From positions 1 through 64,000 of the forward strand of contig JADFDI010000007.1 in the NCBI GenBank assembly GCA_018262985.1: 64,000 nucleotides of DNA. Direction: 5' to 3'. This stretch comes from Spirochaetota bacterium (GTDB lineage Bacteria > Spirochaetota > Spirochaetia > Treponematales > UBA12059). A program made the translations under genes and the position numbers. Under the pieces are notes generated by a model that was not told the origin of the DNA, did not search any database, and saw only the letters and a program-made list of their open reading frames with translations. Shown one piece after another: positions 1 through 64,000 of the stretch. Each line of letters opens with the position of its first letter. The first letter of the stretch is position 1.

Positions 1-1928
1 TCGGTGGTGGTCGGCGGATTCGTCCCCGAGCTCGAGGAGTCCGCGCCGCGCTTGGAGACCGTGGTCTGGATGTCCATCGTGATCATGCCGTCGCCCGAGA
101 CCCAGCCGTTCAGGGTCACGATGAGGCCGCTCGTGAGCTCGCGCGTCACGCCCGTGTATTTTGGATCACCGGTGTCAGGGTCGATCTCCGAGTCGCGGTA
201 GCGGTAGGTGCTCGTGTTCTGGAACTTCACCTCGTTGCCCGAGAGGGCCGTGAGCGTCGTGTCCGCGAAGACGCGCGCGTCGAGCTCGCCGATCTCGAGC
301 GAGAGCTTCACCGACGAGAGGAAGCCGAGCGCCGAGACGATGTCGAAGTTGAGCGAGACGAGCGAGCCGAGCGAGCCCACCACCGAGAAGGCGTCCGCCA
401 GGTCGACCGCCCCGTCCTCGAAATCGACGAGCCCGCCCCCGAGTTCCTCGGACCGCGCCGCGAGCTCCTTCTTCCAGATCGCCGAGTCCGAGCGCTCGTA
501 CTGCACCACGAGGATGTCGTAGCGGATCTGCGGCTTCGGCCGGTCGATCACCTCGAGCTCGCGCATGAGGGCGTCGAGCCGCTCCGGCTTCCCGACGAAG
601 AACACCGTGCTCGCGTCGCCCGATTCCTTGAGGTCCTCCTTGGCGACCGAGGGCGGCAGGGCCTTGATGAGGTCCTCGACCTTGATGTAGCGGAGCCGGA
701 TCGGCACCGAGGGATTCCCCCGGTCGACCGCCGCGATGAAGGCGTCCGCCTCGAGCTTCTGCTCGGGGGTGAGCGCGAGGATGAAGGACTCCCCGTCCGG
801 CGCGAGCACGGGACCCGAGGCCGCGAGCCAGGCGGGCAGCATCGCGAGGAGCTCCTTCGCCTTCAGGGCCGTCGGCCGGAAGCGGTAGTAGCCCTTCCCC
901 TCGACCGGGCGGTCGAGCCGCCCGACGAACTCGCGGATGGGCGCGAGCTCCTCGGCCGAGCCCGAGAGGATGACCGAGTTGGAGGCTTTGTCCACGCGGA
1001 AGAAGCCGCCCGCGGAGAGCTCCGGCGGCACGAGGCCCGACAGGTCCTGCGCGGCGACGAAGCGGAGCGGGATCACCTCGGTGGTCTTGAGCTTCTTGAG
1101 CACGTCCTTCCGCTGGATCTCGAACACGTAGCGCACGCCCTCGCGGACCGCGACGTCCGCGTTCGCGAGTTCGAGGACGAGGCGGAGCATCTCGTCGAAA
1201 CCCCTGTCTCGGAAGCGGAGGCGCTCGAGCGTCGCGTCGGCGCGCATGAGGAGCGAGTACTCGAGGCCCTCCCGGCGGAAGAGCTCGTCGAGCAGGTCCC
1301 CGAAGCGGGCGGAGTCCTTGTCGATGGACCAGAGGCCTTCGGAGCTCCGCGCGAAGAGCTCGCCGCGCGCCGCCGGCGCGCGTACGTCCGCGGTGGCGGG
1401 CTTGCGGATGTAGAAGTGGTCGCTCGCCGCCTCGACCGTGTAGCCGGGGTAGCGCTTCGCGACGATCTCGAGGACGCGCGAAGGCGCGAGCGCTTCCGCG
1501 TGGATCGTGATGGCGTCGCGCGGGAGCGGGTCGTAGAGGATGGTGCGGCCCATCGCGCGCGAGGCGGCGCGGAGCACGAGCTGCACGTCGACGTCCTCCG
1601 CGTCGATGGACAGCGTACCCGCGGCCTCGTTCCATTCGGCGCGGATCCGGCTCACGTAGCGGACCGGTCCTTCGTTCCGCTCGTACAGCCTGAAGGCGGC
1701 GAGGAAGAGCGACCAGGCGTTCTCGAACCCGGTCTCCGGGAACCACCAGGAGACGGTGCCGCGCACGGTCTCGTCCGGCACCGCCGTGACGCCCCCGGCC
1801 TGCGCGAGCGCGAGGAGCACGTCGGACAGGTCCTGGCCGCGGAACTCCATGCCCTTCAGGGTCTGGGCCCCGGCCCCCGCGAGGCCGAGTGCGACGAGGA
1901 GGGTCACGAGCGTCAGGCGTTTCTTCAT
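1..1928 (-). CDS. Secretin (GspD/PilQ family), C-terminus cut by window edge
   Basis: Outer-membrane secretin ring subunit of a type II secretion or type IV pilus system. The reading frame is open from the ATG at 1928 to the window edge (about 642 residues seen). It starts with a signal peptide (MKKRLTLVTLLVALGLAGAG). Several N-domain-like repeats follow (for example the stretch beginning VIPLRFVAAQDLSGLVPPEL), and near residue 605 lies the secretin-type strand VSGDGMITMDIQTTVSKR followed by a Ser-rich linker. The final secretin strands lie outside the window. A good ribosome site (AAGGAAG) precedes the start, which lies 9 bp after the prepilin-peptidase stop, so the two are co-transcribed. 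Whether it serves secretion or pili cannot be decided from this window. Confidence 0.85.
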   Translation of the reverse strand, partial: MKKRLTLVTLLVALGLAGAGAQTLKGMEFRGQDLSDVLLALAQAGGVTAVPDETVRGTVSWWFPETGFENAWSLFLAAFRLYERNEGPVRYVSRIRAEWNEAAGTLSIDAEDVDVQLVLRAASRAMGRTILYDPLPRDAITIHAEALAPSRVLEIVAKRYPGYTVEAASDHFYIRKPATADVRAPAARGELFARSSEGLWSIDKDSARFGDLLDELFRREGLEYSLLMRADATLERLRFRDRGFDEMLRLVLELANADVAVREGVRYVFEIQRKDVLKKLKTTEVIPLRFVAAQDLSGLVPPELSAGGFFRVDKASNSVILSGSAEELAPIREFVGRLDRPVEGKGYYRFRPTALKAKELLAMLPAWLAASGPVLAPDGESFILALTPEQKLEADAFIAAVDRGNPSVPIRLRYIKVEDLIKALPPSVAKEDLKESGDASTVFFVGKPERLDALMRELEVIDRPKPQIRYDILVVQYERSDSAIWKKELAARSEELGGGLVDFEDGAVDLADAFSVVGSLGSLVSLNFDIVSALGFLSSVKLSLEIGELDARVFADTTLTALSGNEVKFQNTSTYRYRDSEIDPDTGDPKYTGVTRELTSGLIVTLNGWVSGDGMITMDIQTTVSKRGADSSSSGTNPPTTT

Positions 1929-1937
1929 CGTGCTTCC

Positions 1938-2390
1938 TTACCGATCGATGGACAGCGGATCGATCCCGCCCTTCATCGCCACGAGCGCCCCAGCGACGGC
2001 GCCGAGCGCCAGGAAGGGCGCGAAGGGAAGGCGCCCCTCCCTTCCCCGCTTCCCCCGGACCGCGAACGCGACGAGCCCGGACGCGGCCGCCACCGCGAGC
2101 ATCGTCCAGGCTCCGAAAAAGCCGAGCGCGTAGCCGCCCGCCGCCCCCAGCTTGACGTCCCCGAAGCCCATGCCGGCATTCGAAAGCCTTCCGGCTCCCC
2201 ACAGGGCCAGTCCCGCCGCGAGCGCCGCTGCGAAGCGCGCGTACGACGCGCCGCCCTCGAGGAAGTCGACGGCGAGCGCGGGAACGGCGAAGGCGAGCAG
2301 AGCGCGATCCGGAATGCGCAGGCTCTTGAGGTCGGTCCGGGCGCAGTACAGGGCGAGGAGGACGAAGGCTGGGGGAAGCGCTTTTTCCAT
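1938..2390 (-). CDS. Prepilin peptidase, A24 family, short form
   Basis: Inner-membrane aspartyl protease that removes leader peptides from type IV prepilins or pseudopilins. The product is 150 aa with several hydrophobic helices. Both expected catalytic aspartates are visible: the first in the TDLKSLRIPDR segment near residue 20, the second in the GFGD motif (GMGFGDVKLGAAGG) near residue 75. It is much shorter than PilD-type enzymes (about 270-290 aa) and lacks the N-terminal cytoplasmic methyltransferase/zinc region, resembling TadV/CpaA-like minimal enzymes. The start at 2390 has GAAGGAG upstream. It lies directly upstream of the secretin gene, which supports a shared pilus or secretion role. 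Confidence 0.85.
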   Translation of the reverse strand: MEKALPPAFVLLALYCARTDLKSLRIPDRALLAFAVPALAVDFLEGGASYARFAAALAAGLALWGAGRLSNAGMGFGDVKLGAAGGYALGFFGAWTMLAVAAASGLVAFAVRGKRGREGRLPFAPFLALGAVAGALVAMKGGIDPLSIDR

Positions 2391-2624
2391 GGCCGGGACT
2401 CCTTCCTGGGCCGACCGGAGCCAGCGTCATGCCGCGCATGATCCGAACCGCGGCGGCTCCGGAGTCGCAGCGATACCGCCCGGTCCCGCATCCGCGCTTG
2501 CGCTTCCCGATCGAAAATCATGCCGCGGCGCGGCGCGTCATAAGATCGCGGAAAAAACCAAAGGCGCGGTTCCGGCCCGTCCAGGCCTTCCCCGCGCCTT
2601 ACCTTCACAGGATCCGGTACATCG

Positions 2625-3212
2625 CTATTGCCGTTTGAAATATTCCACCGAGTGCAGGTCGCCACCCTGGTCCTTTTCGCAGTAGAACCAGGCTTCGTAC
2701 TTCCCGTCGCTCAGGCCCAGCTCCTCGCCGGGCGTGGCGGCGACTATCTTGACGCCGCGCTCTCGCGCCAGCTTTTCGATGCCGGCCCAGGTGGACGCGT
2801 CGTCGACGACGAGGCCGAACACCTCGACCTTCGCGAGCTCGAGCGGGATCTTCGTCGATACGCCTTTCCCCTCGATGCCCTTCTCGAGGTAGAGCCTGAC
2901 TCCGGACAGCCGGCTCGTCCCGTCGTCGAAGTCGAGCGAGAGGAACCCGGCATACTGCCACGAAAACGAGAATGGCCAAGGCTCGATGTAGGCGGGCTTG
3001 CCGAGCAGGGCCTCCGCCTCCGCGCTCGTGGAGCCGAACGCCAGGGTGAACCCGGCGGTCGAAAGCCTCCCGCCCTCGAGCTTCCAGGAGCCTTTCGCCG
3101 GCGCAGTCTGCGCGCAGGCGAGGCTCCCCGCCGAGAGCAGGGCGAAGACCAGCGCGAGAACGCGCCGCGCCGGCGAGGTACCGATCCGTACGATCCTCTT
3201 GCGATTCATCAT
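2625..3212 (-). CDS. Secreted small protein, candidate immunity partner of the RHS protein
   Basis: A 195-aa protein of unrecognised family. The N-terminus is basic then hydrophobic (MMNRKRIVRIGTSPARRVLA, continuing to SAGSLACAQT), i.e. a signal peptide with a possible but imperfect lipobox around the Cys. The mature part is mixed alpha/beta without recognised catalytic residues. Its ATG (3212, or the next ATG at 3209) overlaps the RHS stop codon in an ATGATGA arrangement, with AAGGAGG just upstream inside the RHS 3' end, so translation is coupled. Position directly after a polymorphic toxin gene is the usual place for an immunity gene; that role is inferred from position only. A periplasmic or lipoprotein immunity protein would imply a toxin acting in the cell envelope. 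Confidence 0.7.
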   Translation of the reverse strand: MMNRKRIVRIGTSPARRVLALVFALLSAGSLACAQTAPAKGSWKLEGGRLSTAGFTLAFGSTSAEAEALLGKPAYIEPWPFSFSWQYAGFLSLDFDDGTSRLSGVRLYLEKGIEGKGVSTKIPLELAKVEVFGLVVDDASTWAGIEKLARERGVKIVAATPGEELGLSDGKYEAWFYCEKDQGGDLHSVEYFKRQ

Positions 3213-6200
3213 GGTTCCTCCTTTTTCCTGAGATAGTAGACCCAACCTCCGAGATTTCTCCTGAAATCGATCGCGGCCTTTCCGCCGCGCGTGCTCTCCA
3301 GCCCGACGCCTCCGCGGCCCGTGTACGAGTCGCGGAACGCGCCGTCAGAATACGTTATGCCGTGCTCGAGCCTCGCGTCCAGCTTGTTCGAGCCCCAGTA
3401 GTCGTTGGCATCGAAATGCACCACCGCGGGACGGCCGGCCACGAAGGCCTCGAACTCCGCGAGCGAAAGGCCGGCGGGTATCGCCTCGCGGACGATCTCG
3501 AGGCCGAACTCCGCCGCGACTATTTCGGCGATGTTCTTCTTGCCGTCCATCAGCGCGTCGTTCATGCGCTTCGCGCGGTCGCCGGGCAACTCGAGGGGAC
3601 GGTAGCCCTCCGCCAGCAGGGCGTTGTAGGCCGAGAAGAGCTTGCACGCGACCGGATAGTCCGCCACCCAGACGCCGCCCGCCATGTGGGCCTGCTGCAG
3701 GTAGAGTTCCTCGGCGCTGAGGCCGAAGAGCTCGGCGAAATTCACCGGATCGTCCATGCAGAACGCGAACCAATCGTCGCCGTCGCGCGCCGGATCCGCG
3801 GTCGTGAAGCGGCCGAGCTCCGGCGCGTAGTCGCGGAAACCGAAATCGCGTAAGCCCGTGTCCGGGTCGAGGGCCGTGCCCGCGAAGCCGAGCGGGGAAC
3901 TCCGGCCGGCCTCGTCGTTCAGCGGCATCCCGAACGCGTCGTAGCGGGGCGCATCGATCACGGTGCCGTTGCGGTCAAGCGCCGCCCGTACCGTCCGGGC
4001 CGCGTCGTTCACGTAATACTCAGCCCCGGTCCCGGCATGGGGTTCGCCTTGCCAGAACGCGCCGGGACTCCAGGTCGCCGCGAGCGCGGCGCCGTCGACG
4101 CGGGCGAAAACGGCGTCGGGCATGCCGGCGAGAGCCCCGGCTCCATGGCGCTCCGACCAGGAGGCCAGCAAGTCCATGCCGAGCCCGTCGCGCAGGTACC
4201 GCTCCATCGAGTCGTCGCCGGGACCGGGACCGCCTTCCTCCGTGCGGGAAACGCGCCGGCCGAGCGCGTCGTAGCCGTAGTTCATCGAAAAAACCGTTTC
4301 GGACTTCCCGCCCTTCCCCTTCGCTTCGATTTCCGTCGCCCGGACGAGCCGTCTCGATGAATCGTAGGCGTAGGAACGGAGGCTCCCGTCGAGAGTCTCC
4401 GAGACGAGGTTCCCGTTCGCGTCGCTCGCGTAGACGCGCCGCCCGACCGAGAGGACGCGTCCTTCGGCGTCGTAAGCGTACGCGAACGTTCCAAAGGGCG
4501 TGGACTTTTCCGCGCGCCGGCCGGACGCGTCGTACGAGTACCGTACCGTGAAATCCTGTTCGCCCGCGTCGGAGCGCTTGCCACCGGCGCTCCCGCCCCG
4601 GGTCGCCTGAGCCCCGGGGTCAAGCGCGACGCCGAAGCGTTCCAGTTCCGCGAGCGCCGCGTCGACGAGTTCCCCGCCCCGGTCCGAGACGACCGAGGCG
4701 AGGCGTCCCGCGGCGTCGTAGCCGTACACGCTGATCCCGAAAAGCGTATCGTCCGCTCGGACGAGGCGCCCCGCGTCGTCGTACGCGTAGGTGCCTGACG
4801 GAAGCTTCGCGTCCTGCCCGCGTTGCCGCGTCGAGCGCTCGACCTTCACGGGACGGCCCGCTCCGTCGTAGGCCGTTTCGACGCGCGCGCCGTTCGGGTA
4901 CTCCATCGAAGTCACGCGACCGAGCGCGTCGCGGACGAGAGTCGTCGTGCCGCCCGAGGCGTCGCGGAGCTCGACGGTGCGTCCTGCAGCATCCAGCTTC
5001 CACCCGAGCGAGAGAGCACCGAGCGCGAGCGAAGTACGCCGCCCCGACGAGTCGTAACCATATTCCGTTTCGACCCCGAGCTTCGCGTCCACGCTCGACG
5101 CGAGGTTCCCCGCGGCGTCGTAGCGGAACTCGAGCGAGGAGTCCTTGTCGGAGGCCGCGACGAGGCGGCCGTCAGGATCCCACGCGTAGCGCGCGACATC
5201 CCCGTCGGGTCGGTATTCCGCGACGACGCGGTCTAGGCCGTCGTATTCGAAGCGCGTCGCCCGGCCGTCGAAATCGCGGCGCTCGACGAGGCGCCCTGCC
5301 GCGTCGTATTCGTACGACGCGGTCTTTCCGAGCCGGTCCGTCTCGGAGAGCAGGTTCCCCGAGGCGTCGTAGGAATAGCGGCGGAAGGATCCGCCTTCGA
5401 CGCCCTCCGCGACCAGGTTTCCCGCCGCGTCGCGGACGTACTCGTGGATGACGGCTCCGTCGAAACGGCCGACCAGCTGGCCCGAGGAGTTCCAGGAGAG
5501 CGACTCGACGAGCGCGGAGCCTTTCCGGACTTCCAGCAAATTGCCGGCGGCGTCCCAGGCCCGCTCCGTCGCCACGCCGCTCGGATCGATCTCGAGCGAA
5601 ACGCGGCCTGCCGGATCGCGCCGGTGTTCCGCGCGGCCGCCGAGCGCGTCGAGCTCCACGAGCACCCGGCCCGAGGCGTCGAGCTCGAAGCGCGTCGTCG
5701 CGCCGTTCGGATCGGTTTCGGCGACCACGCGGCCGGCGCCGTCCCGTTCGAAGAGCCAGACGCCGCCCGAACGGTCGACCCGTTCCGTGACTCGACCCTC
5801 GGCGTCGCGGCGGAACAGCTCCCGCGCGCCGGACGGGTCGACGGCCGCGACGAGCTCGCCCGTCGCGTCGTACTCGAAGCGCGTGGTCAGTCCCGAGCGC
5901 TCCACGATTTCGACGGGCAAGCTCCGCCGGTCCCAGGCGAATACGCGCTCGCCGTACTCCCGGCTCGGGCCGCCTTCCGCGACCAGGCGGCCGAGCGCGT
6001 CGAAGCTCCGGTAGTACCGGCGCCCGAGCGGATCGACGCGCGCAACCAGGCGGCCGCCCGAGTCCCATTCGTAGCGATCCTCGGAGTCGAGGCGGCCGCC
6101 GTCGTAGCGCGCGCGCAGGGACAGGCGGCCGTCGGCGCCGTAGGAAAAGCGCGTCTCGTTCCCGAGGGCGTCGAAGGCCGAGAGCGGCCGGTTCGCCGCG

Positions 6201-9200
6201 TCCCAATCGAGGCGCCAGGTCGTGACGCCGTCCACGCTTTCGGAGAGAGTACGCCCGAGGCCGTCGCGTTCGTAGACGGTCCGGATTCCGGCGCCGTCCG
6301 TCTTCGCGGCGACGCGCCCGAGCGCATCGTATTCGTAAGCCGTCATGAGATCGGTCCCCGCGATCAGTTCGAGCGAAAGCCGGCCCGTCCCGTCGTACGC
6401 GAGCTCGGTCGCGCGTTCCCATGCCACGATCCAATCCGCCGACGATTCACCCGAGGCGCCCTCCGCAAGAGTCGCCATGCCGGTCCGCTCGAGGACGGGT
6501 CGGCCGTCCGCCCGGTATTCGAAGCCGCGCGCCACGCCGGCCCCGTCCACCGAGAGGAGGAGCAGGTGGCGCCGGTCGTGGAAATACCTCGTGACGGCAC
6601 CCGTCCGGTCCATCTCCGAGACGAGGTCCTTGCGCAGCGAGTACGCGCGCGTCGCGACGCCTCCCGCGGGATCGACTACCTTCACGACCCGGTCGTCGGC
6701 GTCGAGCTCGTAGCGCCATTCGAAACCCTCGCCGTCGACATGGCCGAGGACGCGGCCCGCCGCGTCGCGCTCGAAGCGCTCGGTCGAGCCGTCCGGACGC
6801 AGCACCGCGGCCAGGTTTTCCCATGCGTCGTACGAGTACGTGGTACGCGCGCCGTTCGGGTCGACGTAGGCCGCGAGGAGGCCACCCTCGTCGTACTCGT
6901 AGCTCTCCAGGGCGCCGCCCGGGCGGCGCACCGAGAGTAGCCTCCCCGCCCCGTCGCGTTCGAAGACCGTGCGCGCCCCGAGGAAGTCGACGGCCAGCGT
7001 CACGAGGCCGAAGGCGTCGTAGGCGTAGGCCTCGCTCCAGCCTTCCGGTCCCTTCGCGGAAATCCGGTTCCCGGCTTCGTCGTACGCGTAGCGCCATTCG
7101 CCGCCGTCCGCTTTGCGCTCCTTGACGAGGCGGCCCGCCCCGTCGTACTCGAAGCCGGCGAAGGACCCGTCCGAGTATTCGACGCGCACGGTCCGGAGCC
7201 CCTCGTCGAAGCGATGCCGTTCGACGATTCCCGAAGGATTCTCGTATTCCGCCGTCCGTCCGTCGGGTTCGTAGCGGAAGCGCTCGACGGCGCCTTCCTC
7301 GTCCTCCGTCTCGACGAGCACCCGCCGGTCGCCGAGCGTCCCGTAGCGGAAGCGCCGCGTCGAACCGTCGTCCCTCGTCAGGCTGACGAGCAAGGTTCCC
7401 TCGTAGCCGAATCGCGTCCGGGCGCCGGACGGGTCGCGCACGGCGGAGAGGCGGCCTGCCCCGTCGTAGCCGTAGGTCCAGACCCGGCCTATGGCGTCGC
7501 GCGAGGAGAGCACGCGGCCGCTCGCCGGTTCGCGCTCGAGCGCGAGCGAGCGTCCCGTGCCGTCTCGCAGGGAGGAAAGGCCGCGCGCTCCCCAGGCGGC
7601 GATGAGGCGATGTCCTTCCCGGTCTTCGACGCCGAGGAGCGCGCCTCGGAAATCGTACCAGCGACGGGTGCCGTCGCGGCTCCGTCGCAGGAAAGCGCCG
7701 TTGTCGAGGAGCTCGAGCTCCTCCCCTCCGTCTCCGAGCGCCTCGAGGGCGCTTCCCGAAGGCCGGTAGTTGACCGAACCGTCCGGATGCCGGGCGCCCG
7801 AAGAGGTCGAGGCCTCGCGCAGGGCGCGATAAAGGTGGATGGCGCCCGCCTCGTCGACCAGGGCGAAGCGCCCGGTCCCGAGCCGCCCGGCCCAGGCGTC
7901 GTCGTCGAAACCCGAGGAGCGGTTGGCGGCCCGGTTGGCGGCCGACAGGTCGGATCGGAAGCGCGCCGCGGCCGCGCCTTCCTCGAGGGCGGCGAAGAGC
8001 TCCCGCGCGTCCTCGAGCCCGCCGCCGATCGCCTCGAGTTCCAGCGCGGCGGAGCCGAGCGTGGCCAGCCCGCCCTCCGGTCCGTCGATCGCGGCGAGGC
8101 GCGCGAGCGCCAGGTCCCGGCAGCCGAGCGCCTCGGCGCTGTCTGAATCAGCCCTCCGCGCGGCATCGAGGGCGCGTGCCGCCGCGAGCCAGGCAGCCTC
8201 GACGCGTCCGCGCGCCGTTTCCAGCGCCGCCCGGGCGCGCGCGACGCGTCCTTCCGCCGCCGCGACCTCCGCCGCCGCCGACTCGAGCCTCGTCCGAAGG
8301 GCGTCGCGCGCCGCCTCGAGCCTCGCGGCCTCGTCGGCCGCGCCGGAGTCGAAGCCGCGCACCACGCGGGCGTCGACCGGGCTGGTCCAACCGGGCCCGA
8401 AGGAAAGCGAACCCGGGGAGTCGCTTGAATAGGCTCGGCTTACGCTCGCCTCCAGCAAACCGTACCGGAGCGCGGCGTCCCGCTCCGCATGCCGGAAGGC
8501 TCCCGTCGCGAGCGATACCGGGTCGCCGACCTGCTTCGCCGCAAGGGCCGCGGCGGCGCTCGCCGCGGCCGCGGCCGCGGCTTCCTCCTCGGCCTTCCGC
8601 CTCTGCGCCTCGGCTTCCGCGAGCTCGAGCGCCTCCTCGAGCGCCGCCACGGTCGCGCCCGCTTCGGCCACCGCGCTCACGGCTTCCGCGAGCGCCGCGC
8701 GCTCGAGCGGTTCCGCATCGGCGAGGGCTTCGGCGGCTTCCGCGAGTTCGGCGCGCGCGAGCTCGAGCAGCTCGACCGCTTCCGCCACCAGCGGGTCGGG
8801 CTGGGCGACCGGCGGATCCTCCGCTCCGTCCTCGTCTTCCCCGGAAGGCGGAAGCGGTTCCTCTTCCCCGCCCGCCTCGCCCTGCCCGGTCCCCGGATCC
8901 TCCTCCGGAGGTTCAGGTTCCTCGCCCGCGCCCGGGTCTTCACCCGGTTCGGGCAGGACCACCACGGTTCCGCCCCCCTCGCCCGGCTCCTCTTCCTCGG
9001 GCGGGGGTGGAGGCGGTGGAGGCGGTGGCGGTGGTGGCGGGGGTGGGGGCGGTGGCGGGGGCAGCTCACCGCCCCCGCCGTCTATTGGCTCGAAACCGAG
9101 AATTCCCGGCGCGGCCTCCGCCGCCCCGAGCCGGACGGGAAGGAGCGCCGCCGCCGCGAGGGCGAGGGCGAGCAGCGCCAAGGGAAAGTGAAGGAACGAC

Positions 9201-9217
9201 GCCCGCTTGTTCCGCAT
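3209..9217 (-). CDS. RHS/YD-repeat polymorphic toxin with putative papain/C39-like C-terminal domain
   Basis: A 2002-aa exported protein. The start at 9217 is set by GAGGAGG upstream and by the signal peptide that follows (MRNKRASF then a hydrophobic run). Layout: signal peptide 1-33; proline tract about 50-75; Glu/Pro/Gly-rich linker to about 130; Ala/Glu-rich coiled coil about 135-215; a DUF6531-like block (GDPVSLATGAF) near 228; a second coiled-coil-like insertion about 295-420; then YD repeats (Y-D-x-x-G-R-L) from about 570 to 1640. The RHS-associated core (YDAFGMPLND... GRFTTADPARDGDDW) lies at about 1755-1830. The last ~170 residues are a distinct module with one Cys in CKLFSAYNAL and a His/Asp pair in HGITYSDGAFRDS, spaced as in papain-like/C39-like peptidases. 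The toxin activity is inferred from this pattern and from polymorphic-toxin biology. The start given by the longest open frame (10579) is an Arg-rich antisense extension and was rejected. Confidence 0.9.
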   Translation of the reverse strand: MRNKRASFLHFPLALLALALAAAALLPVRLGAAEAAPGILGFEPIDGGGGELPPPPPPPPPPPPPPPPPPPPPEEEEPGEGGGTVVVLPEPGEDPGAGEEPEPPEEDPGTGQGEAGGEEEPLPPSGEDEDGAEDPPVAQPDPLVAEAVELLELARAELAEAAEALADAEPLERAALAEAVSAVAEAGATVAALEEALELAEAEAQRRKAEEEAAAAAAASAAAALAAKQVGDPVSLATGAFRHAERDAALRYGLLEASVSRAYSSDSPGSLSFGPGWTSPVDARVVRGFDSGAADEAARLEAARDALRTRLESAAAEVAAAEGRVARARAALETARGRVEAAWLAAARALDAARRADSDSAEALGCRDLALARLAAIDGPEGGLATLGSAALELEAIGGGLEDARELFAALEEGAAAARFRSDLSAANRAANRSSGFDDDAWAGRLGTGRFALVDEAGAIHLYRALREASTSSGARHPDGSVNYRPSGSALEALGDGGEELELLDNGAFLRRSRDGTRRWYDFRGALLGVEDREGHRLIAAWGARGLSSLRDGTGRSLALEREPASGRVLSSRDAIGRVWTYGYDGAGRLSAVRDPSGARTRFGYEGTLLVSLTRDDGSTRRFRYGTLGDRRVLVETEDEEGAVERFRYEPDGRTAEYENPSGIVERHRFDEGLRTVRVEYSDGSFAGFEYDGAGRLVKERKADGGEWRYAYDEAGNRISAKGPEGWSEAYAYDAFGLVTLAVDFLGARTVFERDGAGRLLSVRRPGGALESYEYDEGGLLAAYVDPNGARTTYSYDAWENLAAVLRPDGSTERFERDAAGRVLGHVDGEGFEWRYELDADDRVVKVVDPAGGVATRAYSLRKDLVSEMDRTGAVTRYFHDRRHLLLLSVDGAGVARGFEYRADGRPVLERTGMATLAEGASGESSADWIVAWERATELAYDGTGRLSLELIAGTDLMTAYEYDALGRVAAKTDGAGIRTVYERDGLGRTLSESVDGVTTWRLDWDAANRPLSAFDALGNETRFSYGADGRLSLRARYDGGRLDSEDRYEWDSGGRLVARVDPLGRRYYRSFDALGRLVAEGGPSREYGERVFAWDRRSLPVEIVERSGLTTRFEYDATGELVAAVDPSGARELFRRDAEGRVTERVDRSGGVWLFERDGAGRVVAETDPNGATTRFELDASGRVLVELDALGGRAEHRRDPAGRVSLEIDPSGVATERAWDAAGNLLEVRKGSALVESLSWNSSGQLVGRFDGAVIHEYVRDAAGNLVAEGVEGGSFRRYSYDASGNLLSETDRLGKTASYEYDAAGRLVERRDFDGRATRFEYDGLDRVVAEYRPDGDVARYAWDPDGRLVAASDKDSSLEFRYDAAGNLASSVDAKLGVETEYGYDSSGRRTSLALGALSLGWKLDAAGRTVELRDASGGTTTLVRDALGRVTSMEYPNGARVETAYDGAGRPVKVERSTRQRGQDAKLPSGTYAYDDAGRLVRADDTLFGISVYGYDAAGRLASVVSDRGGELVDAALAELERFGVALDPGAQATRGGSAGGKRSDAGEQDFTVRYSYDASGRRAEKSTPFGTFAYAYDAEGRVLSVGRRVYASDANGNLVSETLDGSLRSYAYDSSRRLVRATEIEAKGKGGKSETVFSMNYGYDALGRRVSRTEEGGPGPGDDSMERYLRDGLGMDLLASWSERHGAGALAGMPDAVFARVDGAALAATWSPGAFWQGEPHAGTGAEYYVNDAARTVRAALDRNGTVIDAPRYDAFGMPLNDEAGRSSPLGFAGTALDPDTGLRDFGFRDYAPELGRFTTADPARDGDDWFAFCMDDPVNFAELFGLSAEELYLQQAHMAGGVWVADYPVACKLFSAYNALLAEGYRPLELPGDRAKRMNDALMDGKKNIAEIVAAEFGLEIVREAIPAGLSLAEFEAFVAGRPAVVHFDANDYWGSNKLDARLEHGITYSDGAFRDSYTGRGGVGLESTRGGKAAIDFRRNLGGWVYYLRKKEEP

Positions 9218-9453
9218 GCGCGCCTCCTCGAAGCCGGCCTGGATCCCCCGCGGGCGGCCCCGAGTCCTTGGAAGACCATGGGTCCCGATGCGGGGGAGAG
9301 CCGCGCCGGCCTCGATCGCGAACCGGCGGCGCGACGCCCCGTGGCGCGGCTCCGCACCCGCTACCGGCGCCTCCTTCGTCCGCGCTTGCGCTCGTTCGGG
9401 CGAATCTTGCCCTGTTGCGTTCGTGCCCGCCTTTCGGTGAAACTGAAGGCACG

Positions 9454-10455
9454 ATGTCCGCCTCCACGCTCCCGCCCTTCGACGCCCTCGATCCGAACCT
9501 CGCCGTCGAGGCCGCGGCGGAAGCCTGGGGCCTCGCCCTCGACGGCACCTTCGAGACCTTTCCGAGCTACGTGAACCGCGTATTCGGCTTCCGGGACGAG
9601 GAGGGGCGGCACTGGGTAGCCAAGTTCTACCGGCCGGGCCGCTGGAGCCTGCCCGCCATCGCCGAGGAGCACGCTTTCCTCGCCGAACTGGCGGCCGAGG
9701 ACGCGCCGGTCGCGGCGCCCGTTCCCGGGCTCGACGGCTCCACCCTGCAGCTCCTGGAGATCGAGGAGGAGTCCGGCTCGGTTCTGGAGGTTCCCTTCGC
9801 GCTATGGCCCAAGAAGTCGGGCCGCGGCTTCGACGCGGAGTCCGAGTCCGACTGGCTCCGACTCGGCGCCCTGGCCGGCCGCGTCCACTCGGTCGGCGCC
9901 CGCCGCGCCGCGCCCTTCCGTCGCCGCCTCGCGCCGGGCCTGCTCCGGGCGGACGCTGAAGCCCTGCTCGGCGCCGGCGTGGTCCACCCCGACTGCCGCG
10001 GCGAATTCGTCGAGGCGCTCGAGCTCGCCGAGCCGCGCGTGGACGCGGCCCTCGAAGCCCTGCCCGTCCAGCGCATCCACGGCGACTTCCACCGCGGCAA
10101 CATCCTCGACCGCGGCCCCGAGGGGCTCCTCCTCGTGGACTTCGACGACATGGCCACGGGGCCGGCGGTGCAGGACCTCTGGCTCCTCCTGCCCGACCAC
10201 GCGGCCGCCTGCCGCCGCGAGCTCGCCCTGGTGCTCGAAGGCTACGCCGAGTTCCGCGAGCTGCCCTCCGGATCGGTCGCCGCCGTCGAGAGCCTCCGCT
10301 TCCTCCGCATGGTGTCCTACCTGGCCTGGCAGGCGCGCCAGCGCGCCGACGCGGCCTTCCCCCGCCACTTCCCCGACTGGGGCGGCCGGGCCTTCTGGCT
10401 CCGCGAGTGCGCCGACCTCCTCGAGCAGGCCCGCCTCGTGGCCGACGGCGCCTGA
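9454..10455 (+). CDS. srkA: SrkA/YihE-type serine/threonine protein kinase
   Basis: Cytosolic kinase of the aminoglycoside-phosphotransferase-like fold; in enterobacteria SrkA (RdoA/YihE) protects cells during envelope and oxidative stress. The product is 333 aa, close to the family norm (~328). Visible motifs: the N-terminal GTFETFPSYVNRVFGFRDEE strand region, the lysine in WVAKFYRPGRWS, the catalytic loop IHGDFHRGNIL near residue 212 (HGDxxxxN), and the metal-binding LLVDFDDMATGP near 230. The conserved Tyr-Arg-Pro-Gly-Arg-Trp is characteristic of SrkA. The ribosome site is weak (GAAGG). It is transcribed divergently from the RHS gene; the 236-bp gap must hold both promoters, but no clear one was identified. 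Confidence 0.88.
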   Translation: MSASTLPPFDALDPNLAVEAAAEAWGLALDGTFETFPSYVNRVFGFRDEEGRHWVAKFYRPGRWSLPAIAEEHAFLAELAAEDAPVAAPVPGLDGSTLQLLEIEEESGSVLEVPFALWPKKSGRGFDAESESDWLRLGALAGRVHSVGARRAAPFRRRLAPGLLRADAEALLGAGVVHPDCRGEFVEALELAEPRVDAALEALPVQRIHGDFHRGNILDRGPEGLLLVDFDDMATGPAVQDLWLLLPDHAAACRRELALVLEGYAEFRELPSGSVAAVESLRFLRMVSYLAWQARQRADAAFPRHFPDWGGRAFWLRECADLLEQARLVADGA

Positions 10456-10577
10456 GCCGCCTTCCCCGATCGGCGCCGGCATCCCGTCCCTTCCCAAAGC
10501 CCGGAGCTCCCCGTGGGAGTCGCCCGTTCCCCTCGGGGCTTGACCCTGCGCACGCGGCTCTGCGACGATGGCCGCCC

Positions 10578-11795
10578 ATGGACGACCGCAGCGCCTACGC
10601 GGCCCTGAGACGCAAACTCGACACCCTGCCCGTCGGCTACCCGAAGGGCAAGGCCGGCCTTCGCATCCTCCGGCGCTTGTTCACGCCCGAGGAGGCCGGC
10701 ATCGCCCTCTTCATGGATTGGCGCTTCTCGGATTCGCCTGCCATCGCTCGCGCCATGGCGGCCGCCGGGCGGACGGTTCCCGCGAACCTGCGCGGCGCCC
10801 TCGGGGGCATGGCGTCCAAGGGCGCGATCCTCGGTCGACCCGGCACGGATTCCTGGGCGCTCCAGCCCTTCGTCGTCGGCATGTACGAGCTCCAGGTGGC
10901 GAGCCTGGCCAGGGAAGGCGTCGAGGACGCGACGAGCTTCCTCAAGGAAGGCTTCGCGCTCGAACTCCTCGCCTCGGGCGAGCACCAGACCCGCGTCATC
11001 CCGGTCGGAGCCGCCATCCGGAGCGAGCACCGCGTGGCGAGCCACGAGGAGTTCCGCGAGCTCATCAAGGCCGCAGACGGCCGCATCGCCGTGCTGCCCT
11101 GCGTCTGCCGCAAGGGCGCGGACCTCTCCGGGCACCCGTGCAAGGCCACCGATCGGCGCGAGCTCTGCATCGTCTTCCGCGACTACGCGGACACGGTCGT
11201 CCGCGAAGGCTGGGGCCGGGGCATCGGGGTCGACGAGGCCTTGGCCATCGCCGCGGAGAACGAGCGCGAAGGGCTCGTCATGCGTCCCTCGAACGAGCGC
11301 GAGCCGCAGTTCCTCTGCGCCTGCTGCGGGGACTGCTGCGGCCTCTTCGCGGTGGTGAAGGCCATGCGGAGGCCGGCCGACTTCGTTTCCTCCAACTTCC
11401 GCGCCCGCGTAGACCCGGACGCCTGCGTCTCCTGCGGGGCCTGCGCGCGGCGCTGCCCCATGGACGCCGTCCTGTTGAAGGGCGCGAAGGCTCGCGCCGT
11501 CCCCGCGTTCCGGGCGCGGTGCTCCGGCGCTGCCGCGGCCAAACCCAAGGCCCGCGTCGTTCCGGCGCGCTGCGTCGGCTGCGGCGTCTGCGTTGCGGCC
11601 TGCGCGTTCGGCGCCGTCACGCTCGAGCGGAAGAGCGCCACCGTCCCCCCCGCCGACACGGCCGAACTTCTCGAACGGCTCGCCGCGACCAGGCCCGGCG
11701 CGGTTCGCAAGCTCTGGACCGGCCTTCGCGGACTCCTCGGCATTCCCGTCCGCGACATGGGGAACCGGACTCCGGGACCCGGCGGCCGGTCCTGA
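10578..11795 (+). CDS. 4Fe-4S dicluster ferredoxin-domain protein
   Basis: A 405-aa cytosolic protein. The C-terminal third carries two ferredoxin-like motifs, CVSCGACARRCP (about residue 285) and CVGCGVCVAACA (about residue 335), each able to bind a [4Fe-4S] cluster. A further Cys-rich stretch (FLCACCGDCCGLF near 250) and PCVCRKG with a nearby HPC (near 175) may hold more metal. The N-terminal half is helical and not recognised. It probably moves electrons or senses redox state; partner unknown. It runs convergently with hypB (38 bp apart). A TTGACC box at 10540-10545 is followed by a poor -10 eight bases before the ATG, so this start may also be leaderless. Confidence 0.8.
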   Translation: MDDRSAYAALRRKLDTLPVGYPKGKAGLRILRRLFTPEEAGIALFMDWRFSDSPAIARAMAAAGRTVPANLRGALGGMASKGAILGRPGTDSWALQPFVVGMYELQVASLAREGVEDATSFLKEGFALELLASGEHQTRVIPVGAAIRSEHRVASHEEFRELIKAADGRIAVLPCVCRKGADLSGHPCKATDRRELCIVFRDYADTVVREGWGRGIGVDEALAIAAENEREGLVMRPSNEREPQFLCACCGDCCGLFAVVKAMRRPADFVSSNFRARVDPDACVSCGACARRCPMDAVLLKGAKARAVPAFRARCSGAAAAKPKARVVPARCVGCGVCVAACAFGAVTLERKSATVPPADTAELLERLAATRPGAVRKLWTGLRGLLGIPVRDMGNRTPGPGGRS

Positions 11796-11834
11796 CGCTC
11801 CGCACGCCCGCTCGCTGCGACCTGCCCGCCCCGC

Positions 11835-12563
11835 TCAGCCCTTCCGGCCCGGTCCCTTCCAGTCGCCACGCCGCATGCGGCCGCGACGTTCCTCGATCCA
11901 CGCGGCCAGCTCCGCTATCCCGGTGCCCGCGCGCGCGGAGACCGCATGCACGGGCACGGCGGGGTTGAGGACGCGGACGCGGGCGCGGAAGGCCTCGAGG
12001 TCGAAGGGTTCGCGGCCGAGCCAGTCGGCCTTCGAGACCGCGACGAAATCCGCGGCCGCGAACATGACGGGATACTTGAGCGGCTTGTCGTCGCCTTCGG
12101 GCACCGAGAGCAGCGCCAGGTTGGCGTGGGCGCCGCAGTCCGCCTGCGCGGTGCAGATCAGGTTCCCCACGTTCTCCACGAGCACGAGGTCGAGCGGCGC
12201 CGCTCCCCTCGAGTCCGCGCCGAGGCCGAGCGCCTCCAGGCCCGACTCGAGCATCGCCGCGTCCAGGTGGCAGAAGCCGCCGGTGCGCAGCTGCACCGCC
12301 CGGATGCCCGAGGCCTCGAGCCGGTCGGTGTCCACCCGCGACTCGAGGTCCGCCTCGATGACCGCGAGGCGGAGCCGGGCTCCGAGCGCCGCCGCGAGCG
12401 CCTCGATCAGCGTCGTCTTCCCCGACCCCGGCGAGCCCATGACGTCGACCGCGAGGACGCCGCGCGCGGCAAGGCGCCGGCGCAGGGCCTCGCCCTCCCG
12501 CGCGCCCTCGGCGAGGATAGAAGCCCTCACGTCTATGATCCTCCGCTCCGTACCGTCGTTCAC
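11835..12563 (-). CDS. hypB: Hydrogenase/urease nickel incorporation GTPase HypB
   Basis: GTPase that drives nickel insertion into [NiFe] hydrogenase (or urease) with HypA. 242 aa. Motifs: P-loop GSPGSGKTT near residue 37, EADLES (switch), GGFCHLDA (the Cys-His pair of the G-domain metal site), ENVGNLICTAQADCGAHAN, and VSKADW for guanine recognition. No N-terminal His-rich or CxxCGC high-affinity nickel motif is present. The start is a GTG at 12563 overlapping the hypA stop in GTGA, so it is translationally coupled. No hydrogenase or urease structural genes lie in this window, so the client enzyme must be encoded elsewhere. Confidence 0.93.
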   Translation of the reverse strand: MNDGTERRIIDVRASILAEGAREGEALRRRLAARGVLAVDVMGSPGSGKTTLIEALAAALGARLRLAVIEADLESRVDTDRLEASGIRAVQLRTGGFCHLDAAMLESGLEALGLGADSRGAAPLDLVLVENVGNLICTAQADCGAHANLALLSVPEGDDKPLKYPVMFAAADFVAVSKADWLGREPFDLEAFRARVRVLNPAVPVHAVSARAGTGIAELAAWIEERRGRMRRGDWKGPGRKG

Positions 12564-12967
12564 CGCCTGTCCTCCACCTCGATACGGTCGAGCGAGAATT
12601 CGAGTCCGCCCTCGACCGCGCAATCCCGCCGGCCGCACTCGGGGCAGGCCGGCCCCTCCGGCGCCCTCCGGGCAAGCGCCGCGGCCAGGGCGCGCGCCAG
12701 GGCCGCGGGGCCTCGCGGCCGCGCGGCCGCCTCGAAGAGCGCGCCGCAGGAGAGGCAGCGAAGCCGCGCCTCGGGACGCGTCACCCGGAGCGCGGCCCCC
12801 TCGGCGGCCGTGCCGCGGGCAAGCATGCGGAAGTAGCGCTCCAGCCAAGGGCCTTCCGCGTCGCGAAGCGCGCCCACCGACAGCTCGACCGCCGTGACGC
12901 GCGCGCCGTCGGGCGCGGCCTTCAGGGCCAGGGCGAGGACGTCCATGACGAGGGGCAGCTCATGCAT
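12560..12967 (-). CDS. hypA: Hydrogenase maturation nickel metallochaperone HypA
   Basis: Nickel chaperone working with HypB. 135 aa from the ATG at 12967, giving the expected N-terminus MHELPLVMDV in which His2 binds nickel. The zinc site is visible as CLSCG near residue 75 and CPECGRRDC near 113, separated by an unusually long Ala/Arg-rich insertion. An in-frame ATG 13 codons upstream (13006) would bury His2 and was not chosen. There is no Shine-Dalgarno before 12967, but a good promoter ends 9 bases upstream, which fits a leaderless mRNA. The gene overlaps hypB by 4 bases. Confidence 0.9.
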   Translation of the reverse strand: MHELPLVMDVLALALKAAPDGARVTAVELSVGALRDAEGPWLERYFRMLARGTAAEGAALRVTRPEARLRCLSCGALFEAAARPRGPAALARALAAALARRAPEGPACPECGRRDCAVEGGLEFSLDRIEVEDRR

Positions 12968-12976
12968 CGGAGGCAG

Positions 12977-13006
12977 AGCATACGCGTTCCAACGGACGGG
13001 CGGCAA
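12977..13006 (-). promoter_or_regulatory. Predicted sigma70-type promoter of hypAB, leaderless
   Basis: Read on the minus strand: TTGCCG (13006-13001), 18-bp spacer, TATGCT (12982-12977), then only 9 bases to the hypA ATG. The expected transcription start falls on or within 2-3 bases of the ATG. This explains the missing ribosome site and independently supports the MHELPLV start. Confidence 0.6.
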
Positions 13007-13037
13007 GCGAGCGCCGGCGAGCGGACCGGATGCGCGC

Positions 13038-13110
13038 CGGGGACGGAGCCCGGCGACGACGGAGTTCTCCGACGACGGAGCTCGCCGACTGCAGAGCTCG
13101 CGGGGACGGA
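13038..13110. repeat. Short degenerate GACGGAG-type direct repeats
   Basis: The spacer between hypA and the oxidoreductase holds several imperfect copies of a GGACGGAGCTCG-like word (at about 13041, 13056, 13073 and 13103) separated by CGACGA or CGCGG. The same word builds the tandem block at 22854-22956, so this is a dispersed short repeat of this genome. No coding function was seen. Confidence 0.5.
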
Positions 13111-13232
13111 GTCGCTTTGCCTGAATCCGGCTTCAAGCTCGGGGTTCTGGACTCGCGCCTTCATTATAGATACAACAGGATCGGCACCCGACTTCCACAG
13201 GGACCGGAGCGGTGCCGGAACGGAGCGCGCGC

Positions 13233-14516
13233 ATGGACAGGAACGAGCGGATTTGCGTACTGGGCGCCGGCGCCGCCGGCATTTCGGCGGCGACCTATCT
13301 GCGCGAGGCCGGTTTCACCCGCGTGACGGTCCTCGAAAAGGAGGAAAGGGTCGGCGGGAAGTGCCGCACCCATCGGGAGGGCGAGCTCAACTGGGAGCTC
13401 GGGGCCATCCTTGCGACGACCGACTACGCGACGACGCTCGAGCTCATGCGCCGGGCGGGCATGGAGCCCTGGCGCAAGCCGCGCGCGTCGCGCCCGCCCG
13501 AGACGGCCTTCGAGGGCGGAGGCGTCTGGGACATGGCCCGCGTCTTCCCGGGCTGGGTCGCCCGGTCCGAGCTGCCCGCGGCCCTCGCCCAGATCGCCCG
13601 CTACCAGCTCCTCGCGCCCCGCTGGAAAGCCGCCTTCGCCCCCGGCCACGCGGGGGTTCCGGCCGAGCTCGCCGCGCCCGTCTCGACCTGGATAGCGCGG
13701 CATCGCATGGAAACACTCGGAAAGCTCTGGTCGATTCCCTACGTCTCCTTCGGCTACGGCTTCTACGACGAGGTGCCCGCGGCCTACGCCCTGAAATACT
13801 TCGACCCCGGCGTCACCCGCGCGCTCGCCCTCAAGCGCAAGTTCTTCAATTGGAAGGAAGGCGTCCAGACGCTATGGGAGCGCCTCGCGGCCCCGCTGGA
13901 AGTCCGTACCGGCATGGAGCTCGGTCGCGTCCGCCGCGGGGCCTCGGTCGAGGTATCCGGCGCGGAACGCCGCTCAGGCGCGCCCTTCCGCCTCGAGTTC
14001 GACCGCCTCGTCGTCGCCTGCCCCTGGGACGAGGTCCTCGCGGTCTCGGACGCCTCGGACGACGAACTCGCGCTCGCCTCCCGCATAAGGCACACCGACT
14101 ACCGCGTGCGCCTCGTCCGGACCGAAGGAATGCGCGTCCCCTCTGGCTTCGCCCCGGGCCGTTTCTCCCGCGCGGGGCTCGGGCTACCGATGATCTGGGA
14201 CGAGCGAAACCGCGGGACGGGGACGGTCGCCTTCTACGTCCTCGGCGACGGCTCGACTCCCGGCTCGACGATCGACGCGAACGTGGAGGCCGAGGTCCTG
14301 AGGCTCGGCGGCCGCGTGGTCGAGACCATGGCCCGCGCCGACTGGAAGTACTTCCCCCACGTCGGCCCCGAGGACTACGCGGGCGGCTGGTACGGGCGCT
14401 TCGAGGGGCTGCAGGGCCGGAACCGGACCTTCGTCACGGGCGAGATCGCGTCCTTCTCCACGGTCGAGCGCTCGGCCCGCTACTCGCGGGACCTCGTGCG
14501 CCGCTTCTTCGCCTGA
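13233..14516 (+). CDS. FAD-dependent amine-oxidase-like oxidoreductase
   Basis: A 427-aa flavoprotein of the NAD(P)-binding Rossmann / amine oxidase family. The dinucleotide-binding motif GAGAAGISAATYL begins at residue 11, followed by the adenine-ribose Glu in VTVLEKEERVGGKCRTH, the usual flavin-containing amine oxidase start. The C-terminal FVTGEIASFSTVE takes the place of the late FAD contact. Length and layout resemble protoporphyrinogen-oxidase-like and uncharacterised plant and bacterial members; the substrate is unknown. The ATG at 13233 was preferred over the upstream in-frame GTG (13212) because GGAG sits 8 bases before it. It stands alone between divergent hypA and a convergent protease gene. 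Confidence 0.8.
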   Translation: MDRNERICVLGAGAAGISAATYLREAGFTRVTVLEKEERVGGKCRTHREGELNWELGAILATTDYATTLELMRRAGMEPWRKPRASRPPETAFEGGGVWDMARVFPGWVARSELPAALAQIARYQLLAPRWKAAFAPGHAGVPAELAAPVSTWIARHRMETLGKLWSIPYVSFGYGFYDEVPAAYALKYFDPGVTRALALKRKFFNWKEGVQTLWERLAAPLEVRTGMELGRVRRGASVEVSGAERRSGAPFRLEFDRLVVACPWDEVLAVSDASDDELALASRIRHTDYRVRLVRTEGMRVPSGFAPGRFSRAGLGLPMIWDERNRGTGTVAFYVLGDGSTPGSTIDANVEAEVLRLGGRVVETMARADWKYFPHVGPEDYAGGWYGRFEGLQGRNRTFVTGEIASFSTVERSARYSRDLVRRFFA

Positions 14517-14550
14517 GGCCCCCTGCCCGGGGGTCGGCTCCCGGGCCAGG

Positions 14551-14573
14551 AAAAAGCCCCCGTCAGCCGGGGA
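14551..14573 (-). terminator. Rho-independent terminator after the HtrA-type protease
   Basis: Minus-strand hairpin CCCCG-loop-CGGGG (14572-14558) followed by CTTTTT (14556-14551). The stem is short (5 bp) but the U-tract is clear. On the plus strand there is no following U-tract, so it serves the minus-strand gene ending at 14607. Confidence 0.6.
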
Positions 14574-14606
14574 CCTTCCGCGTCCCGCGCCCGGGCGAGG
14601 GCTTTC

Positions 14607-15842
14607 CTAACCGTCGCGCTCCGAAAGCAAGACCTTGGCCGTCATGGTCCTGCCGCCCCGCACGAAACGGACCTCGACCTCGTCGCCGGGCTTGTTGTCT
14701 TCCAGCGCGGCGTAGAGGTCCGCGATGCTCTCGACCTTGAGGCCGTCCACCGCGACGATGATGTCGCCGCCGACGTAGAACACCGAGCGCCCGTAGCGCA
14801 CCGCCGAGCTTCCCGCGCGGAGTCCGGCCTTCTCCGCGTTCCCGCCCTTCTCGAGCTGGCTCACGAGCAGGCCCTTCTCCGCTCCGGAGGCCATGCCCTT
14901 CTCCTGCATGTAGGCCACGAGCTCGGGGAAGAGCTGCACGAAGGTGGCCTCGACGGCGCCTCGCCTCACCATGCCGTACTTGATCAGGTCGGGCACCACG
15001 CGCTTGGCCGTGTCGACGGGCACCGCGAAACCGATGCCCACCGAGCCGCCCGAGGTCGAGTAGATCATGGTGTTGATGCCGATCATCTCGCCGCGGCTGT
15101 TGAGCAGGGGGCCGCCGGAGTTGCCCTGGTTGATGGAGGCGTCCGTCTGGATCATGCCCTGGATGATCATCCCGTCGCCGTTCTGCACCGGACGCCCGAG
15201 CGCCGAGACGATGCCCTCGGTCAGGGTGCGGTCGAGGCCGAAGGGGTTGCCGATGGCCAGCACCTTCTGCCCGACCTTGAGGCCGGTCGAGGTGCCGTAG
15301 GGTATCACCGTGAGCCGCGTCCCGGAGGGCGGGTCGAACTTGATGACGGCCAGGTCGTTCTCGGAGTCGACGCCGACCACCTCCGCCTGGATGCGGTCGC
15401 CGGAGGCCAGGTTGACCCAGACCTTGTAGGAGTCCTTGACCACGTGGTAGTTGGTCAGGACGTAACCTCGCGCGTCGATGATGGACCCGGAGCCGGTGCC
15501 CGACTCGCGCGGCACGGGTTCGAGGAAGAAGTTGAGCGAGAGCACCTCGGTGGTGACGTTGACGACGCCCTCGTTGTACTTCTCGTAGACGGAGATGTTC
15601 TGTTTTTCCTCGACGGTGAAGTCCCCCGCGAGGGCCTGGGCTTCCATGTAGGAAGAGGAGTATCCGGCTTCGCCGGAAACAGGCGCCGGGGCCACAAGCT
15701 CGGCTTCGCCCGGGTTCGAGGCGGCGGGGGCGCCTTCCCGGAGGCCCTTGAGGGCCAGGGCGGCGCCCGCCCCGAGGGCGAGGCCGGCCGCGAGGGTCGC
15801 GGAGCCGAGCAAGAGTACCTGGTGGCGACTGTAGAGGCGCAT
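14607..15842 (-). CDS. S1C trypsin-like serine protease with PDZ domain (HtrA/DegS family)
   Basis: Envelope quality-control protease, 411 aa. An N-terminal signal anchor (about residues 8-33) is followed by a linker, the trypsin-like domain and one PDZ domain. The catalytic triad is visible: His in LTNYHVV (near 133), Asp in ENDLAVIKF (near 163), and Ser in QGNSGGPLLNS (near 245). The PDZ domain occupies about 300-400 (GGDIIVAVDGLKVESIADLY). A single PDZ and membrane anchor make it DegS-like in layout, but regulated proteolysis of a specific anti-sigma factor cannot be claimed. Start 15842 has GGAGG upstream; the longer frame to 15887 lacks support. Confidence 0.92.
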   Translation of the reverse strand: MRLYSRHQVLLLGSATLAAGLALGAGAALALKGLREGAPAASNPGEAELVAPAPVSGEAGYSSSYMEAQALAGDFTVEEKQNISVYEKYNEGVVNVTTEVLSLNFFLEPVPRESGTGSGSIIDARGYVLTNYHVVKDSYKVWVNLASGDRIQAEVVGVDSENDLAVIKFDPPSGTRLTVIPYGTSTGLKVGQKVLAIGNPFGLDRTLTEGIVSALGRPVQNGDGMIIQGMIQTDASINQGNSGGPLLNSRGEMIGINTMIYSTSGGSVGIGFAVPVDTAKRVVPDLIKYGMVRRGAVEATFVQLFPELVAYMQEKGMASGAEKGLLVSQLEKGGNAEKAGLRAGSSAVRYGRSVFYVGGDIIVAVDGLKVESIADLYAALEDNKPGDEVEVRFVRGGRTMTAKVLLSERDG

Positions 15843-16000
15843 GCGATCCTCCCGGGCGGCGCGGAATTCTCCCGGAGCGCGCGTCAACCTTCCGCGTGCC
15901 CCGCGCGTCGAATATACCGGTTCCGGCCGCCCGGAGCAAAGCCCGGCCGCTTTCGCCTTCCTTACGGCGGGCGACCGGGCGAGACGCCGCGCGTCCGGCC

Positions 16001-16029
16001 TTGTCCCGCGCTTCCGAGCGGCCTAAAGT
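16001..16029 (+). promoter_or_regulatory. Predicted promoter of the phospholipase C-like gene, leaderless
   Basis: TTGTCC (16001-16006), 17-bp spacer, TAAAGT (16024-16029), then 9 bases to the ATG at 16039. An alternative GTG at 16033 would lie upstream of the likely transcription start, so the ATG is favoured. Confidence 0.55.
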
Positions 16030-16038
16030 GGGGTGGAA

Positions 16039-17109
16039 ATGGCATCGCAGATCACGCACGCCCTCGCGGGCGAGGCCGCCCTCGTCGCGGCGTCGAAGAC
16101 GTCCGCGCTTCCCGCTCCCGGTCCGGTACTCGGGACGTTTTTCCGTCTCGGCTGCCAGGGACCGGACCTGTTCTACCACGGCCAGAGGTCGCGGCCGGTC
16201 TCCATCTCGCTCGGCACCCTCGTCCACCGCCGCGGCTTCGGCCGCCTCGCGCGCGCGCTCGTCGCCGACGCGCTCCGAATTCCCGAACCCGCCTGGAACG
16301 CCTTCGTCCTCGGCTTCCTCACGCACGCGGCCGTGGACCGTTCGAGCCACCCCTTCATCGTCTGGTTCTCCGGCTGGCACGATCCGTCCCGCCCCGAGAC
16401 CGCCCGCTACCTCGGTTGCCACGCCTTCCTCGAGCGCGCGCTCGACGCCGCCCTGCTCGAAGGGCGGCTCGGCCTCCAGCCGAGAGGCTGGTCCATCGCC
16501 GAGCGGCTGCTTCCGTCCGGCGGCGTGCCGCGCCAGTTCGCGGCCCGGCTGGCCTCCGCCCTCCGCGCGGCCTATCCCGAACGCCTCGCCGCGGATACGC
16601 TCCTCGAGCGCCGGGTCGCCAACGCCTTCATCGACAGCGAGGGTTTCTACCGCTTCACCGATCCCGCCGCGGTCAGCCTCTCGGAAGCCGCGCTCGCGCC
16701 CTGGGCCTCGCTCGATCCCGAGGCGGGCCGGCGGGCCGTGGCGGTGCTGTACCCGGAAGGCGGCCTCGGCGACCTCGACATCGCCAACCGGCGCCGGCTG
16801 CCTTGGGCCCACCCCTGCGACCCTTCCCGCGTCGACGCGCGCGACTGGTTCCAGCTGGTCGAGGCCGCGGAGGCCGAAGCCGCCGGGGTCCTCGCGCTCG
16901 CGCTCGGCATCCTCGACGCGTCACGCCCCGACCCGCCGGAGCTCGACTCGCTCGAGCGAGCGGTCGGGAACGGCACGCTCAACGTGGGCGGCGCCGACGG
17001 CAAGGCCGCGAGGCCCGTCGCCTGCTCGCCCCTGCCGCTCCCGGAGCTCATGGAGGCGGAATTCCGCGTCCGCCGCGAACGGCTTCGCGGATCGCCCCGT
17101 CGCGGTTGA
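16039..17109 (+). CDS. Zinc-dependent phospholipase C family protein
   Basis: A 356-aa protein with an N-terminal domain like the bacterial zinc-dependent phospholipase C fold. The start ASQITHALAGEAAL carries the first metal-type His, followed by GCQGPDLFYHGQ (Asp/His) near residue 45 and FLTHAAVDRSSHPFIVW (two His, one Asp) near 100, a typical metal-ligand set. No signal peptide is seen, unlike secreted toxins, so a housekeeping or lipid-turnover role is more likely; the substrate is unknown. It precedes fliG1 by 37 bp, but fliG1 has its own promoter overlapping this gene's stop codon. Confidence 0.78.
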   Translation: MASQITHALAGEAALVAASKTSALPAPGPVLGTFFRLGCQGPDLFYHGQRSRPVSISLGTLVHRRGFGRLARALVADALRIPEPAWNAFVLGFLTHAAVDRSSHPFIVWFSGWHDPSRPETARYLGCHAFLERALDAALLEGRLGLQPRGWSIAERLLPSGGVPRQFAARLASALRAAYPERLAADTLLERRVANAFIDSEGFYRFTDPAAVSLSEAALAPWASLDPEAGRRAVAVLYPEGGLGDLDIANRRRLPWAHPCDPSRVDARDWFQLVEAAEAEAAGVLALALGILDASRPDPPELDSLERAVGNGTLNVGGADGKAARPVACSPLPLPELMEAEFRVRRERLRGSPRRG

Positions 17110-17134
17110 CCGCGCCGCGGGGCGCGGCTACACT
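17106..17134 (+). promoter_or_regulatory. Predicted promoter of fliG1, near-leaderless
   Basis: TTGACC (17106-17111, overlapping the upstream stop TGA), 17-bp spacer, TACACT (17129-17134), then 12 bases to the ATG at 17147 with no Shine-Dalgarno sequence. The expected leader is only about 5-6 bases. Confidence 0.55.
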
Positions 17135-17146
17135 CGGGCCACGACC

Positions 17147-18433
17147 ATGAACATGAAAGACCGCCTCGACCGGGCCTATGGCGGAAAAAAGCCCGAAGAC
17201 GACAAGGCCCCCAAGCAGGAACCCCGATCCGAAGCGCCGCGGGTCGCGCGCCCGGCGCAGAAGCGGGACCCGAGGGAGGCCCTCTCGGACGCCGCCCGCG
17301 TTCCGCGCGCCCGGCCGGGCGACGACGAGGGCGGGGCATCGAAATCCGGCCCGTCCCGGAAGCCGGGAAGCGCCGCGAGGACGGGCGTTCCGCCGAAGGC
17401 GCGCCCGGCGGCGGAAACGGCCGAGGCCGAGTCCCTCCTCAAAACCGGCCCCGAGGGCGTCGAGAAGGCCGCCAAGTTCCTCCTCCTCCTCGGCCAGGAC
17501 GAGGCCGCCAAGGTCATCAAGCACCTCAAGTCAGAAGAGGTGGAGCGCGTCTCCCGCGCCATCGCCGCGATCGACCATATCGGAACCGCGGAGGCCAACG
17601 AGATCCTGACCGAGTTCGGCTGGCTCGTCAAAACGAAGGCCGCCACCATCGAAGGCGGCGCGGCCGTGGCCGAAGCCATGCTGGCCGCGGCCTTCGGCGA
17701 CGAGAAAGCCCGCCAGGTCATCCGCAAGGCCGCCCCGGAGGCCTCGAAGCCTTTCGCCTTCCTCGCGGAGCGCGACCACCGGGAAATCCTCGCGCTGCTC
17801 AAGGACGAGTCCCCCACGGTCATGTCGGTCATCCTGCCCTGGCTCGAGCCCCGGGTCGCGAGCCGCGTCATCCAGGCCCTGCCCGACGCCGCGCGCGTCG
17901 AGGTGGTCAGGCGCATCGCCAGGCTCGAGAAGGTGGATCCCGAGACGCTCAGGCGCGTCGAGGAAGCCACGCGCGAAAAGGCCAGGCGCATCGGCAGCTC
18001 GCCCACCGAGGAGATCGACGGCCGCGCGGCCCTCGCCGACATCCTGCGCCATGTCCAGGGCGGCCTCGACGAGGAGATCCTCGAGCGCCTCGACGAGGCG
18101 GACCCCGCGCTCTCCGAGGACATCCGCGAGCGCCTGTTCACCCTGGACGACATCCTCCGCGTGCGGAACCGCGACGTGCAGGCCTCGCTCCGCGAGCTTT
18201 CCGAGCGCCAGATCGCGACTGTGCTCAAGGGCAAGAGCCAGGCCTTCCGCGACAAGCTGCTCTCGAACGTCTCGCAGAGCCGCCGCATCGTCGTCATGGA
18301 GGAGTACGACATCCTCGGCTCGGTGCGCCGCGACGAGGCCGAGAAGGCGACGCGCGAGTTCCTGGGTTGGTTCAAGACGAAGTGGGACTCGGGCGATCTC
18401 GTGCTCGAAGGGGACGACGAGCTCGTGGATTAA
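17147..18433 (+). CDS. Flagellar motor switch protein FliG, spirochaete FliG1-like
   Basis: Rotor protein that transmits torque in the flagellar C-ring. 428 aa, about 80-90 longer than usual FliG because of a charged, Pro/Lys/Arg-rich, probably disordered N-terminal extension (residues 1-95). FliG-N starts near 100 (EGVEKAAKFLLLLGQDEAAKVIKHL); the middle domain follows near 205 (REILALLKDESPTVMSVILPWLEP, the EHPQ-type region here reading DESP). The C-terminal torque domain (LFTLDDILRVRNRDVQASLR) spans about 325-420. It stands outside any flagellar operon, as FliG1 paralogues of spirochaetes commonly do; a second, canonical FliG is expected elsewhere. The next in-frame ATG is at 17153. Confidence 0.88.
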   Translation: MNMKDRLDRAYGGKKPEDDKAPKQEPRSEAPRVARPAQKRDPREALSDAARVPRARPGDDEGGASKSGPSRKPGSAARTGVPPKARPAAETAEAESLLKTGPEGVEKAAKFLLLLGQDEAAKVIKHLKSEEVERVSRAIAAIDHIGTAEANEILTEFGWLVKTKAATIEGGAAVAEAMLAAAFGDEKARQVIRKAAPEASKPFAFLAERDHREILALLKDESPTVMSVILPWLEPRVASRVIQALPDAARVEVVRRIARLEKVDPETLRRVEEATREKARRIGSSPTEEIDGRAALADILRHVQGGLDEEILERLDEADPALSEDIRERLFTLDDILRVRNRDVQASLRELSERQIATVLKGKSQAFRDKLLSNVSQSRRIVVMEEYDILGSVRRDEAEKATREFLGWFKTKWDSGDLVLEGDDELVD

Positions 18434-19081
18434 TCCCCGCGCGGCGCGGTATCGTTCCTGAGCACGCCTGCGCGGGTCCTGTCGAAGAAACGCTCATCCC
18501 CTCCCTTACGGTCGGGGACGCGCGTTTCATCGCCACCCGCCGCGCAAGCGCACCTCGCGAGGCACCGAGCCGGGTTTGGTGCCCCGCACGCCGCCTCCAC
18601 GAACGGATAGTCTGCGTCCTTTTGGCGCGTGGCGGGGATCTCCAGCAGACGCAGCAAGCTAATCGACGCTGCCCCTCTGGAGATCGACGAAGCCGTTCCT
18701 CGGCTTCGTCGCCGCGCCTTCGCGCGCCGCCTTCGCGAACGGATAGCCTGCGTCGCTTTGTGCGCGTGGCGGGGATCTCCAGAAGACGCAGCAAGCTAAT
18801 CGACGCTGCCCCTCTGGAGATCGACGAAGCCGTTCCTCGGCTTCGTCGCCGCGAAGGCGCGCCGCGCCTTCGCGCGCCGCCTCCACGAACGGATAGTCTG
18901 CGTCCTTTTGGCGCGTGGCGGGGATCTCCAGAGCCGCGCCGCAAGTTTCGCGGATCGGCCCGCCGGGCTCGGATCTCACCCACGCCGCGGTCGTCCGCGT
19001 CTCGGCTTGGCGCGTGGCTAGGGGAAATCGGATTGCCGCATGCCGGGCAGGCACGCTTTTTCGAAACCCGTGAAGTGTCGT
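18434..19081. repeat. Gene-free stretch with a three-copy palindromic repeat array (about 18590-18940)
   Basis: Three copies of a 136-150 bp unit; the landmark GAACGGATAG recurs at 18601, 18737 and 18887. Within each unit a hairpin with arms GACGAAGCCG / CGGCTTCGTC flanked by GGAGATC, and the words GCGGGGATCTCCAG and GACGCAGCAAGC, recur. Copy three breaks off after the first half. Open frames crossing it on the minus strand merely repeat the same Arg/Pro-rich peptide and are not genes. The hairpin frame matches the array at 60572-60808 (see findings). No terminator with a U-tract was identified for fliG1. Confidence 0.8.
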
Positions 19082-19609
19082 CTATTGACAGAGTCCATGC
19101 GTCAGGCGCATGAGCCTTCCGCGTATAAGGGAGAATTCCCCCTCATAAAACAAGGTGGTTCTGCCCTCCACCATGTCATTCTCTTTTTTACCGACCACGG
19201 TGAAGCCGAGCAGTCGATACAGCCGTATCGCGGCGCTGTTCGATTCCCAGGTGGTAAATCGTATGCCGACGGCGTCCCCCGGGTTTTCGCGCTCATATGC
19301 CTGCAAAGCCGTGCTCATCAGCTGCATGATTACCCGGCCCCCGAGCAAGGTACCGCGTAAATCGGCCCGGACACCGATGAACCAGACATATACCATGTTT
19401 TCATCAGTCAGCCAGAATGACAGACTGCCGACCGGTCCCGATTCATCACGGGCCAACCAGGTCCTGCCCTCGTTCCTGAAAACGGTTTCTATAAACGCAT
19501 CGATTCCGCCGCCGCGCAGGCTGAGGGCCGGGATGAAATCCTTATCCATGGCTATTAAAAAATCTTTGTAACTTGGATCGTCAGGCCGTGCCACTCTGAT
19601 TATTTCCAT
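19082..19609 (-). CDS. GNAT-family N-acetyltransferase
   Basis: A 175-aa acetyltransferase with acetyl-CoA-binding layout: VYVWFIGVRADLRGTLLGGRVIMQL near residues 85-110 (motif A, with R-x-x-x-x-G-x rather than the standard QxxGxG/A), then TWESNSAAIRLYRLLGFTVVGKK near 130-152 (the N-x-x-A-x-x-L-Y-x-x-x-GF signature). The substrate is unknown. The ATG at 19609 overlaps the racemase stop (TGATG), so the two are co-translated, which suggests the racemase product or a relative as substrate. Base composition is clearly AT-richer than the surroundings. Confidence 0.85.
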   Translation of the reverse strand: MEIIRVARPDDPSYKDFLIAMDKDFIPALSLRGGGIDAFIETVFRNEGRTWLARDESGPVGSLSFWLTDENMVYVWFIGVRADLRGTLLGGRVIMQLMSTALQAYERENPGDAVGIRFTTWESNSAAIRLYRLLGFTVVGKKENDMVEGRTTLFYEGEFSLIRGRLMRLTHGLCQ

Positions 19610-20421
19610 CAGGCTACGATGCCCCCATTGACGGTTACGGGATCGCCGCCGAAGCGTGCCAGGGCAGAGGCCAGTACGGCGGTCGATGATATCAACGGCA
19701 AGGGACATGTATCCGACGTCATCACCAGAGGAAGGTCGGTGCAACCGAGGATGACGCAATCGGCGCCGCGCGACGCGCTGTCCGCGGCCAGCGCGTCCAG
19801 TTCATGCAGCAGTTCCGGGCCGCGCTCGCCATACAGTATGCGGCTGATAGCCTGGTCCACCTTCCCCTGGCCGGCGGAATCAAGCATCACCGGATTGAGC
19901 CCCAGGGATTTGCAGCGTTGCTCGTACAGGGGCCTGGCCATGGTGGAAGAAAAAACCCCGGGCCTGCGGAAGCCGTTTTTTTCCGTGCTGAGACAGACTT
20001 CCTGAATCAGGTCAACAAGCACAACCTCGTCCGACAGCGCCTGTCGCATGCTGGCGAAAAAGTGGTGCGCGCTGTTGCAGCATACACCTATCACCTTGGC
20101 CCCGGCGGTTTCAAGCAGTCTGGTCTGCTCTGCAAGATACCCGCGGATAAAACCGTCAGGTTGTTGGAACAGGTTGGGTACAGGAATATTGTTGATGACG
20201 ATGTGGCGGGCTTCCGTTATTGCTTTATCCCGCCGAATGGAACTGATCAGCAGGCCATACAGATCCAGGGTGGCCACAGGCCCCATGCCTCCCAAAATAC
20301 CGATGGTGTGTCCGCCCAATTCCCTCAATGTAATACCCTTATCAAGTCGATCGATGATGTGTACTACTTTTGCATGGTTATGAATCGTCAAGTCCGGGTT
20401 GTCAAGCGAAAACTCCCGCAT
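19609..20421 (-). CDS. Aspartate/glutamate racemase family protein
   Basis: Cofactor-independent amino-acid racemase, 270 aa. The fold start GHTIGILGGMGPVATLDLYG lies near residue 35. Both catalytic cysteines are present: the first in GVCCNSAHHF near 112, the second in VILGCTDLPL near 222. These are hallmarks of the Asp/Glu/hydantoin racemase superfamily; a broad-specificity YgeA-like enzyme is possible. The start at 20421 was chosen because a promoter (20454-20482) lies just upstream; the open frame continues beyond it into non-homologous sequence. It forms a two-gene unit with the GNAT gene in a patch of lower G+C, suggesting acquisition by transfer. Confidence 0.85.
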   Translation of the reverse strand: MREFSLDNPDLTIHNHAKVVHIIDRLDKGITLRELGGHTIGILGGMGPVATLDLYGLLISSIRRDKAITEARHIVINNIPVPNLFQQPDGFIRGYLAEQTRLLETAGAKVIGVCCNSAHHFFASMRQALSDEVVLVDLIQEVCLSTEKNGFRRPGVFSSTMARPLYEQRCKSLGLNPVMLDSAGQGKVDQAISRILYGERGPELLHELDALAADSASRGADCVILGCTDLPLVMTSDTCPLPLISSTAVLASALARFGGDPVTVNGGIVA

Positions 20422-20453
20422 CGAACAGCATGCGAACCATTCGCGATGGATAG

Positions 20454-20482
20454 GTACTAGGTTTTGTGGCACCTTTTGTAAA
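20454..20482 (-). promoter_or_regulatory. Predicted promoter of the racemase-GNAT unit
   Basis: Minus strand: TTTACA (20482-20477), 17-bp spacer, TAGTAC (20459-20454), giving a leader of about 25 bases to the ATG at 20421. No strong ribosome site is visible. Confidence 0.5.
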
Positions 20483-21046
20483 TCATTAACACATCGATAC
20501 GCGCAAGGGTCGTACGCATCTTTGGATTCAGGTCGAACAGCGTGAAAAAATCGAAGTCGGGAACAGGCACGAGGTCCGGAATGGCCATCGGGAAGCGGAC
20601 CGCCGCCTGCGGACCGCGGCGAACACGGCCGCCGGCGACGTGAACATGCCCATGTCAATCCCGGCCTTCGGCACGCCGACACCCAAGATCGCCGAGGCGG
20701 TAGCGGACCGCAGCCGCTCCAGTTCCATCGCGGATCCGGCGCATCGTCTCATTATCCGGGCGGAGCCTGAAGCGCATACGCGCACCCCGCTCGCAGGCGC
20801 TGCGAACCTTCGGTCCGCTTTCGGAACGGTATTGGTTGTCATGACCGCCCCTGGCGGGCGACCTCATCGGGGCGCGCGTTCGCGCGTCACCCGCCGTCCT
20901 GCCTGTCGACGCGAGGCAGTGTGTTGGTTCAACCCACGCACGCCGGCCACACCGGATCAAGAAGCACCGGGACCATTCCCCCGCACGCCGCCCGCCTCGA
21001 CGATGGCCCGCGTCCCTTTGGGCGCGCGGCAGGGAACGACCGAGGC
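20483..21046. other. Gene-free stretch, possible gene remnant
   Basis: About 560 bp between the racemase promoter and the MFS gene. On the minus strand a fragment ending at 20457 reads ...VPVPDFDFFTLFDLNPK..., protein-like in composition, but its frame is closed upstream near 20655. A neighbouring frame (...ILGVGVPKAGIDMGMF...) would join it only through a frameshift near 20600. This could be a decayed small gene at the edge of the acquired patch; no family was recognised. The rest shows no convincing feature. Confidence 0.3.
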
Positions 21047-22252
21047 TCAGGCTCTCGCCGGCTCCTTGAGGGTCGTGGCGAGGAGGGCGGAGAGGGCCAG
21101 CAGGGCGGCGCAGGCGGCGAGCGATACGGAAAAGGAGCCCGACGCCCGGTTGATCGCCTCCATGGCCCAGACGAGCGCCACCGAGGCCTGCCCGGCCAGG
21201 GACACGAGACCGTTCGTCGCGCCTTCCGGCGCGGGACGGGCCGTTTCCGCGGCGTACTGCATGCCGATGGGGCTGACCGCCACCAGGAAGAAACCGAGCG
21301 ATACCGCCGAAGCCGCTATCGTCGCGAAGCCCGGCGAAAGGGACAGCGCGAGGAGCGAGAGCGACGCGGCGGCGAGGCCTCCGACGATGAAGGGTTTCCT
21401 CCTTCCCGCGCGGTCCGAGGCCGGCGGCAAGAGGGCCGCGCCGACGAGACCGCCGGCCAGCATGAGGGCTCCGAGCAGTCCGGCCTCGGCCGGGTCGACG
21501 CCGCGGGGACGGACGATGGCCTCTATCCAGGTGGCGATGCCGTTGAAGACCCCCATGCCCACGAAGGCCAGGACCAGGTAGCGCCGGAAGGCTGGCAGGC
21601 GGAGCGCGCCCTTCAGCCCGTCGAGGACGAGGGCGCGCTCGCGCGAGGCGCTCTCGTCAGGCGGCAGCCGGGGCTTTTCCCGCGCCGCGAGCATAAAGAA
21701 CAGGGCCGCGGCCCCGGCGGCGAGTCCGTAGCGGAGCTGGATGGCGGGAATGGACAAGCGCTCGGCCAGGACGGGCGTGAACGCGAGGCCGAGGGCGGTG
21801 CCGGCCAGGTTCGCTATGGTCGTGAGCCCGACGGCCGTGGCCCGTTCCTTTTCCGGGAACCAGGCCGCCGGCATTTTGGTCCAGGCGTTGAGCAACAGCG
21901 GCTGCGCCGCCGCCATTCCCCAGGTGGCAGAGAGCGCGAGCGCGTAGCTCCCTCCCGCCAGCCCCCTGGCCAGGCCGAAGACGCCGCTCGCGACGGCGCC
22001 GATCCCCACGGCCTTCGCGAAGCCGATGCGGTCGATGAGCCACGAGGCCGGGATCGATAGAGGGATGAAGGCGATCATGAAGGCCATCGAGAAAAGGCCG
22101 ATCGCCCCCTCGCCGACGCCGTAGAAGGCGGCGGCGCTCCCCGTCACGGGGGCGTACGAGATCCAGAGGGTCTGGATGGTGAAATTGACCGCCATGGTCG
22201 CGCCCAGCACCGCCCAGCGATAGGCGGAAATCCGGTACCTCGGGCCCGTCAT
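21047..22252 (-). CDS. Major facilitator superfamily transporter, FLVCR-like
   Basis: A 401-aa integral membrane carrier with twelve predicted helices. The N-terminal region (YRWAVLGATMAV, then WISYAPV, YGVGEGAIGLFSM, IPASWLIDRIGF) follows the pattern of the FLVCR/DIRC2-like branch of the MFS, including the D-R-x-G between helices 2 and 3. The second half carries the DRAGRRKPF loop. The start at 22252 overlaps the stop of the cobalamin adenosyltransferase gene (ATGA), so the two are translationally coupled. That coupling makes a corrinoid, heme or related cofactor a reasonable guess for the substrate, but nothing in the sequence proves it. Confidence 0.85.
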   Translation of the reverse strand: MTGPRYRISAYRWAVLGATMAVNFTIQTLWISYAPVTGSAAAFYGVGEGAIGLFSMAFMIAFIPLSIPASWLIDRIGFAKAVGIGAVASGVFGLARGLAGGSYALALSATWGMAAAQPLLLNAWTKMPAAWFPEKERATAVGLTTIANLAGTALGLAFTPVLAERLSIPAIQLRYGLAAGAAALFFMLAAREKPRLPPDESASRERALVLDGLKGALRLPAFRRYLVLAFVGMGVFNGIATWIEAIVRPRGVDPAEAGLLGALMLAGGLVGAALLPPASDRAGRRKPFIVGGLAAASLSLLALSLSPGFATIAASAVSLGFFLVAVSPIGMQYAAETARPAPEGATNGLVSLAGQASVALVWAMEAINRASGSFSVSLAACAALLALSALLATTLKEPARA

Positions 22253-22812
22253 GCCGGCCCCTCGCCGGCGGCGGACGCGGAGCCCCTCGGCGCGTAGGTG
22301 AGCTTTCCTTCAGAGCGCTCCTCCTCGCGGGCCAGCACGAAGAGGTAGTCCGACAGGCGGTTGACCCAACGACGCAGGGGCTTGGCCACCTCGTCCTCGC
22401 GGGCGAGCGTGGCGATGCGGCGCTCGGCGCGGCGACAGACGGTGCGGCAGACGTCCAGCTTCGCGCTCGCCGGGGTCGAGCCCGGGATGACGAAGCCTGA
22501 GAGGCCGAGCCGCTCCTCGAGCGCCTCGATGGCGACGGTCATGGCTTCCTCGTCGGCGTCCCGTATCGGGTCGGGAAAGGGCGACGCGCGCGAGGCGAGC
22601 TCGGCGCAGGCGCGGAAAAGCGCCTTCTGGATTACCTCGAGGGCGTCCCGGACCGCCGGAAGCGTCGCGTGGTGCTTCGCCTCCCCGAGGAAGCTCGAAA
22701 GCTCGTCGAGGGTCCCGTAGGCCTCGACCCGGAGGTCGTCCTTCCGCACGCGCTCGCCCGACCAGAGGCTGGTCAGCCCCCCGTCGCCGGTCTTGGTGGC
22801 TATCTGGCTCAT
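22249..22812 (-). CDS. PduO-type cob(I)alamin adenosyltransferase
   Basis: Converts cob(I)alamin and ATP to adenosylcobalamin. 187 aa, the normal size. Motifs: TKTGDGGLTSLWSGERVRKD at residues 6-25 (ATP loop), VEAYGTLDELSSFLGEAK at 29-46, the RTVCRRAERRI helix near 134, and WVNRLSDYLFVLARE near 157. The product is the cofactor of the class II ribonucleotide reductase encoded at 52792. The gene has no Shine-Dalgarno; a TATGAT box ends 6 bases before the ATG. It is followed by the coupled MFS transporter. Confidence 0.93.
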   Translation of the reverse strand: MSQIATKTGDGGLTSLWSGERVRKDDLRVEAYGTLDELSSFLGEAKHHATLPAVRDALEVIQKALFRACAELASRASPFPDPIRDADEEAMTVAIEALEERLGLSGFVIPGSTPASAKLDVCRTVCRRAERRIATLAREDEVAKPLRRWVNRLSDYLFVLAREEERSEGKLTYAPRGSASAAGEGPA

Positions 22813-22818
22813 GGAGGC

Positions 22819-22824
22819 ATCATA
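22819..22824 (-). promoter_or_regulatory. Predicted -10 box of the adenosyltransferase gene, leaderless
   Basis: TATGAT on the minus strand, 6 bases before the ATG at 22812, with GCCTCC between, so no ribosome site is present. A matching -35 is poor (a T-run 17 bp upstream). Confidence 0.4.
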
Positions 22825-22853
22825 GCCCGAGATGCCCGGGGAAAAAAGGGAAA

Positions 22854-22956
22854 GGGACGGAGCTCGTCGGCTTGTGGACAGAGCTCGTCGGCTTGGGGAC
22901 AGAGCTCGACGCGGGGACGGAGCTCGTCGGCTTGGGGACGGAGCTCGGCGCGGGCC
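22854..22956. repeat. Five imperfect tandem copies of a 17-22 bp unit
   Basis: Units begin at 22854, 22876, 22897, 22914 and 22935 with consensus GGGACGGAGCTCGTCGGCTT. They fill the spacer between the divergently transcribed adenosyltransferase and M16 peptidase genes, ending four bases before the M16 -35 box. The spacer near 13038-13110 carries the same word. Confidence 0.75.
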
Positions 22957-22959
22957 GGG

Positions 22960-22988
22960 TTGTCCCGCGGGCGCGGGGCGGGTATCTT
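22960..22988 (+). promoter_or_regulatory. Predicted promoter of the M16 peptidase operon, leaderless
   Basis: TTGTCC (22960-22965), 17-bp spacer, TATCTT (22983-22988), then exactly 6 bases to the ATG at 22995. Transcription would begin at or next to the A of the start codon; no Shine-Dalgarno sequence is present. Confidence 0.6.
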
Positions 22989-22994
22989 CGCCCG

Positions 22995-25934
22995 ATGAGC
23001 ATCCATCCGGCCTACGAGCTCCTCCGCGAAGCGGACGTTCCCGAGTACCGCGCCCGCGGCGTCTGGCTTCGCCACCGCGCCACGGGCTGCGAGGTGTTCC
23101 GCCTCGTCGACGAAACGGAGGAGAACACCTTCGCCTTCATCTTCAGGACCCCGAGCGCCGACTCGACCGGCGTCGCCCATATCATCGAGCACTCGGTGCT
23201 CTGCGGGTCGGAGCGCTTCCCGACCAAGGATCCTTTCCTGGGCATGGCCAGGCGCAGCCTCAACACCTTCCTCAACGCCATGACCTACGCCGACCGCACG
23301 GTCTATCCGGCGGCGAGCCTCGTGGAGGCGGATTTCTACAACCTGATGGACGTCTACGGCGACGCGGTCTTCTTCCCCCGGCTCGACGAGGACACCTTCC
23401 TGCAGGAAGCCTGGCGCCTCGAGTACGGCGAGGACGGCAGGCTCGGACGGCGCGGGGTGGTCTACAACGAGATGAAGGGCGACTACTCGAGCGCCGAGAG
23501 CGTCATCGGCACGCGCGGCCAGGCGACCCTCTTCGACCCTGGCCATCCCTACTCCTTCGACTCCGGCGGCGACCCGGAGCGCATCCCCGACCTCGGCTAC
23601 GCCGCCTTCAAGGCTTTCCACGCGCGCCACTACCATCCTTCCAACTGCCGCGTCTTCCTCCACGGGAACTTTCAGCTCGAACGGCAGCTCGATTTCCTCC
23701 ACGAGCGTTTCCTCTCCCGTTTCGGTCGGGGCGAGGAAGTCGCCGACGTGCCCCTCCAGGCGCCCTTCGCCGCGCCGCGCGCGGCGGAGTACGCCTTCGA
23801 GGCCGAACCGGGTTCCGACGCGCGCGCGACGACGCTGCTTTCGTGGCTCGTCGGCGAGAGCGCCGACCAGGACGCCGCCCTCTCGCTGCAGGTGCTGTCC
23901 GAAGCGCTCCTCGGCAACGACGGGGCTCCCCTCGCAAAAGCCCTGCGCGAATCGGACCTGGGCGAGGATCTTTCGCCGCACGCGGGAGCCGACGCGAGCC
24001 TCAGGCAGGCCTCCTTCTCGGCGGGACTCCGCGGCGCCGACCCCGCGGACTCCGGCCGGATCGGAGCCTTGATCCTCGATACGCTCCGCGAGATCGAGCA
24101 CGAAGGCGTTCCGGCGGAAGACGTCGAGGCGGCGCTCGACTCGGTCGCCTTTATCGGACGCGAGATCCGCCGCTCGGGCAGCTTCGGCCTCCGCTACCTC
24201 TCCCGCGTCGCTCGAGGCTGGATGCGCGGCCGCTCGCCCTTCGACACCCTCTCCTTCGACGTCCCGCTCGAGGCGTTGCGCGCCCGCTTCGCGAAGGAGC
24301 CCGACCTGGTGCCGCGGCTCGTCCGCGAACTGCTGCTCGACAATCCTCACCGCGTCCTGCTCACGGTCCGGCCCGACGGCAGCCTCGCCGCGGCCCGACG
24401 CGAGGCGGAGGCCACGGCCTTCGCAGCCCTGGAGGTCTCGCTCGGCGCCTCGGGCCGCGAAAACGTTCGCACGCGCTCGGCCGCCCTGGCCGAACGCCAA
24501 TCCCGGCCGGACGCGCCCGGAGACCTCGCGATGCTTCCGAGGCTCGCGCGCTCCGACATCCCGAGAAAAATAGAGGTGGCGGAGCGGCGCGTCGCCACGG
24601 CCGGTCCGATACGCGCGAGCCTCCACCCCCGCTTCGCGAACGGAGTCGCCTACGTCGACTTCGCCTTCCCGCTCGACGCGCTGCCGGAGTCGCGCGCGCG
24701 CGAGCTCCCCCTCCTCGCGCGCCTGGTCGCCGGCGCCGGTACCGCCTCGAGGCGCTGGGACGCGGCGCAGCGCGAGCTCGCGAGGAACCTCGCCGGCTTC
24801 CAGGTCCTGCTCGCCACCGGAACCCCGACGGGCGGCGCCGTCGCCGAACCGCGGAGCTTCCTCGTGGTCAGGCTGAAAGCCTTGCGCGGCAAGCTGGCCG
24901 CCGGACTGTCGATGGCGACGGAGCTGCTCGCCGAAGCCGACCTGGCCGACCTGGACCGCGCGCGCGACCTCTTCCTCGAGCTCAGGAACGACGCGGTCGG
25001 CTCGGTCGTGCCGGCAGGGTCCGCGTACGCGGGGGCGCGGGCTTCCGCGCCCTTCTCGAAGGCCTCCCGGCTCGATGAGCTCTGGCACGGGCCTTCCCAG
25101 CTCCTTTTCCTCAAGGACCTGGACTCGGACCTCGCCGACGGAGGCTTCGAAGCGCTCGCCGGACGCCTCGCTGAACTCCGTCCGGCCGTCTTCCGCCGGG
25201 AGGGGGCGCGCGTCAACGTGTGCGCGGATCCCGGGGAGATTGACGCGGTCCTCGACGAAGCGCTCGCGGCCCTGTCCCGCCTGCCCGACTGCGCGCGCTC
25301 CGCCCCCGACAAACCCCCTTTGAACGAGGCGCCGGCGAGCGCTCCGCGGGAGGCTTGGTCCCTCGACGCGCGCGTCGGCTTCACGGCCGCCGTCCTGCCG
25401 TCCGCCCGCTTCCCCTCCCCCGCTTACGCGCACGAGCAGGTGCTCGCGCACCTCCTTGCCACCGGCATGCTCTGGGACGAGCTCAGGGTCAGGCGAGGCG
25501 CCTACGGAGCCCACTGTTCCGCCGACGGGGCCGAGGGGCTGCTGGGTTTCGGCACTTATCGAGACCCCGCGCCGCGCGAGAGCTTCGCGATCTTCCGGAA
25601 GGCGCTCGAATGGGCCGCTTCCGGGGCCGTCGACGAAGCGCTCGCGGAGGACGCGGTCATCGGCTCCGCCGGCCACGACCTTCGTCCCACGACGCCGTCC
25701 GAGGCGTCCTACCTCGACTTCCGTCGCGAGCTCTACGGCGTCGCTGATGAGCAGCGCCAGGCCAAGCGCGAGGCCTTGCTGGCCACGGGCGCGGCCGAGC
25801 TCCGCGGCGCCGCGGCGCGCCTCCTCGAGGCGTGGGAGCAGAGGACCGAAGTCTTGATTTCCTCCGCCGATGAGGTAGAATCGATGAAACGCGGGAACCC
25901 CTCGACGGTCGCGCGCGCACTCCCGGCCTGGTGA
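22995..25934 (+). CDS. M16C zinc metallopeptidase, presequence-protease (PreP/Cym1) type
   Basis: Large two-halved peptidase that degrades peptides within a closed chamber. 979 aa, matching the ~970-aa PreP/falcilysin class. The inverted zinc motif HIIEH (HxxEH) is near residue 60 (GVAHIIEHSVLCGS), with the third ligand Glu in VVYNEMKGDYSS near 160. A second M16 half and C-terminal domain with LWDELRVRRGAYGAHCS near 835 complete the family layout. No signal peptide, so it acts in the cytosol, likely clearing peptides. It starts a plus-strand run (M16, small protein, bpt, TPR-GAF-GGDEF) with gaps of 11, 10 and -4 bp. Confidence 0.93.
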   Translation: MSIHPAYELLREADVPEYRARGVWLRHRATGCEVFRLVDETEENTFAFIFRTPSADSTGVAHIIEHSVLCGSERFPTKDPFLGMARRSLNTFLNAMTYADRTVYPAASLVEADFYNLMDVYGDAVFFPRLDEDTFLQEAWRLEYGEDGRLGRRGVVYNEMKGDYSSAESVIGTRGQATLFDPGHPYSFDSGGDPERIPDLGYAAFKAFHARHYHPSNCRVFLHGNFQLERQLDFLHERFLSRFGRGEEVADVPLQAPFAAPRAAEYAFEAEPGSDARATTLLSWLVGESADQDAALSLQVLSEALLGNDGAPLAKALRESDLGEDLSPHAGADASLRQASFSAGLRGADPADSGRIGALILDTLREIEHEGVPAEDVEAALDSVAFIGREIRRSGSFGLRYLSRVARGWMRGRSPFDTLSFDVPLEALRARFAKEPDLVPRLVRELLLDNPHRVLLTVRPDGSLAAARREAEATAFAALEVSLGASGRENVRTRSAALAERQSRPDAPGDLAMLPRLARSDIPRKIEVAERRVATAGPIRASLHPRFANGVAYVDFAFPLDALPESRARELPLLARLVAGAGTASRRWDAAQRELARNLAGFQVLLATGTPTGGAVAEPRSFLVVRLKALRGKLAAGLSMATELLAEADLADLDRARDLFLELRNDAVGSVVPAGSAYAGARASAPFSKASRLDELWHGPSQLLFLKDLDSDLADGGFEALAGRLAELRPAVFRREGARVNVCADPGEIDAVLDEALAALSRLPDCARSAPDKPPLNEAPASAPREAWSLDARVGFTAAVLPSARFPSPAYAHEQVLAHLLATGMLWDELRVRRGAYGAHCSADGAEGLLGFGTYRDPAPRESFAIFRKALEWAASGAVDEALAEDAVIGSAGHDLRPTTPSEASYLDFRRELYGVADEQRQAKREALLATGAAELRGAAARLLEAWEQRTEVLISSADEVESMKRGNPSTVARALPAW

Positions 25935-25945
25935 AGGAGCGGAAC

Positions 25946-26140
25946 ATGGACAAGCAAGGCTACTCACTCCTCCGCCAGCTGGCCAGCGACGTGGAAGGCG
26001 CTCCCTATCCCGGCTCCATCGGCAAGGAGCTCTACACGATCTGGTACGAGCACGTGCAGCGTACCGCGCAGGAAGCCCTCGCCTACCTCGACGAGCACGA
26101 TCCCGACAATAGGCCAAAAACGGAAAATATCGACTTCTGA
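25946..26140 (+). CDS. Small conserved-context hypothetical protein (64 aa)
   Basis: Not recognised. It begins MDKQGYSLLRQLASDVEGAP, is soluble, acidic (many Asp/Glu, tail KTENIDF) and mostly helical with a central YTIWYEHVQRTAQEALAYL helix. It has an excellent ribosome site (GAAGGAG, 7 bases before the ATG) and tight spacing inside the operon (11 bp after M16, 10 bp before bpt), so it is very likely a real gene. It might be a partner or adaptor of the peptidase or of Bpt. Confidence 0.75.
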   Translation: MDKQGYSLLRQLASDVEGAPYPGSIGKELYTIWYEHVQRTAQEALAYLDEHDPDNRPKTENIDF

Positions 26141-26150
26141 GGAACCGACG

Positions 26151-26912
26151 ATGACGATGAGCCGGGCGCCGAGGCGGACCGGGCCATGCCCCTACCTTTC
26201 GGACGCTCCGAGCATGAGCGTCTACGACCTGTGGTCTCCGACCTTCTCCGCGGCCGACTACGAGGCCATGCTACCCTCGGCCTGGCGTCGTTCGGGTTAT
26301 TCCTTCTATCGACCGAGCTGCGGCGCCTGCTCCCGTTGCGTTCCCATACGCGTCGACGCGGACCGCTACGAGCCGACGGCTTCCCAGCGCCGCGCCGCGC
26401 GCCGGAACGCCGATCTCGTCGTCGAACCGCTGCCCCTCGAGTTCACCGAAGAACGATTCGAGCTCTACGAAGCCTACCGACGAATGCGCTTCGGAAAGGC
26501 GACCGAGGACGATGCCTACCTGGCGCGCGCCGCCTACTCGGCCTTCCTCGTCCAGAATCCGCTCGACGGCGCGCTGGCCGTCGATTACCGCCTGCCCCCG
26601 GAAGGAGCCGGGCGCGGCCGACTCGTCGCCACCGGCTACGTCGACGTTCTTCCGGAAGGCCTCTCGTCGGTCTACTTCGCCTGGGACCCCGCCGAGGCGA
26701 AACGGAGCGTCGGCACCTGGTCGGTGGCCGCGGAAATCGCGCTATGCAGGCGGCTCGGCAAACGCTGGTACTATCTCGGCTTCTGGGTGCCCGGCTCCGA
26801 CACCATGGACTACAAGGCGGACTTCGGACCCGCCGAGATCGCCCTCGGGGGACGCTGGACCGCCCTCGACGCCGCTCTCGAGGACCGCGTCCGTCGGGGG
26901 GAGCTCCCGTGA
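26151..26912 (+). CDS. bpt: Aspartate/glutamate leucyltransferase (Bpt; ATE-related)
   Basis: Transfers leucine from Leu-tRNA to proteins with N-terminal Asp or Glu, marking them for ClpAP-type degradation by the N-end rule. 253 aa. Features: N-terminal CPYL (residue 13), SYDLW-like MSVYDLWSPTFSAADYE, SFYRPSCGACSRCVPIRV (CxxC pair near 60), and the C-terminal catalytic region SSVYFAWDPAEAKRSVGTWS with YYLGFWVPGSDTMDYKADFGP (the Y-x-G-Y/F-W-I/V-P-x-S-x-x-M-x-Y-K signature). Substrate specificity (Leu rather than Arg) is assigned from bacterial family knowledge. RBS GAGGAA. Its stop overlaps the next start (GTGA). Confidence 0.92.
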   Translation: MTMSRAPRRTGPCPYLSDAPSMSVYDLWSPTFSAADYEAMLPSAWRRSGYSFYRPSCGACSRCVPIRVDADRYEPTASQRRAARRNADLVVEPLPLEFTEERFELYEAYRRMRFGKATEDDAYLARAAYSAFLVQNPLDGALAVDYRLPPEGAGRGRLVATGYVDVLPEGLSSVYFAWDPAEAKRSVGTWSVAAEIALCRRLGKRWYYLGFWVPGSDTMDYKADFGPAEIALGGRWTALDAALEDRVRRGELP

Positions 26913-29137
26913 AACCTGCGGGCTCCGGGAAGTCCGGCGGCTCCCGCCGTTCCCCCCAGGCTCCGGCGCGGGCCGCGGTGGACGCGCTCAACGCGGAGGC
27001 CTGGGACCTCATGCTGGTCGATCCGGCCGCCGCGCTCGAGGTGGCGAACCGGGCCCGCGAACAGGCCTCCGGGCTCGGTTTCGAGCAAGGCCTGGCCTCG
27101 GCCTGGCTCAACATCGGCTGGTGTCGCAGCTACCTGGGAGATCCGCACGGAGGCCTCGAGGCCGCCGAGCTCGCCGACGGCATCTACGCGCGCTCGGGCG
27201 GTCCCGAGGACCGCGCGAAAAGCCTCAACCTGCTCGGAGCCCTCTACTACGACACGGGACGCTTCGACCGCGCCCTCGACTTCTTCTCGCACAGCCTCGA
27301 CGCCGCCCGGAACGCCGGACTCCACGGCCGCGAGGCGGCCACGCTCAACAACATCGGCGAGGTGTGCCTGGCGCTCGGCAACGCGAAGGAAGCCCTCGAC
27401 TACTTCCTCAGGGCCTACGACCTCCTGCCGGAGGACCAGGAAGGCGAGCTCATCGCGAACGTCCTCATGAACGTGGGCGCCGCCTTCGTGCGGCTCGAGA
27501 ATTTCCCCCTCGCCCGCGAATTCGCCCTCAAGGCCCTCGACATCGCTGAGCGCTGCCAGGAGCTCCTGCTGGCAGCGAGTTGCGAGACCATACTCGGCAG
27601 GGCCGAGCGCGCGGAAGGGGAACGCGAGACGGCGGAACGACGCCTCCGCAAGGCCCTCGCCCTGTCCGAGGGAGCCCGGGCCCGCAAGCAGACGGTAGCC
27701 GCGCTCTTCGAGCTCGGCGCCCTGCTCGGCGAGGACGAGGGGCGCTCCGCCGAGGCGCTCGCCTGCCTTGAAAGGGCCACCGCGATCGCGGACGAGATCG
27801 GGGCCGTCGCCTTGCTGCACCGGGGCTACTCGCTCCTCGCGGAGGCCGAGGAGCGTTCCGGTGACTTCGAGGCGGCGCTATCCCACTACCGGCGCTTCTC
27901 GCGCTACGAGCGGCAGATCCTCGACGAGGACACCACCCGGAAGATCAAGAGCGTGCAGATCCGCTACGAGGTCGAGCGGAGCCAGCGCGAGGCCGAGATC
28001 TTCCGTCTCCGCAACACCGAGCTCAAGGAGAAGACCGAACAGCTCGAACGCGCCAACCGCGAGATCCTGACCATAGCCGAGATCGGTCGCCGCATCACGG
28101 CGAGCCTCGAGCTGCACAAGGTGGTCGGCATCCTGCACGAGTCCCTGGCGCCCCTCCTCTCGACCGAGGTGCTCGGCATCGCCGTGAGCGAAAGCGAGGA
28201 GGACTGCCTCGAATACGCCTACTACTTCGACGACGGCAAGGAGCGCGGCGGCTGGCGCATCCAGCTGGACTCGAAATCGTCCCTGGCGGCCTGGGCCTTC
28301 CGCAACCGCAAGCCCGTGGTCATCGACGACGTCAACCTGGATTGGCGCAAGTACCTCGAGCTCAAGCCGACCAACCAGGGCAAGCGAAAGCGTTCGGTAG
28401 TCATCATGCCGCTCGCGGTCGAGGACCGGATGATCGGCGTCTTCACCGTCCAGGCGGGCGCCCCGGGCGCCTACAGCGAGGGCCAGGTGCGCCTCCTCGA
28501 AGCGCTCGCGCCCTTCGTCGCCATCGCGGTCGAGAACAGCCTGATCCACGATCGCCTCGAGGAGCTCAACCGCGTGGTCACGAGCGAGAAGCTCGCGCTC
28601 GAGCGCGCCTCCGACCAGATCACCCACCTGGCCAACCACGACTCGCTGACCGGCCTTCCGAACCGCCGTCTGCTCTTCGAGCTGCTCAGGCAGGGCTTCG
28701 ACGCGGCCCGCCGCGACGCGCGGAAAGTGGCGGTCATCTTCGTCGACCTGGACGACTTCAAGCCGATCAACGACCGCTACGGCCACATCCAGGGCGACCG
28801 GGCCCTGATCGAAGTGTCGGAACGGCTCCGTCGCGCGCTCAGGGCCAGCGACACCGTCGCGCGCGTCGGCGGCGACGAGTTCGTGGCGGTCATCCACGGC
28901 CCTCGCACTCGGAGCGACATCGAGAGGGTAGCCTCGAAAATCGTGGAGGAATGTTGCCGTCCCTTCGATTTCCTGCCGCAGGCCTCGGGCGTCAGCGTCT
29001 CCATGGGCGCGGCCGTCTTCCCCGACGACGGCGACACGATCGAGGAGATCCTGAACCACGCCGACGCCGCCATGTACCGCGTCAAGCATTCGACCAAGAA
29101 CGGCCTCGACTTCCACGGCTCCACCCTGCCCGCCTGA
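26909..29137 (+). CDS. TPR-GAF-GGDEF diguanylate cyclase
   Basis: Cytosolic signalling protein of 742 aa predicted to make cyclic di-GMP. Domains: disordered start (1-25), about seven TPR repeats (35-330), a coiled coil (345-385), a GAF sensor domain (390-545), a short helix, and GGDEF (560-735). The active site reads GGDEF with the upstream HDSLTGLPNRRLLFE, and the product-inhibition I-site RxxD (RASD) sits exactly five residues before GGDEF. The metal-binding Asp in VIFVDLDDFKPIND is present, so it looks catalytically competent and feedback-regulated. Start GTG at 26909 overlaps the bpt stop. Confidence 0.92.
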   Translation: MKPAGSGKSGGSRRSPQAPARAAVDALNAEAWDLMLVDPAAALEVANRAREQASGLGFEQGLASAWLNIGWCRSYLGDPHGGLEAAELADGIYARSGGPEDRAKSLNLLGALYYDTGRFDRALDFFSHSLDAARNAGLHGREAATLNNIGEVCLALGNAKEALDYFLRAYDLLPEDQEGELIANVLMNVGAAFVRLENFPLAREFALKALDIAERCQELLLAASCETILGRAERAEGERETAERRLRKALALSEGARARKQTVAALFELGALLGEDEGRSAEALACLERATAIADEIGAVALLHRGYSLLAEAEERSGDFEAALSHYRRFSRYERQILDEDTTRKIKSVQIRYEVERSQREAEIFRLRNTELKEKTEQLERANREILTIAEIGRRITASLELHKVVGILHESLAPLLSTEVLGIAVSESEEDCLEYAYYFDDGKERGGWRIQLDSKSSLAAWAFRNRKPVVIDDVNLDWRKYLELKPTNQGKRKRSVVIMPLAVEDRMIGVFTVQAGAPGAYSEGQVRLLEALAPFVAIAVENSLIHDRLEELNRVVTSEKLALERASDQITHLANHDSLTGLPNRRLLFELLRQGFDAARRDARKVAVIFVDLDDFKPINDRYGHIQGDRALIEVSERLRRALRASDTVARVGGDEFVAVIHGPRTRSDIERVASKIVEECCRPFDFLPQASGVSVSMGAAVFPDDGDTIEEILNHADAAMYRVKHSTKNGLDFHGSTLPA

Positions 29138-29162
29138 CGGACCAGGCTCCGGCCGTTCTCGA

Positions 29163-29192
29163 TTGACGCGTCTCCACGGCGCGTGGTATCGT
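29163..29192 (+). promoter_or_regulatory. Predicted promoter of the PpiD-like gene
   Basis: TTGACG (29163-29168), 18-bp spacer, TATCGT (29187-29192), giving a conventional leader of about 112 bases to the ATG at 29312. It separates the foldase-Maf pair from the upstream operon. Confidence 0.5.
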
Positions 29193-29311
29193 GCGGAACC
29201 CGCGCCCGGGGCAGATCCTGCCGCCCCGTCGTGGTCGTACGCCACTTCCCCGAACGGCCGCGAGCCCCGGGGCGCCGCGACGGCCTCGCGCACCAATACG
29301 GGAAGGAACCT

Positions 29312-30853
29312 ATGGCATCCCTGAAAACCAAGAACCGAGCCGCCGAAACCGCGGCGCCCGCACGGCACACGACCCCGCTCGTCTACTACGGCACCATCGT
29401 CATCCTGGTGATCACCGTCATCGCCTTCGTGGTGGTCCCCTCCTTCTCCGGCACCGACGCCGGATCCGGGAAGCGGCTCGTGTTCGGTTCCTACGCCGGC
29501 AGGCCCATCGCCTACGAGAGCGGCAGCTACTTCGCCCGCCAGGTGCAGGCGGTCAACGCCGAAAAGCAGGAAACCGTCTCGCAGGACGAGGCCGGTTCCA
29601 TCAACTATATCTACGACGTGTGGATGACCGCGTTCCAGCGGACCGCCTACCGCTTCGCCCTCGTGGACGCGGCCGAGCGCGCCGGCGTGCTCGTGAGCGA
29701 CGACGCGGTCAACGCCAAGCTCATCGCCGACCCGAGCTTCCAGGTCGACGGACGCTTCTCGCGGGAACGCTTCGACAAGGTCAGCAAGTTCGACAAGAAC
29801 CGCATGCTCGAGAACCTCCGTGAGGACCTGCTCATCGAGCGCTACCTCGCCGACGCGCTCGGACTCGAAAGCAGCCCCGAGGAGCTCGCCCACGTCAAGC
29901 TGGCCGCCACCCCGCGCCGCGCCATCGAGTACGCCGCCGTCCCGCTCGACGACTACCCGGCCTCCGAGCGCGCCGCCTGGGCCGGACGGAACGCCTCCCT
30001 TTTCCGCACCGTCTCCGTATCCCGGATCACGATCCAGAGCTCGGAGAAGGACGCCGAGGCGCTCCGCGCCCGGATCGCCGACGGCAAGATCGCGTTCGAC
30101 GAGGCCGCCCGGACTTCGTCGACGGACCAGTACGCCGCCGCGGGCGGAATGGTGGGCGCGAAGGCCTTCCACGAACTGCGCTCCGACTTCGCCGACGAGG
30201 CGGACGCGGAAGCCGTGTTCGCCCTTCCCGAGGGCGGGCTGTCCGCGGTGCTCGAATCCAACCAGGATTCCTGGATCATCTACCGCGTGGACGAGGCCGC
30301 CGCCGCGGCCGACCTTTCCGACCCCGCCACGCTCGACGCTGTCGGCGCCTACATGAAGGCCTGGGAGAAGGGCGTGATCGAGGACTGGGCCGCTTCGCGG
30401 GCGGGCGCCTTCGCGGTCGCCGCCACCGAGGATGCCGCCGCGGCCACGGCCGAGTACGGCCTGTCCTTCAAGAGCGCCGAACCCTTCCCGCTCAACCTGG
30501 CCTCCGGCTTCTCCTCCTCCGGTTTCCCCTTGATCGGCGGGATCGACACCTACGGCTCCCCTGAGCTCGCGGGCGCCGACGCCGACCGCGCCTTCATGAA
30601 GGCCGTCTTCTCCCAGGAACCTGGCGCGATCTCCCGCGCGTTCGTCCTCGACACCCACGCGGTGGTCTTCCGCGTGACCGACTCGAGCGACGCCGACGCG
30701 GACAGCCTCTCGATCCTCGACTACTACCTGCCGTACTACGCGGGCAACCTGGAGCAGAACGCGGTCGCGGAGCTCCTGCTCGACGACGCCCGGTTCAAGA
30801 ACGATTTCGACGAGGTGTTCTTCCGCGTCTTCCTCGGCGAGTCCGGCTCGTGA
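29312..30853 (+). CDS. Membrane-anchored peptidyl-prolyl isomerase (SurA/PpiD-like)
   Basis: Envelope foldase of 513 aa. A cytosolic N-terminus (1-22), one transmembrane segment (about 24-45, VYYGTIVILVITVIAFVVV), a SurA-N-like chaperone region (about 50-215) and a parvulin/PPIC-like domain (about 225-335, containing AAAGGMVGAKAFHELRSDF and VFALPEGGLSAVLES) are visible. The last ~170 residues look like a second, degenerate parvulin region. RBS GGAAGGAA. It lies one base before the Maf-like gene and is presumably co-transcribed with it. Confidence 0.85.
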   Translation: MASLKTKNRAAETAAPARHTTPLVYYGTIVILVITVIAFVVVPSFSGTDAGSGKRLVFGSYAGRPIAYESGSYFARQVQAVNAEKQETVSQDEAGSINYIYDVWMTAFQRTAYRFALVDAAERAGVLVSDDAVNAKLIADPSFQVDGRFSRERFDKVSKFDKNRMLENLREDLLIERYLADALGLESSPEELAHVKLAATPRRAIEYAAVPLDDYPASERAAWAGRNASLFRTVSVSRITIQSSEKDAEALRARIADGKIAFDEAARTSSTDQYAAAGGMVGAKAFHELRSDFADEADAEAVFALPEGGLSAVLESNQDSWIIYRVDEAAAAADLSDPATLDAVGAYMKAWEKGVIEDWAASRAGAFAVAATEDAAAATAEYGLSFKSAEPFPLNLASGFSSSGFPLIGGIDTYGSPELAGADADRAFMKAVFSQEPGAISRAFVLDTHAVVFRVTDSSDADADSLSILDYYLPYYAGNLEQNAVAELLLDDARFKNDFDEVFFRVFLGESGS

Positions 30854-30854
30854 G

Positions 30855-32471
30855 GTGAGGTCCGGCGGCTCCGGCCCCGTCCTGACGGACGGCGGCCGGA
30901 CTCCCTCGGTGAAATGGCGGGGCGGCTTCCTCTACGCTCCCCGCGATCCAGACGCCGTCCCCCGGCGCATCGCCCTCGAAGCGCCGCTTCCCGCCTGCAC
31001 CCTTTTCGTCCTTCCCTCCCCCCTCCTCGGCTATGGTCTTCCCGAACTCCTCGAACGCTTGAGCGCGGACTCGGCCGTACTCCTCGTCGAGGCCGAGAGC
31101 GAGCTCGAGGCGCTGGCGCGGGAGCGCATCCCCCGCGAGCTGCTGTCCCACCCCCGCGTCCGCTTCGTCTCCGCGACGCCGGAGGCCGCCGTGCTCGCCG
31201 CGCGAAGCCTCGGCCGTTTCAGGAAGGCCGCGGAGCTCGTCCTCTCGCGCGGCCGCTCCCTCGCCGCGTCCGCCTACGACGCCGTGATGGCCGCGCTCGA
31301 CGCCGATTCCCAGACCTGGTGGCGAAACCGTGCCACCATGGCGCGCATGGGCCGGCTCTGGACGCGGAACCTGCTCGACAACCTGGGCAGGCTGCCATAC
31401 GACCGCCTCCGGCCTCTGCCGTCGGCCGCTCGGCCCATCCTCGTCGCGGGCGCCGGACCGAGCCTCGACCGCTCCGCGCCGTGGATACTCGCGCGACGGA
31501 AACGGCTCGCCGTCCTGGCGGTCGACACGGCCCTGCCCTGCCTGCGCTCGCGCGGCATCGAACCGGACGCGGTGGTCGTCCTCGAGGGCCAGGCGCACAA
31601 CCTGCGCGACTTCGCAGGGAGCTCGGGCAACGCGATCAGGCTCTTCGGCGACCTGTCGTCCCACCCCGCGGGCTTCCGCCATGTCGGCGGACCCGTTCAC
31701 GCCGTCCTGACCCGCTGGGAGGAGCTCGCCCTGTTGGACCGCGCCGGCGAGCTGCCTTTCATCGCCTCCCGCCTTCCTCCGCTCGGTTCGGTCGGAGTGT
31801 TCGCGGCGAGCCTCGCCTCGAGGCTCGGCCCTGTTCCCCTCATCCTCACTGGGCTCGACTTCGCCTTCTGGCCCGGACGCACGCACGCGGCCGGAGCGCC
31901 GGCGCTCAGGACCGAGGAAGCGCGGCAATCCCGCGTCCGCCGCAGGCCCGCCCAATGGTCGATCGCCTACGGCGGCCGGTCCCGCCCCAACACGCGGAAC
32001 GGGGAGCTATCCGACCCGCTGCTCGCCGCCTACGCGGCGACGCTCCAGCGCGAGCTGGCGCCGGTCTCGGGCCGCGTGCTGGACCTGCGCGGCGGCGGTC
32101 TCGAGCTCGGCCTCGCCCGGGCCGATTTCCGCGACGCGGACGAACTGCTCGAGGCGTTCGGTACCGAAAACGGATCGTCAGGCGCTTTCGAGGATCGCGG
32201 GTCCTATGACTACGCCGCGTCCCGTCGCCAGGCCGGGGCCTTCCTGGAAGCCGAGCTCGGGTTCGTACATGGGCTGCGCGCCTCGTTGAGGGACGGCCGG
32301 CCCGGTGTCGAAGCGGCCGTCGCCTCGTGCGACGGCTATTGGGCCCATTTCGCGGACTCGCACCGGGCGGAGGCGCTGCCGCAGGACTTCGGCAACCGCC
32401 TTCTCGTGGAGACCTTCTACTGGGAAGACCGCATCGAGCGGGCTCTCGCCTTCCTCGCCTCGACGCGCTGA
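30855..32471 (+). CDS. Maf/MptE-like DUF115 protein, putative flagellin glycosylation factor
   Basis: A 538-aa protein with a central DUF115 (6-hydroxymethylpterin-pyrophosphokinase MptE-like) domain. Its nucleotide-type motif VAGAGPSLDRSAPWI lies near residue 198, followed by AVLAVDTALPCLRSRGIEPDAVVVLE, and ILTGLDFAFWPGRTHA near 335. In Campylobacter, Aeromonas and others such Maf proteins transfer nonulosonic acids to flagellin; spirochaetes carry homologues. Start GTG at 30855 begins two bases after the upstream stop. With the sugar genes at 45917-52467 it suggests glycosylation of a filament protein. Confidence 0.82.
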   Translation: MRSGGSGPVLTDGGRTPSVKWRGGFLYAPRDPDAVPRRIALEAPLPACTLFVLPSPLLGYGLPELLERLSADSAVLLVEAESELEALARERIPRELLSHPRVRFVSATPEAAVLAARSLGRFRKAAELVLSRGRSLAASAYDAVMAALDADSQTWWRNRATMARMGRLWTRNLLDNLGRLPYDRLRPLPSAARPILVAGAGPSLDRSAPWILARRKRLAVLAVDTALPCLRSRGIEPDAVVVLEGQAHNLRDFAGSSGNAIRLFGDLSSHPAGFRHVGGPVHAVLTRWEELALLDRAGELPFIASRLPPLGSVGVFAASLASRLGPVPLILTGLDFAFWPGRTHAAGAPALRTEEARQSRVRRRPAQWSIAYGGRSRPNTRNGELSDPLLAAYAATLQRELAPVSGRVLDLRGGGLELGLARADFRDADELLEAFGTENGSSGAFEDRGSYDYAASRRQAGAFLEAELGFVHGLRASLRDGRPGVEAAVASCDGYWAHFADSHRAEALPQDFGNRLLVETFYWEDRIERALAFLASTR

Positions 32472-32486
32472 ACCCGGTCCACCGCC

Positions 32487-34313
<1,827 letters not shown>

Positions 34314-34319
34314 GAAAGC

Positions 34320-34349
34320 AATCTAGCCGCAAAGGGGCGGGCGCATCAA
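34320..34349 (-). promoter_or_regulatory. Predicted promoter of lepA, leaderless
   Basis: Minus strand: TTGATG (34349-34344), 18-bp spacer, TAGATT (34325-34320), then 6 bases (GCTTTC) to the ATG at 34313. Confidence 0.55.
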
Positions 34350-34396
34350 GCGGCGCGCCGCCCGCGCGGCGGAGTCCGTCCGCCGCCGCCCGTCGC

Positions 34397-34425
34397 TTCA
34401 CATCGACGTTTCCCTCCGCTATACT
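34397..34425 (+). promoter_or_regulatory. Predicted promoter of the glutaredoxin-FTR-IscS-ThiI operon
   Basis: TTCACA (34397-34402), 17-bp spacer, TATACT (34420-34425); the leader is short (about 17 bases) and contains the ribosome site GAGGAGG before the ATG at 34449. Confidence 0.6.
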
Positions 34426-34448
34426 GGCTCCCGCGAGGAGGAACGACC

Positions 34449-34754
34449 ATGCTCGATACGCTCGAATACCTCACCGTCGACGGTCCGGACCGTTCCCGGG
34501 ACGTCATCGTCTACGCGCTCTCGACCTGCGGCTTCTGCAAGCGCGCCATGGCCTTCCTCGAGGGGCGGGGCCTCCGGTACCGCTACCTCTATATGGACAA
34601 GATACCCTTCGAGACCAAGGCCGAGGCCAAAAAGCTCCTCAAGGAACGCTGGAAGATGGACGTGGCCTTCCCCTTCGCGGTGGTCGACGGCAAGGAGGCC
34701 CTCGTCGGCTTCATCGAGCCGGACTGGAAGCGCGTCTTCGGCGAGCAGGCCTGA
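34449..34754 (+). CDS. Glutaredoxin-like thiol oxidoreductase
   Basis: A 101-aa thioredoxin-fold protein. The dithiol active site CGFC sits near residue 27 (VIVYALSTCGFCKRAMAFLE), and the cis-proline region reads DVAFPFAVVDGKEALVGF near 72. The usual glutaredoxin TVP and GG motifs are altered, resembling the NrdH/Grx-like members found beside ferredoxin-thioredoxin-reductase-type proteins. It is the first gene of a four-gene operon; the next start lies one base after its stop. Confidence 0.88.
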   Translation: MLDTLEYLTVDGPDRSRDVIVYALSTCGFCKRAMAFLEGRGLRYRYLYMDKIPFETKAEAKKLLKERWKMDVAFPFAVVDGKEALVGFIEPDWKRVFGEQA

Positions 34755-34755
34755 C

Positions 34756-35082
34756 ATGAAGGAAAAGACCACGGCCGACACGGCCGTTTTCGTCGAGGCG
34801 GTCGCCGCCAAGCAGGGCTGGACCGCCAATCCCGACCGGGATTTCACCGCCAGCCTGGTCGAAGGGCTCACCGTCAACTGGAACCGCTACGGTTACTTCC
34901 TCTGCCCCTGCCGCGACACCGAAGGCTCGCGCGAGGCCGACGCCGCGGTAATCTGCCCCTGCGTCTACGCCAAGGCCGACGTCGACGAATTCGGCCACTG
35001 CTTCTGCGCCCTCTACCTGAGGCCCGATTTCGCGGCGTCCGGCGGTGCGCCCGCGGGCATACCCGACCGCCGCTTCGGATGA
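34756..35082 (+). CDS. Ferredoxin-thioredoxin reductase catalytic-chain-like protein
   Basis: A 108-aa [4Fe-4S] disulfide reductase subunit. Six conserved cysteines: FLCPCR (near 52), ICPCV (near 70) and GHCFCALYLRPDF (near 86), the CPC...CPC...CxC pattern of FTR catalytic chains, with 14 residues between the first pairs (plant enzymes 16) and CFC in place of CHC but an adjacent His. No FTR variable chain is present, as in non-photosynthetic bacteria and archaea. It probably passes electrons from ferredoxin to the neighbouring glutaredoxin. Overlaps the next gene by 4 bases. Confidence 0.88.
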   Translation: MKEKTTADTAVFVEAVAAKQGWTANPDRDFTASLVEGLTVNWNRYGYFLCPCRDTEGSREADAAVICPCVYAKADVDEFGHCFCALYLRPDFAASGGAPAGIPDRRFG

Positions 35083-36221
35083 CCTATCTCGACTGGGCCG
35101 CCACGGCGCCGCCCGACCCCGAAGCGCTCGACGAACAGCGCCGCGTCGCGCTCGAATTCCCGGGCAACCCGTCGAGCCGCCACGAGGCCGGCGCGGCCGC
35201 GCGTACCGCGCTCGAAGCCGCGCGATCGCGGCTCGCCCGCGCGATCGGGCTATCCGCCAAGGGGCTGCATTTCGTTTCGGGAGGCTCCGAGGCCGACGCC
35301 ATCCCGCTGCTCGCCCTGCTTCGGAAAAAAGCGCCCGGCTCCCTGGTCGTTTCGGCCATCGAGCACGCCGCCGTGTACGAACAATCCCGCGTGCTCGAGC
35401 GCCTCGGTTGGAACCTGCGCGAAGTCCGTCCCGATCAGGACGGCCGCGTCAGGCCCGAGAACGTCGCCGACGCGATCGCTCCGGATACGGCCCTGGTCGC
35501 CTGCATGGCGGTCAACAACGAGACCGGAGCCGTTCAGCCCGTCCGGGAGATAGCCGCGGCCGTCAAGCGGGCCGCGAAGGGTCGCGTTCCGCGCTTCCAC
35601 GTCGACGCGGTGCAGGCGCTCGGCAAGCTCGAACTCGGCGCCGACGGCCTGGGCGCCGACTCCCTCGCCTTCTCCGCCCACAAGATCGGCGGCCCGCGCG
35701 GAACGGGCGCCCTCTGGCTGCGCTCTCCCGTGGAAACCCTCCAGTCGGGCGGCGGACAGGAAGGCGGCATCCGGCCGGGCACCGAGAACCTGGCGGGGGC
35801 CTCGGCGTTCGCGCTCGCGGCCGAAAAGGCCGCTGCCGATCTCCGGGCCGCCAGGGAAGGCGCCGAGGCGCTCGCGGAGGCCCTGCTCGCTGGCCTCAAG
35901 GCCATTCCGGGCGCCGCGCCCCTTCCCCTCGGCCGCGTCCCTCGCGATCCCCGCTGGTCGCCCTGGATAGTCTCCTTCGCCTTGCCCGGCCTCGCCGGGG
36001 AGACCTCGTTGCGCGCGCTGTCGGACTCGGGCTTCGCCGTCTCGACCGGCAGCGCCTGCTCGTCCGCCTCCAGGGAGCGTCGAGTGCTGGACTCTATGGG
36101 CGTCGACCGGGAGCTCTCCTTCTCGGCGCTGCGCGTCTCGTTCGGACCCGGGTCGACGCGGGCCGAGCTCGACGCATTCCTCGAGGCAGTCGCCTCGATC
36201 TACCGCCGCTTCAAGGCATGA
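35079..36221 (+). CDS. Cysteine desulfurase (NifS/IscS family)
   Basis: PLP enzyme releasing sulfur from cysteine as a persulfide; 380 aa. The PLP lysine is in FSAHKIGGPRGTGALW near 205, the pocket His in VSAIEHAAVYEQ near 97, the Asp in HVDAVQALGK near 177, and the persulfide-carrying loop Cys in VSTGSACSSAS near 322. It is coupled to thiI (ATGA overlap), so a main role in sulfur supply for tRNA 4-thiouridine and perhaps thiamine is likely. It need not be the housekeeping Fe-S desulfurase, because no IscU follows. Confidence 0.93.
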   Translation: MTYLDWAATAPPDPEALDEQRRVALEFPGNPSSRHEAGAAARTALEAARSRLARAIGLSAKGLHFVSGGSEADAIPLLALLRKKAPGSLVVSAIEHAAVYEQSRVLERLGWNLREVRPDQDGRVRPENVADAIAPDTALVACMAVNNETGAVQPVREIAAAVKRAAKGRVPRFHVDAVQALGKLELGADGLGADSLAFSAHKIGGPRGTGALWLRSPVETLQSGGGQEGGIRPGTENLAGASAFALAAEKAAADLRAAREGAEALAEALLAGLKAIPGAAPLPLGRVPRDPRWSPWIVSFALPGLAGETSLRALSDSGFAVSTGSACSSASRERRVLDSMGVDRELSFSALRVSFGPGSTRAELDAFLEAVASIYRRFKA

Positions 36222-37405
36222 CAGGACGCGACCGAATGGACACCCTCTTCCTCGTGAAGATCGGCGAGCTCGTGCTCAAGGGCGGCAACCGCAAGGATTT
36301 CGAGCGGCGGCTCCGCGACGAGCTCAAGCACAGGCTCCGGGGCCTTTCCGCCCGGATCCAGACCGGCGTAGGGCGCTGGTTCGTCGAGTGCGATCCCGAA
36401 CGGGACGCCGACGTGCAGGCCGTCCTCGCCACGATTCCCGGCATCTACGCGTACGCCCGCGCCACGCGGACCGGAAAGACCTTCGACGAGATCGCCATCG
36501 CCGCCCGTGAGGCCGCCAGGTCGCGGGTCGAGGCGGGCGGGCGGACCTTCAAGGTGGAAGCCCGCAGGTCCGACAAGAGCTTCCCCCTCGACTCCTACGG
36601 GATCTCGCGGGAACTCGGCGCGCGCCTGCTCGCCGACTTTCCGGGCCTCTCCGTGGACGTGCACGCGCCGGATTTCACCGTCCGCGTCGAGATACGCGAC
36701 CGGGCCTACGTCTACTCGGGGGACGAGGCGGGACAGAAGGGGCTTCCGGTCGGGAGCTCGGGCAAGGGCCTGCTCCTGCTCTCGGGGGGCATCGACTCGC
36801 CGGTGGCCGGTTATCGCATGGCCTTGCGCGGGCTCTCCCTCGAGGCGGTCTACTTCCACGCATACCCGTATACTTCCAGGGAAGCGTGGGAGAAGGTGCG
36901 CGACCTCGCGCGGATACTGGCCCGCTACGCCGGTCGCGTCACCCTCCATACCGTGCCCTTCACGGAGCCTCAACTGGCCATCAAGCGGAACGCGCCGGAA
37001 AACTGCGCGACCCTCTTCATGCGGGCCGGCATGTTCACCATCGCCGACCGCATCGCCTCTTCGATAGGCGCCAACTGCCTGATCACCGGCGAGAGCCTCG
37101 GGCAGGTCGCCAGCCAGACCGCCGAAAACCTGCGCTTCACCGAAGCCTTCGCGAAGCTGCCGGTCCTGCGGCCCCTCATCGGCACTGACAAGGAAGATAC
37201 CATCGCGCTCGCCAGGCGCATAGGAAGCTACGAGACCTCGATCCTGCCCTACGAGGACTGCTGCGTCATCTTCAGCCCCGCCCACCCGCTGCTCCGGGCC
37301 GACATGGCGCGCGAGACCGAAGCCTACGAAAAAGCGGCCCTCGGGCCGCTTCTGGATGAGGCTTTCAAGAACACCGAGCGCCTGGTCATCGATCCTCGCC
37401 AATAA
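36218..37405 (+). CDS. thiI: tRNA 4-thiouridine synthase ThiI
   Basis: Adenylates U8 of tRNA and transfers persulfide sulfur to give 4-thiouridine; 395 aa from the ATG overlapping the desulfurase stop, or 389 from the ATG at 36236. Domains: ferredoxin-like N-terminal region, THUMP (about 60-165), and PP-loop ATPase with LLLLSGGIDSPVAGYRM near 183. The C-terminal rhodanese domain of E. coli ThiI is absent, as in most bacteria, so sulfur must come by another route, plausibly the adjacent desulfurase directly. Confidence 0.95.
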   Translation: MTGRDRMDTLFLVKIGELVLKGGNRKDFERRLRDELKHRLRGLSARIQTGVGRWFVECDPERDADVQAVLATIPGIYAYARATRTGKTFDEIAIAAREAARSRVEAGGRTFKVEARRSDKSFPLDSYGISRELGARLLADFPGLSVDVHAPDFTVRVEIRDRAYVYSGDEAGQKGLPVGSSGKGLLLLSGGIDSPVAGYRMALRGLSLEAVYFHAYPYTSREAWEKVRDLARILARYAGRVTLHTVPFTEPQLAIKRNAPENCATLFMRAGMFTIADRIASSIGANCLITGESLGQVASQTAENLRFTEAFAKLPVLRPLIGTDKEDTIALARRIGSYETSILPYEDCCVIFSPAHPLLRADMARETEAYEKAALGPLLDEAFKNTERLVIDPRQ

Positions 37406-37410
37406 TAAAA

Positions 37411-37530
37411 CCACGTCGTCACGGAGCACGGGAGCCAAGAAGGAGAAAACCGGGATGGGGACGCCGCGCACCCCTCATTCCGCCATCCTCCCTCTCTTCT
37501 CCTCTCCTCCGTGCCTCCGTGGTTCGGTTT
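37411..37530. repeat. Imperfect inverted repeat between convergent thiI and trxA
   Basis: The left arm holds CACGGAGCACGGGAG (37421-37435); the right arm read on the other strand holds CCACGGAGGCACGGAG (about 37520-37505). The two CACGGAG-type arms face each other across about 70 bp. No terminator with a U-run was seen. It probably represents a short dispersed inverted repeat. Confidence 0.45.
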
Positions 37531-37542
37531 CCCGGGCGGGGC

Positions 37543-37902
37543 TCAGGCGCTGACGCCGAGAACCTCGGTGATGGCCCTTTCGAGCTCCTTCTCCGGGAGC
37601 GCGCCCATCGCGAAGCGGGGCTCGCCCTCCATCGGCACGAAGAAGATGGTCGGGATGGAACGGATGTCGAACATGCCGGCGAGCTCCGGCTCGGCCTCGG
37701 TGTCGACCTTGTAGACGTGCAGCTTGCCCTCGTACTTCTTGGAGAGCTTCTCGAGGACGGGGGCGACCATCTTGCACGGACCGCACCAGTCGGCGTAGAA
37801 GTCGATGATGGCCGGAAGGTCGCCGGAGTACTTCCACTCCTTGCTCGCCTCCCAGTCGAATACCTTGCTCTTGAAATCCTCGGTCGTGATCTTCTGCGCC
37901 AT
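37543..37902 (-). CDS. trxA: Thioredoxin
   Basis: 119-aa cytosolic disulfide reductant with the classical active site WCGPC (FYADWCGPCKMVAPVLEKLS) near residue 40 and cis-Pro in RSIPTIFFVPMEG near 85. It is slightly longer than E. coli TrxA because of an N-terminal extension. Start 37902 has GGAGGAG 5 bases upstream. Its predicted promoter contains an AT-rich palindrome (see 38014-38042). Confidence 0.95.
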   Translation of the reverse strand: MAQKITTEDFKSKVFDWEASKEWKYSGDLPAIIDFYADWCGPCKMVAPVLEKLSKKYEGKLHVYKVDTEAEPELAGMFDIRSIPTIFFVPMEGEPRFAMGALPEKELERAITEVLGVSA

Positions 37903-38013
37903 GCTTGTCTCCTCCGGGTCGGTTTCGGCGCTGTCCGCCCGTCCCCTCCCCGTTTCGCGACGCGCGGACGGAGCCGGCGCCCGCCGATCCGGTTGGATTC
38001 GATCGGCAGTCTT

Positions 38014-38042
38014 AATATAGTGTTTTTACTATATTGCGTCAA
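38014..38042 (-). promoter_or_regulatory. Predicted trxA promoter overlapping a perfect 8-bp inverted repeat
   Basis: Minus strand: TTGACG (38042-38037), 17-bp spacer, TATATT (38019-38014). The palindrome AATATAGT-N6-ACTATATT (38014-38035) covers the -10 box and most of the spacer, the usual place for a repressor operator. It stands out in this GC-rich genome. The leader to the trxA ATG would be about 105 bases. Confidence 0.6.
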
Positions 38043-38147
38043 GCGGCCATCCATAATCTCCATTTCCTTCAGGCGGCATCGTCCCGAGCGGCGGCGCTTG
38101 TGGCCCGCGACGGGGCGATGCTATCCTTCCGTCCCCGGAGGTTGAAC

Positions 38148-38516
38148 ATGGAGCCGAAACTCTTCGACAAGTCCGTCCAGGAATGGCAGGCCGAGCGCGA
38201 AACCCTCAATGATAAGGTGATGGACCTGGCGGGCCTTGAGATCAAGCGCTTTTTCAGCCTCGACTCGCAAACGTACCGTCCCGGCGCGCTCGACGCCAAA
38301 ACCAAGGAACTCCTCGGGCTCGTCGCCTCGCTGGTCCTGCGCTGCGACGATTGCATCCTCTACCACGCCATCCGGGCCAAGGAAGAGGGCGTCTCGAACG
38401 ACGAGTACCGCGAAGCCCTCGGCGTGGGCCTCATCGTCGGCGGCTCCATCGTCATTCCCCACCTGAGGCGCGCGGTGGCCCGCTGGGAGGAGCTCTCCGA
38501 AGCGGAGCGTCGATAG
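38148..38516 (+). CDS. Carboxymuconolactone decarboxylase / AhpD-like protein
   Basis: A 122-aa all-helical protein of the AhpD-like superfamily. The redox motif CxxC with downstream His is intact: LVLRCDDCILYHAIRA near residue 63. The helix LDAKTKELLGLVASL precedes it. Members act as peroxidase/alkylhydroperoxide-reductase-type thiol enzymes or as decarboxylases; the CxxC-H set and the neighbouring thioredoxin favour a redox role. RBS GGAGG. It is divergent from trxA. Confidence 0.88.
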   Translation: MEPKLFDKSVQEWQAERETLNDKVMDLAGLEIKRFFSLDSQTYRPGALDAKTKELLGLVASLVLRCDDCILYHAIRAKEEGVSNDEYREALGVGLIVGGSIVIPHLRRAVARWEELSEAERR

Positions 38517-38573
38517 GACGCCCGGGAGCCGCCGGCGCCGCGGGCCTGCCTCCGCGGCGCCCGTCCGCGCTTC

Positions 38574-40847
38574 CTAATCCGCCTCTACGAAGCCCGAACG
38601 CGCCTTCTCGATGAAGGCGATGTTCTTGAGCGCCGTCGGATCGGCGGGCGAGCGCTCCAGAACGGACTGGAACACTTCCCAGGCCTTGTCGATCTGCCCG
38701 GATTGGTAATGGGCCACGCCGAGGTTGTTCGCGACGCGCAGGTCGTCGGGCCTATCGGCCTTGAGCGACGAGAAGGCTCGCACCGCGGCCTCCGACTCGC
38801 CGGACTTGAGCAGCGCGATGGCTTTCAGGTAGCGCTCGCGGTAAGTACCTACGGCGGCGTCGCGCATTCCCGCCCGTCCGGTCTCCGGAACCTGGTCCGT
38901 TCCGGCCTCGCGCCCCTCCCCGCCTAGGGAGGTCGCGTAAGCCCTGAAATCCACGACCAGGACGGCGCGATCGTCGTTCTGGGGCGCGTCGCCCGAGAAG
39001 CGCTCGACGTCCATGGTCAGGGCGTCCACGAAATCCTGGGGATCGAGGTCGGCGCGCTCCTTGACGAAATCGACGAAGCGCGAGTGCTCGTAGAAATCGC
39101 CCGCGTGGTTCCGCGCCTCTATGAAGCCGTCGGTGAAGAGCACCACGCGGTCGCCTGGCTCGAGGCGTTCGTGCCGGGTCTCGTACGCGCCGTCCTCGAA
39201 GCTGCCGATGAAGTAGCCCTTGGTGTCGAGCGGCACGATCGAGCCGTCCGAACCCTTCCTGAGCAGGCCGGCGTGGTGGCCGGCGTTGGTGAACATGAGG
39301 TCGCCGGTCTCGAGGTCCAGGACGCATAGGAAAGCCGACAGGTAGTGTTCGAGGTCGCCGATGAAACGGTACACCTCGTCGTTGATCTCGGTGAGAATGG
39401 CGCCCGTCGAAAGCCCGTGCCTCGAATGGGACTGGAAGCTTGCCTTCGCCATCGTGGTGATGAGGGCGGCCGGCACGCCGTGGCCGGATACGTCGGCGAT
39501 CAGGAAGCCGTACACGTTGCGGCCCAGCCGGAGCACGTCGTACAGGTCGCCGCCGAGGTTCTCCATGGCCTGGTAGCGCGCGGCCATGGCGAACTCCGGA
39601 CGGTCGGGCAAGGCGTCGTCGTGGGGAATGATGGCCAGCTGGATGCGCTGCGCCATGGCGAGGTCGCGCAGCAGCACCTCGTTCTTTTCCTCGAGCTCGG
39701 CGGTGCGTTCGCGGACCTTGCGCTCCAGCTCGCTCGAATACTCGAGGATGCGGCGGTTCTGGTCCTCGATGGAGCGCGCCATTTCGTTGAAATTCTCCGC
39801 GAGGACGCCGATCTCGTCGTTGGACCTCACGTCGGCGCGCGCGGTGAAGTCGCCGTCGTGCATCAGGTCGATGGCCGCCATCAAGGGCCGGATCGGCTTG
39901 AGCGTCCGTCGGATCAGCACCGTGACCGTCAGGACGAGGATGGCCAGGAAGGCAGCGAAGCTGCCGGCCAGGACGCGGAGGGTCGCGACGGCGCCGGCCA
40001 TGGACAGGTCGTAGGGCATGGCCGCCAGGATGAACATTCCCGTCATGAAATTCCGCCGGTAGGCGGCGAAATGCCGCTCCCCCCCGATGGTGACGATGCG
40101 CTGCCCGGCGCGCTCCGCAAGCACCAGGCCGAGCTCGTCGATGTCGGCGCGCTGGAGCTCGCCCGTCAGCTCCGGCATGGCTCTCGAGAACTGGCTTGCG
40201 ATGACGCCGCCCTGGGACGAGAGCAGCATGCCCTTGCCTTCGTTCGGCAGCTCGATGGTCTGGATGATGTTCTGGATCTTGTCCAGGGTCATGTCGACCC
40301 CGAGCACGCCCACGAGGCTTCGGGCCTCGTCGAAAACGGGCATGACCCCCATGATGCCGATGGCGCTCACCGTGTCGAGCTGTCCGATGTCGGTGACCGT
40401 GAACGCCTGCCCGCGTTTCGCCGTCTCGTACCAGTACTTCGTCCGGGGGTCGTAGCGGTCCGGGAGCGCGGCGTAGCCGTTGGCGAAGCCCGTGCCGTAT
40501 CCCCTGAAGAAGGCCCGGCCGTCCTCGGTGGCGAGAAACACCGACCTGAGCACCTGGGAACGTTCGTGCACGGTCCAGTAGAAAAGGCGGTCGAGGCGGT
40601 CGAAATTCGCGGCGCGCACCTCGTCGTACGAAGCGAGCGAGCGGGTCAGGCGCTCGAGCTCCTCGAAGGTCATGGTCAGGCGAACGTCGGTCTGCGCGAT
40701 GGCGAAATTCACCATTTCGTAGGCGTTCTGGATCGAATAGTTGAAGACGTTGAAATAGCTCAAGGCGCCGAGGACGGCGAGCAGGACGACGGTCAAGGCG
40801 CCGATGTTGAGGATGACTATGGTTTCGATACGCCTGCGGACGGCCAT
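38574..40847 (-). CDS. Membrane receptor with Cache sensor, HAMP, SpoIIE/PP2C phosphatase and TPR
   Basis: A 757-aa signalling protein. Transmembrane helix 1 (about 10-32), a periplasmic dCache-type sensor (35-285; FFRGYGTGFANGYAALPDRYDPRTKYWYE, GVLGVDMTLDKIQNII), helix 2 (about 290-312), HAMP (312-365), a coiled coil, then the PP2C-type SpoIIE domain (410-625) with metal-binding aspartates in GGDLYDV, IADVSGHGVPAALIT and QNDDRAVLVVD. The last 100 residues carry two TPR motifs. Such phosphatases usually control anti-sigma-factor antagonists; no partner lies nearby. A TATAGA box lies about 45 bases upstream. Confidence 0.92.
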   Translation of the reverse strand: MAVRRRIETIVILNIGALTVVLLAVLGALSYFNVFNYSIQNAYEMVNFAIAQTDVRLTMTFEELERLTRSLASYDEVRAANFDRLDRLFYWTVHERSQVLRSVFLATEDGRAFFRGYGTGFANGYAALPDRYDPRTKYWYETAKRGQAFTVTDIGQLDTVSAIGIMGVMPVFDEARSLVGVLGVDMTLDKIQNIIQTIELPNEGKGMLLSSQGGVIASQFSRAMPELTGELQRADIDELGLVLAERAGQRIVTIGGERHFAAYRRNFMTGMFILAAMPYDLSMAGAVATLRVLAGSFAAFLAILVLTVTVLIRRTLKPIRPLMAAIDLMHDGDFTARADVRSNDEIGVLAENFNEMARSIEDQNRRILEYSSELERKVRERTAELEEKNEVLLRDLAMAQRIQLAIIPHDDALPDRPEFAMAARYQAMENLGGDLYDVLRLGRNVYGFLIADVSGHGVPAALITTMAKASFQSHSRHGLSTGAILTEINDEVYRFIGDLEHYLSAFLCVLDLETGDLMFTNAGHHAGLLRKGSDGSIVPLDTKGYFIGSFEDGAYETRHERLEPGDRVVLFTDGFIEARNHAGDFYEHSRFVDFVKERADLDPQDFVDALTMDVERFSGDAPQNDDRAVLVVDFRAYATSLGGEGREAGTDQVPETGRAGMRDAAVGTYRERYLKAIALLKSGESEAAVRAFSSLKADRPDDLRVANNLGVAHYQSGQIDKAWEVFQSVLERSPADPTALKNIAFIEKARSGFVEAD

Positions 40848-40969
40848 GGAGCGCTCCCGAGAATCCGGCGGTGGGTTCGAAGCAGTCTATAGCGGCCCGT
40901 GCCGAGCGTCAAACGTTTTCCCGCCGCCCGTCCGCGGGGCTGCCCGGGGGAGGGGCCAGGAAAGAAGAA

Positions 40970-40995
40970 CGGCGCGTCCCCTCGGGGACGCGCCG
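40970..40995 (-). terminator. Strong hairpin terminator after the outer-membrane protein gene
   Basis: Perfect palindrome of 11-12 bp arms (CGGCGCGTCCC / GGGACGCGCCG) with a CTCG loop, followed on the minus strand by GTTCTTCTTTCC. It lies 29 bp after the stop at 41024. Confidence 0.7.
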
Positions 40996-41023
40996 CGATC
41001 TTCCCGCGCGATGCGCCTGCGGA

Positions 41024-41488
41024 TCAGAACCAGAAACGGAAACCGAAACCGGCCTGCAGTCCCCAATCGGGTATCGAGACGCCCGAAGGGGCGAGGAATC
41101 CGACCGCGGGCGCGAACTCGACGAAGAGCTCCAGGGGCGGGATCGGGAAGGCGTTGAGTCCCACCGGCACGCGGAGTCCCGCGCTTACGCTGTCGCCGAC
41201 CTGCAGGTAGAGGCCGGGGCCGACGTAGTAGTTGATGAAGGATACGAGATTGCCCTGATAGAGCCACCAGTCGAGCAGGAGGGCCGCGGAAGCCGAGCCG
41301 CCTTCGGGAATGCTGACGCCGAGTCCGATGACCGGCGGGAATTTCGGCAGGCGGAAGCTGAGCAGGGCGGAGCTCGGGAGGCCTCCGGCGACGTTGAGTC
41401 CGAATTCTCCGCCGATCGCGGCCTTGTAGGCGAAGGCCTGTCCGGCGGCGAGCAGAACGAGGGCAAGGATGAGCGCTTTCCGTTTCAT
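41024..41488 (-). CDS. Small outer-membrane beta-barrel protein
   Basis: A 154-aa exported protein: signal peptide MKRKALILALVLLAAGQAFA, then about eight alternating amphipathic strands rich in Gly, Leu and aromatic residues, ending in GFGFRFWF with the C-terminal Phe typical of BAM substrates. The family was not recognised with certainty; small eight-stranded barrels of this kind occur in Borrelia and Treponema. RBS TGGAGG. It is monocistronic, with its own terminator. Confidence 0.75.
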   Translation of the reverse strand: MKRKALILALVLLAAGQAFAYKAAIGGEFGLNVAGGLPSSALLSFRLPKFPPVIGLGVSIPEGGSASAALLLDWWLYQGNLVSFINYYVGPGLYLQVGDSVSAGLRVPVGLNAFPIPPLELFVEFAPAVGFLAPSGVSIPDWGLQAGFGFRFWF

Positions 41489-41580
41489 GGAACCTCCAGA
41501 CGATATGGTATGCGCATAGATTCCTTGATGCGGAGGCCGGAGTCAAGGAGTCGCGTACCCCGTTCGATAAGGAAAGCGCG

Positions 41581-41611
41581 AAAAAAAGCCGCGGACCCGA
41601 AGGTCCGCGGC
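41581..41611 (-). terminator. Rho-independent terminator of tRNA-Glu
   Basis: Minus strand: GCCGCGGACC-TTCG-GGTCCGCGGC followed by seven T (41587-41581). A 10-bp perfect stem with UUCG tetraloop, starting about 5 bases after the tRNA CCA end. Confidence 0.95.
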
Positions 41612-41615
41612 CTGT

Positions 41616-41690
41616 TGGCATCTCCTAGGGGAGTCGAACCCCTCTTGTCGGAATGAAAATCCGATGTCCTAACCGATAGACGAAGGAGAC
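41616..41690 (-). tRNA. tRNA-Glu (anticodon TTC), CCA encoded
   Basis: 75 nt. Acceptor arms GTCTCCT / AGGAGAT (first pair G-U), D-arm with GTCTATCGGTTAGGAC, anticodon arm TCGGA-TTTTCAT-TCCGA giving anticodon TTC, T-arm with GGGGTTCGACTCCCC, discriminator G followed by an encoded CCA. It has a strong promoter upstream and a terminator directly downstream, so it is transcribed alone. Confidence 0.97.
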
Positions 41691-41703
41691 GCGCTTCGAC
41701 CGA

Positions 41704-41733
41704 AACGTACCCTTCTTCGCCCTTCCCTGTCAA
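41704..41733 (-). promoter_or_regulatory. Predicted promoter of tRNA-Glu
   Basis: Minus strand: TTGACA (41733-41728), 18-bp spacer, TACGTT (41709-41704), 13 bases before the mature 5' end. Confidence 0.7.
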
Positions 41734-41753
41734 GACGCCCCGGGATTCGGGGC

Positions 41754-42998
41754 CTACGCGTGATCGGCAAGGCGATCCCGGAGCAGTTCCCCGAGGCGCC
41801 GGGAGTGATCGTCATCCGGGTTTATGGACTGCGCAGCCTCGCAGTCGGCCAGCGCGCGCGGATAGTCGGCGAGATGGAAATAGGCCTGGGCCCGGCGCAT
41901 GAGCGAGTAGAAATGGTAGGGATGGATGTCGAGCGCTCGGTCGAAGTCCTTGATCGCGTCGGAATACCGCGCCCGTATCGAATGGATGACGCCGCGGTAG
42001 TAGGCCGACTTGTAGCAGCGCGGATCGAGCTCGAGCGCCTTGGAAAAATCCTCGAGGCTCTCGTCGTAGCGCGACTCGGAGAAGAAGGCCATGGCGCGAT
42101 GCTTGAGTATGACCACCCGCGCCTCCTGCCTCGGATCGTGCGCGAGAATGCGGGAATACAGGTCGATGGCCCTCAGGTAGTCGCCCCGGTTGTGGGCCGC
42201 CAGGGCGGCCAGCAGCATGTCGTCGGAGCTGGCGTACTCGCGCAGGTAATCGAGGTCCGCCTTCGGCGCTACGGGCGTCGAGGGTCCCACGTCGGAGAAG
42301 AAGGGAAGATCGATGGCTTGCTCTATCTTGCGGTAGAAGGCGCCCCGGCGGCGGGCGAGCTCGTCCGACAGCTGGTGCTGGTAGTCGCGGATCTCCTGGA
42401 AGATGATGTCCGACAGGGTCAGGTTCGCGTTGAGGGCGGCCAGCTTGCGCCGCATCGGCTCGTCGAAGGGCGTGAACTCGGCCTTGTAAACGAGCTCGTG
42501 CTCCACCTCCGCCCAGGCTTCCTGAAGGATGGTCCGGATCTGGACCTCGACCACCTCCGATTGTAGCGAGGGCGCTTCCTCGCGGAGATCCTTCGGGATT
42601 TCTATGAGGAGGTGTATCGATTCGTAGCCGAATTCCCGGAAGGATCGTTCCGCTCCCTTTCGCTCCACTTCCACCACGCGAAAGGCGCGTCCGAGCTCCT
42701 CCTCGACCTTCGCGAGATCTCCGATGAAGGGACAGACGAAGCGGACGCCCAGCAGATCGGTCAGCGGGATAGGCGGCTTGCCCGTCGCGCGGGCCTGCTG
42801 GTACAGGCGTATGCGCTTCTTGAAATAGCTGGGAAAGGATTTGACCCTGGCCTTTACCCCGGGCCTGAGCCCCGAGTCCTCGAGCACCTTCCGCATCCTA
42901 GCCGCCATGGCCTGGACCACGGCTTCCCTGTCCGCGAGCGAGGAACGCCAGGATTCCTCGAGCTCGAGGCGGTTCAAGGCCGGTTCGGTCGTCTCCAT
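41754..42998 (-). CDS. (p)ppGpp synthetase (RelA/SpoT domain) fused to TPR repeats
   Basis: A 414-aa alarmone synthetase without an HD hydrolase, TGS or ACT domain. The synthetase domain (about 35-200) keeps VKSFPSYFKKRIR, LTDLLGVRFVCPF, GYESIHLLIEIP and the catalytic EVQIRTILQEAWAEVEHELVYK. A helical linker is followed by four or so TPR repeats (255-400; for example YDESLEDFSKALELDPRCYKSAYYRGVI). It resembles small alarmone synthetases but with a protein-interaction tail, so its activity is probably set by a binding partner. No Shine-Dalgarno; the promoter ends 8 bases before the ATG. Confidence 0.9.
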   Translation of the reverse strand: METTEPALNRLELEESWRSSLADREAVVQAMAARMRKVLEDSGLRPGVKARVKSFPSYFKKRIRLYQQARATGKPPIPLTDLLGVRFVCPFIGDLAKVEEELGRAFRVVEVERKGAERSFREFGYESIHLLIEIPKDLREEAPSLQSEVVEVQIRTILQEAWAEVEHELVYKAEFTPFDEPMRRKLAALNANLTLSDIIFQEIRDYQHQLSDELARRRGAFYRKIEQAIDLPFFSDVGPSTPVAPKADLDYLREYASSDDMLLAALAAHNRGDYLRAIDLYSRILAHDPRQEARVVILKHRAMAFFSESRYDESLEDFSKALELDPRCYKSAYYRGVIHSIRARYSDAIKDFDRALDIHPYHFYSLMRRAQAYFHLADYPRALADCEAAQSINPDDDHSRRLGELLRDRLADHA

Positions 42999-43006
42999 AT
43001 GCTTCG

Positions 43007-43035
43007 AGGATACACCCGATGCGCTCCCGGGGCAA
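43007..43035 (-). promoter_or_regulatory. Predicted promoter of the alarmone synthetase gene, leaderless
   Basis: Minus strand: TTGCCC (43035-43030), 17-bp spacer, TATCCT (43012-43007), then 8 bases to the ATG at 42998. Confidence 0.55.
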
Positions 43036-43117
43036 AAGGAAAAGAGCGCCCTTTGAAGGCGCCGTCGACCGTGCCGAAGCGACGGCTCGGCGGCGCGGGG
43101 CGCGAACCGGCGCGGGG

Positions 43118-43148
43118 AAAAAAAAGCCGCCCCCGAAGGAGCGGCTTT
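43118..43148 (-). terminator. Rho-independent terminator of flaA
   Basis: Minus strand: AAAGCCGC-loop-GCGGCTTT followed by a run of T (43125-43118). It lies about 20 bp after the flaA stop codon. Confidence 0.9.
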
Positions 43149-43166
43149 CCGATTCGGCCCGAGAGC

Positions 43167-44204
43167 TTACTCGGTGTCCGAGGTGAACTCGGACTTCGGT
43201 TCCTGCTTCAGCTTCTCGAGGTACCTGAGGACCTGCGACTCGCCGAAGCGCCGGCTCTCGATGAGCTTGCGGTCGGCTTCGCGCTTGTCGTTGATGCCCC
43301 AGACGGCCTCGTCGTCGATGTCGCGCACCGGGTCGAGGACGGCCTTGTCGTAGAGGATCTTGACGTCCTTTACGTAGGTGACGAAATCTCCGCCTTCATG
43401 GGCCGCGTCGCGGGTGATGAGGATGCCGGCGAGCTTCACGAAGGGCGAGGACTTCGGATAGAGCGGGAAGAGGCGGAGCTCGCGGTTCCGGACGTCGGTG
43501 ACGTAGGCCGGGTTGTCCCAGCGGAGTTCCTTCCAGCCGTCGAAGTTCAGGTAGCCCATGAACATCGTCGTCTGCTTGCCTTCCTCGTCCTCGAGGACCA
43601 GGGATATTCCGTGGGGGAAGTTCATGCCGCGGACCGTGACGGCGAGCGACTTGATGACGCCGACGTTCTTCACGATGCCCATGGCGGTGGTGATCTTGGT
43701 GTCCGCGTTGTAGGTTCCCTCGAAGCGGGTCAGGCGGTCGTTGACCGGATCAGACCCGCCGCCTTCCTTGCGCTCGAAGGCGGGAATCGAGAACGGCGGG
43801 GTCACCATGGCCCAGCTGTTGTAGGTTTCGGTGGGGAAGTGGACCCGGATGCCCATGACCGTCTTGCCCGTGTAGGTCCCGCCGATGACGGGGGCTTCGC
43901 GGGTGTAGGAGAGGGCCTGGTTGAAGTTGGTCCGGGACGAGGAAGCGAGGGTGATGTCCCAGTTGCCGATGGCGAGGCTGGTGGCCATCTGCTTCTTCTG
44001 GTCCTCGGTGTAGCTGGCGCCGGCGGTGGTGGAGAAGTCCATCACGGTGGCGCCGTTGTCGAGGAACTGGCCGGGATTGAGGGGATCCTCGTTGGTGTCG
44101 GCCTTGAGGAGCGAGAAGTCCATCAGGACCGCCTCGTCCGCGAAAACCGAAAGCGTCCCGAGGAGCAACACGAGCGTTGCCGCTATGAAGACCTTCCTTG
44201 TCAT
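43167..44204 (-). CDS. flaA: Flagellar filament outer layer (sheath) protein FlaA
   Basis: Sheath protein of the spirochaete periplasmic flagellum. 345 aa with signal peptide MTRKVFIAATLVLLLGTLSV cleaved near FA-DEA. The mature part matches FlaA in layout: WDITLASSSRTNF, MGIRVHFPTETYNSWAMVTP, VKSLAVTVRGMNFPHGIS and the HEGGDFVTYVKDVKILYDKA segment near 275. The start at 44204 is fixed by GAAAGGAG upstream and the signal peptide; an upstream ATG at 44291 is inside the promoter region. It has its own consensus promoter and terminator, so it is expressed separately from the glycan/amidase genes just upstream. Confidence 0.95.
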   Translation of the reverse strand: MTRKVFIAATLVLLLGTLSVFADEAVLMDFSLLKADTNEDPLNPGQFLDNGATVMDFSTTAGASYTEDQKKQMATSLAIGNWDITLASSSRTNFNQALSYTREAPVIGGTYTGKTVMGIRVHFPTETYNSWAMVTPPFSIPAFERKEGGGSDPVNDRLTRFEGTYNADTKITTAMGIVKNVGVIKSLAVTVRGMNFPHGISLVLEDEEGKQTTMFMGYLNFDGWKELRWDNPAYVTDVRNRELRLFPLYPKSSPFVKLAGILITRDAAHEGGDFVTYVKDVKILYDKAVLDPVRDIDDEAVWGINDKREADRKLIESRRFGESQVLRYLEKLKQEPKSEFTSDTE

Positions 44205-44253
44205 ACTCTGAACTCCTTTCTGTAAGGCGGTCGATGAGCCGAATTCGGCTCCA

Positions 44254-44281
44254 ATTATATTCGGGCGAATAACCTTGTCAA
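44254..44281 (-). promoter_or_regulatory. Consensus sigma70-type promoter of flaA
   Basis: Minus strand: TTGACA (44281-44276), 16-bp spacer, TATAAT (44259-44254), both boxes perfect. It starts six bases after the GerMN-gene stop. This is a housekeeping-type rather than a sigma28-type flagellar promoter. Confidence 0.9.
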
Positions 44282-44287
44282 ATATTT

Positions 44288-44791
44288 TCATTTTTTTTGC
44301 TCGTCCCCGCCGCCGAACGGCACGCGGCCGCCGATGGTGATGGAAATGCCCTTCAGTCCGGGCGCGGCGAGGGCGAGCACGTCGCGCGCGGCCTCGAGGG
44401 CGACGCGGAGCGGCGCTCCGCCCTCTCCCAGGGCTCCCTCGCCCAGGTCCGCCCAGAGGACGCCGTCCCTGAGCAAGACGGCGCCGACCTTGGTGCCCGG
44501 CGCGAAGAGCGGCGCGAGGTCCGGATCGGACGGACCGAGCAACAGTTCCGCGAGGGTCTCCGCCGCTTCCGCCTCGGCCTTGCGCGAAGGCAGGGCCCGG
44601 AGCTCCCCGACCAGGCGGCCGTCGGTGGCGCGAGGAAAGAGCAGGACGACGGGACGTCGCGCCCCGCCGGCCGCCCAGGATCCGAGGGCGAGCGCGAGGA
44701 GGAGGGCGAGCAGGAGCGTACGGTGAACTCGCGCGCGCCCGAGGGCGGCCACGGGGGCGGAAGCAAGGATGCGGTCGAGGAAATCCTTCAT
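44288..44791 (-). CDS. Membrane-anchored GerMN-domain protein
   Basis: A 167-aa protein: cytosolic N-terminus, one hydrophobic segment (about 24-42), then a GerMN domain (50-160; RRPVVLLFPRATDGRLVGEL, AETLAELLLGPSDPDLAPLF, PLRVALEAARDVLALAAPGL). GerMN domains occur in extracytoplasmic proteins linked to cell-wall processes. Its start overlaps the amidase stop (ATGA), so amidase and GerMN protein are made together and probably act together on peptidoglycan. Confidence 0.85.
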   Translation of the reverse strand: MKDFLDRILASAPVAALGRARVHRTLLLALLLALALGSWAAGGARRPVVLLFPRATDGRLVGELRALPSRKAEAEAAETLAELLLGPSDPDLAPLFAPGTKVGAVLLRDGVLWADLGEGALGEGGAPLRVALEAARDVLALAAPGLKGISITIGGRVPFGGGDEQKK

Positions 44792-45912
44792 GGCGTTGCG
44801 GGTCCCTTGCGGCTTTCGAAGTAGCCTATGAAATCGACGATGCCATTATAGACGGCGTCCGAGATGCGGCGCAAGTGAGCCGGATCGGCGAGCAGGCGGG
44901 CTTCCGCCTCGTTCGTCACGAAGCCCATCTCCACGAGCACGCTCGGCATGCGCGCGTTGCGGACGACGAACCACTCCTCGGCGCGGACGCCGCGGTTCCG
45001 CGAGACCGACCCGATCGAGGCGTCGAGCCGGCCGACGATGGACCGCGCGAGGAGGACGCTCTCGGTCGTGTACTCCTCCTCCATCATTACGTTGACGATG
45101 GGCGCGATCTCCTCGTCCACCCCCGGAGTGCCCGAATCCACGAGGGTGCGGCGGTAGTCCGGGTTCAGGTACCAGACCTCGAAGCCGGAGGCGTTGCGGT
45201 TGAAGGACGCGTTGGCGTGGATCGAGACGTAGATGATGGCCTCGTTGGGGCCGAGCGTGACGGTGTTGGCCATTTCCACGCGATCTTCCAGGCTCGGATA
45301 GGTGTCGCCTTCCCGCGAGAGCAGGATGCGCCGGTCGGGGAAACGCGCGCGGAGCGAGTCGCGCACGGCGAGCGCCGTGGAGAGGGCGAGGTCCTTCTCG
45401 AGCACCTTCTTCCTGTCCTTGCCCGCGCCGTACTCCCCTACGGCGCCGGGATCCTTGCCGCCGTGGCCCGGGTCGATCAGGACCGCCGCGACGCGGAAGC
45501 GCGACAGCCTTTCGGCGCGACGCTCCTCGAACCAGGCGGAGAGGTAGGCCGCGGTGCTCCCTTCGATGACGGGCCCCGCGGGGCCGGTCCGACCGGGAGC
45601 GAGCCGGACGGGCCGCTCGCCGAGCAGGTGCCACGGGGAACCGGGCTTGAAGGCCACGCGGTCGCCAGAGCTGACGATGGTGACGGTTCCCAGAAGCGGA
45701 TCGATGGACAGGACGGCTCCGATCGACGCGGCGAAATCCGCCACGGAAACGGCGGCGGGAAGCTCCGCGCCGGCGGAGGCCGGAACCTGGGCGGAAGCGG
45801 GGCGCGGTTCCGTCAAGGCCGCCGCGAGCGCCAGGCCGAGGGCGAACGCCGCGAGGGGTCTTCCCCGCCGTCCGGGCGCGCTTGCCGGTCCACTGTTTCC
45901 GGGGAGGCTCAT
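44788..45912 (-). CDS. N-acetylmuramoyl-L-alanine amidase (Amidase_3)
   Basis: Zinc amidase cleaving the peptide stem from peptidoglycan. 374 aa: signal peptide (about 20-42, after an Arg-containing start), a small N-terminal domain (50-130), and Amidase_3 (140-365). Metal and catalytic motifs: VLIDPGHGGKDPGAVG (His), EKDLAL (Glu), IIYVSIHANAS (His), and SVLVEMGFVTNEAEARLLAD (catalytic Glu). The start lies 4 bp after the ATP-grasp gene's stop. It bridges the glycan genes and flaA; periplasmic flagella must fit through or along the wall, which may explain the grouping. Confidence 0.93.
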   Translation of the reverse strand: MSLPGNSGPASAPGRRGRPLAAFALGLALAAALTEPRPASAQVPASAGAELPAAVSVADFAASIGAVLSIDPLLGTVTIVSSGDRVAFKPGSPWHLLGERPVRLAPGRTGPAGPVIEGSTAAYLSAWFEERRAERLSRFRVAAVLIDPGHGGKDPGAVGEYGAGKDRKKVLEKDLALSTALAVRDSLRARFPDRRILLSREGDTYPSLEDRVEMANTVTLGPNEAIIYVSIHANASFNRNASGFEVWYLNPDYRRTLVDSGTPGVDEEIAPIVNVMMEEEYTTESVLLARSIVGRLDASIGSVSRNRGVRAEEWFVVRNARMPSVLVEMGFVTNEAEARLLADPAHLRRISDAVYNGIVDFIGYFESRKGPATP

Positions 45913-45916
45913 CGCT

Positions 45917-47503
45917 TCATCCTGCCCTGAGCGCGCGTTCCGTGTCCACGACGTAGAGGGCGGCCTGCCAACCGCCGCGCTCGAGGGCCTTCCAGAAGCG
46001 TCCGGCGAGCGCCGCCTCGCCGGGGCGCGCCGCCCGGACGCCGGAGAGCCGCTCCACCAGGTCCAGCGACTCCTCGAGCGTCCTTCCAAGCCAGTCGCGC
46101 GAAGCGAGGGTCTCCGGCGAAAGCTCCAGGCGCAGGTAGGGAGTGGGAGCGCCTCGGCCGGGTTCGGAGCCCGGAACATCCTCCGGCAAGAGCGCGAGCG
46201 CTTCACGGAACTCCTCGGGAGCCTCTCCGAAGGCGCGCGGCGGCCATGCCCTGCCGTCCGGCAGGATGAGCCCGCCCCCTCCGGCGAGAAAGTCCTCGGT
46301 GGCCGCGTTCTCGGGCTCGAGGATCGGAAGCAGCGAGCGCGCGGCGCGTTCCGCGGCGGCGACGGCCGAGGCGCGGTCCGGCGCCTGCGAGATGACGTTG
46401 CCGCCTTTTTCCACGTTGTTCGAAGGAAACACCGCCCGGAATCCCGGAGCGAGGCGGAGGAAGACGTCCTTGACGTAGGGGTCGAGGCGAGCCTCGCGTT
46501 CCCCGAGGAGGCGGGAGACCGTCCCCGGTATCGAGATGAAGGCGCGTTCCGCCGAAACCCAGTCGCGCCGCGGCGCCAGGTCGCCCGGCGGCAGCCCGAC
46601 GGCCACGCGGAGGGCGGCCAGGGTCGGATCGACGCCCGAGGCGTAGGGATAGGTCCAGCCGGACATGTAGCCGCCGGAGAGCCTCGCCGCTATCTCGCCG
46701 ACCACCGCCCCGCGCTTACCGAGCTTGATGTCGCCCTTGGCCGCGCCGGGACCGAGGCCGAGCGCCCGGACTCCCAGCTCGAAGACGCGGACCACCTCGG
46801 CGATGGCGTCCGGAGGGTAGGCGCTCGGCATGGTGTGGCCCAGCTCGACGAAGAACGGCGCGAAGGCGATGTGGCGGTCGGCGACGCCGCAAAGCTCGAC
46901 GCGGTCGCCGTGAACTATGGCGTCGAGCGAGAACTCGGGACCCTCGACGTACTCCTCCACGATGGCGCGGCCCGAGCGGGACGAGCGCAGCGCCTCGGCG
47001 ATGGCCGGGCCGTACTCGCGCGCCGCCGTCACGAGCCTGCAGCCCCGCGCCCCCATGTTGTCCACCGGCTTGACGACCAAGGGGAATCCGACGCGCTCGG
47101 CGGCGAGGGTCGGATCCTCGTCGCTCCCCACCGTGACGAAGCGGGGCGAGGGTACGCCGGCCGCCTCGAAGCGCGCGCGCATGCGGCCCTTGTGGCTCGC
47201 GTCGAGCGCCACCTCGTACGGAATGCCGGGCAGGCCGAGGCGGGCGGCGACCCAGGCCACGTTGGCCGAGAAATCGGTGCCGGCGGTGAAAACCCCGTCG
47301 AGCCCCCCCGATTCGCGCAGCCTCCGGGCCGCGGACTCGAGGGCGTCGCGGTCCTTGAGGTCGACGTGCAGGAACTCGTCGACGAGGGCCGCGCCGGGAG
47401 CCGAGGCGTCGGCGTCGGCCGCGGCGACGCGCCAGCCCTGATCGCGGGCGATGCGGATGGCCGGCAGTTGCATCACGCCGGCGCCGAGTATCATGACGCG
47501 CAT
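45917..47503 (-). CDS. ATP-grasp family ligase
   Basis: A 528-aa carboxylate-amine/thiol ligase-type enzyme. A Rossmann-like preATP-grasp domain opens it (MRVMILGAGVMQLPAIRIAR), followed by the ATP-grasp core (VGFPLVVKPVDNMGARGCRLV near 135; AIVEEYVEGPEFSLDAIVHG near 175; KGDIKLGKRGAVVGEIAARLSGGYMSG near 245 with the metal-binding Glu). The last ~200 residues are an added domain of unknown role. Such enzymes in sugar clusters attach amino acids or acids to sugars. TGATG overlap with the upstream gene. Confidence 0.88.
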   Translation of the reverse strand: MRVMILGAGVMQLPAIRIARDQGWRVAAADADASAPGAALVDEFLHVDLKDRDALESAARRLRESGGLDGVFTAGTDFSANVAWVAARLGLPGIPYEVALDASHKGRMRARFEAAGVPSPRFVTVGSDEDPTLAAERVGFPLVVKPVDNMGARGCRLVTAAREYGPAIAEALRSSRSGRAIVEEYVEGPEFSLDAIVHGDRVELCGVADRHIAFAPFFVELGHTMPSAYPPDAIAEVVRVFELGVRALGLGPGAAKGDIKLGKRGAVVGEIAARLSGGYMSGWTYPYASGVDPTLAALRVAVGLPPGDLAPRRDWVSAERAFISIPGTVSRLLGEREARLDPYVKDVFLRLAPGFRAVFPSNNVEKGGNVISQAPDRASAVAAAERAARSLLPILEPENAATEDFLAGGGGLILPDGRAWPPRAFGEAPEEFREALALLPEDVPGSEPGRGAPTPYLRLELSPETLASRDWLGRTLEESLDLVERLSGVRAARPGEAALAGRFWKALERGGWQAALYVVDTERALRAG

Positions 47504-49293
47504 CAGGATGCCCTTCCTTTCGGCGCGAGGCGCCGGGCGTAGATCTCGAATGTGTCGCCGAGGCGGAAGGCCCGGCTCGCCGCGGCGCGAAGCGAGCGGA
47601 GCCAGGCCGGATCCCCTTCCCGCGAGCCGGGGAAGCGCTCGGGATGGTGGCCGGTGGATCGGACAAGCTCGACGCGGAAGCCGAAGCGCGCGAGGAGGCG
47701 CGCGGCGCGCGCCGGTTCCCAGACGCTCAGGTGGTCGTAGGGGCTCGCCGCCAGGAAGGCGCGACGGTCCTTGCGGGCGCTGATGCCGGAGCCGGAGGGC
47801 GTGGACAGGGCCAGGACGCCCCCGGGCGCGAGCAGGCGGGCCGCGCGTTCGAGCGTGGCCCCGAGCTCCGCGAAGTGCTCGACGACGTACCACAGCGAAA
47901 GGCAATCGAGGCCGTCGGGCACGAGGTCGTCGAGTCGGGGATCCTGGAAGTCGGCGGCCATCGCGGGAAGGCGCAAGGAGTCGCGGACGTAGGCGACCGC
48001 GTCGTCGGCGAGGTCGAGCCCGTAGGCTTCCCAGCCGCGCCGTGAGGCCTCCGCCATGAAGGCGCCGTAGGCGCAACCGACGTCGAGGAGCTTCCGCCCC
48101 TTCCCCTCCCGAGCCGGAACGAGGCGGTCCACGAGGTCTAGGCGAGAGGCCGCGAGCTCGGTCAGTTTCGGCCAGTCCTCCAGGTAGGTGCGGCCGTACT
48201 GGGCGCGGTACTCCTCGAAAAAGTAGCTTTTGGCGTAGCGTCCAGGCTTGTCGGCGTATCCTTCCATATACAGGAGGCCGCAGTTCCGGCAACGGAAGTA
48301 GCTTCGGTCGGGGTAGCGCTCGACGTCCGCGCGCCTGCCCGACCTGCAGGCCGGGCAGACGCCCTCGGCCTTCGAAGAAAGGGAAGCGATGGCGGCGGCC
48401 AGGCTTTCCCGCGCGGCGGGGGCGGGGCGGGCGGAAGCCTTCGCGAAGCTTGTCAGGTCCGCGAGCAGGGCCGTGAGCGCCTTCGCGTCGGGTTCGCGGA
48501 CGCCGATGGAGGGGAAGCCCGCCTCGCGGGAGAGCGCGGCGTGATAGGGGCCCGGATCCAGCAGGGCCACGAGGCAGCCTGCCCAGGACGCCTCGTAGGC
48601 GGTGAGTCCGAACGAGGTGAACACGAGGTCCCAGGAGGACAGGTGTTCCTTGAGGTTCTGCACCGGGCCGAGCACGGCGATGCCCTGCGGAATCGAGTCG
48701 CGCGAGGCGCCGGGGCGGCTCAGGGCGCCGGACACGAGGGTCAGGCGCGAGGGTTCGAAGAAGCCCTTCTCCACGAGGAAGCGGGCGAGCTTCGGGCCGA
48801 GGCCGGCCGGATCCTCTCCGCCGAACGCGAGGAGGGCCTTGCGCGCGATGGTCGCCGTTTCGCGACGGTGGACGGGCAGGTCGAGGTAGCCGCGGGACGA
48901 GAGGTTCGGTCCGGGTTCGGAACGTCGGGCGCGGGGGCGCGGCAGGGCGTCGACGAGGTAGGACGCCGCCCGGCGCGCCGCGCCCCCCTCGTCGAGGGCG
49001 ACGACGGGACCGCGCCCGTGCCACGAGCCGAGCTCCTCGAGCGAGGTTTCGCGCCGGTCGAGCAATACGAGGTCGAAGCGCTCGCGGGGATCCAGCCGAT
49101 CGACCACGATGTCGTCGGCGGCCCCCGGAAAGGCGAGCGTGATCTCGGCTGGGCTCCAGGAAGCCTCTCCGCCTTCGCGGGATACGAAGACCCGGGCGCC
49201 CGGTCCGAGCTCCCGGGCCAGCGAGAGGCAGCGGACCAGGTGCCCCGAACCGTTGCCCCGCCGGACCGAAGGAACGAGCAGGATGCGCTTCAT
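47503..49293 (-). CDS. PseG/SpsG-like glycosyl hydrolase-transferase fused to SAM methyltransferase
   Basis: A 596-aa fusion. Residues 1-300 follow the PseG/SpsG (GT-B fold) pattern: RRGNGSGHLVRCLSLARELG at the start, LLALDEGG-like VVALDEGGAARRAA near 95, ALLAFGGEDPAGLGPKLARF near 152, and FTSFGLTAYEASWAGCLVAL near 225. A zinc-ribbon (CPAC near 312, CRNC near 333) links to a class I methyltransferase (365-500; KLLDVGCAYGAFMAEASRRGWE, LSLWYVVEHFAELGATLERA). PseG removes UDP from an altrose precursor in pseudaminic acid synthesis; here the substrate is unknown. Confidence 0.87.
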   Translation of the reverse strand: MKRILLVPSVRRGNGSGHLVRCLSLARELGPGARVFVSREGGEASWSPAEITLAFPGAADDIVVDRLDPRERFDLVLLDRRETSLEELGSWHGRGPVVALDEGGAARRAASYLVDALPRPRARRSEPGPNLSSRGYLDLPVHRRETATIARKALLAFGGEDPAGLGPKLARFLVEKGFFEPSRLTLVSGALSRPGASRDSIPQGIAVLGPVQNLKEHLSSWDLVFTSFGLTAYEASWAGCLVALLDPGPYHAALSREAGFPSIGVREPDAKALTALLADLTSFAKASARPAPAARESLAAAIASLSSKAEGVCPACRSGRRADVERYPDRSYFRCRNCGLLYMEGYADKPGRYAKSYFFEEYRAQYGRTYLEDWPKLTELAASRLDLVDRLVPAREGKGRKLLDVGCAYGAFMAEASRRGWEAYGLDLADDAVAYVRDSLRLPAMAADFQDPRLDDLVPDGLDCLSLWYVVEHFAELGATLERAARLLAPGGVLALSTPSGSGISARKDRRAFLAASPYDHLSVWEPARAARLLARFGFRVELVRSTGHHPERFPGSREGDPAWLRSLRAAASRAFRLGDTFEIYARRLAPKGRAS

Positions 49294-49296
49294 GCC

Positions 49297-50001
49297 CTAC
49301 TCCGCCGTCCAGGGCTGGACGAGGGACCAATCGCCCGAGTCCAAGGCCCTGAGGGTCGCCACCAGGAGGCGCGCGGAAGGGTCGAAACCCGCCTCCCGCG
49401 CCAGTTCGAGGACTCGTTCGTAGTCTCCGGCAGTGTCGACGGTGACTCGGCCCGACGCGTAGAGGCACTCGGGCGGAGCCTGTTCGCGGAGCACGCGGAA
49501 ACGCTCCGGCCTCCTGTAGAGGAAGGGACAGACGTGCTCGCGCTCGAACGGGTCGGTCGCCTCGGCGTCGGCCGCGAGCAGGGCGGAAGCTCGCACGGCC
49601 TCCACCCCGAGGCCGAGCGGCATGCCCGTCAACCCGGCGTAATCGACGTCGGCTTCGACGGCGCGGTCCGAGACGATCGAGGCCAGCTCCGGCGAAACGA
49701 AGGGATTGTCGGCGGTGGCGCGGACGACGCGGTCGAGCGAGAATTTCCTGATGGCCAGCGCGAAGCGCGCCAGCACGTCCTCCTTCGGCCCCGCGACGAG
49801 CTCGAAGCCGGCGCGGGCGGCGAGGGGCGCGAAGCTCGCGGCGGAGGCCTCGTCGCAGGCGAGGACGCGCGCCGCGGCCTGTACCCGCGCGAGCCGCCGC
49901 ATGCAGGCTTCGACCATCGGGATGCCGCCGAAGGGAAGCAGGGCCTTCCGCGGCAGGCGGCTCGAGTCGAGGCGGGCCTGGAGCACGATGCCTATCCTCA
50001 C
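49297..50001 (-). CDS. SpsF-like cytidylyltransferase (CMP-sugar synthetase family)
   Basis: A 234-aa nucleotidyltransferase of the SpsF/NeuA-like group: IGIVLQARLDSSRLPRKALLPFGG at the start (the Q-A-R-x-x-S-x-R-L-P-x-K loop binds CTP), VVRATADNPFVSPELAS near 98 (R-x-x-x-D-N/C-P), and VDYAGLTGMPLGLGVEAVR near 125. It activates an acidic sugar with CTP. The GTG start at 50001 overlaps the glycosyltransferase stop (GTGA), and the next gene begins 3 bp after its stop. Confidence 0.88.
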   Translation of the reverse strand: MRIGIVLQARLDSSRLPRKALLPFGGIPMVEACMRRLARVQAAARVLACDEASAASFAPLAARAGFELVAGPKEDVLARFALAIRKFSLDRVVRATADNPFVSPELASIVSDRAVEADVDYAGLTGMPLGLGVEAVRASALLAADAEATDPFEREHVCPFLYRRPERFRVLREQAPPECLYASGRVTVDTAGDYERVLELAREAGFDPSARLLVATLRALDSGDWSLVQPWTAE

Positions 50002-50957
50002 GAAAGAGGCTCCCAGAGGTCGACGAGGGCGCGGGCGTCCATGCGGAAGCGGAAGGCGTTGGCGGCTACCCACGCGCGGGCCGCCCTGAATTCGGAAAGC
50101 GCTTCCGACAGGTCCGCGCCGCCGCGGAGGGCGAAACGCGGGAAGCGGGACCAGGGAAGATGCGCCGAGTCGCCGCGATGGACGGGCGCGAGGCAGCGAA
50201 GGTGGAAGCGCCGGTAATCGCCGCCCGGGCTCGAGTCGTAGGAGGGGGGCGCCTCCGCGTAATCGACGCGGAGCGCCTGGGCCGATCCGAGCGTCTCGCC
50301 CCGGAGCCAGCACCGGAACCCGAACTCGACGAGCTGCCACCAAGGCGAACGGAAGGAAGGATCGAAGCCGCCGGAGGCGAGGAAGCGCTCCCTGGAGTAG
50401 ACGCCGGCGTAGTCGAGCGGAAAGAGGACCTTCTCGCCGTCCTCGCGGGGTTCGAGGCTCAGCACCCTGAGCCCGGAACCTTCCAGCGCGGGCGCGCTCG
50501 CGGAGGGCAGGACCTCGCCGCCCGGCCCCCGGAACCAGGGCGTCGCGCAGAGCCAGGAGCGCTCCTCCAGCCGTTCGGCGAAGCGCGAGGACAGCGCTCC
50601 GGCGGCCAGGCGCTGGTCGTTCCAGAGCAGCAGCACCCAGGGCGAGCGCGACTCGCGGAAACCGATGCCGGCGCGTTCGCCGGGCGAGAGCCCCGGAGGC
50701 ACCACGGCGAAGCGCGTCGAGGGGAAGCGGGACGCGAGGGCTTCCAGCTCGTGGCGCCCCTCGCCCGACTCCTCGATCGACACCACTTCCGCGAACCCCG
50801 CCCGTTCGAGATCCTGGAGCTGGCGCGCGCGATACAGCCGGCCGCCCCGGTTGAGCACGACCACCGAGACGCGCGAGGATGAGGCCGGCCTCGCCCCGCC
50901 TCCCAGGACCGTGTAGGCGGTCTCCCGCGGCTCAGGCGTTCCAGGTGTGGTATTCAT
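49998..50957 (-). CDS. GT2-like glycosyltransferase
   Basis: A 319-aa glycosyltransferase of GT-A type. It opens with RVSVVVLNRGGRLYRARQLQ near residue 30, has SPWVLLLWNDQRLAAGALS (NDD-like nucleotide/metal loop reading ND) near 106, and GVYSRERFLASGGFDPSFRS near 188. The acceptor and donor are unknown. The ATG at 50957 lies inside the spiro-SPASM 3' end (26-bp overlap) with no ribosome site, so its translation depends on the upstream gene. Confidence 0.75.
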   Translation of the reverse strand: MNTTPGTPEPRETAYTVLGGGARPASSSRVSVVVLNRGGRLYRARQLQDLERAGFAEVVSIEESGEGRHELEALASRFPSTRFAVVPPGLSPGERAGIGFRESRSPWVLLLWNDQRLAAGALSSRFAERLEERSWLCATPWFRGPGGEVLPSASAPALEGSGLRVLSLEPREDGEKVLFPLDYAGVYSRERFLASGGFDPSFRSPWWQLVEFGFRCWLRGETLGSAQALRVDYAEAPPSYDSSPGGDYRRFHLRCLAPVHRGDSAHLPWSRFPRFALRGGADLSEALSEFRAARAWVAANAFRFRMDARALVDLWEPLS

Positions 50958-52467
50958 CGCAGCGCTCGCAGATGGCGGGAAGTTTCCGGTGGACGTGGTC
51001 GAGCCAGGCGGCCTCGCCCTTCGCCCAGATCGATTCTAGGGAGTCGACGAACACGTTGCCGAGCGGCGCCGATTCCGGGTGGATCCCCGGGGCGAGCGCT
51101 TCCCGGCACATGAGGACGGCGCCGTCGAGGGCGACGACGAGGTCGCGGGCCAAGTGGCGGCAGGGCAGGCGCTCGAGCGGCGACAGGTCGGAGACCGTCA
51201 GGTTCGGCAGGCGGCCCGCGAAGCCGTCGTACTTCTGGACTATGACGTCGAGCCCCTTCTCCTTCCAGCCGCGCCAGAACGCCTCGAGTCGGCGCTCGTT
51301 CGAGAGCATCCGGACCGCCTGGACGTGCGCGCGTCCGGGGAAGAGGGAGCCCAGCTTTTCGGCGAAGGCGACCGCCTCGTCGAAGCCCGGTCCGCGTAGG
51401 TTTTGGTACTCGCCGCGTTCCGTTTCGTCGAGGGAGACTATCCAGTCGACGCGGCCCGAGGCGGCCCAGCGCTCCGCGACGCCTTCGGCCACGCCGGCCT
51501 TCCAGCCGACGCCCGAGGTTTCCACAATGAGCGACAGGCCGGGCCGCGAAAGGACGGAGTCCGCGAGAGCGCCGAAATCGGGGTGAAGCGAGGGTTCGCC
51601 CCAGAGCGAGAGGTCCACCACCGCGTCGCCCGAGAAGGTCGCGACCCTCCCCATCAAGTCGTCGAAGCGGCCGGCTTCCATGAAATCGCGCCGCGCGAGC
51701 ACGTCGCCGCCGAATCCCGGGTAGGGGCAGTACGCGCAAGCCTGCGGGCAGCCCCCCGCGACCTGCACGTGGATGAAGGCGGGGCGGTTGCGGAGGACTT
51801 CCTCGTGGGCGGGCAAGAGGTCCTGGACGGACTCGGCCGTCACCGTCCCGCCCGCCGCCCCGGCGAGCCGCTCCGACGCCTCGAAGTCGCGGCGCGTGTC
51901 GCAGACCGCCCGGAAGCGCCAGGGCCGGAGGTCGACGCGCGAGATCTCGGTTTCGACGTCGAACGAGTTGATGTCCTTCTGAACGGTCAGGAAGAGCGCG
52001 TCGCGCGAGAAGGGCAGCTTCTCGCGGGCCGCGATGGCGGAAAGGGGACCGAGTATGCGCGGCTTGACGAATTCCGCCGCGAAGCCCTCCGGCCAGCCGT
52101 CGGCGAACAGGAACTCAGCCTTCCAGCGCTCGAACGAGGCGGCCATGGAAGCGGCGAAAGTCCCGTCGAGGAAGGGTTGGTCGCCGAAGGCGTGCACCAG
52201 CAGGCCCGGGGCCCCGGGAGCCTTCGGATCGCCCGCGATGGCGCCGAGCGCCTCGATCAGGCCCGGCGCGTCCCAGGAAGCGCGGCGGACGAGTTCGTAG
52301 TCGCCCGGAGGCGGCTCGAGGCCGGCCGCGAGCACGACGACGCGCTCGAGGCCGGGCAGGGAACGCAAGGCCGCGAGCGAGCGCTCGAACGCGGAGGGGC
52401 CTCCGGCGAAGGGCTCGAAGGCCAGGCCCGTGGCGGGCACGAGGTCGAGAACGGCGACTGTCTTCAT
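50932..52467 (-). CDS. Spiro-SPASM protein: nucleotidyltransferase-like domain plus radical SAM/SPASM
   Basis: A 511-aa protein of the spirochaete-restricted spiro-SPASM family. Residues 1-215 resemble a degenerate nucleotidyltransferase (MKTVAVLDLVPATGLAFEPF, LLVHAFGDQPFLDGT). The radical SAM core begins near 238 with CPQACAYC (CxxxCxxC, the [4Fe-4S]-SAM site). The C-terminal SPASM region holds further cysteines (LPCRHLARD near 440, MCREA near 455, CERCDEYH near 500). The substrate is unknown. It heads the minus-strand operon that leads to flaA. Ribosome site AAGGAGC. Confidence 0.9.
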   Translation of the reverse strand: MKTVAVLDLVPATGLAFEPFAGGPSAFERSLAALRSLPGLERVVVLAAGLEPPPGDYELVRRASWDAPGLIEALGAIAGDPKAPGAPGLLVHAFGDQPFLDGTFAASMAASFERWKAEFLFADGWPEGFAAEFVKPRILGPLSAIAAREKLPFSRDALFLTVQKDINSFDVETEISRVDLRPWRFRAVCDTRRDFEASERLAGAAGGTVTAESVQDLLPAHEEVLRNRPAFIHVQVAGGCPQACAYCPYPGFGGDVLARRDFMEAGRFDDLMGRVATFSGDAVVDLSLWGEPSLHPDFGALADSVLSRPGLSLIVETSGVGWKAGVAEGVAERWAASGRVDWIVSLDETERGEYQNLRGPGFDEAVAFAEKLGSLFPGRAHVQAVRMLSNERRLEAFWRGWKEKGLDVIVQKYDGFAGRLPNLTVSDLSPLERLPCRHLARDLVVALDGAVLMCREALAPGIHPESAPLGNVFVDSLESIWAKGEAAWLDHVHRKLPAICERCDEYHTWNA

Positions 52468-52676
52468 GTCGCTCCTTATATCGGCCGGGAACGCGGGGGC
52501 GCTTGAGGCGCATGCGCGGTTCCGGGCTCCGGTTCCAGGATCCGTTCCCGGACTCCATCCCCGGCGCTCGGCCCATTGTACCGGAAAGGAGCGCGCGGGA
52601 GGGGAAAAAGGCGAGACCGCCTATCGAGGCCGCCGGGGCGGGGGATCCCTTCGCCTCGGGAACTCGCGATTCCCTC

Positions 52677-52739
52677 TTGACCGCAACCCCTACCGTCGCT
52701 AGTATCACCATTGAAGCGATACCACCACCCATAGTGGTG
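52677..52739 (+). promoter_or_regulatory. Predicted nrdJ promoter with downstream inverted repeat
   Basis: TTGACC (52677-52682), 17-bp spacer, TAGTAT (52700-52705). About 17 bp downstream lies CACCAC-CCATA-GTGGTG (52723-52739), which could be an operator or a leader hairpin. It does not match the AT-rich NrdR box, and no cobalamin riboswitch features were found in the leader. Confidence 0.55.
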
Positions 52740-52791
52740 TGATGACAGGATACCAGCGCGGCGCGCGGCGCCGCTTCAAGCGGAGGACGGC

Positions 52792-56343
<3,552 letters not shown>

Positions 56344-56617
56344 CATAGAGGCACGTTTCGCATTTTGAGGATTCGGGTCTCGCCGAGGCCTTCAGGGGCC
56401 CCGGCGAGATCCCGGCTTCCTCCCGCGACGCCCCGCGACTGTTTTTTTCGCGCTCCGGGTCGAAGAACCCGCGGTCCTCGGGCGGGGACGTACTTCGCAT
56501 AAATATCGAACGCGAAGGCGCGCGCCGACCTCGTGACGGCGTCCGCTTGCACGAGCGCCGCAAGAATATCCGCGTCGACCGGCTTTCCGCCCCCCTGGCC
56601 GGGACCAGCGCAAACCC

Positions 56618-56645
56618 TTGCTGGCAAAGATATTACTTGTAGCAT
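56618..56645 (+). promoter_or_regulatory. Possible promoter of the arginine deiminase gene
   Basis: TTGCTG (56618-56623), 16-bp spacer, TAGCAT (56640-56645), 40 bases before the ATG at 56686. The match is moderate. The rest of the 56366-56617 gap shows nothing convincing. Confidence 0.35.
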
Positions 56646-56685
56646 CCCGGACGCGCTGATATGCTTGCGTGTCGAAGGGGGAGCC

Positions 56686-57936
56686 ATGGCCCAGAGTCCT
56701 GCCATCCAGTCCGAGATCGGGCGCCTGCGCCGGGTGATCGTCCACGCCCCGGGGGCCGAAGTCGAGGCGATGAGCCCGCAGAGCGCCGAGGAAGACCTCT
56801 ACAACGATATCGTGCCGCTCGGCATCGTGCAGCGCGAGCACGCGGAGCTGAGCGCCTTCCTCTCGCTCGTCGCGGAGGTATCCGACGCGCGGGACCTCCT
56901 CGCGCGCGCCCTCTCCGACGCGCCCGCCAGGAAGGAATTCCTCGATCCCCTGCTGGCGTTCCACGGGGCCGAACGCCGGCGCGAAGAGCTCGAGGCGATG
57001 GACTCCGCCGAGCTCGCTCGGGTCGTCATCGAGGGACTTCCGGCCAGCCACGAGGGCGTCGAGTCGCTGCTCTCCGGCCGCCGCTTCGATCTGGGCCCCC
57101 TGCCGAACCTCTACTTCATGCGCGACGCCGGCTTCGTTTTCGGGGAGAAGCCCGCCGCCTGCGCCATGCGCTTCGACGTGCGGCACCCGGAAAGCCTGAT
57201 CGACCGCGCCATCTTCCGAAGCCCGACGGCGCTCGGCGTCCCGAAGCTCTCGCTCGACGGACCCGCGCTGCGGACCCAAGGCTTCTCCTTCGAAGGCGGC
57301 GACGTCCAGGTGCTGGAACCCTCGACTCTGGCCATCGGCGTCTCGGAACGCACGAGCGCGCGCGCGGTGGACGCCCTCGGCAAGGCCCTGGCCGCCGCCG
57401 CCGGAAGGCCCGTGAGCGTTTTCGCCGTGGAGCTGCCGAAGGAACGCGCGACCATACACCTCGACATGGTCTTCACGATGATCGACCGCGACGCTTGCCT
57501 CGTGCACGAGCGCAGTATGCTCGGCCCCCGCCGTTGCCGCGTCGTCCGGCTCGACGCGGATCCGCGGGGCCGGACGAGCGTCCGCGACGTGCCTTCGCTG
57601 CTCGAAGGCCTCGCGGAGGCGGGGCTGTCCCTCGAGCCGGTGGTCACCGGCGGATCGGATGCGATCCAGCAGGACCGCGAGCAGTGGCTGAGCGGCGCCA
57701 ACAGCTTCGCCTTCGCGCCGGGCAAGATACTCATGTACTCGTGCAATCCCCGTACGCTCGAGGCCCTCGACGCCGCGGGCTTCATGGTGAAGTCCGCCAG
57801 GGACTTCATCGGGGGGGGCGACGATCCCTTCAAGTATGGTAGACTGGCGGTCGGGTTCGAGGGCGCTGAACTGGCCCGGGGCGGCGGCGGCGCGCGCTGC
57901 ATGACGCTACCGGTGGAGCGCGACGCCCTCCCCTGA
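56686..57936 (+). CDS. arcA: Arginine deiminase
   Basis: Hydrolyses arginine to citrulline and ammonia, the first step of the ATP-yielding ADI pathway. 416 aa. Substrate and catalytic motifs: NLYFMRDAGFVFGEKP near 143, QGFSFEGGDVQVLEP near 205 (Glu/Asp), ATIHLDMVFTMIDRD near 258 (catalytic His), and the nucleophilic Cys in GGGARCMTLPVER near 405. No ornithine carbamoyltransferase or carbamate kinase lies in the window, so the pathway partners are elsewhere. RBS GGGGGAG. The next gene starts 14 bp downstream. Confidence 0.95.
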   Translation: MAQSPAIQSEIGRLRRVIVHAPGAEVEAMSPQSAEEDLYNDIVPLGIVQREHAELSAFLSLVAEVSDARDLLARALSDAPARKEFLDPLLAFHGAERRREELEAMDSAELARVVIEGLPASHEGVESLLSGRRFDLGPLPNLYFMRDAGFVFGEKPAACAMRFDVRHPESLIDRAIFRSPTALGVPKLSLDGPALRTQGFSFEGGDVQVLEPSTLAIGVSERTSARAVDALGKALAAAAGRPVSVFAVELPKERATIHLDMVFTMIDRDACLVHERSMLGPRRCRVVRLDADPRGRTSVRDVPSLLEGLAEAGLSLEPVVTGGSDAIQQDREQWLSGANSFAFAPGKILMYSCNPRTLEALDAAGFMVKSARDFIGGGDDPFKYGRLAVGFEGAELARGGGGARCMTLPVERDALP

Positions 57937-57950
57937 ACGGAGGAACGAGA

Positions 57951-58988
57951 GTGTCGCGCAACGAGCTGCCCAGCCCCGGAGACCTTGCCCGCGAGGATGC
58001 GCTGCCCGCCTCGTCGCGCGCCCTCGTCGAGTCGAGCCGCGCGGTGGTCCGCGAGATACTCGCCGGCCGCGACGACAGGCTGCTCCTCCTGGTCGGTCCC
58101 TGCTCGATCCATGACGCCGACGAGGCCGCGACCTATGCCGCCAGGTTGGCCGAGCTCGCGTCCAAGGTGGCCGGCGAGGCTTTTATAGTCGCGCGCGGCT
58201 TCGTCGAGAAGAGCCGCACCAGCCTCGGCTGGCGGGGGCTGGCGCGGGATCCGTGGCTGGACGGCTCGAAGGGAACGGCGGAAGGCATCGTCGAGGCGCG
58301 CCGCGCCCTGACGGGCATGCTGGCGGCGGGTGTTCCGGTGGCCGTGGAACTGGTGAGCCCCTTCCTCTGGCCCTACTGGATCGACTGCGTGAGCTGGGCC
58401 GGCATCGGCGCGCGCTCGGTCGAATCGCCCTCGCTGCGCGAAGCCGCCGCCCTGATACCCTGCCCCGTCGGCTTCAAGAACGGCCTCGACGGCGATCCGG
58501 CCGCCGCGGTCAACGCGGTGCTCGCGGCCGTGCGTCCCCTGACGGCCCTTTCCATCGGCAAGGACGGCCGCCTCGTCGAGTCGGACGCCACCGGCAATCC
58601 TTCCGCCCACGTTGTGCTGCGCGGCGGGAAGGACGGTCCGAACGTATCGCTCGCGCCGCGGGTCGCTTCCTCGATGGAGGCCATGGGGCTCCTGCCTTCC
58701 CTGCTCGTCGACGCGAGCCACGACAATTCGCGCAAGAAGCCGGAGCGCCAACGGGGCATCGCCCTCAAGGCCCTGGCCCTGCGCCGTCGCGGCGTGCCGG
58801 TCCGCGGCCTCATGATCGAGAGCTACCTCAAGGCGGGACGCCAGCACCCGGCCCCGCGCAACCTGCTAGCGTCCGGCTTGTCCGTCACGGACGCCTGCCT
58901 CGGCTGGGACGCGACCGAGAAGCTGGTCCTGGAGCTGGCCTCGCGGGAGCGACGCGACCGCGACCGGCTGGCCGGGAAGGGCGCCTGA
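57951..58988 (+). CDS. 3-deoxy-7-phosphoheptulonate (DAHP) synthase, AroG/F/H type
   Basis: First enzyme of the shikimate pathway, condensing phosphoenolpyruvate and erythrose 4-phosphate. 345 aa, GTG start with GGAGGAA. Motifs: LLVGPCSIHDADEA near 46 (metal Cys), EKSRTSLGWRGLARDPWLDG near 90, GARSVESPS, PVGFKNGLDGDP near 172, VLRGGKDGPNVS near 218, and LLVDASHDNSRKK near 250. The phosphoenolpyruvate loop, EKPRT in the E. coli enzymes, reads EKSRT here (Pro to Ser). It follows arcA by 14 bp and is likely co-transcribed despite no metabolic link. Confidence 0.93.
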   Translation: MSRNELPSPGDLAREDALPASSRALVESSRAVVREILAGRDDRLLLLVGPCSIHDADEAATYAARLAELASKVAGEAFIVARGFVEKSRTSLGWRGLARDPWLDGSKGTAEGIVEARRALTGMLAAGVPVAVELVSPFLWPYWIDCVSWAGIGARSVESPSLREAAALIPCPVGFKNGLDGDPAAAVNAVLAAVRPLTALSIGKDGRLVESDATGNPSAHVVLRGGKDGPNVSLAPRVASSMEAMGLLPSLLVDASHDNSRKKPERQRGIALKALALRRRGVPVRGLMIESYLKAGRQHPAPRNLLASGLSVTDACLGWDATEKLVLELASRERRDRDRLAGKGA

Positions 58989-59082
58989 AACGGAACGGCC
59001 GCCCCTCGCGGGACGACCGTCGCCGATAAACGGATGATGCCGCGGACGAACGGTCCGGGCGATAGACGATCGCGATCCGTCG

Positions 59083-59112
59083 CCTTCGAAGAGGCGCGAG
59101 CCTCTTGAAGGT
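59083..59112 (-). terminator. Possible hairpin terminator after the ferredoxin gene
   Basis: CCTTC-G-AAGAGGC, GCGA loop, GCCTCTT-GAAGG: a nearly perfect 12-bp stem with one bulge ending at the ferredoxin stop codon. No U-tract follows on the minus strand, so termination is uncertain. It sits between converging genes. Confidence 0.4.
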
Positions 59113-59283
59113 TCAGCCCGCGATGATCGCTTCGGTCGGGCAGACGGCGGCGCAGGAACCGCAATCGGTGCACTTGTCCGGATCGATCCAGCGCAGATCG
59201 TTCTTCTCGGAAATGGCCTGAACCGGGCACTCCGGCTCGCAGGCGCCGCAGTTCACGCAGGCGTCGGTGATCTTGTATGCCAT
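59113..59283 (-). CDS. 2[4Fe-4S] ferredoxin
   Basis: A 56-aa bacterial-type ferredoxin, full length, with the two cluster motifs CVNCGACEPECP (residues 9-20) and CTDCGSCAAVCP (38-49). Low-potential electron carrier for anaerobic metabolism, and a plausible electron source for the FTR-like protein at 34756. Ribosome site GAGAGG. It is divergent from the GT4 gene. Confidence 0.96.
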   Translation of the reverse strand: MAYKITDACVNCGACEPECPVQAISEKNDLRWIDPDKCTDCGSCAAVCPTEAIIAG

Positions 59284-59314
59284 GTGCGCAACCTCTCGTG
59301 CTGGGATTGATCGA

Positions 59315-59344
59315 AGGATAGCACGACGACCGTCGCGCGCGCAA
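59315..59344 (-). promoter_or_regulatory. Predicted promoter of the ferredoxin gene
   Basis: Minus strand: TTGCGC (59344-59339), 18-bp spacer, TATCCT (59320-59315), about 31 bases before the ATG at 59283. Confidence 0.5.
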
Positions 59345-59370
59345 GCGGTCGGTCGCAGCGAGAGGGCCGC

Positions 59371-59400
59371 TTGACCCCTTCCGCCGGAGGCGACTACCTT
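59371..59400 (+). promoter_or_regulatory. Predicted promoter of the GT4 gene
   Basis: TTGACC (59371-59376), 17-18 bp spacer, CTACCT (59394-59399) or TACCTT (59395-59400), 7-8 bases before the ATG at 59408. This would give a leaderless transcript. Confidence 0.45.
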
Positions 59401-59407
59401 GAGTCCC

Positions 59408-60571
59408 ATGAAAGACGTCATAGTCGGCCAGTTCAACGACGGCTACCTGCCGATCATGGACGGCGTCACGCTCACGGTCCGCAACTACGCGTTCTGGCTC
59501 AACCGCATCCTCGGGCCGACCTACGTCGTCACGCCCTGGTTCCCCGGGCACAAGGACGCCGAGCCCTTCCCGGTCATCCGCTACTTCTCGGTGCCCACCA
59601 TCGTCAGGCCCCCCTACCGCATCGGCATCCCGGATTTCGACGCGAAGCTGCAGGACATCCTGCGCAAGCGCCGCTTCAGCCTGGTGCACGCGCACTCCCC
59701 CTTCGGGGCCGGACGCGCGGCGCTCAAGGTCGCCCGCGAGAAGCGCATCCCCATCGTCGCCACCTTCCACTCGAAATTCCGCGAGGACCTGATGCGTGCC
59801 TTCCCGGTCAAGGCGATCGTCAACGAGCAGGTCGACCGCATCGTCGACTTCTTCCATTCGGTCGACGAGGTCTGGGTGCCCCAGGAGTCGGTGGCGCTGA
59901 CCCTGCGCGAGTACGGGTACCGCGGTCCCTACCAGGTGGTGGAAAACGGCATCGACCTCCAGCCCCCCGTATCCGTCGACGAACCGGCCGCGGCGGGCGG
60001 GCGGCACCTCGGGCTCGAAGCGGAGACGCCGATGGGCCTGTTCGTCGGCCAGCACATTCTCGAGAAGAACCTCGATTTCCTCGTCCGCTCGCTTCCGGCC
60101 GTCATCGCGGCCGTGCCCGGCTTCCGCATGGTCTTCGTGGGCCAGGGCTACGCGAAGGAGCAGCTCAAGGATCTGGTCGCGAAGCTGGGCATCGCCGGGT
60201 CGGTCATCTTCCACCCGGTCATCCACGACCGCGAGCTCCTCAAGAGCATCTACGCGCGCGCGGACATCTTCCTCTTCCCGTCCAAGTACGACAACGCTCC
60301 GCTCGTGGTCCGCGAGGCCGCGGCCTACCGCGCGCCTTCCGTCATGCTCGCGGGTTCCACCGCGGCCGAAGTCATCCGCGACAGGGAGAACGGCTTCCTT
60401 TCGCCCGACGACGTGGAAGCCTACGCGGCCACCGTCATAGCGGCGCTGCGGGACCGCTCCCTGCTCGAGCGGGTGGGACTCGGCGCCTCCTTGACCCTCT
60501 GCCGTTCGTGGCGCGACGTCGCGGGCGAGGTGCGCGACCGTTACCTGGGCATCCTTTCGCGCTGGGCCTAG
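59408..60571 (+). CDS. GT4-family glycosyltransferase (1,2-diacylglycerol glucosyltransferase-like)
   Basis: A 387-aa GT-B glycosyltransferase. The N-terminal domain opens DVIVGQFNDGYLPIMDGV TL (D-G-V-x loop), with LVHAHSPFGAGRAALKVA near 95. The C-terminal domain has GLFVGQHILEKNLDFLVRSL near 215 and the donor-binding ADIFLFPSKYDNAPLVVREAAA near 287 (E-x7-E-like). The layout resembles bacterial glycolipid synthases that glucosylate diacylglycerol; the substrate is not proven. An in-frame TTG at 59399 has GGAGG 8 bases upstream and is an alternative start; it would be excluded if transcription starts at the ATG. Confidence 0.88.
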   Translation: MKDVIVGQFNDGYLPIMDGVTLTVRNYAFWLNRILGPTYVVTPWFPGHKDAEPFPVIRYFSVPTIVRPPYRIGIPDFDAKLQDILRKRRFSLVHAHSPFGAGRAALKVAREKRIPIVATFHSKFREDLMRAFPVKAIVNEQVDRIVDFFHSVDEVWVPQESVALTLREYGYRGPYQVVENGIDLQPPVSVDEPAAAGGRHLGLEAETPMGLFVGQHILEKNLDFLVRSLPAVIAAVPGFRMVFVGQGYAKEQLKDLVAKLGIAGSVIFHPVIHDRELLKSIYARADIFLFPSKYDNAPLVVREAAAYRAPSVMLAGSTAAEVIRDRENGFLSPDDVEAYAATVIAALRDRSLLERVGLGASLTLCRSWRDVAGEVRDRYLGILSRWA

Positions 60572-60808
60572 CGTGAACGGCGCTCCGCGCCGTTCACGGC
60601 GACGAGCGTACGCTCGTCGATCTCCAGAAGCCCGCCCCCTTCGGGGCGGGCGCTTCGCGCCCTTGGCGGCGACGAGCGTACGCTCGTCGATCTCCCGTGT
60701 CCCGCCCCTCCCGGGGCGGGCGCTCCGCGCCGTTCACGGCGACGAGCGTACGCTCGTCGATCTCCAGAAGCCCGCCCCCTTCGGGACGGGCGCTTCGCGC
60801 CCTTGGCG
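60572..60808. repeat. Three-copy 70-bp palindromic tandem repeat
   Basis: The 20-bp perfect palindrome CGACGAGCGTACGCTCGTCG recurs at 60600, 60670 and 60740, an exact 70-bp period. Each is followed by ATCTCC and then CCGCCCC-loop-GGGGCGGGCGC hairpin arms and CGC(T/C)CCGCGC or CTTCGCGCCC words. The block fills the space between the convergent GT4 and alpha-galactosidase genes and could double as a bidirectional terminator, although no U-tract is present. Confidence 0.9.
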
Positions 60809-60810
60809 CC

Positions 60811-62769
60811 CTACGAGCGCTCCACGCGGAAGAGCCGGGACGAGCGCGCCTTCATGGGGCCGAGGTCCAGGACCGTCGGCAGCGGCTCGATCCGTTCCCC
60901 CGTCTCCGCGTCCACGAGGGCGACGGCCCGCGGGTCGCGCGCGCGGAAGGCCGACAGGTCGCAGCGCTTCGAGCGGATCGGAACGTCCCAGTTGAAGAAC
61001 GCGATCCAGCCCGCGTCGTTGTGGAACTGCTCCGGGAGTTCGCGCTCCATGAAGTCCAGGGCCGAGGCGCGTCCCTTCGCGCACTCAGCGGCGATGCGCG
61101 CGAGCTTCCGGAGCTCCTCGACCTCGCCCGGCCCGAGCCGCGCCCATTCGTCGGACACCGCGACGAGGCCCCCCGAGACCGCGACCGCGTGGAACTGGGC
61201 CTTGATCTCGGAGGCCTTGAGCTTCGTGTCCCTGCGCCGGGCCATGACGCAGTCGGGGTCGTTGGTCCAGAGCGCGCCGTGCATGGGCGAGCGGACCAGG
61301 GTGGCGCGGAGCGAATTCCGCAAGCCCACCATGGCGCCGGTGCGGAGGAGCTTGCCTTCGACGCGTATCCAGAAGTCGCCGGTGTCGGGGCCGACGCGCA
61401 TGGCGTCCACGGTGCCGATGCCCGTCGAGAGCGGCATGCCGCAGCCGACGATGGTGGTCGAGGCACCCGCCCGCTCGCGGATCAAGCGCATGCCCGACTT
61501 GAGGGCCTCCGCCCGCGAGAGGCCGAGCTCGTGAAGGTTGCCGCCGCGCAGGCACGCGGCGAAGAGGAAGTCGCACTTGAGGTAGGCGAAGCCCCAATCC
61601 TTGACGATGCGGTCGACGACCTCGGAGAGGTATTCTCGGAAGCGAGGATGCGTCGCGTCCAGCCCGTGGTAGATGCCCTTCCAGATCGGATTGTAGCCCG
61701 CGGGGAGCGGCGCCCCGCGCTCGTCGCGAAGCAGGTACTCCGGGTGCTCGCTGAACAAGGTCGAAACCCTGGACACCGCGAACGGGGCGAACCAGAGCCC
61801 GGGCCTGAGTCCGGCGGCCTTGATGGCGTCGGCGAGCTCCCTCATGCGGCCCTCGAAGGGGGGCCGGGTCTCGAGCCAGTCGCCGATGCCCTTCTGCCAG
61901 CCGTCGTCGATCTGGAAGAACTCGAAAGGAAGGCCGCTCTCCTTGACGCCCTTCAGGTTCTGGTAGAGCTTGTCCGGATCGATGCGGTCGTAGTACTGGT
62001 ACCACGAGCACCAGCCGAGCGGGCTCCGCTCGGGGCGCCGGTAGCCGGATTCGCGCGCGAGCTCGGCGAAGTAGCCGTCCACCACCGCGTCGGGCCGTCC
62101 GCTCGCGAACCAGAGGCCGTCGAGCGCGAGCTCCGCGCGCGCGGGCAGCACCTTCCGCCCGAAGTCGTAGACCAGCTCGAAGAAGGAGCGGCGCGGCCCT
62201 CCCGGCAAGAGGTGGAGGAAGATGTAGAGGAACTGGTCGAACGGGCCCGTCTGGCCGACCAGCACGGAATTCCCCGAGTCGAGGTCGGCGACCACCGTGT
62301 AAAGTTCCGACGAGAGCTCGCCGGGCGAGTTCGAGGGCAGGTTGGAGAGGTTCGAGGTGACGAGCGAGACGAGCCTGAGCCGCGGGCGCAGGGGCTTTTC
62401 GGTCATGCGGTAGCTGCGGACGGTGGACCAGGACTGGTAGCCGTTCCGGAGGAAGGAGACGCGCGCGGGGTCGACGCCGGGCAGGAGCTCGTCGAGGCCG
62501 TTCCACGCGGGAAGCCTGAGCCGCGTGACCCGCACCGAGCGGTCGCGGAGGTTGCGCAGGCGGAGCTTCCAGGCCGTGCCGCCCCCGCGCTCGGAAGAGG
62601 ACACGAGGAGCTCGACGTGCCGTTCCCTGTCGACGTAGCGCGCCGTGCCGCCTTCCTCGGCGACGAGCTCGAGCGCGCAGGTCTCGCGCCGGGTGCCCGA
62701 CTTGATCTCCACGGCGGCGCGCGGGAAGAGCTTGACGACGGAGCGGTAGATGAAGCTCGGGACGGCCAT
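60811..62769 (-). CDS. Alpha-galactosidase-like glycoside hydrolase (GH36/GH27 clan D)
   Basis: A 652-aa cytosolic glycosidase (no signal peptide). N-terminal beta-domain (1-240), then the catalytic barrel: SPLGWCSWYQYYDRIDPDKL near 258, FFQIDDGWQKGIGDWLE near 285, GLRPGLWFAPFAVSR near 315, nucleophile Asp in FAYLKCDFLFAACLRGG near 400, and acid/base Asp in AMRVGPDTGDFWI near 460. A small C-terminal beta-sheet domain ends it. The family also includes raffinose-family galactosyltransferases. Start 62769 has GGAGG upstream. Confidence 0.92.
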   Translation of the reverse strand: MAVPSFIYRSVVKLFPRAAVEIKSGTRRETCALELVAEEGGTARYVDRERHVELLVSSSERGGGTAWKLRLRNLRDRSVRVTRLRLPAWNGLDELLPGVDPARVSFLRNGYQSWSTVRSYRMTEKPLRPRLRLVSLVTSNLSNLPSNSPGELSSELYTVVADLDSGNSVLVGQTGPFDQFLYIFLHLLPGGPRRSFFELVYDFGRKVLPARAELALDGLWFASGRPDAVVDGYFAELARESGYRRPERSPLGWCSWYQYYDRIDPDKLYQNLKGVKESGLPFEFFQIDDGWQKGIGDWLETRPPFEGRMRELADAIKAAGLRPGLWFAPFAVSRVSTLFSEHPEYLLRDERGAPLPAGYNPIWKGIYHGLDATHPRFREYLSEVVDRIVKDWGFAYLKCDFLFAACLRGGNLHELGLSRAEALKSGMRLIRERAGASTTIVGCGMPLSTGIGTVDAMRVGPDTGDFWIRVEGKLLRTGAMVGLRNSLRATLVRSPMHGALWTNDPDCVMARRRDTKLKASEIKAQFHAVAVSGGLVAVSDEWARLGPGEVEELRKLARIAAECAKGRASALDFMERELPEQFHNDAGWIAFFNWDVPIRSKRCDLSAFRARDPRAVALVDAETGERIEPLPTVLDLGPMKARSSRLFRVERS

Positions 62770-62933
62770 GGGATCCTCCGTGCCGTAGAGTATAGGCGGC
62801 GCTTCCGGAGCGTCAAAGCCGCGGCGCGGGAAGGACGCGCGAAGGCTGTCGGAACCCCGTCGCCGGCATCGCCGCGGGGGGCCGCGCTTGCTTCCCCGCG
62901 CCGCGCGAGGCATACTGCTCGGGCGGAGGGCCC

Positions 62934-64000
62934 ATGAAGGAACAGCTCATCGTCAAGAACCTGCCGTTCATCAAGATCCTGCCGGCCTGGGCGCAGGAGC
63001 TTTCCTACAAGTACCTCTCCAAGACCGCCAACCTCTACATCGTCCACGGGAACATCCGCGACTTCCTGCCGCACAAGATGAACGAGGGCGAGTTCATCTT
63101 CGTGAAGATCCAGGAGTACGTGTCCGAGGTGCTCTTCGGGAACCGCGACATCATCGTCTTCTGGGACCGCTCGAGCGGCGTGACCTTCTGCACCCCCGAG
63201 ATGCGCCGCGACTACCTCAAGGCCATGCTCGCCGAATTCCCGGAGACGCCCGAGGAGGACCTCCTTTCTTCGGACCCGCTCAAGGCCTTCCGCTTCCTCG
63301 AGCGCTACTTCCTCCGGAACATCCCGCACAAGAAGCGCATCGTGCTCATCATCGACTACGCCGAGACCGTGGTGCCCTCGGGCGAGGTTTCGCGCCTCGA
63401 CGACGCCGACCGCTACTGCTTCGTCACGCTCAACCGCTGGAGCCACGACCCCGTGTTCACCCAAGGCGACGTGTCGGTCATACTGCTTTCGGAGAACCTG
63501 GCCGACATCTCGCCGCGCATCGTCGGGAGCCCCACCACCGTCAAGGTCGAGATCCCCATCCCCGACGAGACCGTGCGCCGCAGCTTCCTCGAATTCCTCG
63601 AGTCGAAGGAAACCCTGCTGCTCGACAAGGGCATGGAGCCGTCGACGGTGGCCGCCATCACGGCGGGCCTCAACCTGGTCAACCTGAACCGGCTGGCGGC
63701 CGAGAGCTGGCAGGAGGACAGGCCCATTTCGATGGACTACCTCAAGGCCCGGAAGCGCGAGATCGTCGAGGCGGAGGCCGGGGGGCTCCTCGAGTTCCTC
63801 GACACCGAGCACGACCTCTCGTTCGTGTCGGGCCACGAATTCGTCAAGAAGCGCTTCAAGCACGCGGCGCGCGCCCTCAAGCAGGGCAGGCTCGACGTGC
63901 TGCCCATGGGCTACCTGATCGCGGGTCCGGTGGGGACGGGCAAGAGCTTCATGGTGACGGCGTTCGCCGGCGAGATCGGCGTGCCCATGGTGAAGTTCAA
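62934..64000 (+). CDS. AAA+ ATPase, C-terminus cut by window edge
   Basis: Open from the ATG at 62934 (GGAGG 5 bases upstream) to the window end; 355 residues seen. The first ~300 residues look like a degenerate P-loop domain (IIVFWDRSSGV, KRIVLIIDYAETVVPSGEVS as a Walker-B-like strand, VSVILLSENLADISPRIVG) without a Walker A. A second, intact domain begins with the Walker A AGPVGTGKSFMVTAFAG near 325. The conserved FVSGHEFVKKRFKHAARALK precedes it. Function unknown; such two-domain ATPases often act as unfoldases or remodelers. Confidence 0.82.
   Translation, partial: MKEQLIVKNLPFIKILPAWAQELSYKYLSKTANLYIVHGNIRDFLPHKMNEGEFIFVKIQEYVSEVLFGNRDIIVFWDRSSGVTFCTPEMRRDYLKAMLAEFPETPEEDLLSSDPLKAFRFLERYFLRNIPHKKRIVLIIDYAETVVPSGEVSRLDDADRYCFVTLNRWSHDPVFTQGDVSVILLSENLADISPRIVGSPTTVKVEIPIPDETVRRSFLEFLESKETLLLDKGMEPSTVAAITAGLNLVNLNRLAAESWQEDRPISMDYLKARKREIVEAEAGGLLEFLDTEHDLSFVSGHEFVKKRFKHAARALKQGRLDVLPMGYLIAGPVGTGKSFMVTAFAGEIGVPMVKF

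Follow-up and report, generated by a model that had tools for sequence, protein, structure and literature searches.

A gene block beside flaA in spirochaetes as a probable part of a nonulosonic acid pathway for flagellin glycosylation

The DNA analysed here, called the window, is a stretch of 64,000 nucleotides from a Spirochaetota bacterium. On its minus strand, seven close-packed genes precede flaA, as the first-pass annotation had proposed; coordinates and domain profiles agree, and the largest overlap is 26 bp. The order is as follows. The gene for a spiro-SPASM protein of 511 aa (50932..52467) overlaps by 26 bp that for a GT-A-fold protein of 319 aa (49998..50957), which in turn overlaps by 4 bp the gene for an SpsF-like CMP-sugar cytidylyltransferase with a GTG start (49297..50001). 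After a 3-bp gap comes a fusion gene (47503-49293), the N-terminal half of which (48379..49293) encodes a PseG/SpsG-like UDP-sugar hydrolase domain and the C-terminal half (47503..48378) a SAM-dependent methyltransferase domain with zinc-ribbon-like CxxC pairs. The gene for an ATP-grasp carboxylate-amine ligase of 528 aa with an L-amino-acid-ligase C-terminal domain (45917..47503) overlaps the fusion gene by 1 bp and is separated by 4 bp from that for an N-acetylmuramoyl-L-alanine amidase (Amidase_3, PF01520, 159 bits; 44788..45912). The last of the seven, overlapping the amidase gene by 4 bp, encodes a GerMN (Germane) domain protein (44288..44791; PF10646, 23.6 bits against a cut-off of 23). 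The gene for the flagellar filament outer (sheath) protein, flaA (43167..44204; PF04620, 243 bits), starts 83 bp after GerMN.

The block was thought to run on to flaA. The order does so, but flaA has a separate promoter at the end of GerMN, a consensus sigma-70 sequence, TTGACA-16-TATAAT (44254..44281, minus strand), matching at 12 of 12 positions. Three promoter-like sites were found in the 10-kb region where 0.2 were expected, and a Shine-Dalgarno-like GAAAGGAGTT precedes the flaA ATG at 44204. A search for sigma-28 promoters gave a chance-level result (13 found, 11.7 expected). Genome contigs were searched with the ATP-grasp profile; the spiro-SPASM profile gave no conserved stretch. The order of the block is not due to chance, since 52 of 80 named loci show the nine-domain order in full; of the 45 loci with room on both sides, 41 do. 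The position of GerMN is conserved in all 45 loci with room, and flaA is a syntenic neighbour in many families. The Treponema-like loci L034 and L035 have their ATP-grasp gene elsewhere in those genomes.

The cytidylyltransferase is the most readily recognised member of the block. It matches CTP_transf_3 (PF02348) at 95.8 bits, retains an intact ARLDSSRLPRK motif, and matches a Leptospira cytidylyltransferase of solved structure (PDB 6oew, 1.7e-19); by these matches a CMP-sugar cytidylyltransferase is present. The PseG domain scores 24 bits with TIGR03590, for which the cut-off is 153.55, and its catalytic-type GxGHxxR is invariant in 12 sequences. A PseG profile run against the PDB returned a weak UDP-glycosyltransferase match and no PseG, and phmmer with the whole fused protein returned methyltransferases only. 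The methyltransferase half matches Methyltransf_23 (PF13489) at 72.7 bits (3.7e-20). The neighbouring protein had been labelled GT2. Its structure model (pLDDT 88, confident) lies nearest to the polypeptide GalNAc-transferases (Foldseek E 1e-12), so that the model bears out a GT-A fold; membership of family 2 is not borne out, no glycosyltransferase match being found in Pfam or NCBIfam. In the window protein, as in most of 94 homologues, WND replaces the DxD metal motif.

The spiro-SPASM protein belongs to TIGR04321 (459.2 bits; curated cut-off 250). Its N-terminal domain is cytidylyltransferase-like and has no NTP-binding motif, its radical-SAM barrel has an intact C240-x3-C244-x2-C247, and its C-terminal SPASM cysteines are C436, C454, C500 and C503. 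The structure model (pLDDT 92) matches CMP-KDO synthetase and 6oew, and also SuiB, BtrN and DesII. Among 63 family members, CxxxCxxC is retained in 24 and lost in 39, and all four SPASM cysteines are kept in the genomes whose protein has no radical-SAM motif. Therefore, radical chemistry is not the conserved role of spiro-SPASM, and the radical SAM enzyme, which the first-pass annotation had counted towards the modified sugar, does not contribute a radical step to the conserved chemistry. Radical-SAM deoxygenation was rejected as the conserved step yielding a 3-deoxy-acyl group, CxxxCxxC being absent from the proteins of T. denticola-like and T. pallidum-like genomes. As for spiro-SPASM, in which the nucleotidyltransferase domain has decayed and the radical-SAM site often has too, and the GT-A protein, both probably act as subunits for assembly, tailoring or the handling of substrates.

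The ATP-grasp protein scores above cut-off for both LAL_C2 (PF18603, 43.2 bits) and ATP-grasp_4 (PF13535, 41.3 bits). Its nearest solved relative is the L-amino acid ligase 3vot (7e-40), with BacD also matched. In many relatives, including most of the phylum outside Spirochaetia, the ligase is fused to an FMN α-hydroxy-acid oxidoreductase (FMN_dh) domain. This domain is lacking in the present genome and in several to most Spirochaetia families, which weakens FMN_dh as a universal step; the acyl group used here may thus be a different one.

The first-pass annotation had noted that the complete acidic-sugar pathway is not in the window. Candidates for the missing steps, with likeness to PseB, PseC and NeuB, lie elsewhere in the genome. 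Those resembling PseB/SpsM and PseC/SpsC are adjacent genes (G000:C21:4201-6388) and, like PseG, fall under their equivalog cut-offs (171.5 bits against 407.75, and 332 against 423.5, respectively). On the same contig lies a single NeuB-like synthase (G000:C21:16243-16926; PF03102, 1.3e-56), nearest to SpsE (1vli, 1e-48), which falls between the models for NeuB and PseI and scores under the cut-off of each. No PseH/SpsD-type N-acetyltransferase was found within the block. The window also contains an MptE-like (Maf core) protein (30855..32471, plus strand; PF01973, 84.8 bits), a candidate nonulosonic acid transferase to flagellin, which lies 12-20 kb from the block on the opposite strand. Maf occurs in several copies per genome; this one is among four PF01973 matches in the present genome, and no solved relative of it was found by sequence.

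A survey of these genes covered 168 Spirochaetota genomes, each at least 90% complete, and found spiro-SPASM in 155 (weakest match 3e-44). Maf follows it exactly, occurring in these 155 and missing from the remaining 13. The ATP-grasp profile matches 154 and the PseG profile 145 of the 155, and neither matches any of the other 13; a strong NeuB match (E ≤ 1e-47) occurs in 153 of the 155. Flagellin is missing from only four genomes, all of which are without spiro-SPASM, Maf, ATP-grasp and PseG. Spiro-SPASM thus occurs in 155 of the 164 flagellated genomes, and the nine exceptions, all of one Borrelia-like family, have flagellin and no NeuB match. The losses amount to few independent events, one in the Borrelia-like lineage and one or two with loss of the flagellum. 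Borrelia-like genomes are generally reduced; the small T. pallidum-like genome (G041, 1.14 Mb) nonetheless keeps spiro-SPASM, ATP-grasp, PseG, Maf and NeuB. The first-pass annotation had held that the gene set in spirochaetes lacking flagella would count against its reading; in the four flagellin-less genomes no such set was found.

These patterns bear on where the sugar goes. Members of the SpsF, PseG and NeuB families also act in the synthesis of other glycans, those of lipopolysaccharide, of S-layers or, as with B. subtilis sps (PMC7439481), of spores, and the envelope genes for amidase and GerMN lie within the block; the nonulosonic acid might then be destined for an envelope glycan such as lipopolysaccharide or capsule, its flagellar link being mere neighbourhood. 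We consider this very unlikely, as the set co-occurs exactly with Maf and is missing from the four flagellin-less genomes, even though two of them (G162 and G164) still carry PseB/PseC-like sugar genes. The T. pallidum-like genome, moreover, retains the set, and T. pallidum, to our knowledge, has no lipopolysaccharide. The first suggestion, that the flagellum receives an activated sugar of nonulosonic type, is supported, and of the two destinations proposed from the adjacency of flaA, flagellum or envelope, the flagellum is much the likelier.

Within the flagellum, the acceptor is likely FlaB, not FlaA, because the glycosites located in spirochaetes are on FlaB (PMC9481697, PMC7431986, PMC13144727) and FlaA has a signal-peptide-like N-terminus. 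Such an N-terminus implies that FlaA probably leaves the cytoplasm unfolded across the membrane, by a route other than that of flagellin. Ser115 of L. biflexa FlaB bears glycan-like density (PMC13144727), and the T. denticola glycosite motifs, to which positions Ser115 and Ser126 correspond, are substituted in B. burgdorferi (PMC7431986), the flagellin of which is unglycosylated according to Sterba 2008 as cited in PMC2832021. In Borrelia-like FlaB we find Glu at Ser115 (VEVSQL) and Asp at Ser126 (DRIAS), whereas among the remaining flagellins in the comparison these positions hold S/T in 81% and 94%, respectively; both serines are retained in the FlaB of this genome. Borrelia-like FlaB diverges at other positions too, and the serine changes are correlative. 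That the sugar goes to FlaA, or to some other protein of the sheath or periplasm, would suit the synteny with flaA in many families, but it is highly improbable in view of the FlaB glycosites, their variation with the pathway, the export of FlaA and its separate promoter.

We consider it probable that the first five genes of the block are the dedicated share of a pathway extending across the phylum, which makes a CMP-activated, N-acyl-modified nonulosonic acid that Maf puts on FlaB. Beyond what is shown by gene content, synteny, co-occurrence, the conserved motifs and the altered glycosite residues of Borrelia-like FlaB, we infer substrates, order of steps, the amide made by the ligase and, for this species, the acceptor, as follows. 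The PseB/SpsM-like dehydratase and PseC/SpsC-like aminotransferase, encoded elsewhere, would produce a UDP-4-amino-6-deoxy-HexNAc. With ATP, the ATP-grasp ligase would link the amine to a carboxylic acid, in a step that replaces the acetyltransferase PseH/SpsD. The acid is probably a sugar acid, for instance a 3-deoxy-hexonate, and the fused methyltransferase would O-methylate the acyl part. The PseG domain would then cleave off UDP, the lone NeuB/SpsE-like synthase would add PEP, SpsF would form the CMP-sugar, and the Maf (MptE-like) proteins would transfer the sugar to Ser/Thr of FlaB before export. The product would be a pseudaminic/legionaminic-type acid with an N-acyl modification.

The T. 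denticola FlaB glycan reportedly has an N7-acyl structure, in which a nonulosonic acid carries a single acetyl and a methoxy-hydroxy-acyl group. For mono-acetyl Pse with 2-methoxy-4,5,6-trihydroxyhexanoyl we compute 450.185 Da; the reported mass is 450.2 Da (Kurniyati 2017, as cited in PMC9481697 and PMC9862357). The ligase probably forms an N-acyl amide. It could instead, within the same flagellin pathway, modify the sugar at its carboxylate, or the protein, with an amino acid or another group, as L-amino-acid-ligase-type ATP-grasps do couple amino acids and the fused FMN_dh is lacking in this genome and most Spirochaetia families. We regard this as rather unlikely, since the FMN α-hydroxy-acid dehydrogenase fusion indicates a hydroxy or keto acid partner and the known glycan mass fits one N-acyl hydroxy acid. 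More tentatively, with confidence short of even, we suggest that N-acylation defines a distinct nonulosonic branch, in which the ATP-grasp protein, FMN_dh-fused in most non-Spirochaetia, adds a sugar-acid acyl group in place of PseH, aided by spiro-SPASM, which would repeatedly have turned into a pseudo-radical-SAM protein, acting solely through the metal site of its SPASM domain and an inactive nucleotidyltransferase domain. We know of no described nonulosonic pathway with N-acylation by an ATP-grasp enzyme.

In T. denticola, both motility and the assembly of filaments are reported to require glycosylation of FlaB; in Leptospira, this glycosylation is proposed to bind core and sheath together. 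Little of the biosynthesis of the FlaB glycan had been assigned to genes. The short phylum-wide list named here (ATP-grasp, PseG-methyltransferase, SpsF, spiro-SPASM, Maf and NeuB) points to candidates, with ATP-grasp N-acylation as a candidate mechanism. Absence of the pathway offers a reason for the bare flagellin of Borrelia, and the unexplained spiro-SPASM family gains a testable role. No mention of that family name was found in the literature searched; what is added here to TIGR04321, of which the window protein is a member, is the tie to flagellin glycosylation and the repeated loss of the radical-SAM motif.

The pathway may be compared with three known systems. A sugar possibly undescribed had been suggested; this may hold for the present organism, although the 450.2 Da FlaB glycan already described in T. 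denticola is probably very similar. The product class is probably the same, and the ligase, methyltransferase, hydrolase and CMP transferase here match the structure as it is said to be. In T. denticola, flagellin production needs PseI (TDE0960; PMC9862357), and pseI is the only gene linked to the glycan in the portions of text available to us, while in the present species the glycan is predicted from genes. The second system is that of Campylobacter and Helicobacter. There, as is well known, a cytoplasmic CMP-nonulosonic acid is moved to Ser/Thr of flagellin by Maf-type proteins, and the proposed pathway shares both the CMP-nonulosonic acid and Maf transfer. It differs in its scattered genes, in PseB/C/G relatives below equivalog cut-offs, in the extra ATP-grasp, methyltransferase and spiro-SPASM proteins, and in its periplasmic filament. 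The legionaminic pathway of B. subtilis sps (SpsM-C-D-G-E-F, PMC7439481) comprises the classes to which the putative dehydratase, aminotransferase and PseG/SpsG-type hydrolase are assigned here, together with an SpsE-type synthase and SpsF. That pathway serves the spore crust, uses the acetyltransferase SpsD and has no spiro-SPASM or Maf described, whereas the proposed spirochaete pathway would serve the flagellum, has an ATP-grasp ligase in the place of SpsD, and has both spiro-SPASM and Maf.

The packed minus-strand block that the first-pass annotation described is real, with its coordinates confirmed, and genomic evidence strongly supports a role in flagellin nonulosonic acid glycosylation. 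From spiro-SPASM (50932-52467), the first gene, to GerMN (44288-44791), the last before flaA, each gene either shares 26, 4, 1 or 4 bp with its neighbour or leaves a gap of 3-4 bp. The flaA gene starts at 44204, 83 bp past GerMN, behind a strong Shine-Dalgarno-like sequence. At the end of the GerMN gene lies a perfect sigma-70 consensus for flaA (TTGACA-16-TATAAT, 12/12; 44281-44254, minus strand), a sequence feature suggesting that flaA need not rely on the operon promoter. A perfect promoter of this kind is rare in the GC-rich surroundings here. Just downstream of flaA, a RelA/SpoT-domain protein with TPR repeats is encoded (41754-42998, minus strand).

Two of the original labels called for a closer look. 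The "GT2" protein matches no glycosyltransferase family, but in its structure model (pLDDT 88) it adopts a GT-A fold whose closest solved structures are polypeptide GalNAc-transferases; among 94 homologues, WND replaces the usual DxD in most, and YWQxxDFGFR retains its Q, D/E and R in all. The "PseG" protein scores far under the equivalog cut-off, but GxGHxxR is kept in 12/12 aligned sequences.

The gene order is widely conserved. When about 20 kb was read in each of 40 genomes, the complete order from spiro-SPASM to FlaA was found in families f1, f2 (in part), f3, f4, f7, f9 and f10, and without the amidase in f6; in f2, SpsF, PseG and the methyltransferase form one fused protein. The spiro-SPASM-SpsF-PseG triad recurs in other classes, still adjoined by methyltransferase, amidase, GerMN and FlaA in f12, f14 and f24, and by the same genes without GerMN in f26. 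The ATP-grasp profile yielded 80 named loci, chiefly from Treponema and other Spirochaetales MAGs. The whole order occurs in 52 of them, and in 41 of the 45 that have enough flanking sequence on either side; ATP-grasp-amidase-GerMN-FlaA is present in all 45.

Each protein family was searched for in the same 168 genomes, all at least 90% complete. Spiro-SPASM is present in 155 (147 over the cut-off, the remainder all at E <= 4e-44), with E-values judged row by row, since other radical-SAM proteins match the profile and make a tally at E <= 0.001 unsafe; the profile also rings in control genomes and has a second match in the window's own genome at 4e-6. Maf (PF01973) is present in the same 155 genomes and missing from the same 13. 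ATP-grasp occurs in 154 of the 155 (152 at E <= 1e-80) and the PseG profile matches 145, each with 0/13 in the others; NeuB is strong in 153/155, and this search found none in f5. Flagellin is missing only from G120, G162, G163 and G164. These four flagellin-less genomes, from two families, lack spiro-SPASM, Maf, ATP-grasp and PseG; with nine f5 genomes, they make up the 13. We infer that f5 is Borrelia-like from its 1.0-1.8 Mb genomes and FlaB sequence. Its lack of the genes is informative because an equally reduced, T. pallidum-like genome (1.14 Mb) retains spiro-SPASM, ATP-grasp, PseG, Maf and NeuB. As independent losses are few, no p-value is given. Four proteins of the window's genome match PF01973; outside the Borrelia-like family, most flagellated spirochaetes have three or four such Maf/MptE-like paralogues. 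A SurA-like peptidyl-prolyl isomerase gene (29183-30853, plus strand) lies 1 bp upstream of the window's Maf-like gene.

The likely acceptor shows the same division. VEVSQL and DRIAS, the glycosite motifs of T. denticola FlaB, are reported to be shared by Treponema and Leptospira and to carry substitutions in B. burgdorferi (PMC7431986), whose flagellin is unglycosylated according to Sterba 2008, as cited in PMC2832021. Among best-scoring rather than randomly drawn flagellins, the Ser115 position is S/T in 81% of 32 non-f5 sequences versus Glu in 9/9 from f5, and the Ser126 position S/T in 94% versus Asp in 9/9; f5 FlaB diverges at further S/T sites as well. FlaB of the window's genome carries both motifs. 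The VEVSQL serine is residue 115 of the closest solved flagellin in the printed alignment, and L. biflexa has glycan-like density at Ser115 (PMC13144727).

In its structure model (pLDDT 92), spiro-SPASM joins a cytidylyltransferase-like domain to a radical-SAM/SPASM body. The NTP-binding motif R..S.R.P.K is missing in 124/124 family ORFs, some sharing a genome. Of 63 genomes, chosen by score and family, 24 retain the radical-SAM CxxxCxxC and 39 have lost it, a split that does not estimate a phylum frequency; the presence of the motif is mosaic even inside f2. All four SPASM cysteines persist in 63/63. Since CxxxCxxC is often lost and these cysteines never, the function that is retained probably depends on the SPASM metal site and the scaffold rather than on radical chemistry. 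The pattern amounts to repeated pseudo-enzyme formation. The window species has an intact CxxxCxxC, which may contribute a lineage-specific modification.

The acidic-sugar pathway was noted as incomplete in the window; its upstream genes do lie outside it, yet are present elsewhere in the genome. On contig C21 (4201-6388), a PseB/SpsM-like dehydratase (171.5 bits) adjoins a PseC/SpsC-like aminotransferase (332 bits), and about 10 kb away, at 16243, among ruvCAB-queA and mutS2, is the single NeuB-family synthase; among solved structures it is closest to B. subtilis SpsE (1e-48). At L118:9139-10251, a lone NeuB/SpsE-type synthase lies between yebC-ruvCAB-queA and mutS2, separate from the other pathway genes.

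The ATP-grasp protein most closely resembles L-amino-acid ligases and BacD, i.e., carboxylate-amine couplers. In f12, f14, f15, f19, f23-f27 and f33 it lies within a 724-809-aa open frame also holding FMN_dh, an FMN-dependent alpha-hydroxy-acid dehydrogenase domain, except that the FMN_dh-bearing frame of f26 is unmatched to ATP-grasp. The fusion is seen at L057:16979-19249 in f34 (PF01070, 5.9e-66) and at L147, L148 and L157. Most fusions checked have a CxxCxGxxCxxxxPGMG motif, and the Brachyspira-like copy (L157) appears to have lost the SNHGGR catalytic histidine. The T. pallidum-like genome has a stand-alone FMN_dh two genes beyond its SpsF-PseG-methyltransferase fusion; the window's genome lacks the domain. 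That the ligase is fused to an alpha-hydroxy-acid oxidoreductase suggests that it takes a hydroxy or keto acid as its acid partner.

The T. denticola glycan is reportedly a mono-acetylated nonulosonic acid with an N7 2-methoxy-4,5,6-trihydroxyhexanoyl group. If this structure holds, the acyl group would be reduced 2-keto-3-deoxygluconate, O-methylated, and the pathway would call for three enzymes: an oxidoreductase, a methyltransferase and a ligase. Such a composition computes to 450.185 Da, matching the 450.2 Da of the T. denticola FlaB glycan (PMC9481697).

The gene set of the window's genome mirrors B. subtilis SpsM-C-D-G-E-F (PMC7439481), but with ATP-grasp in place of SpsD/PseH, neither of which occurs within the block. 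What sets the locus apart, on the genomic data, is that ATP-grasp is the probable acyl ligase and that the radical-SAM partner is decaying.
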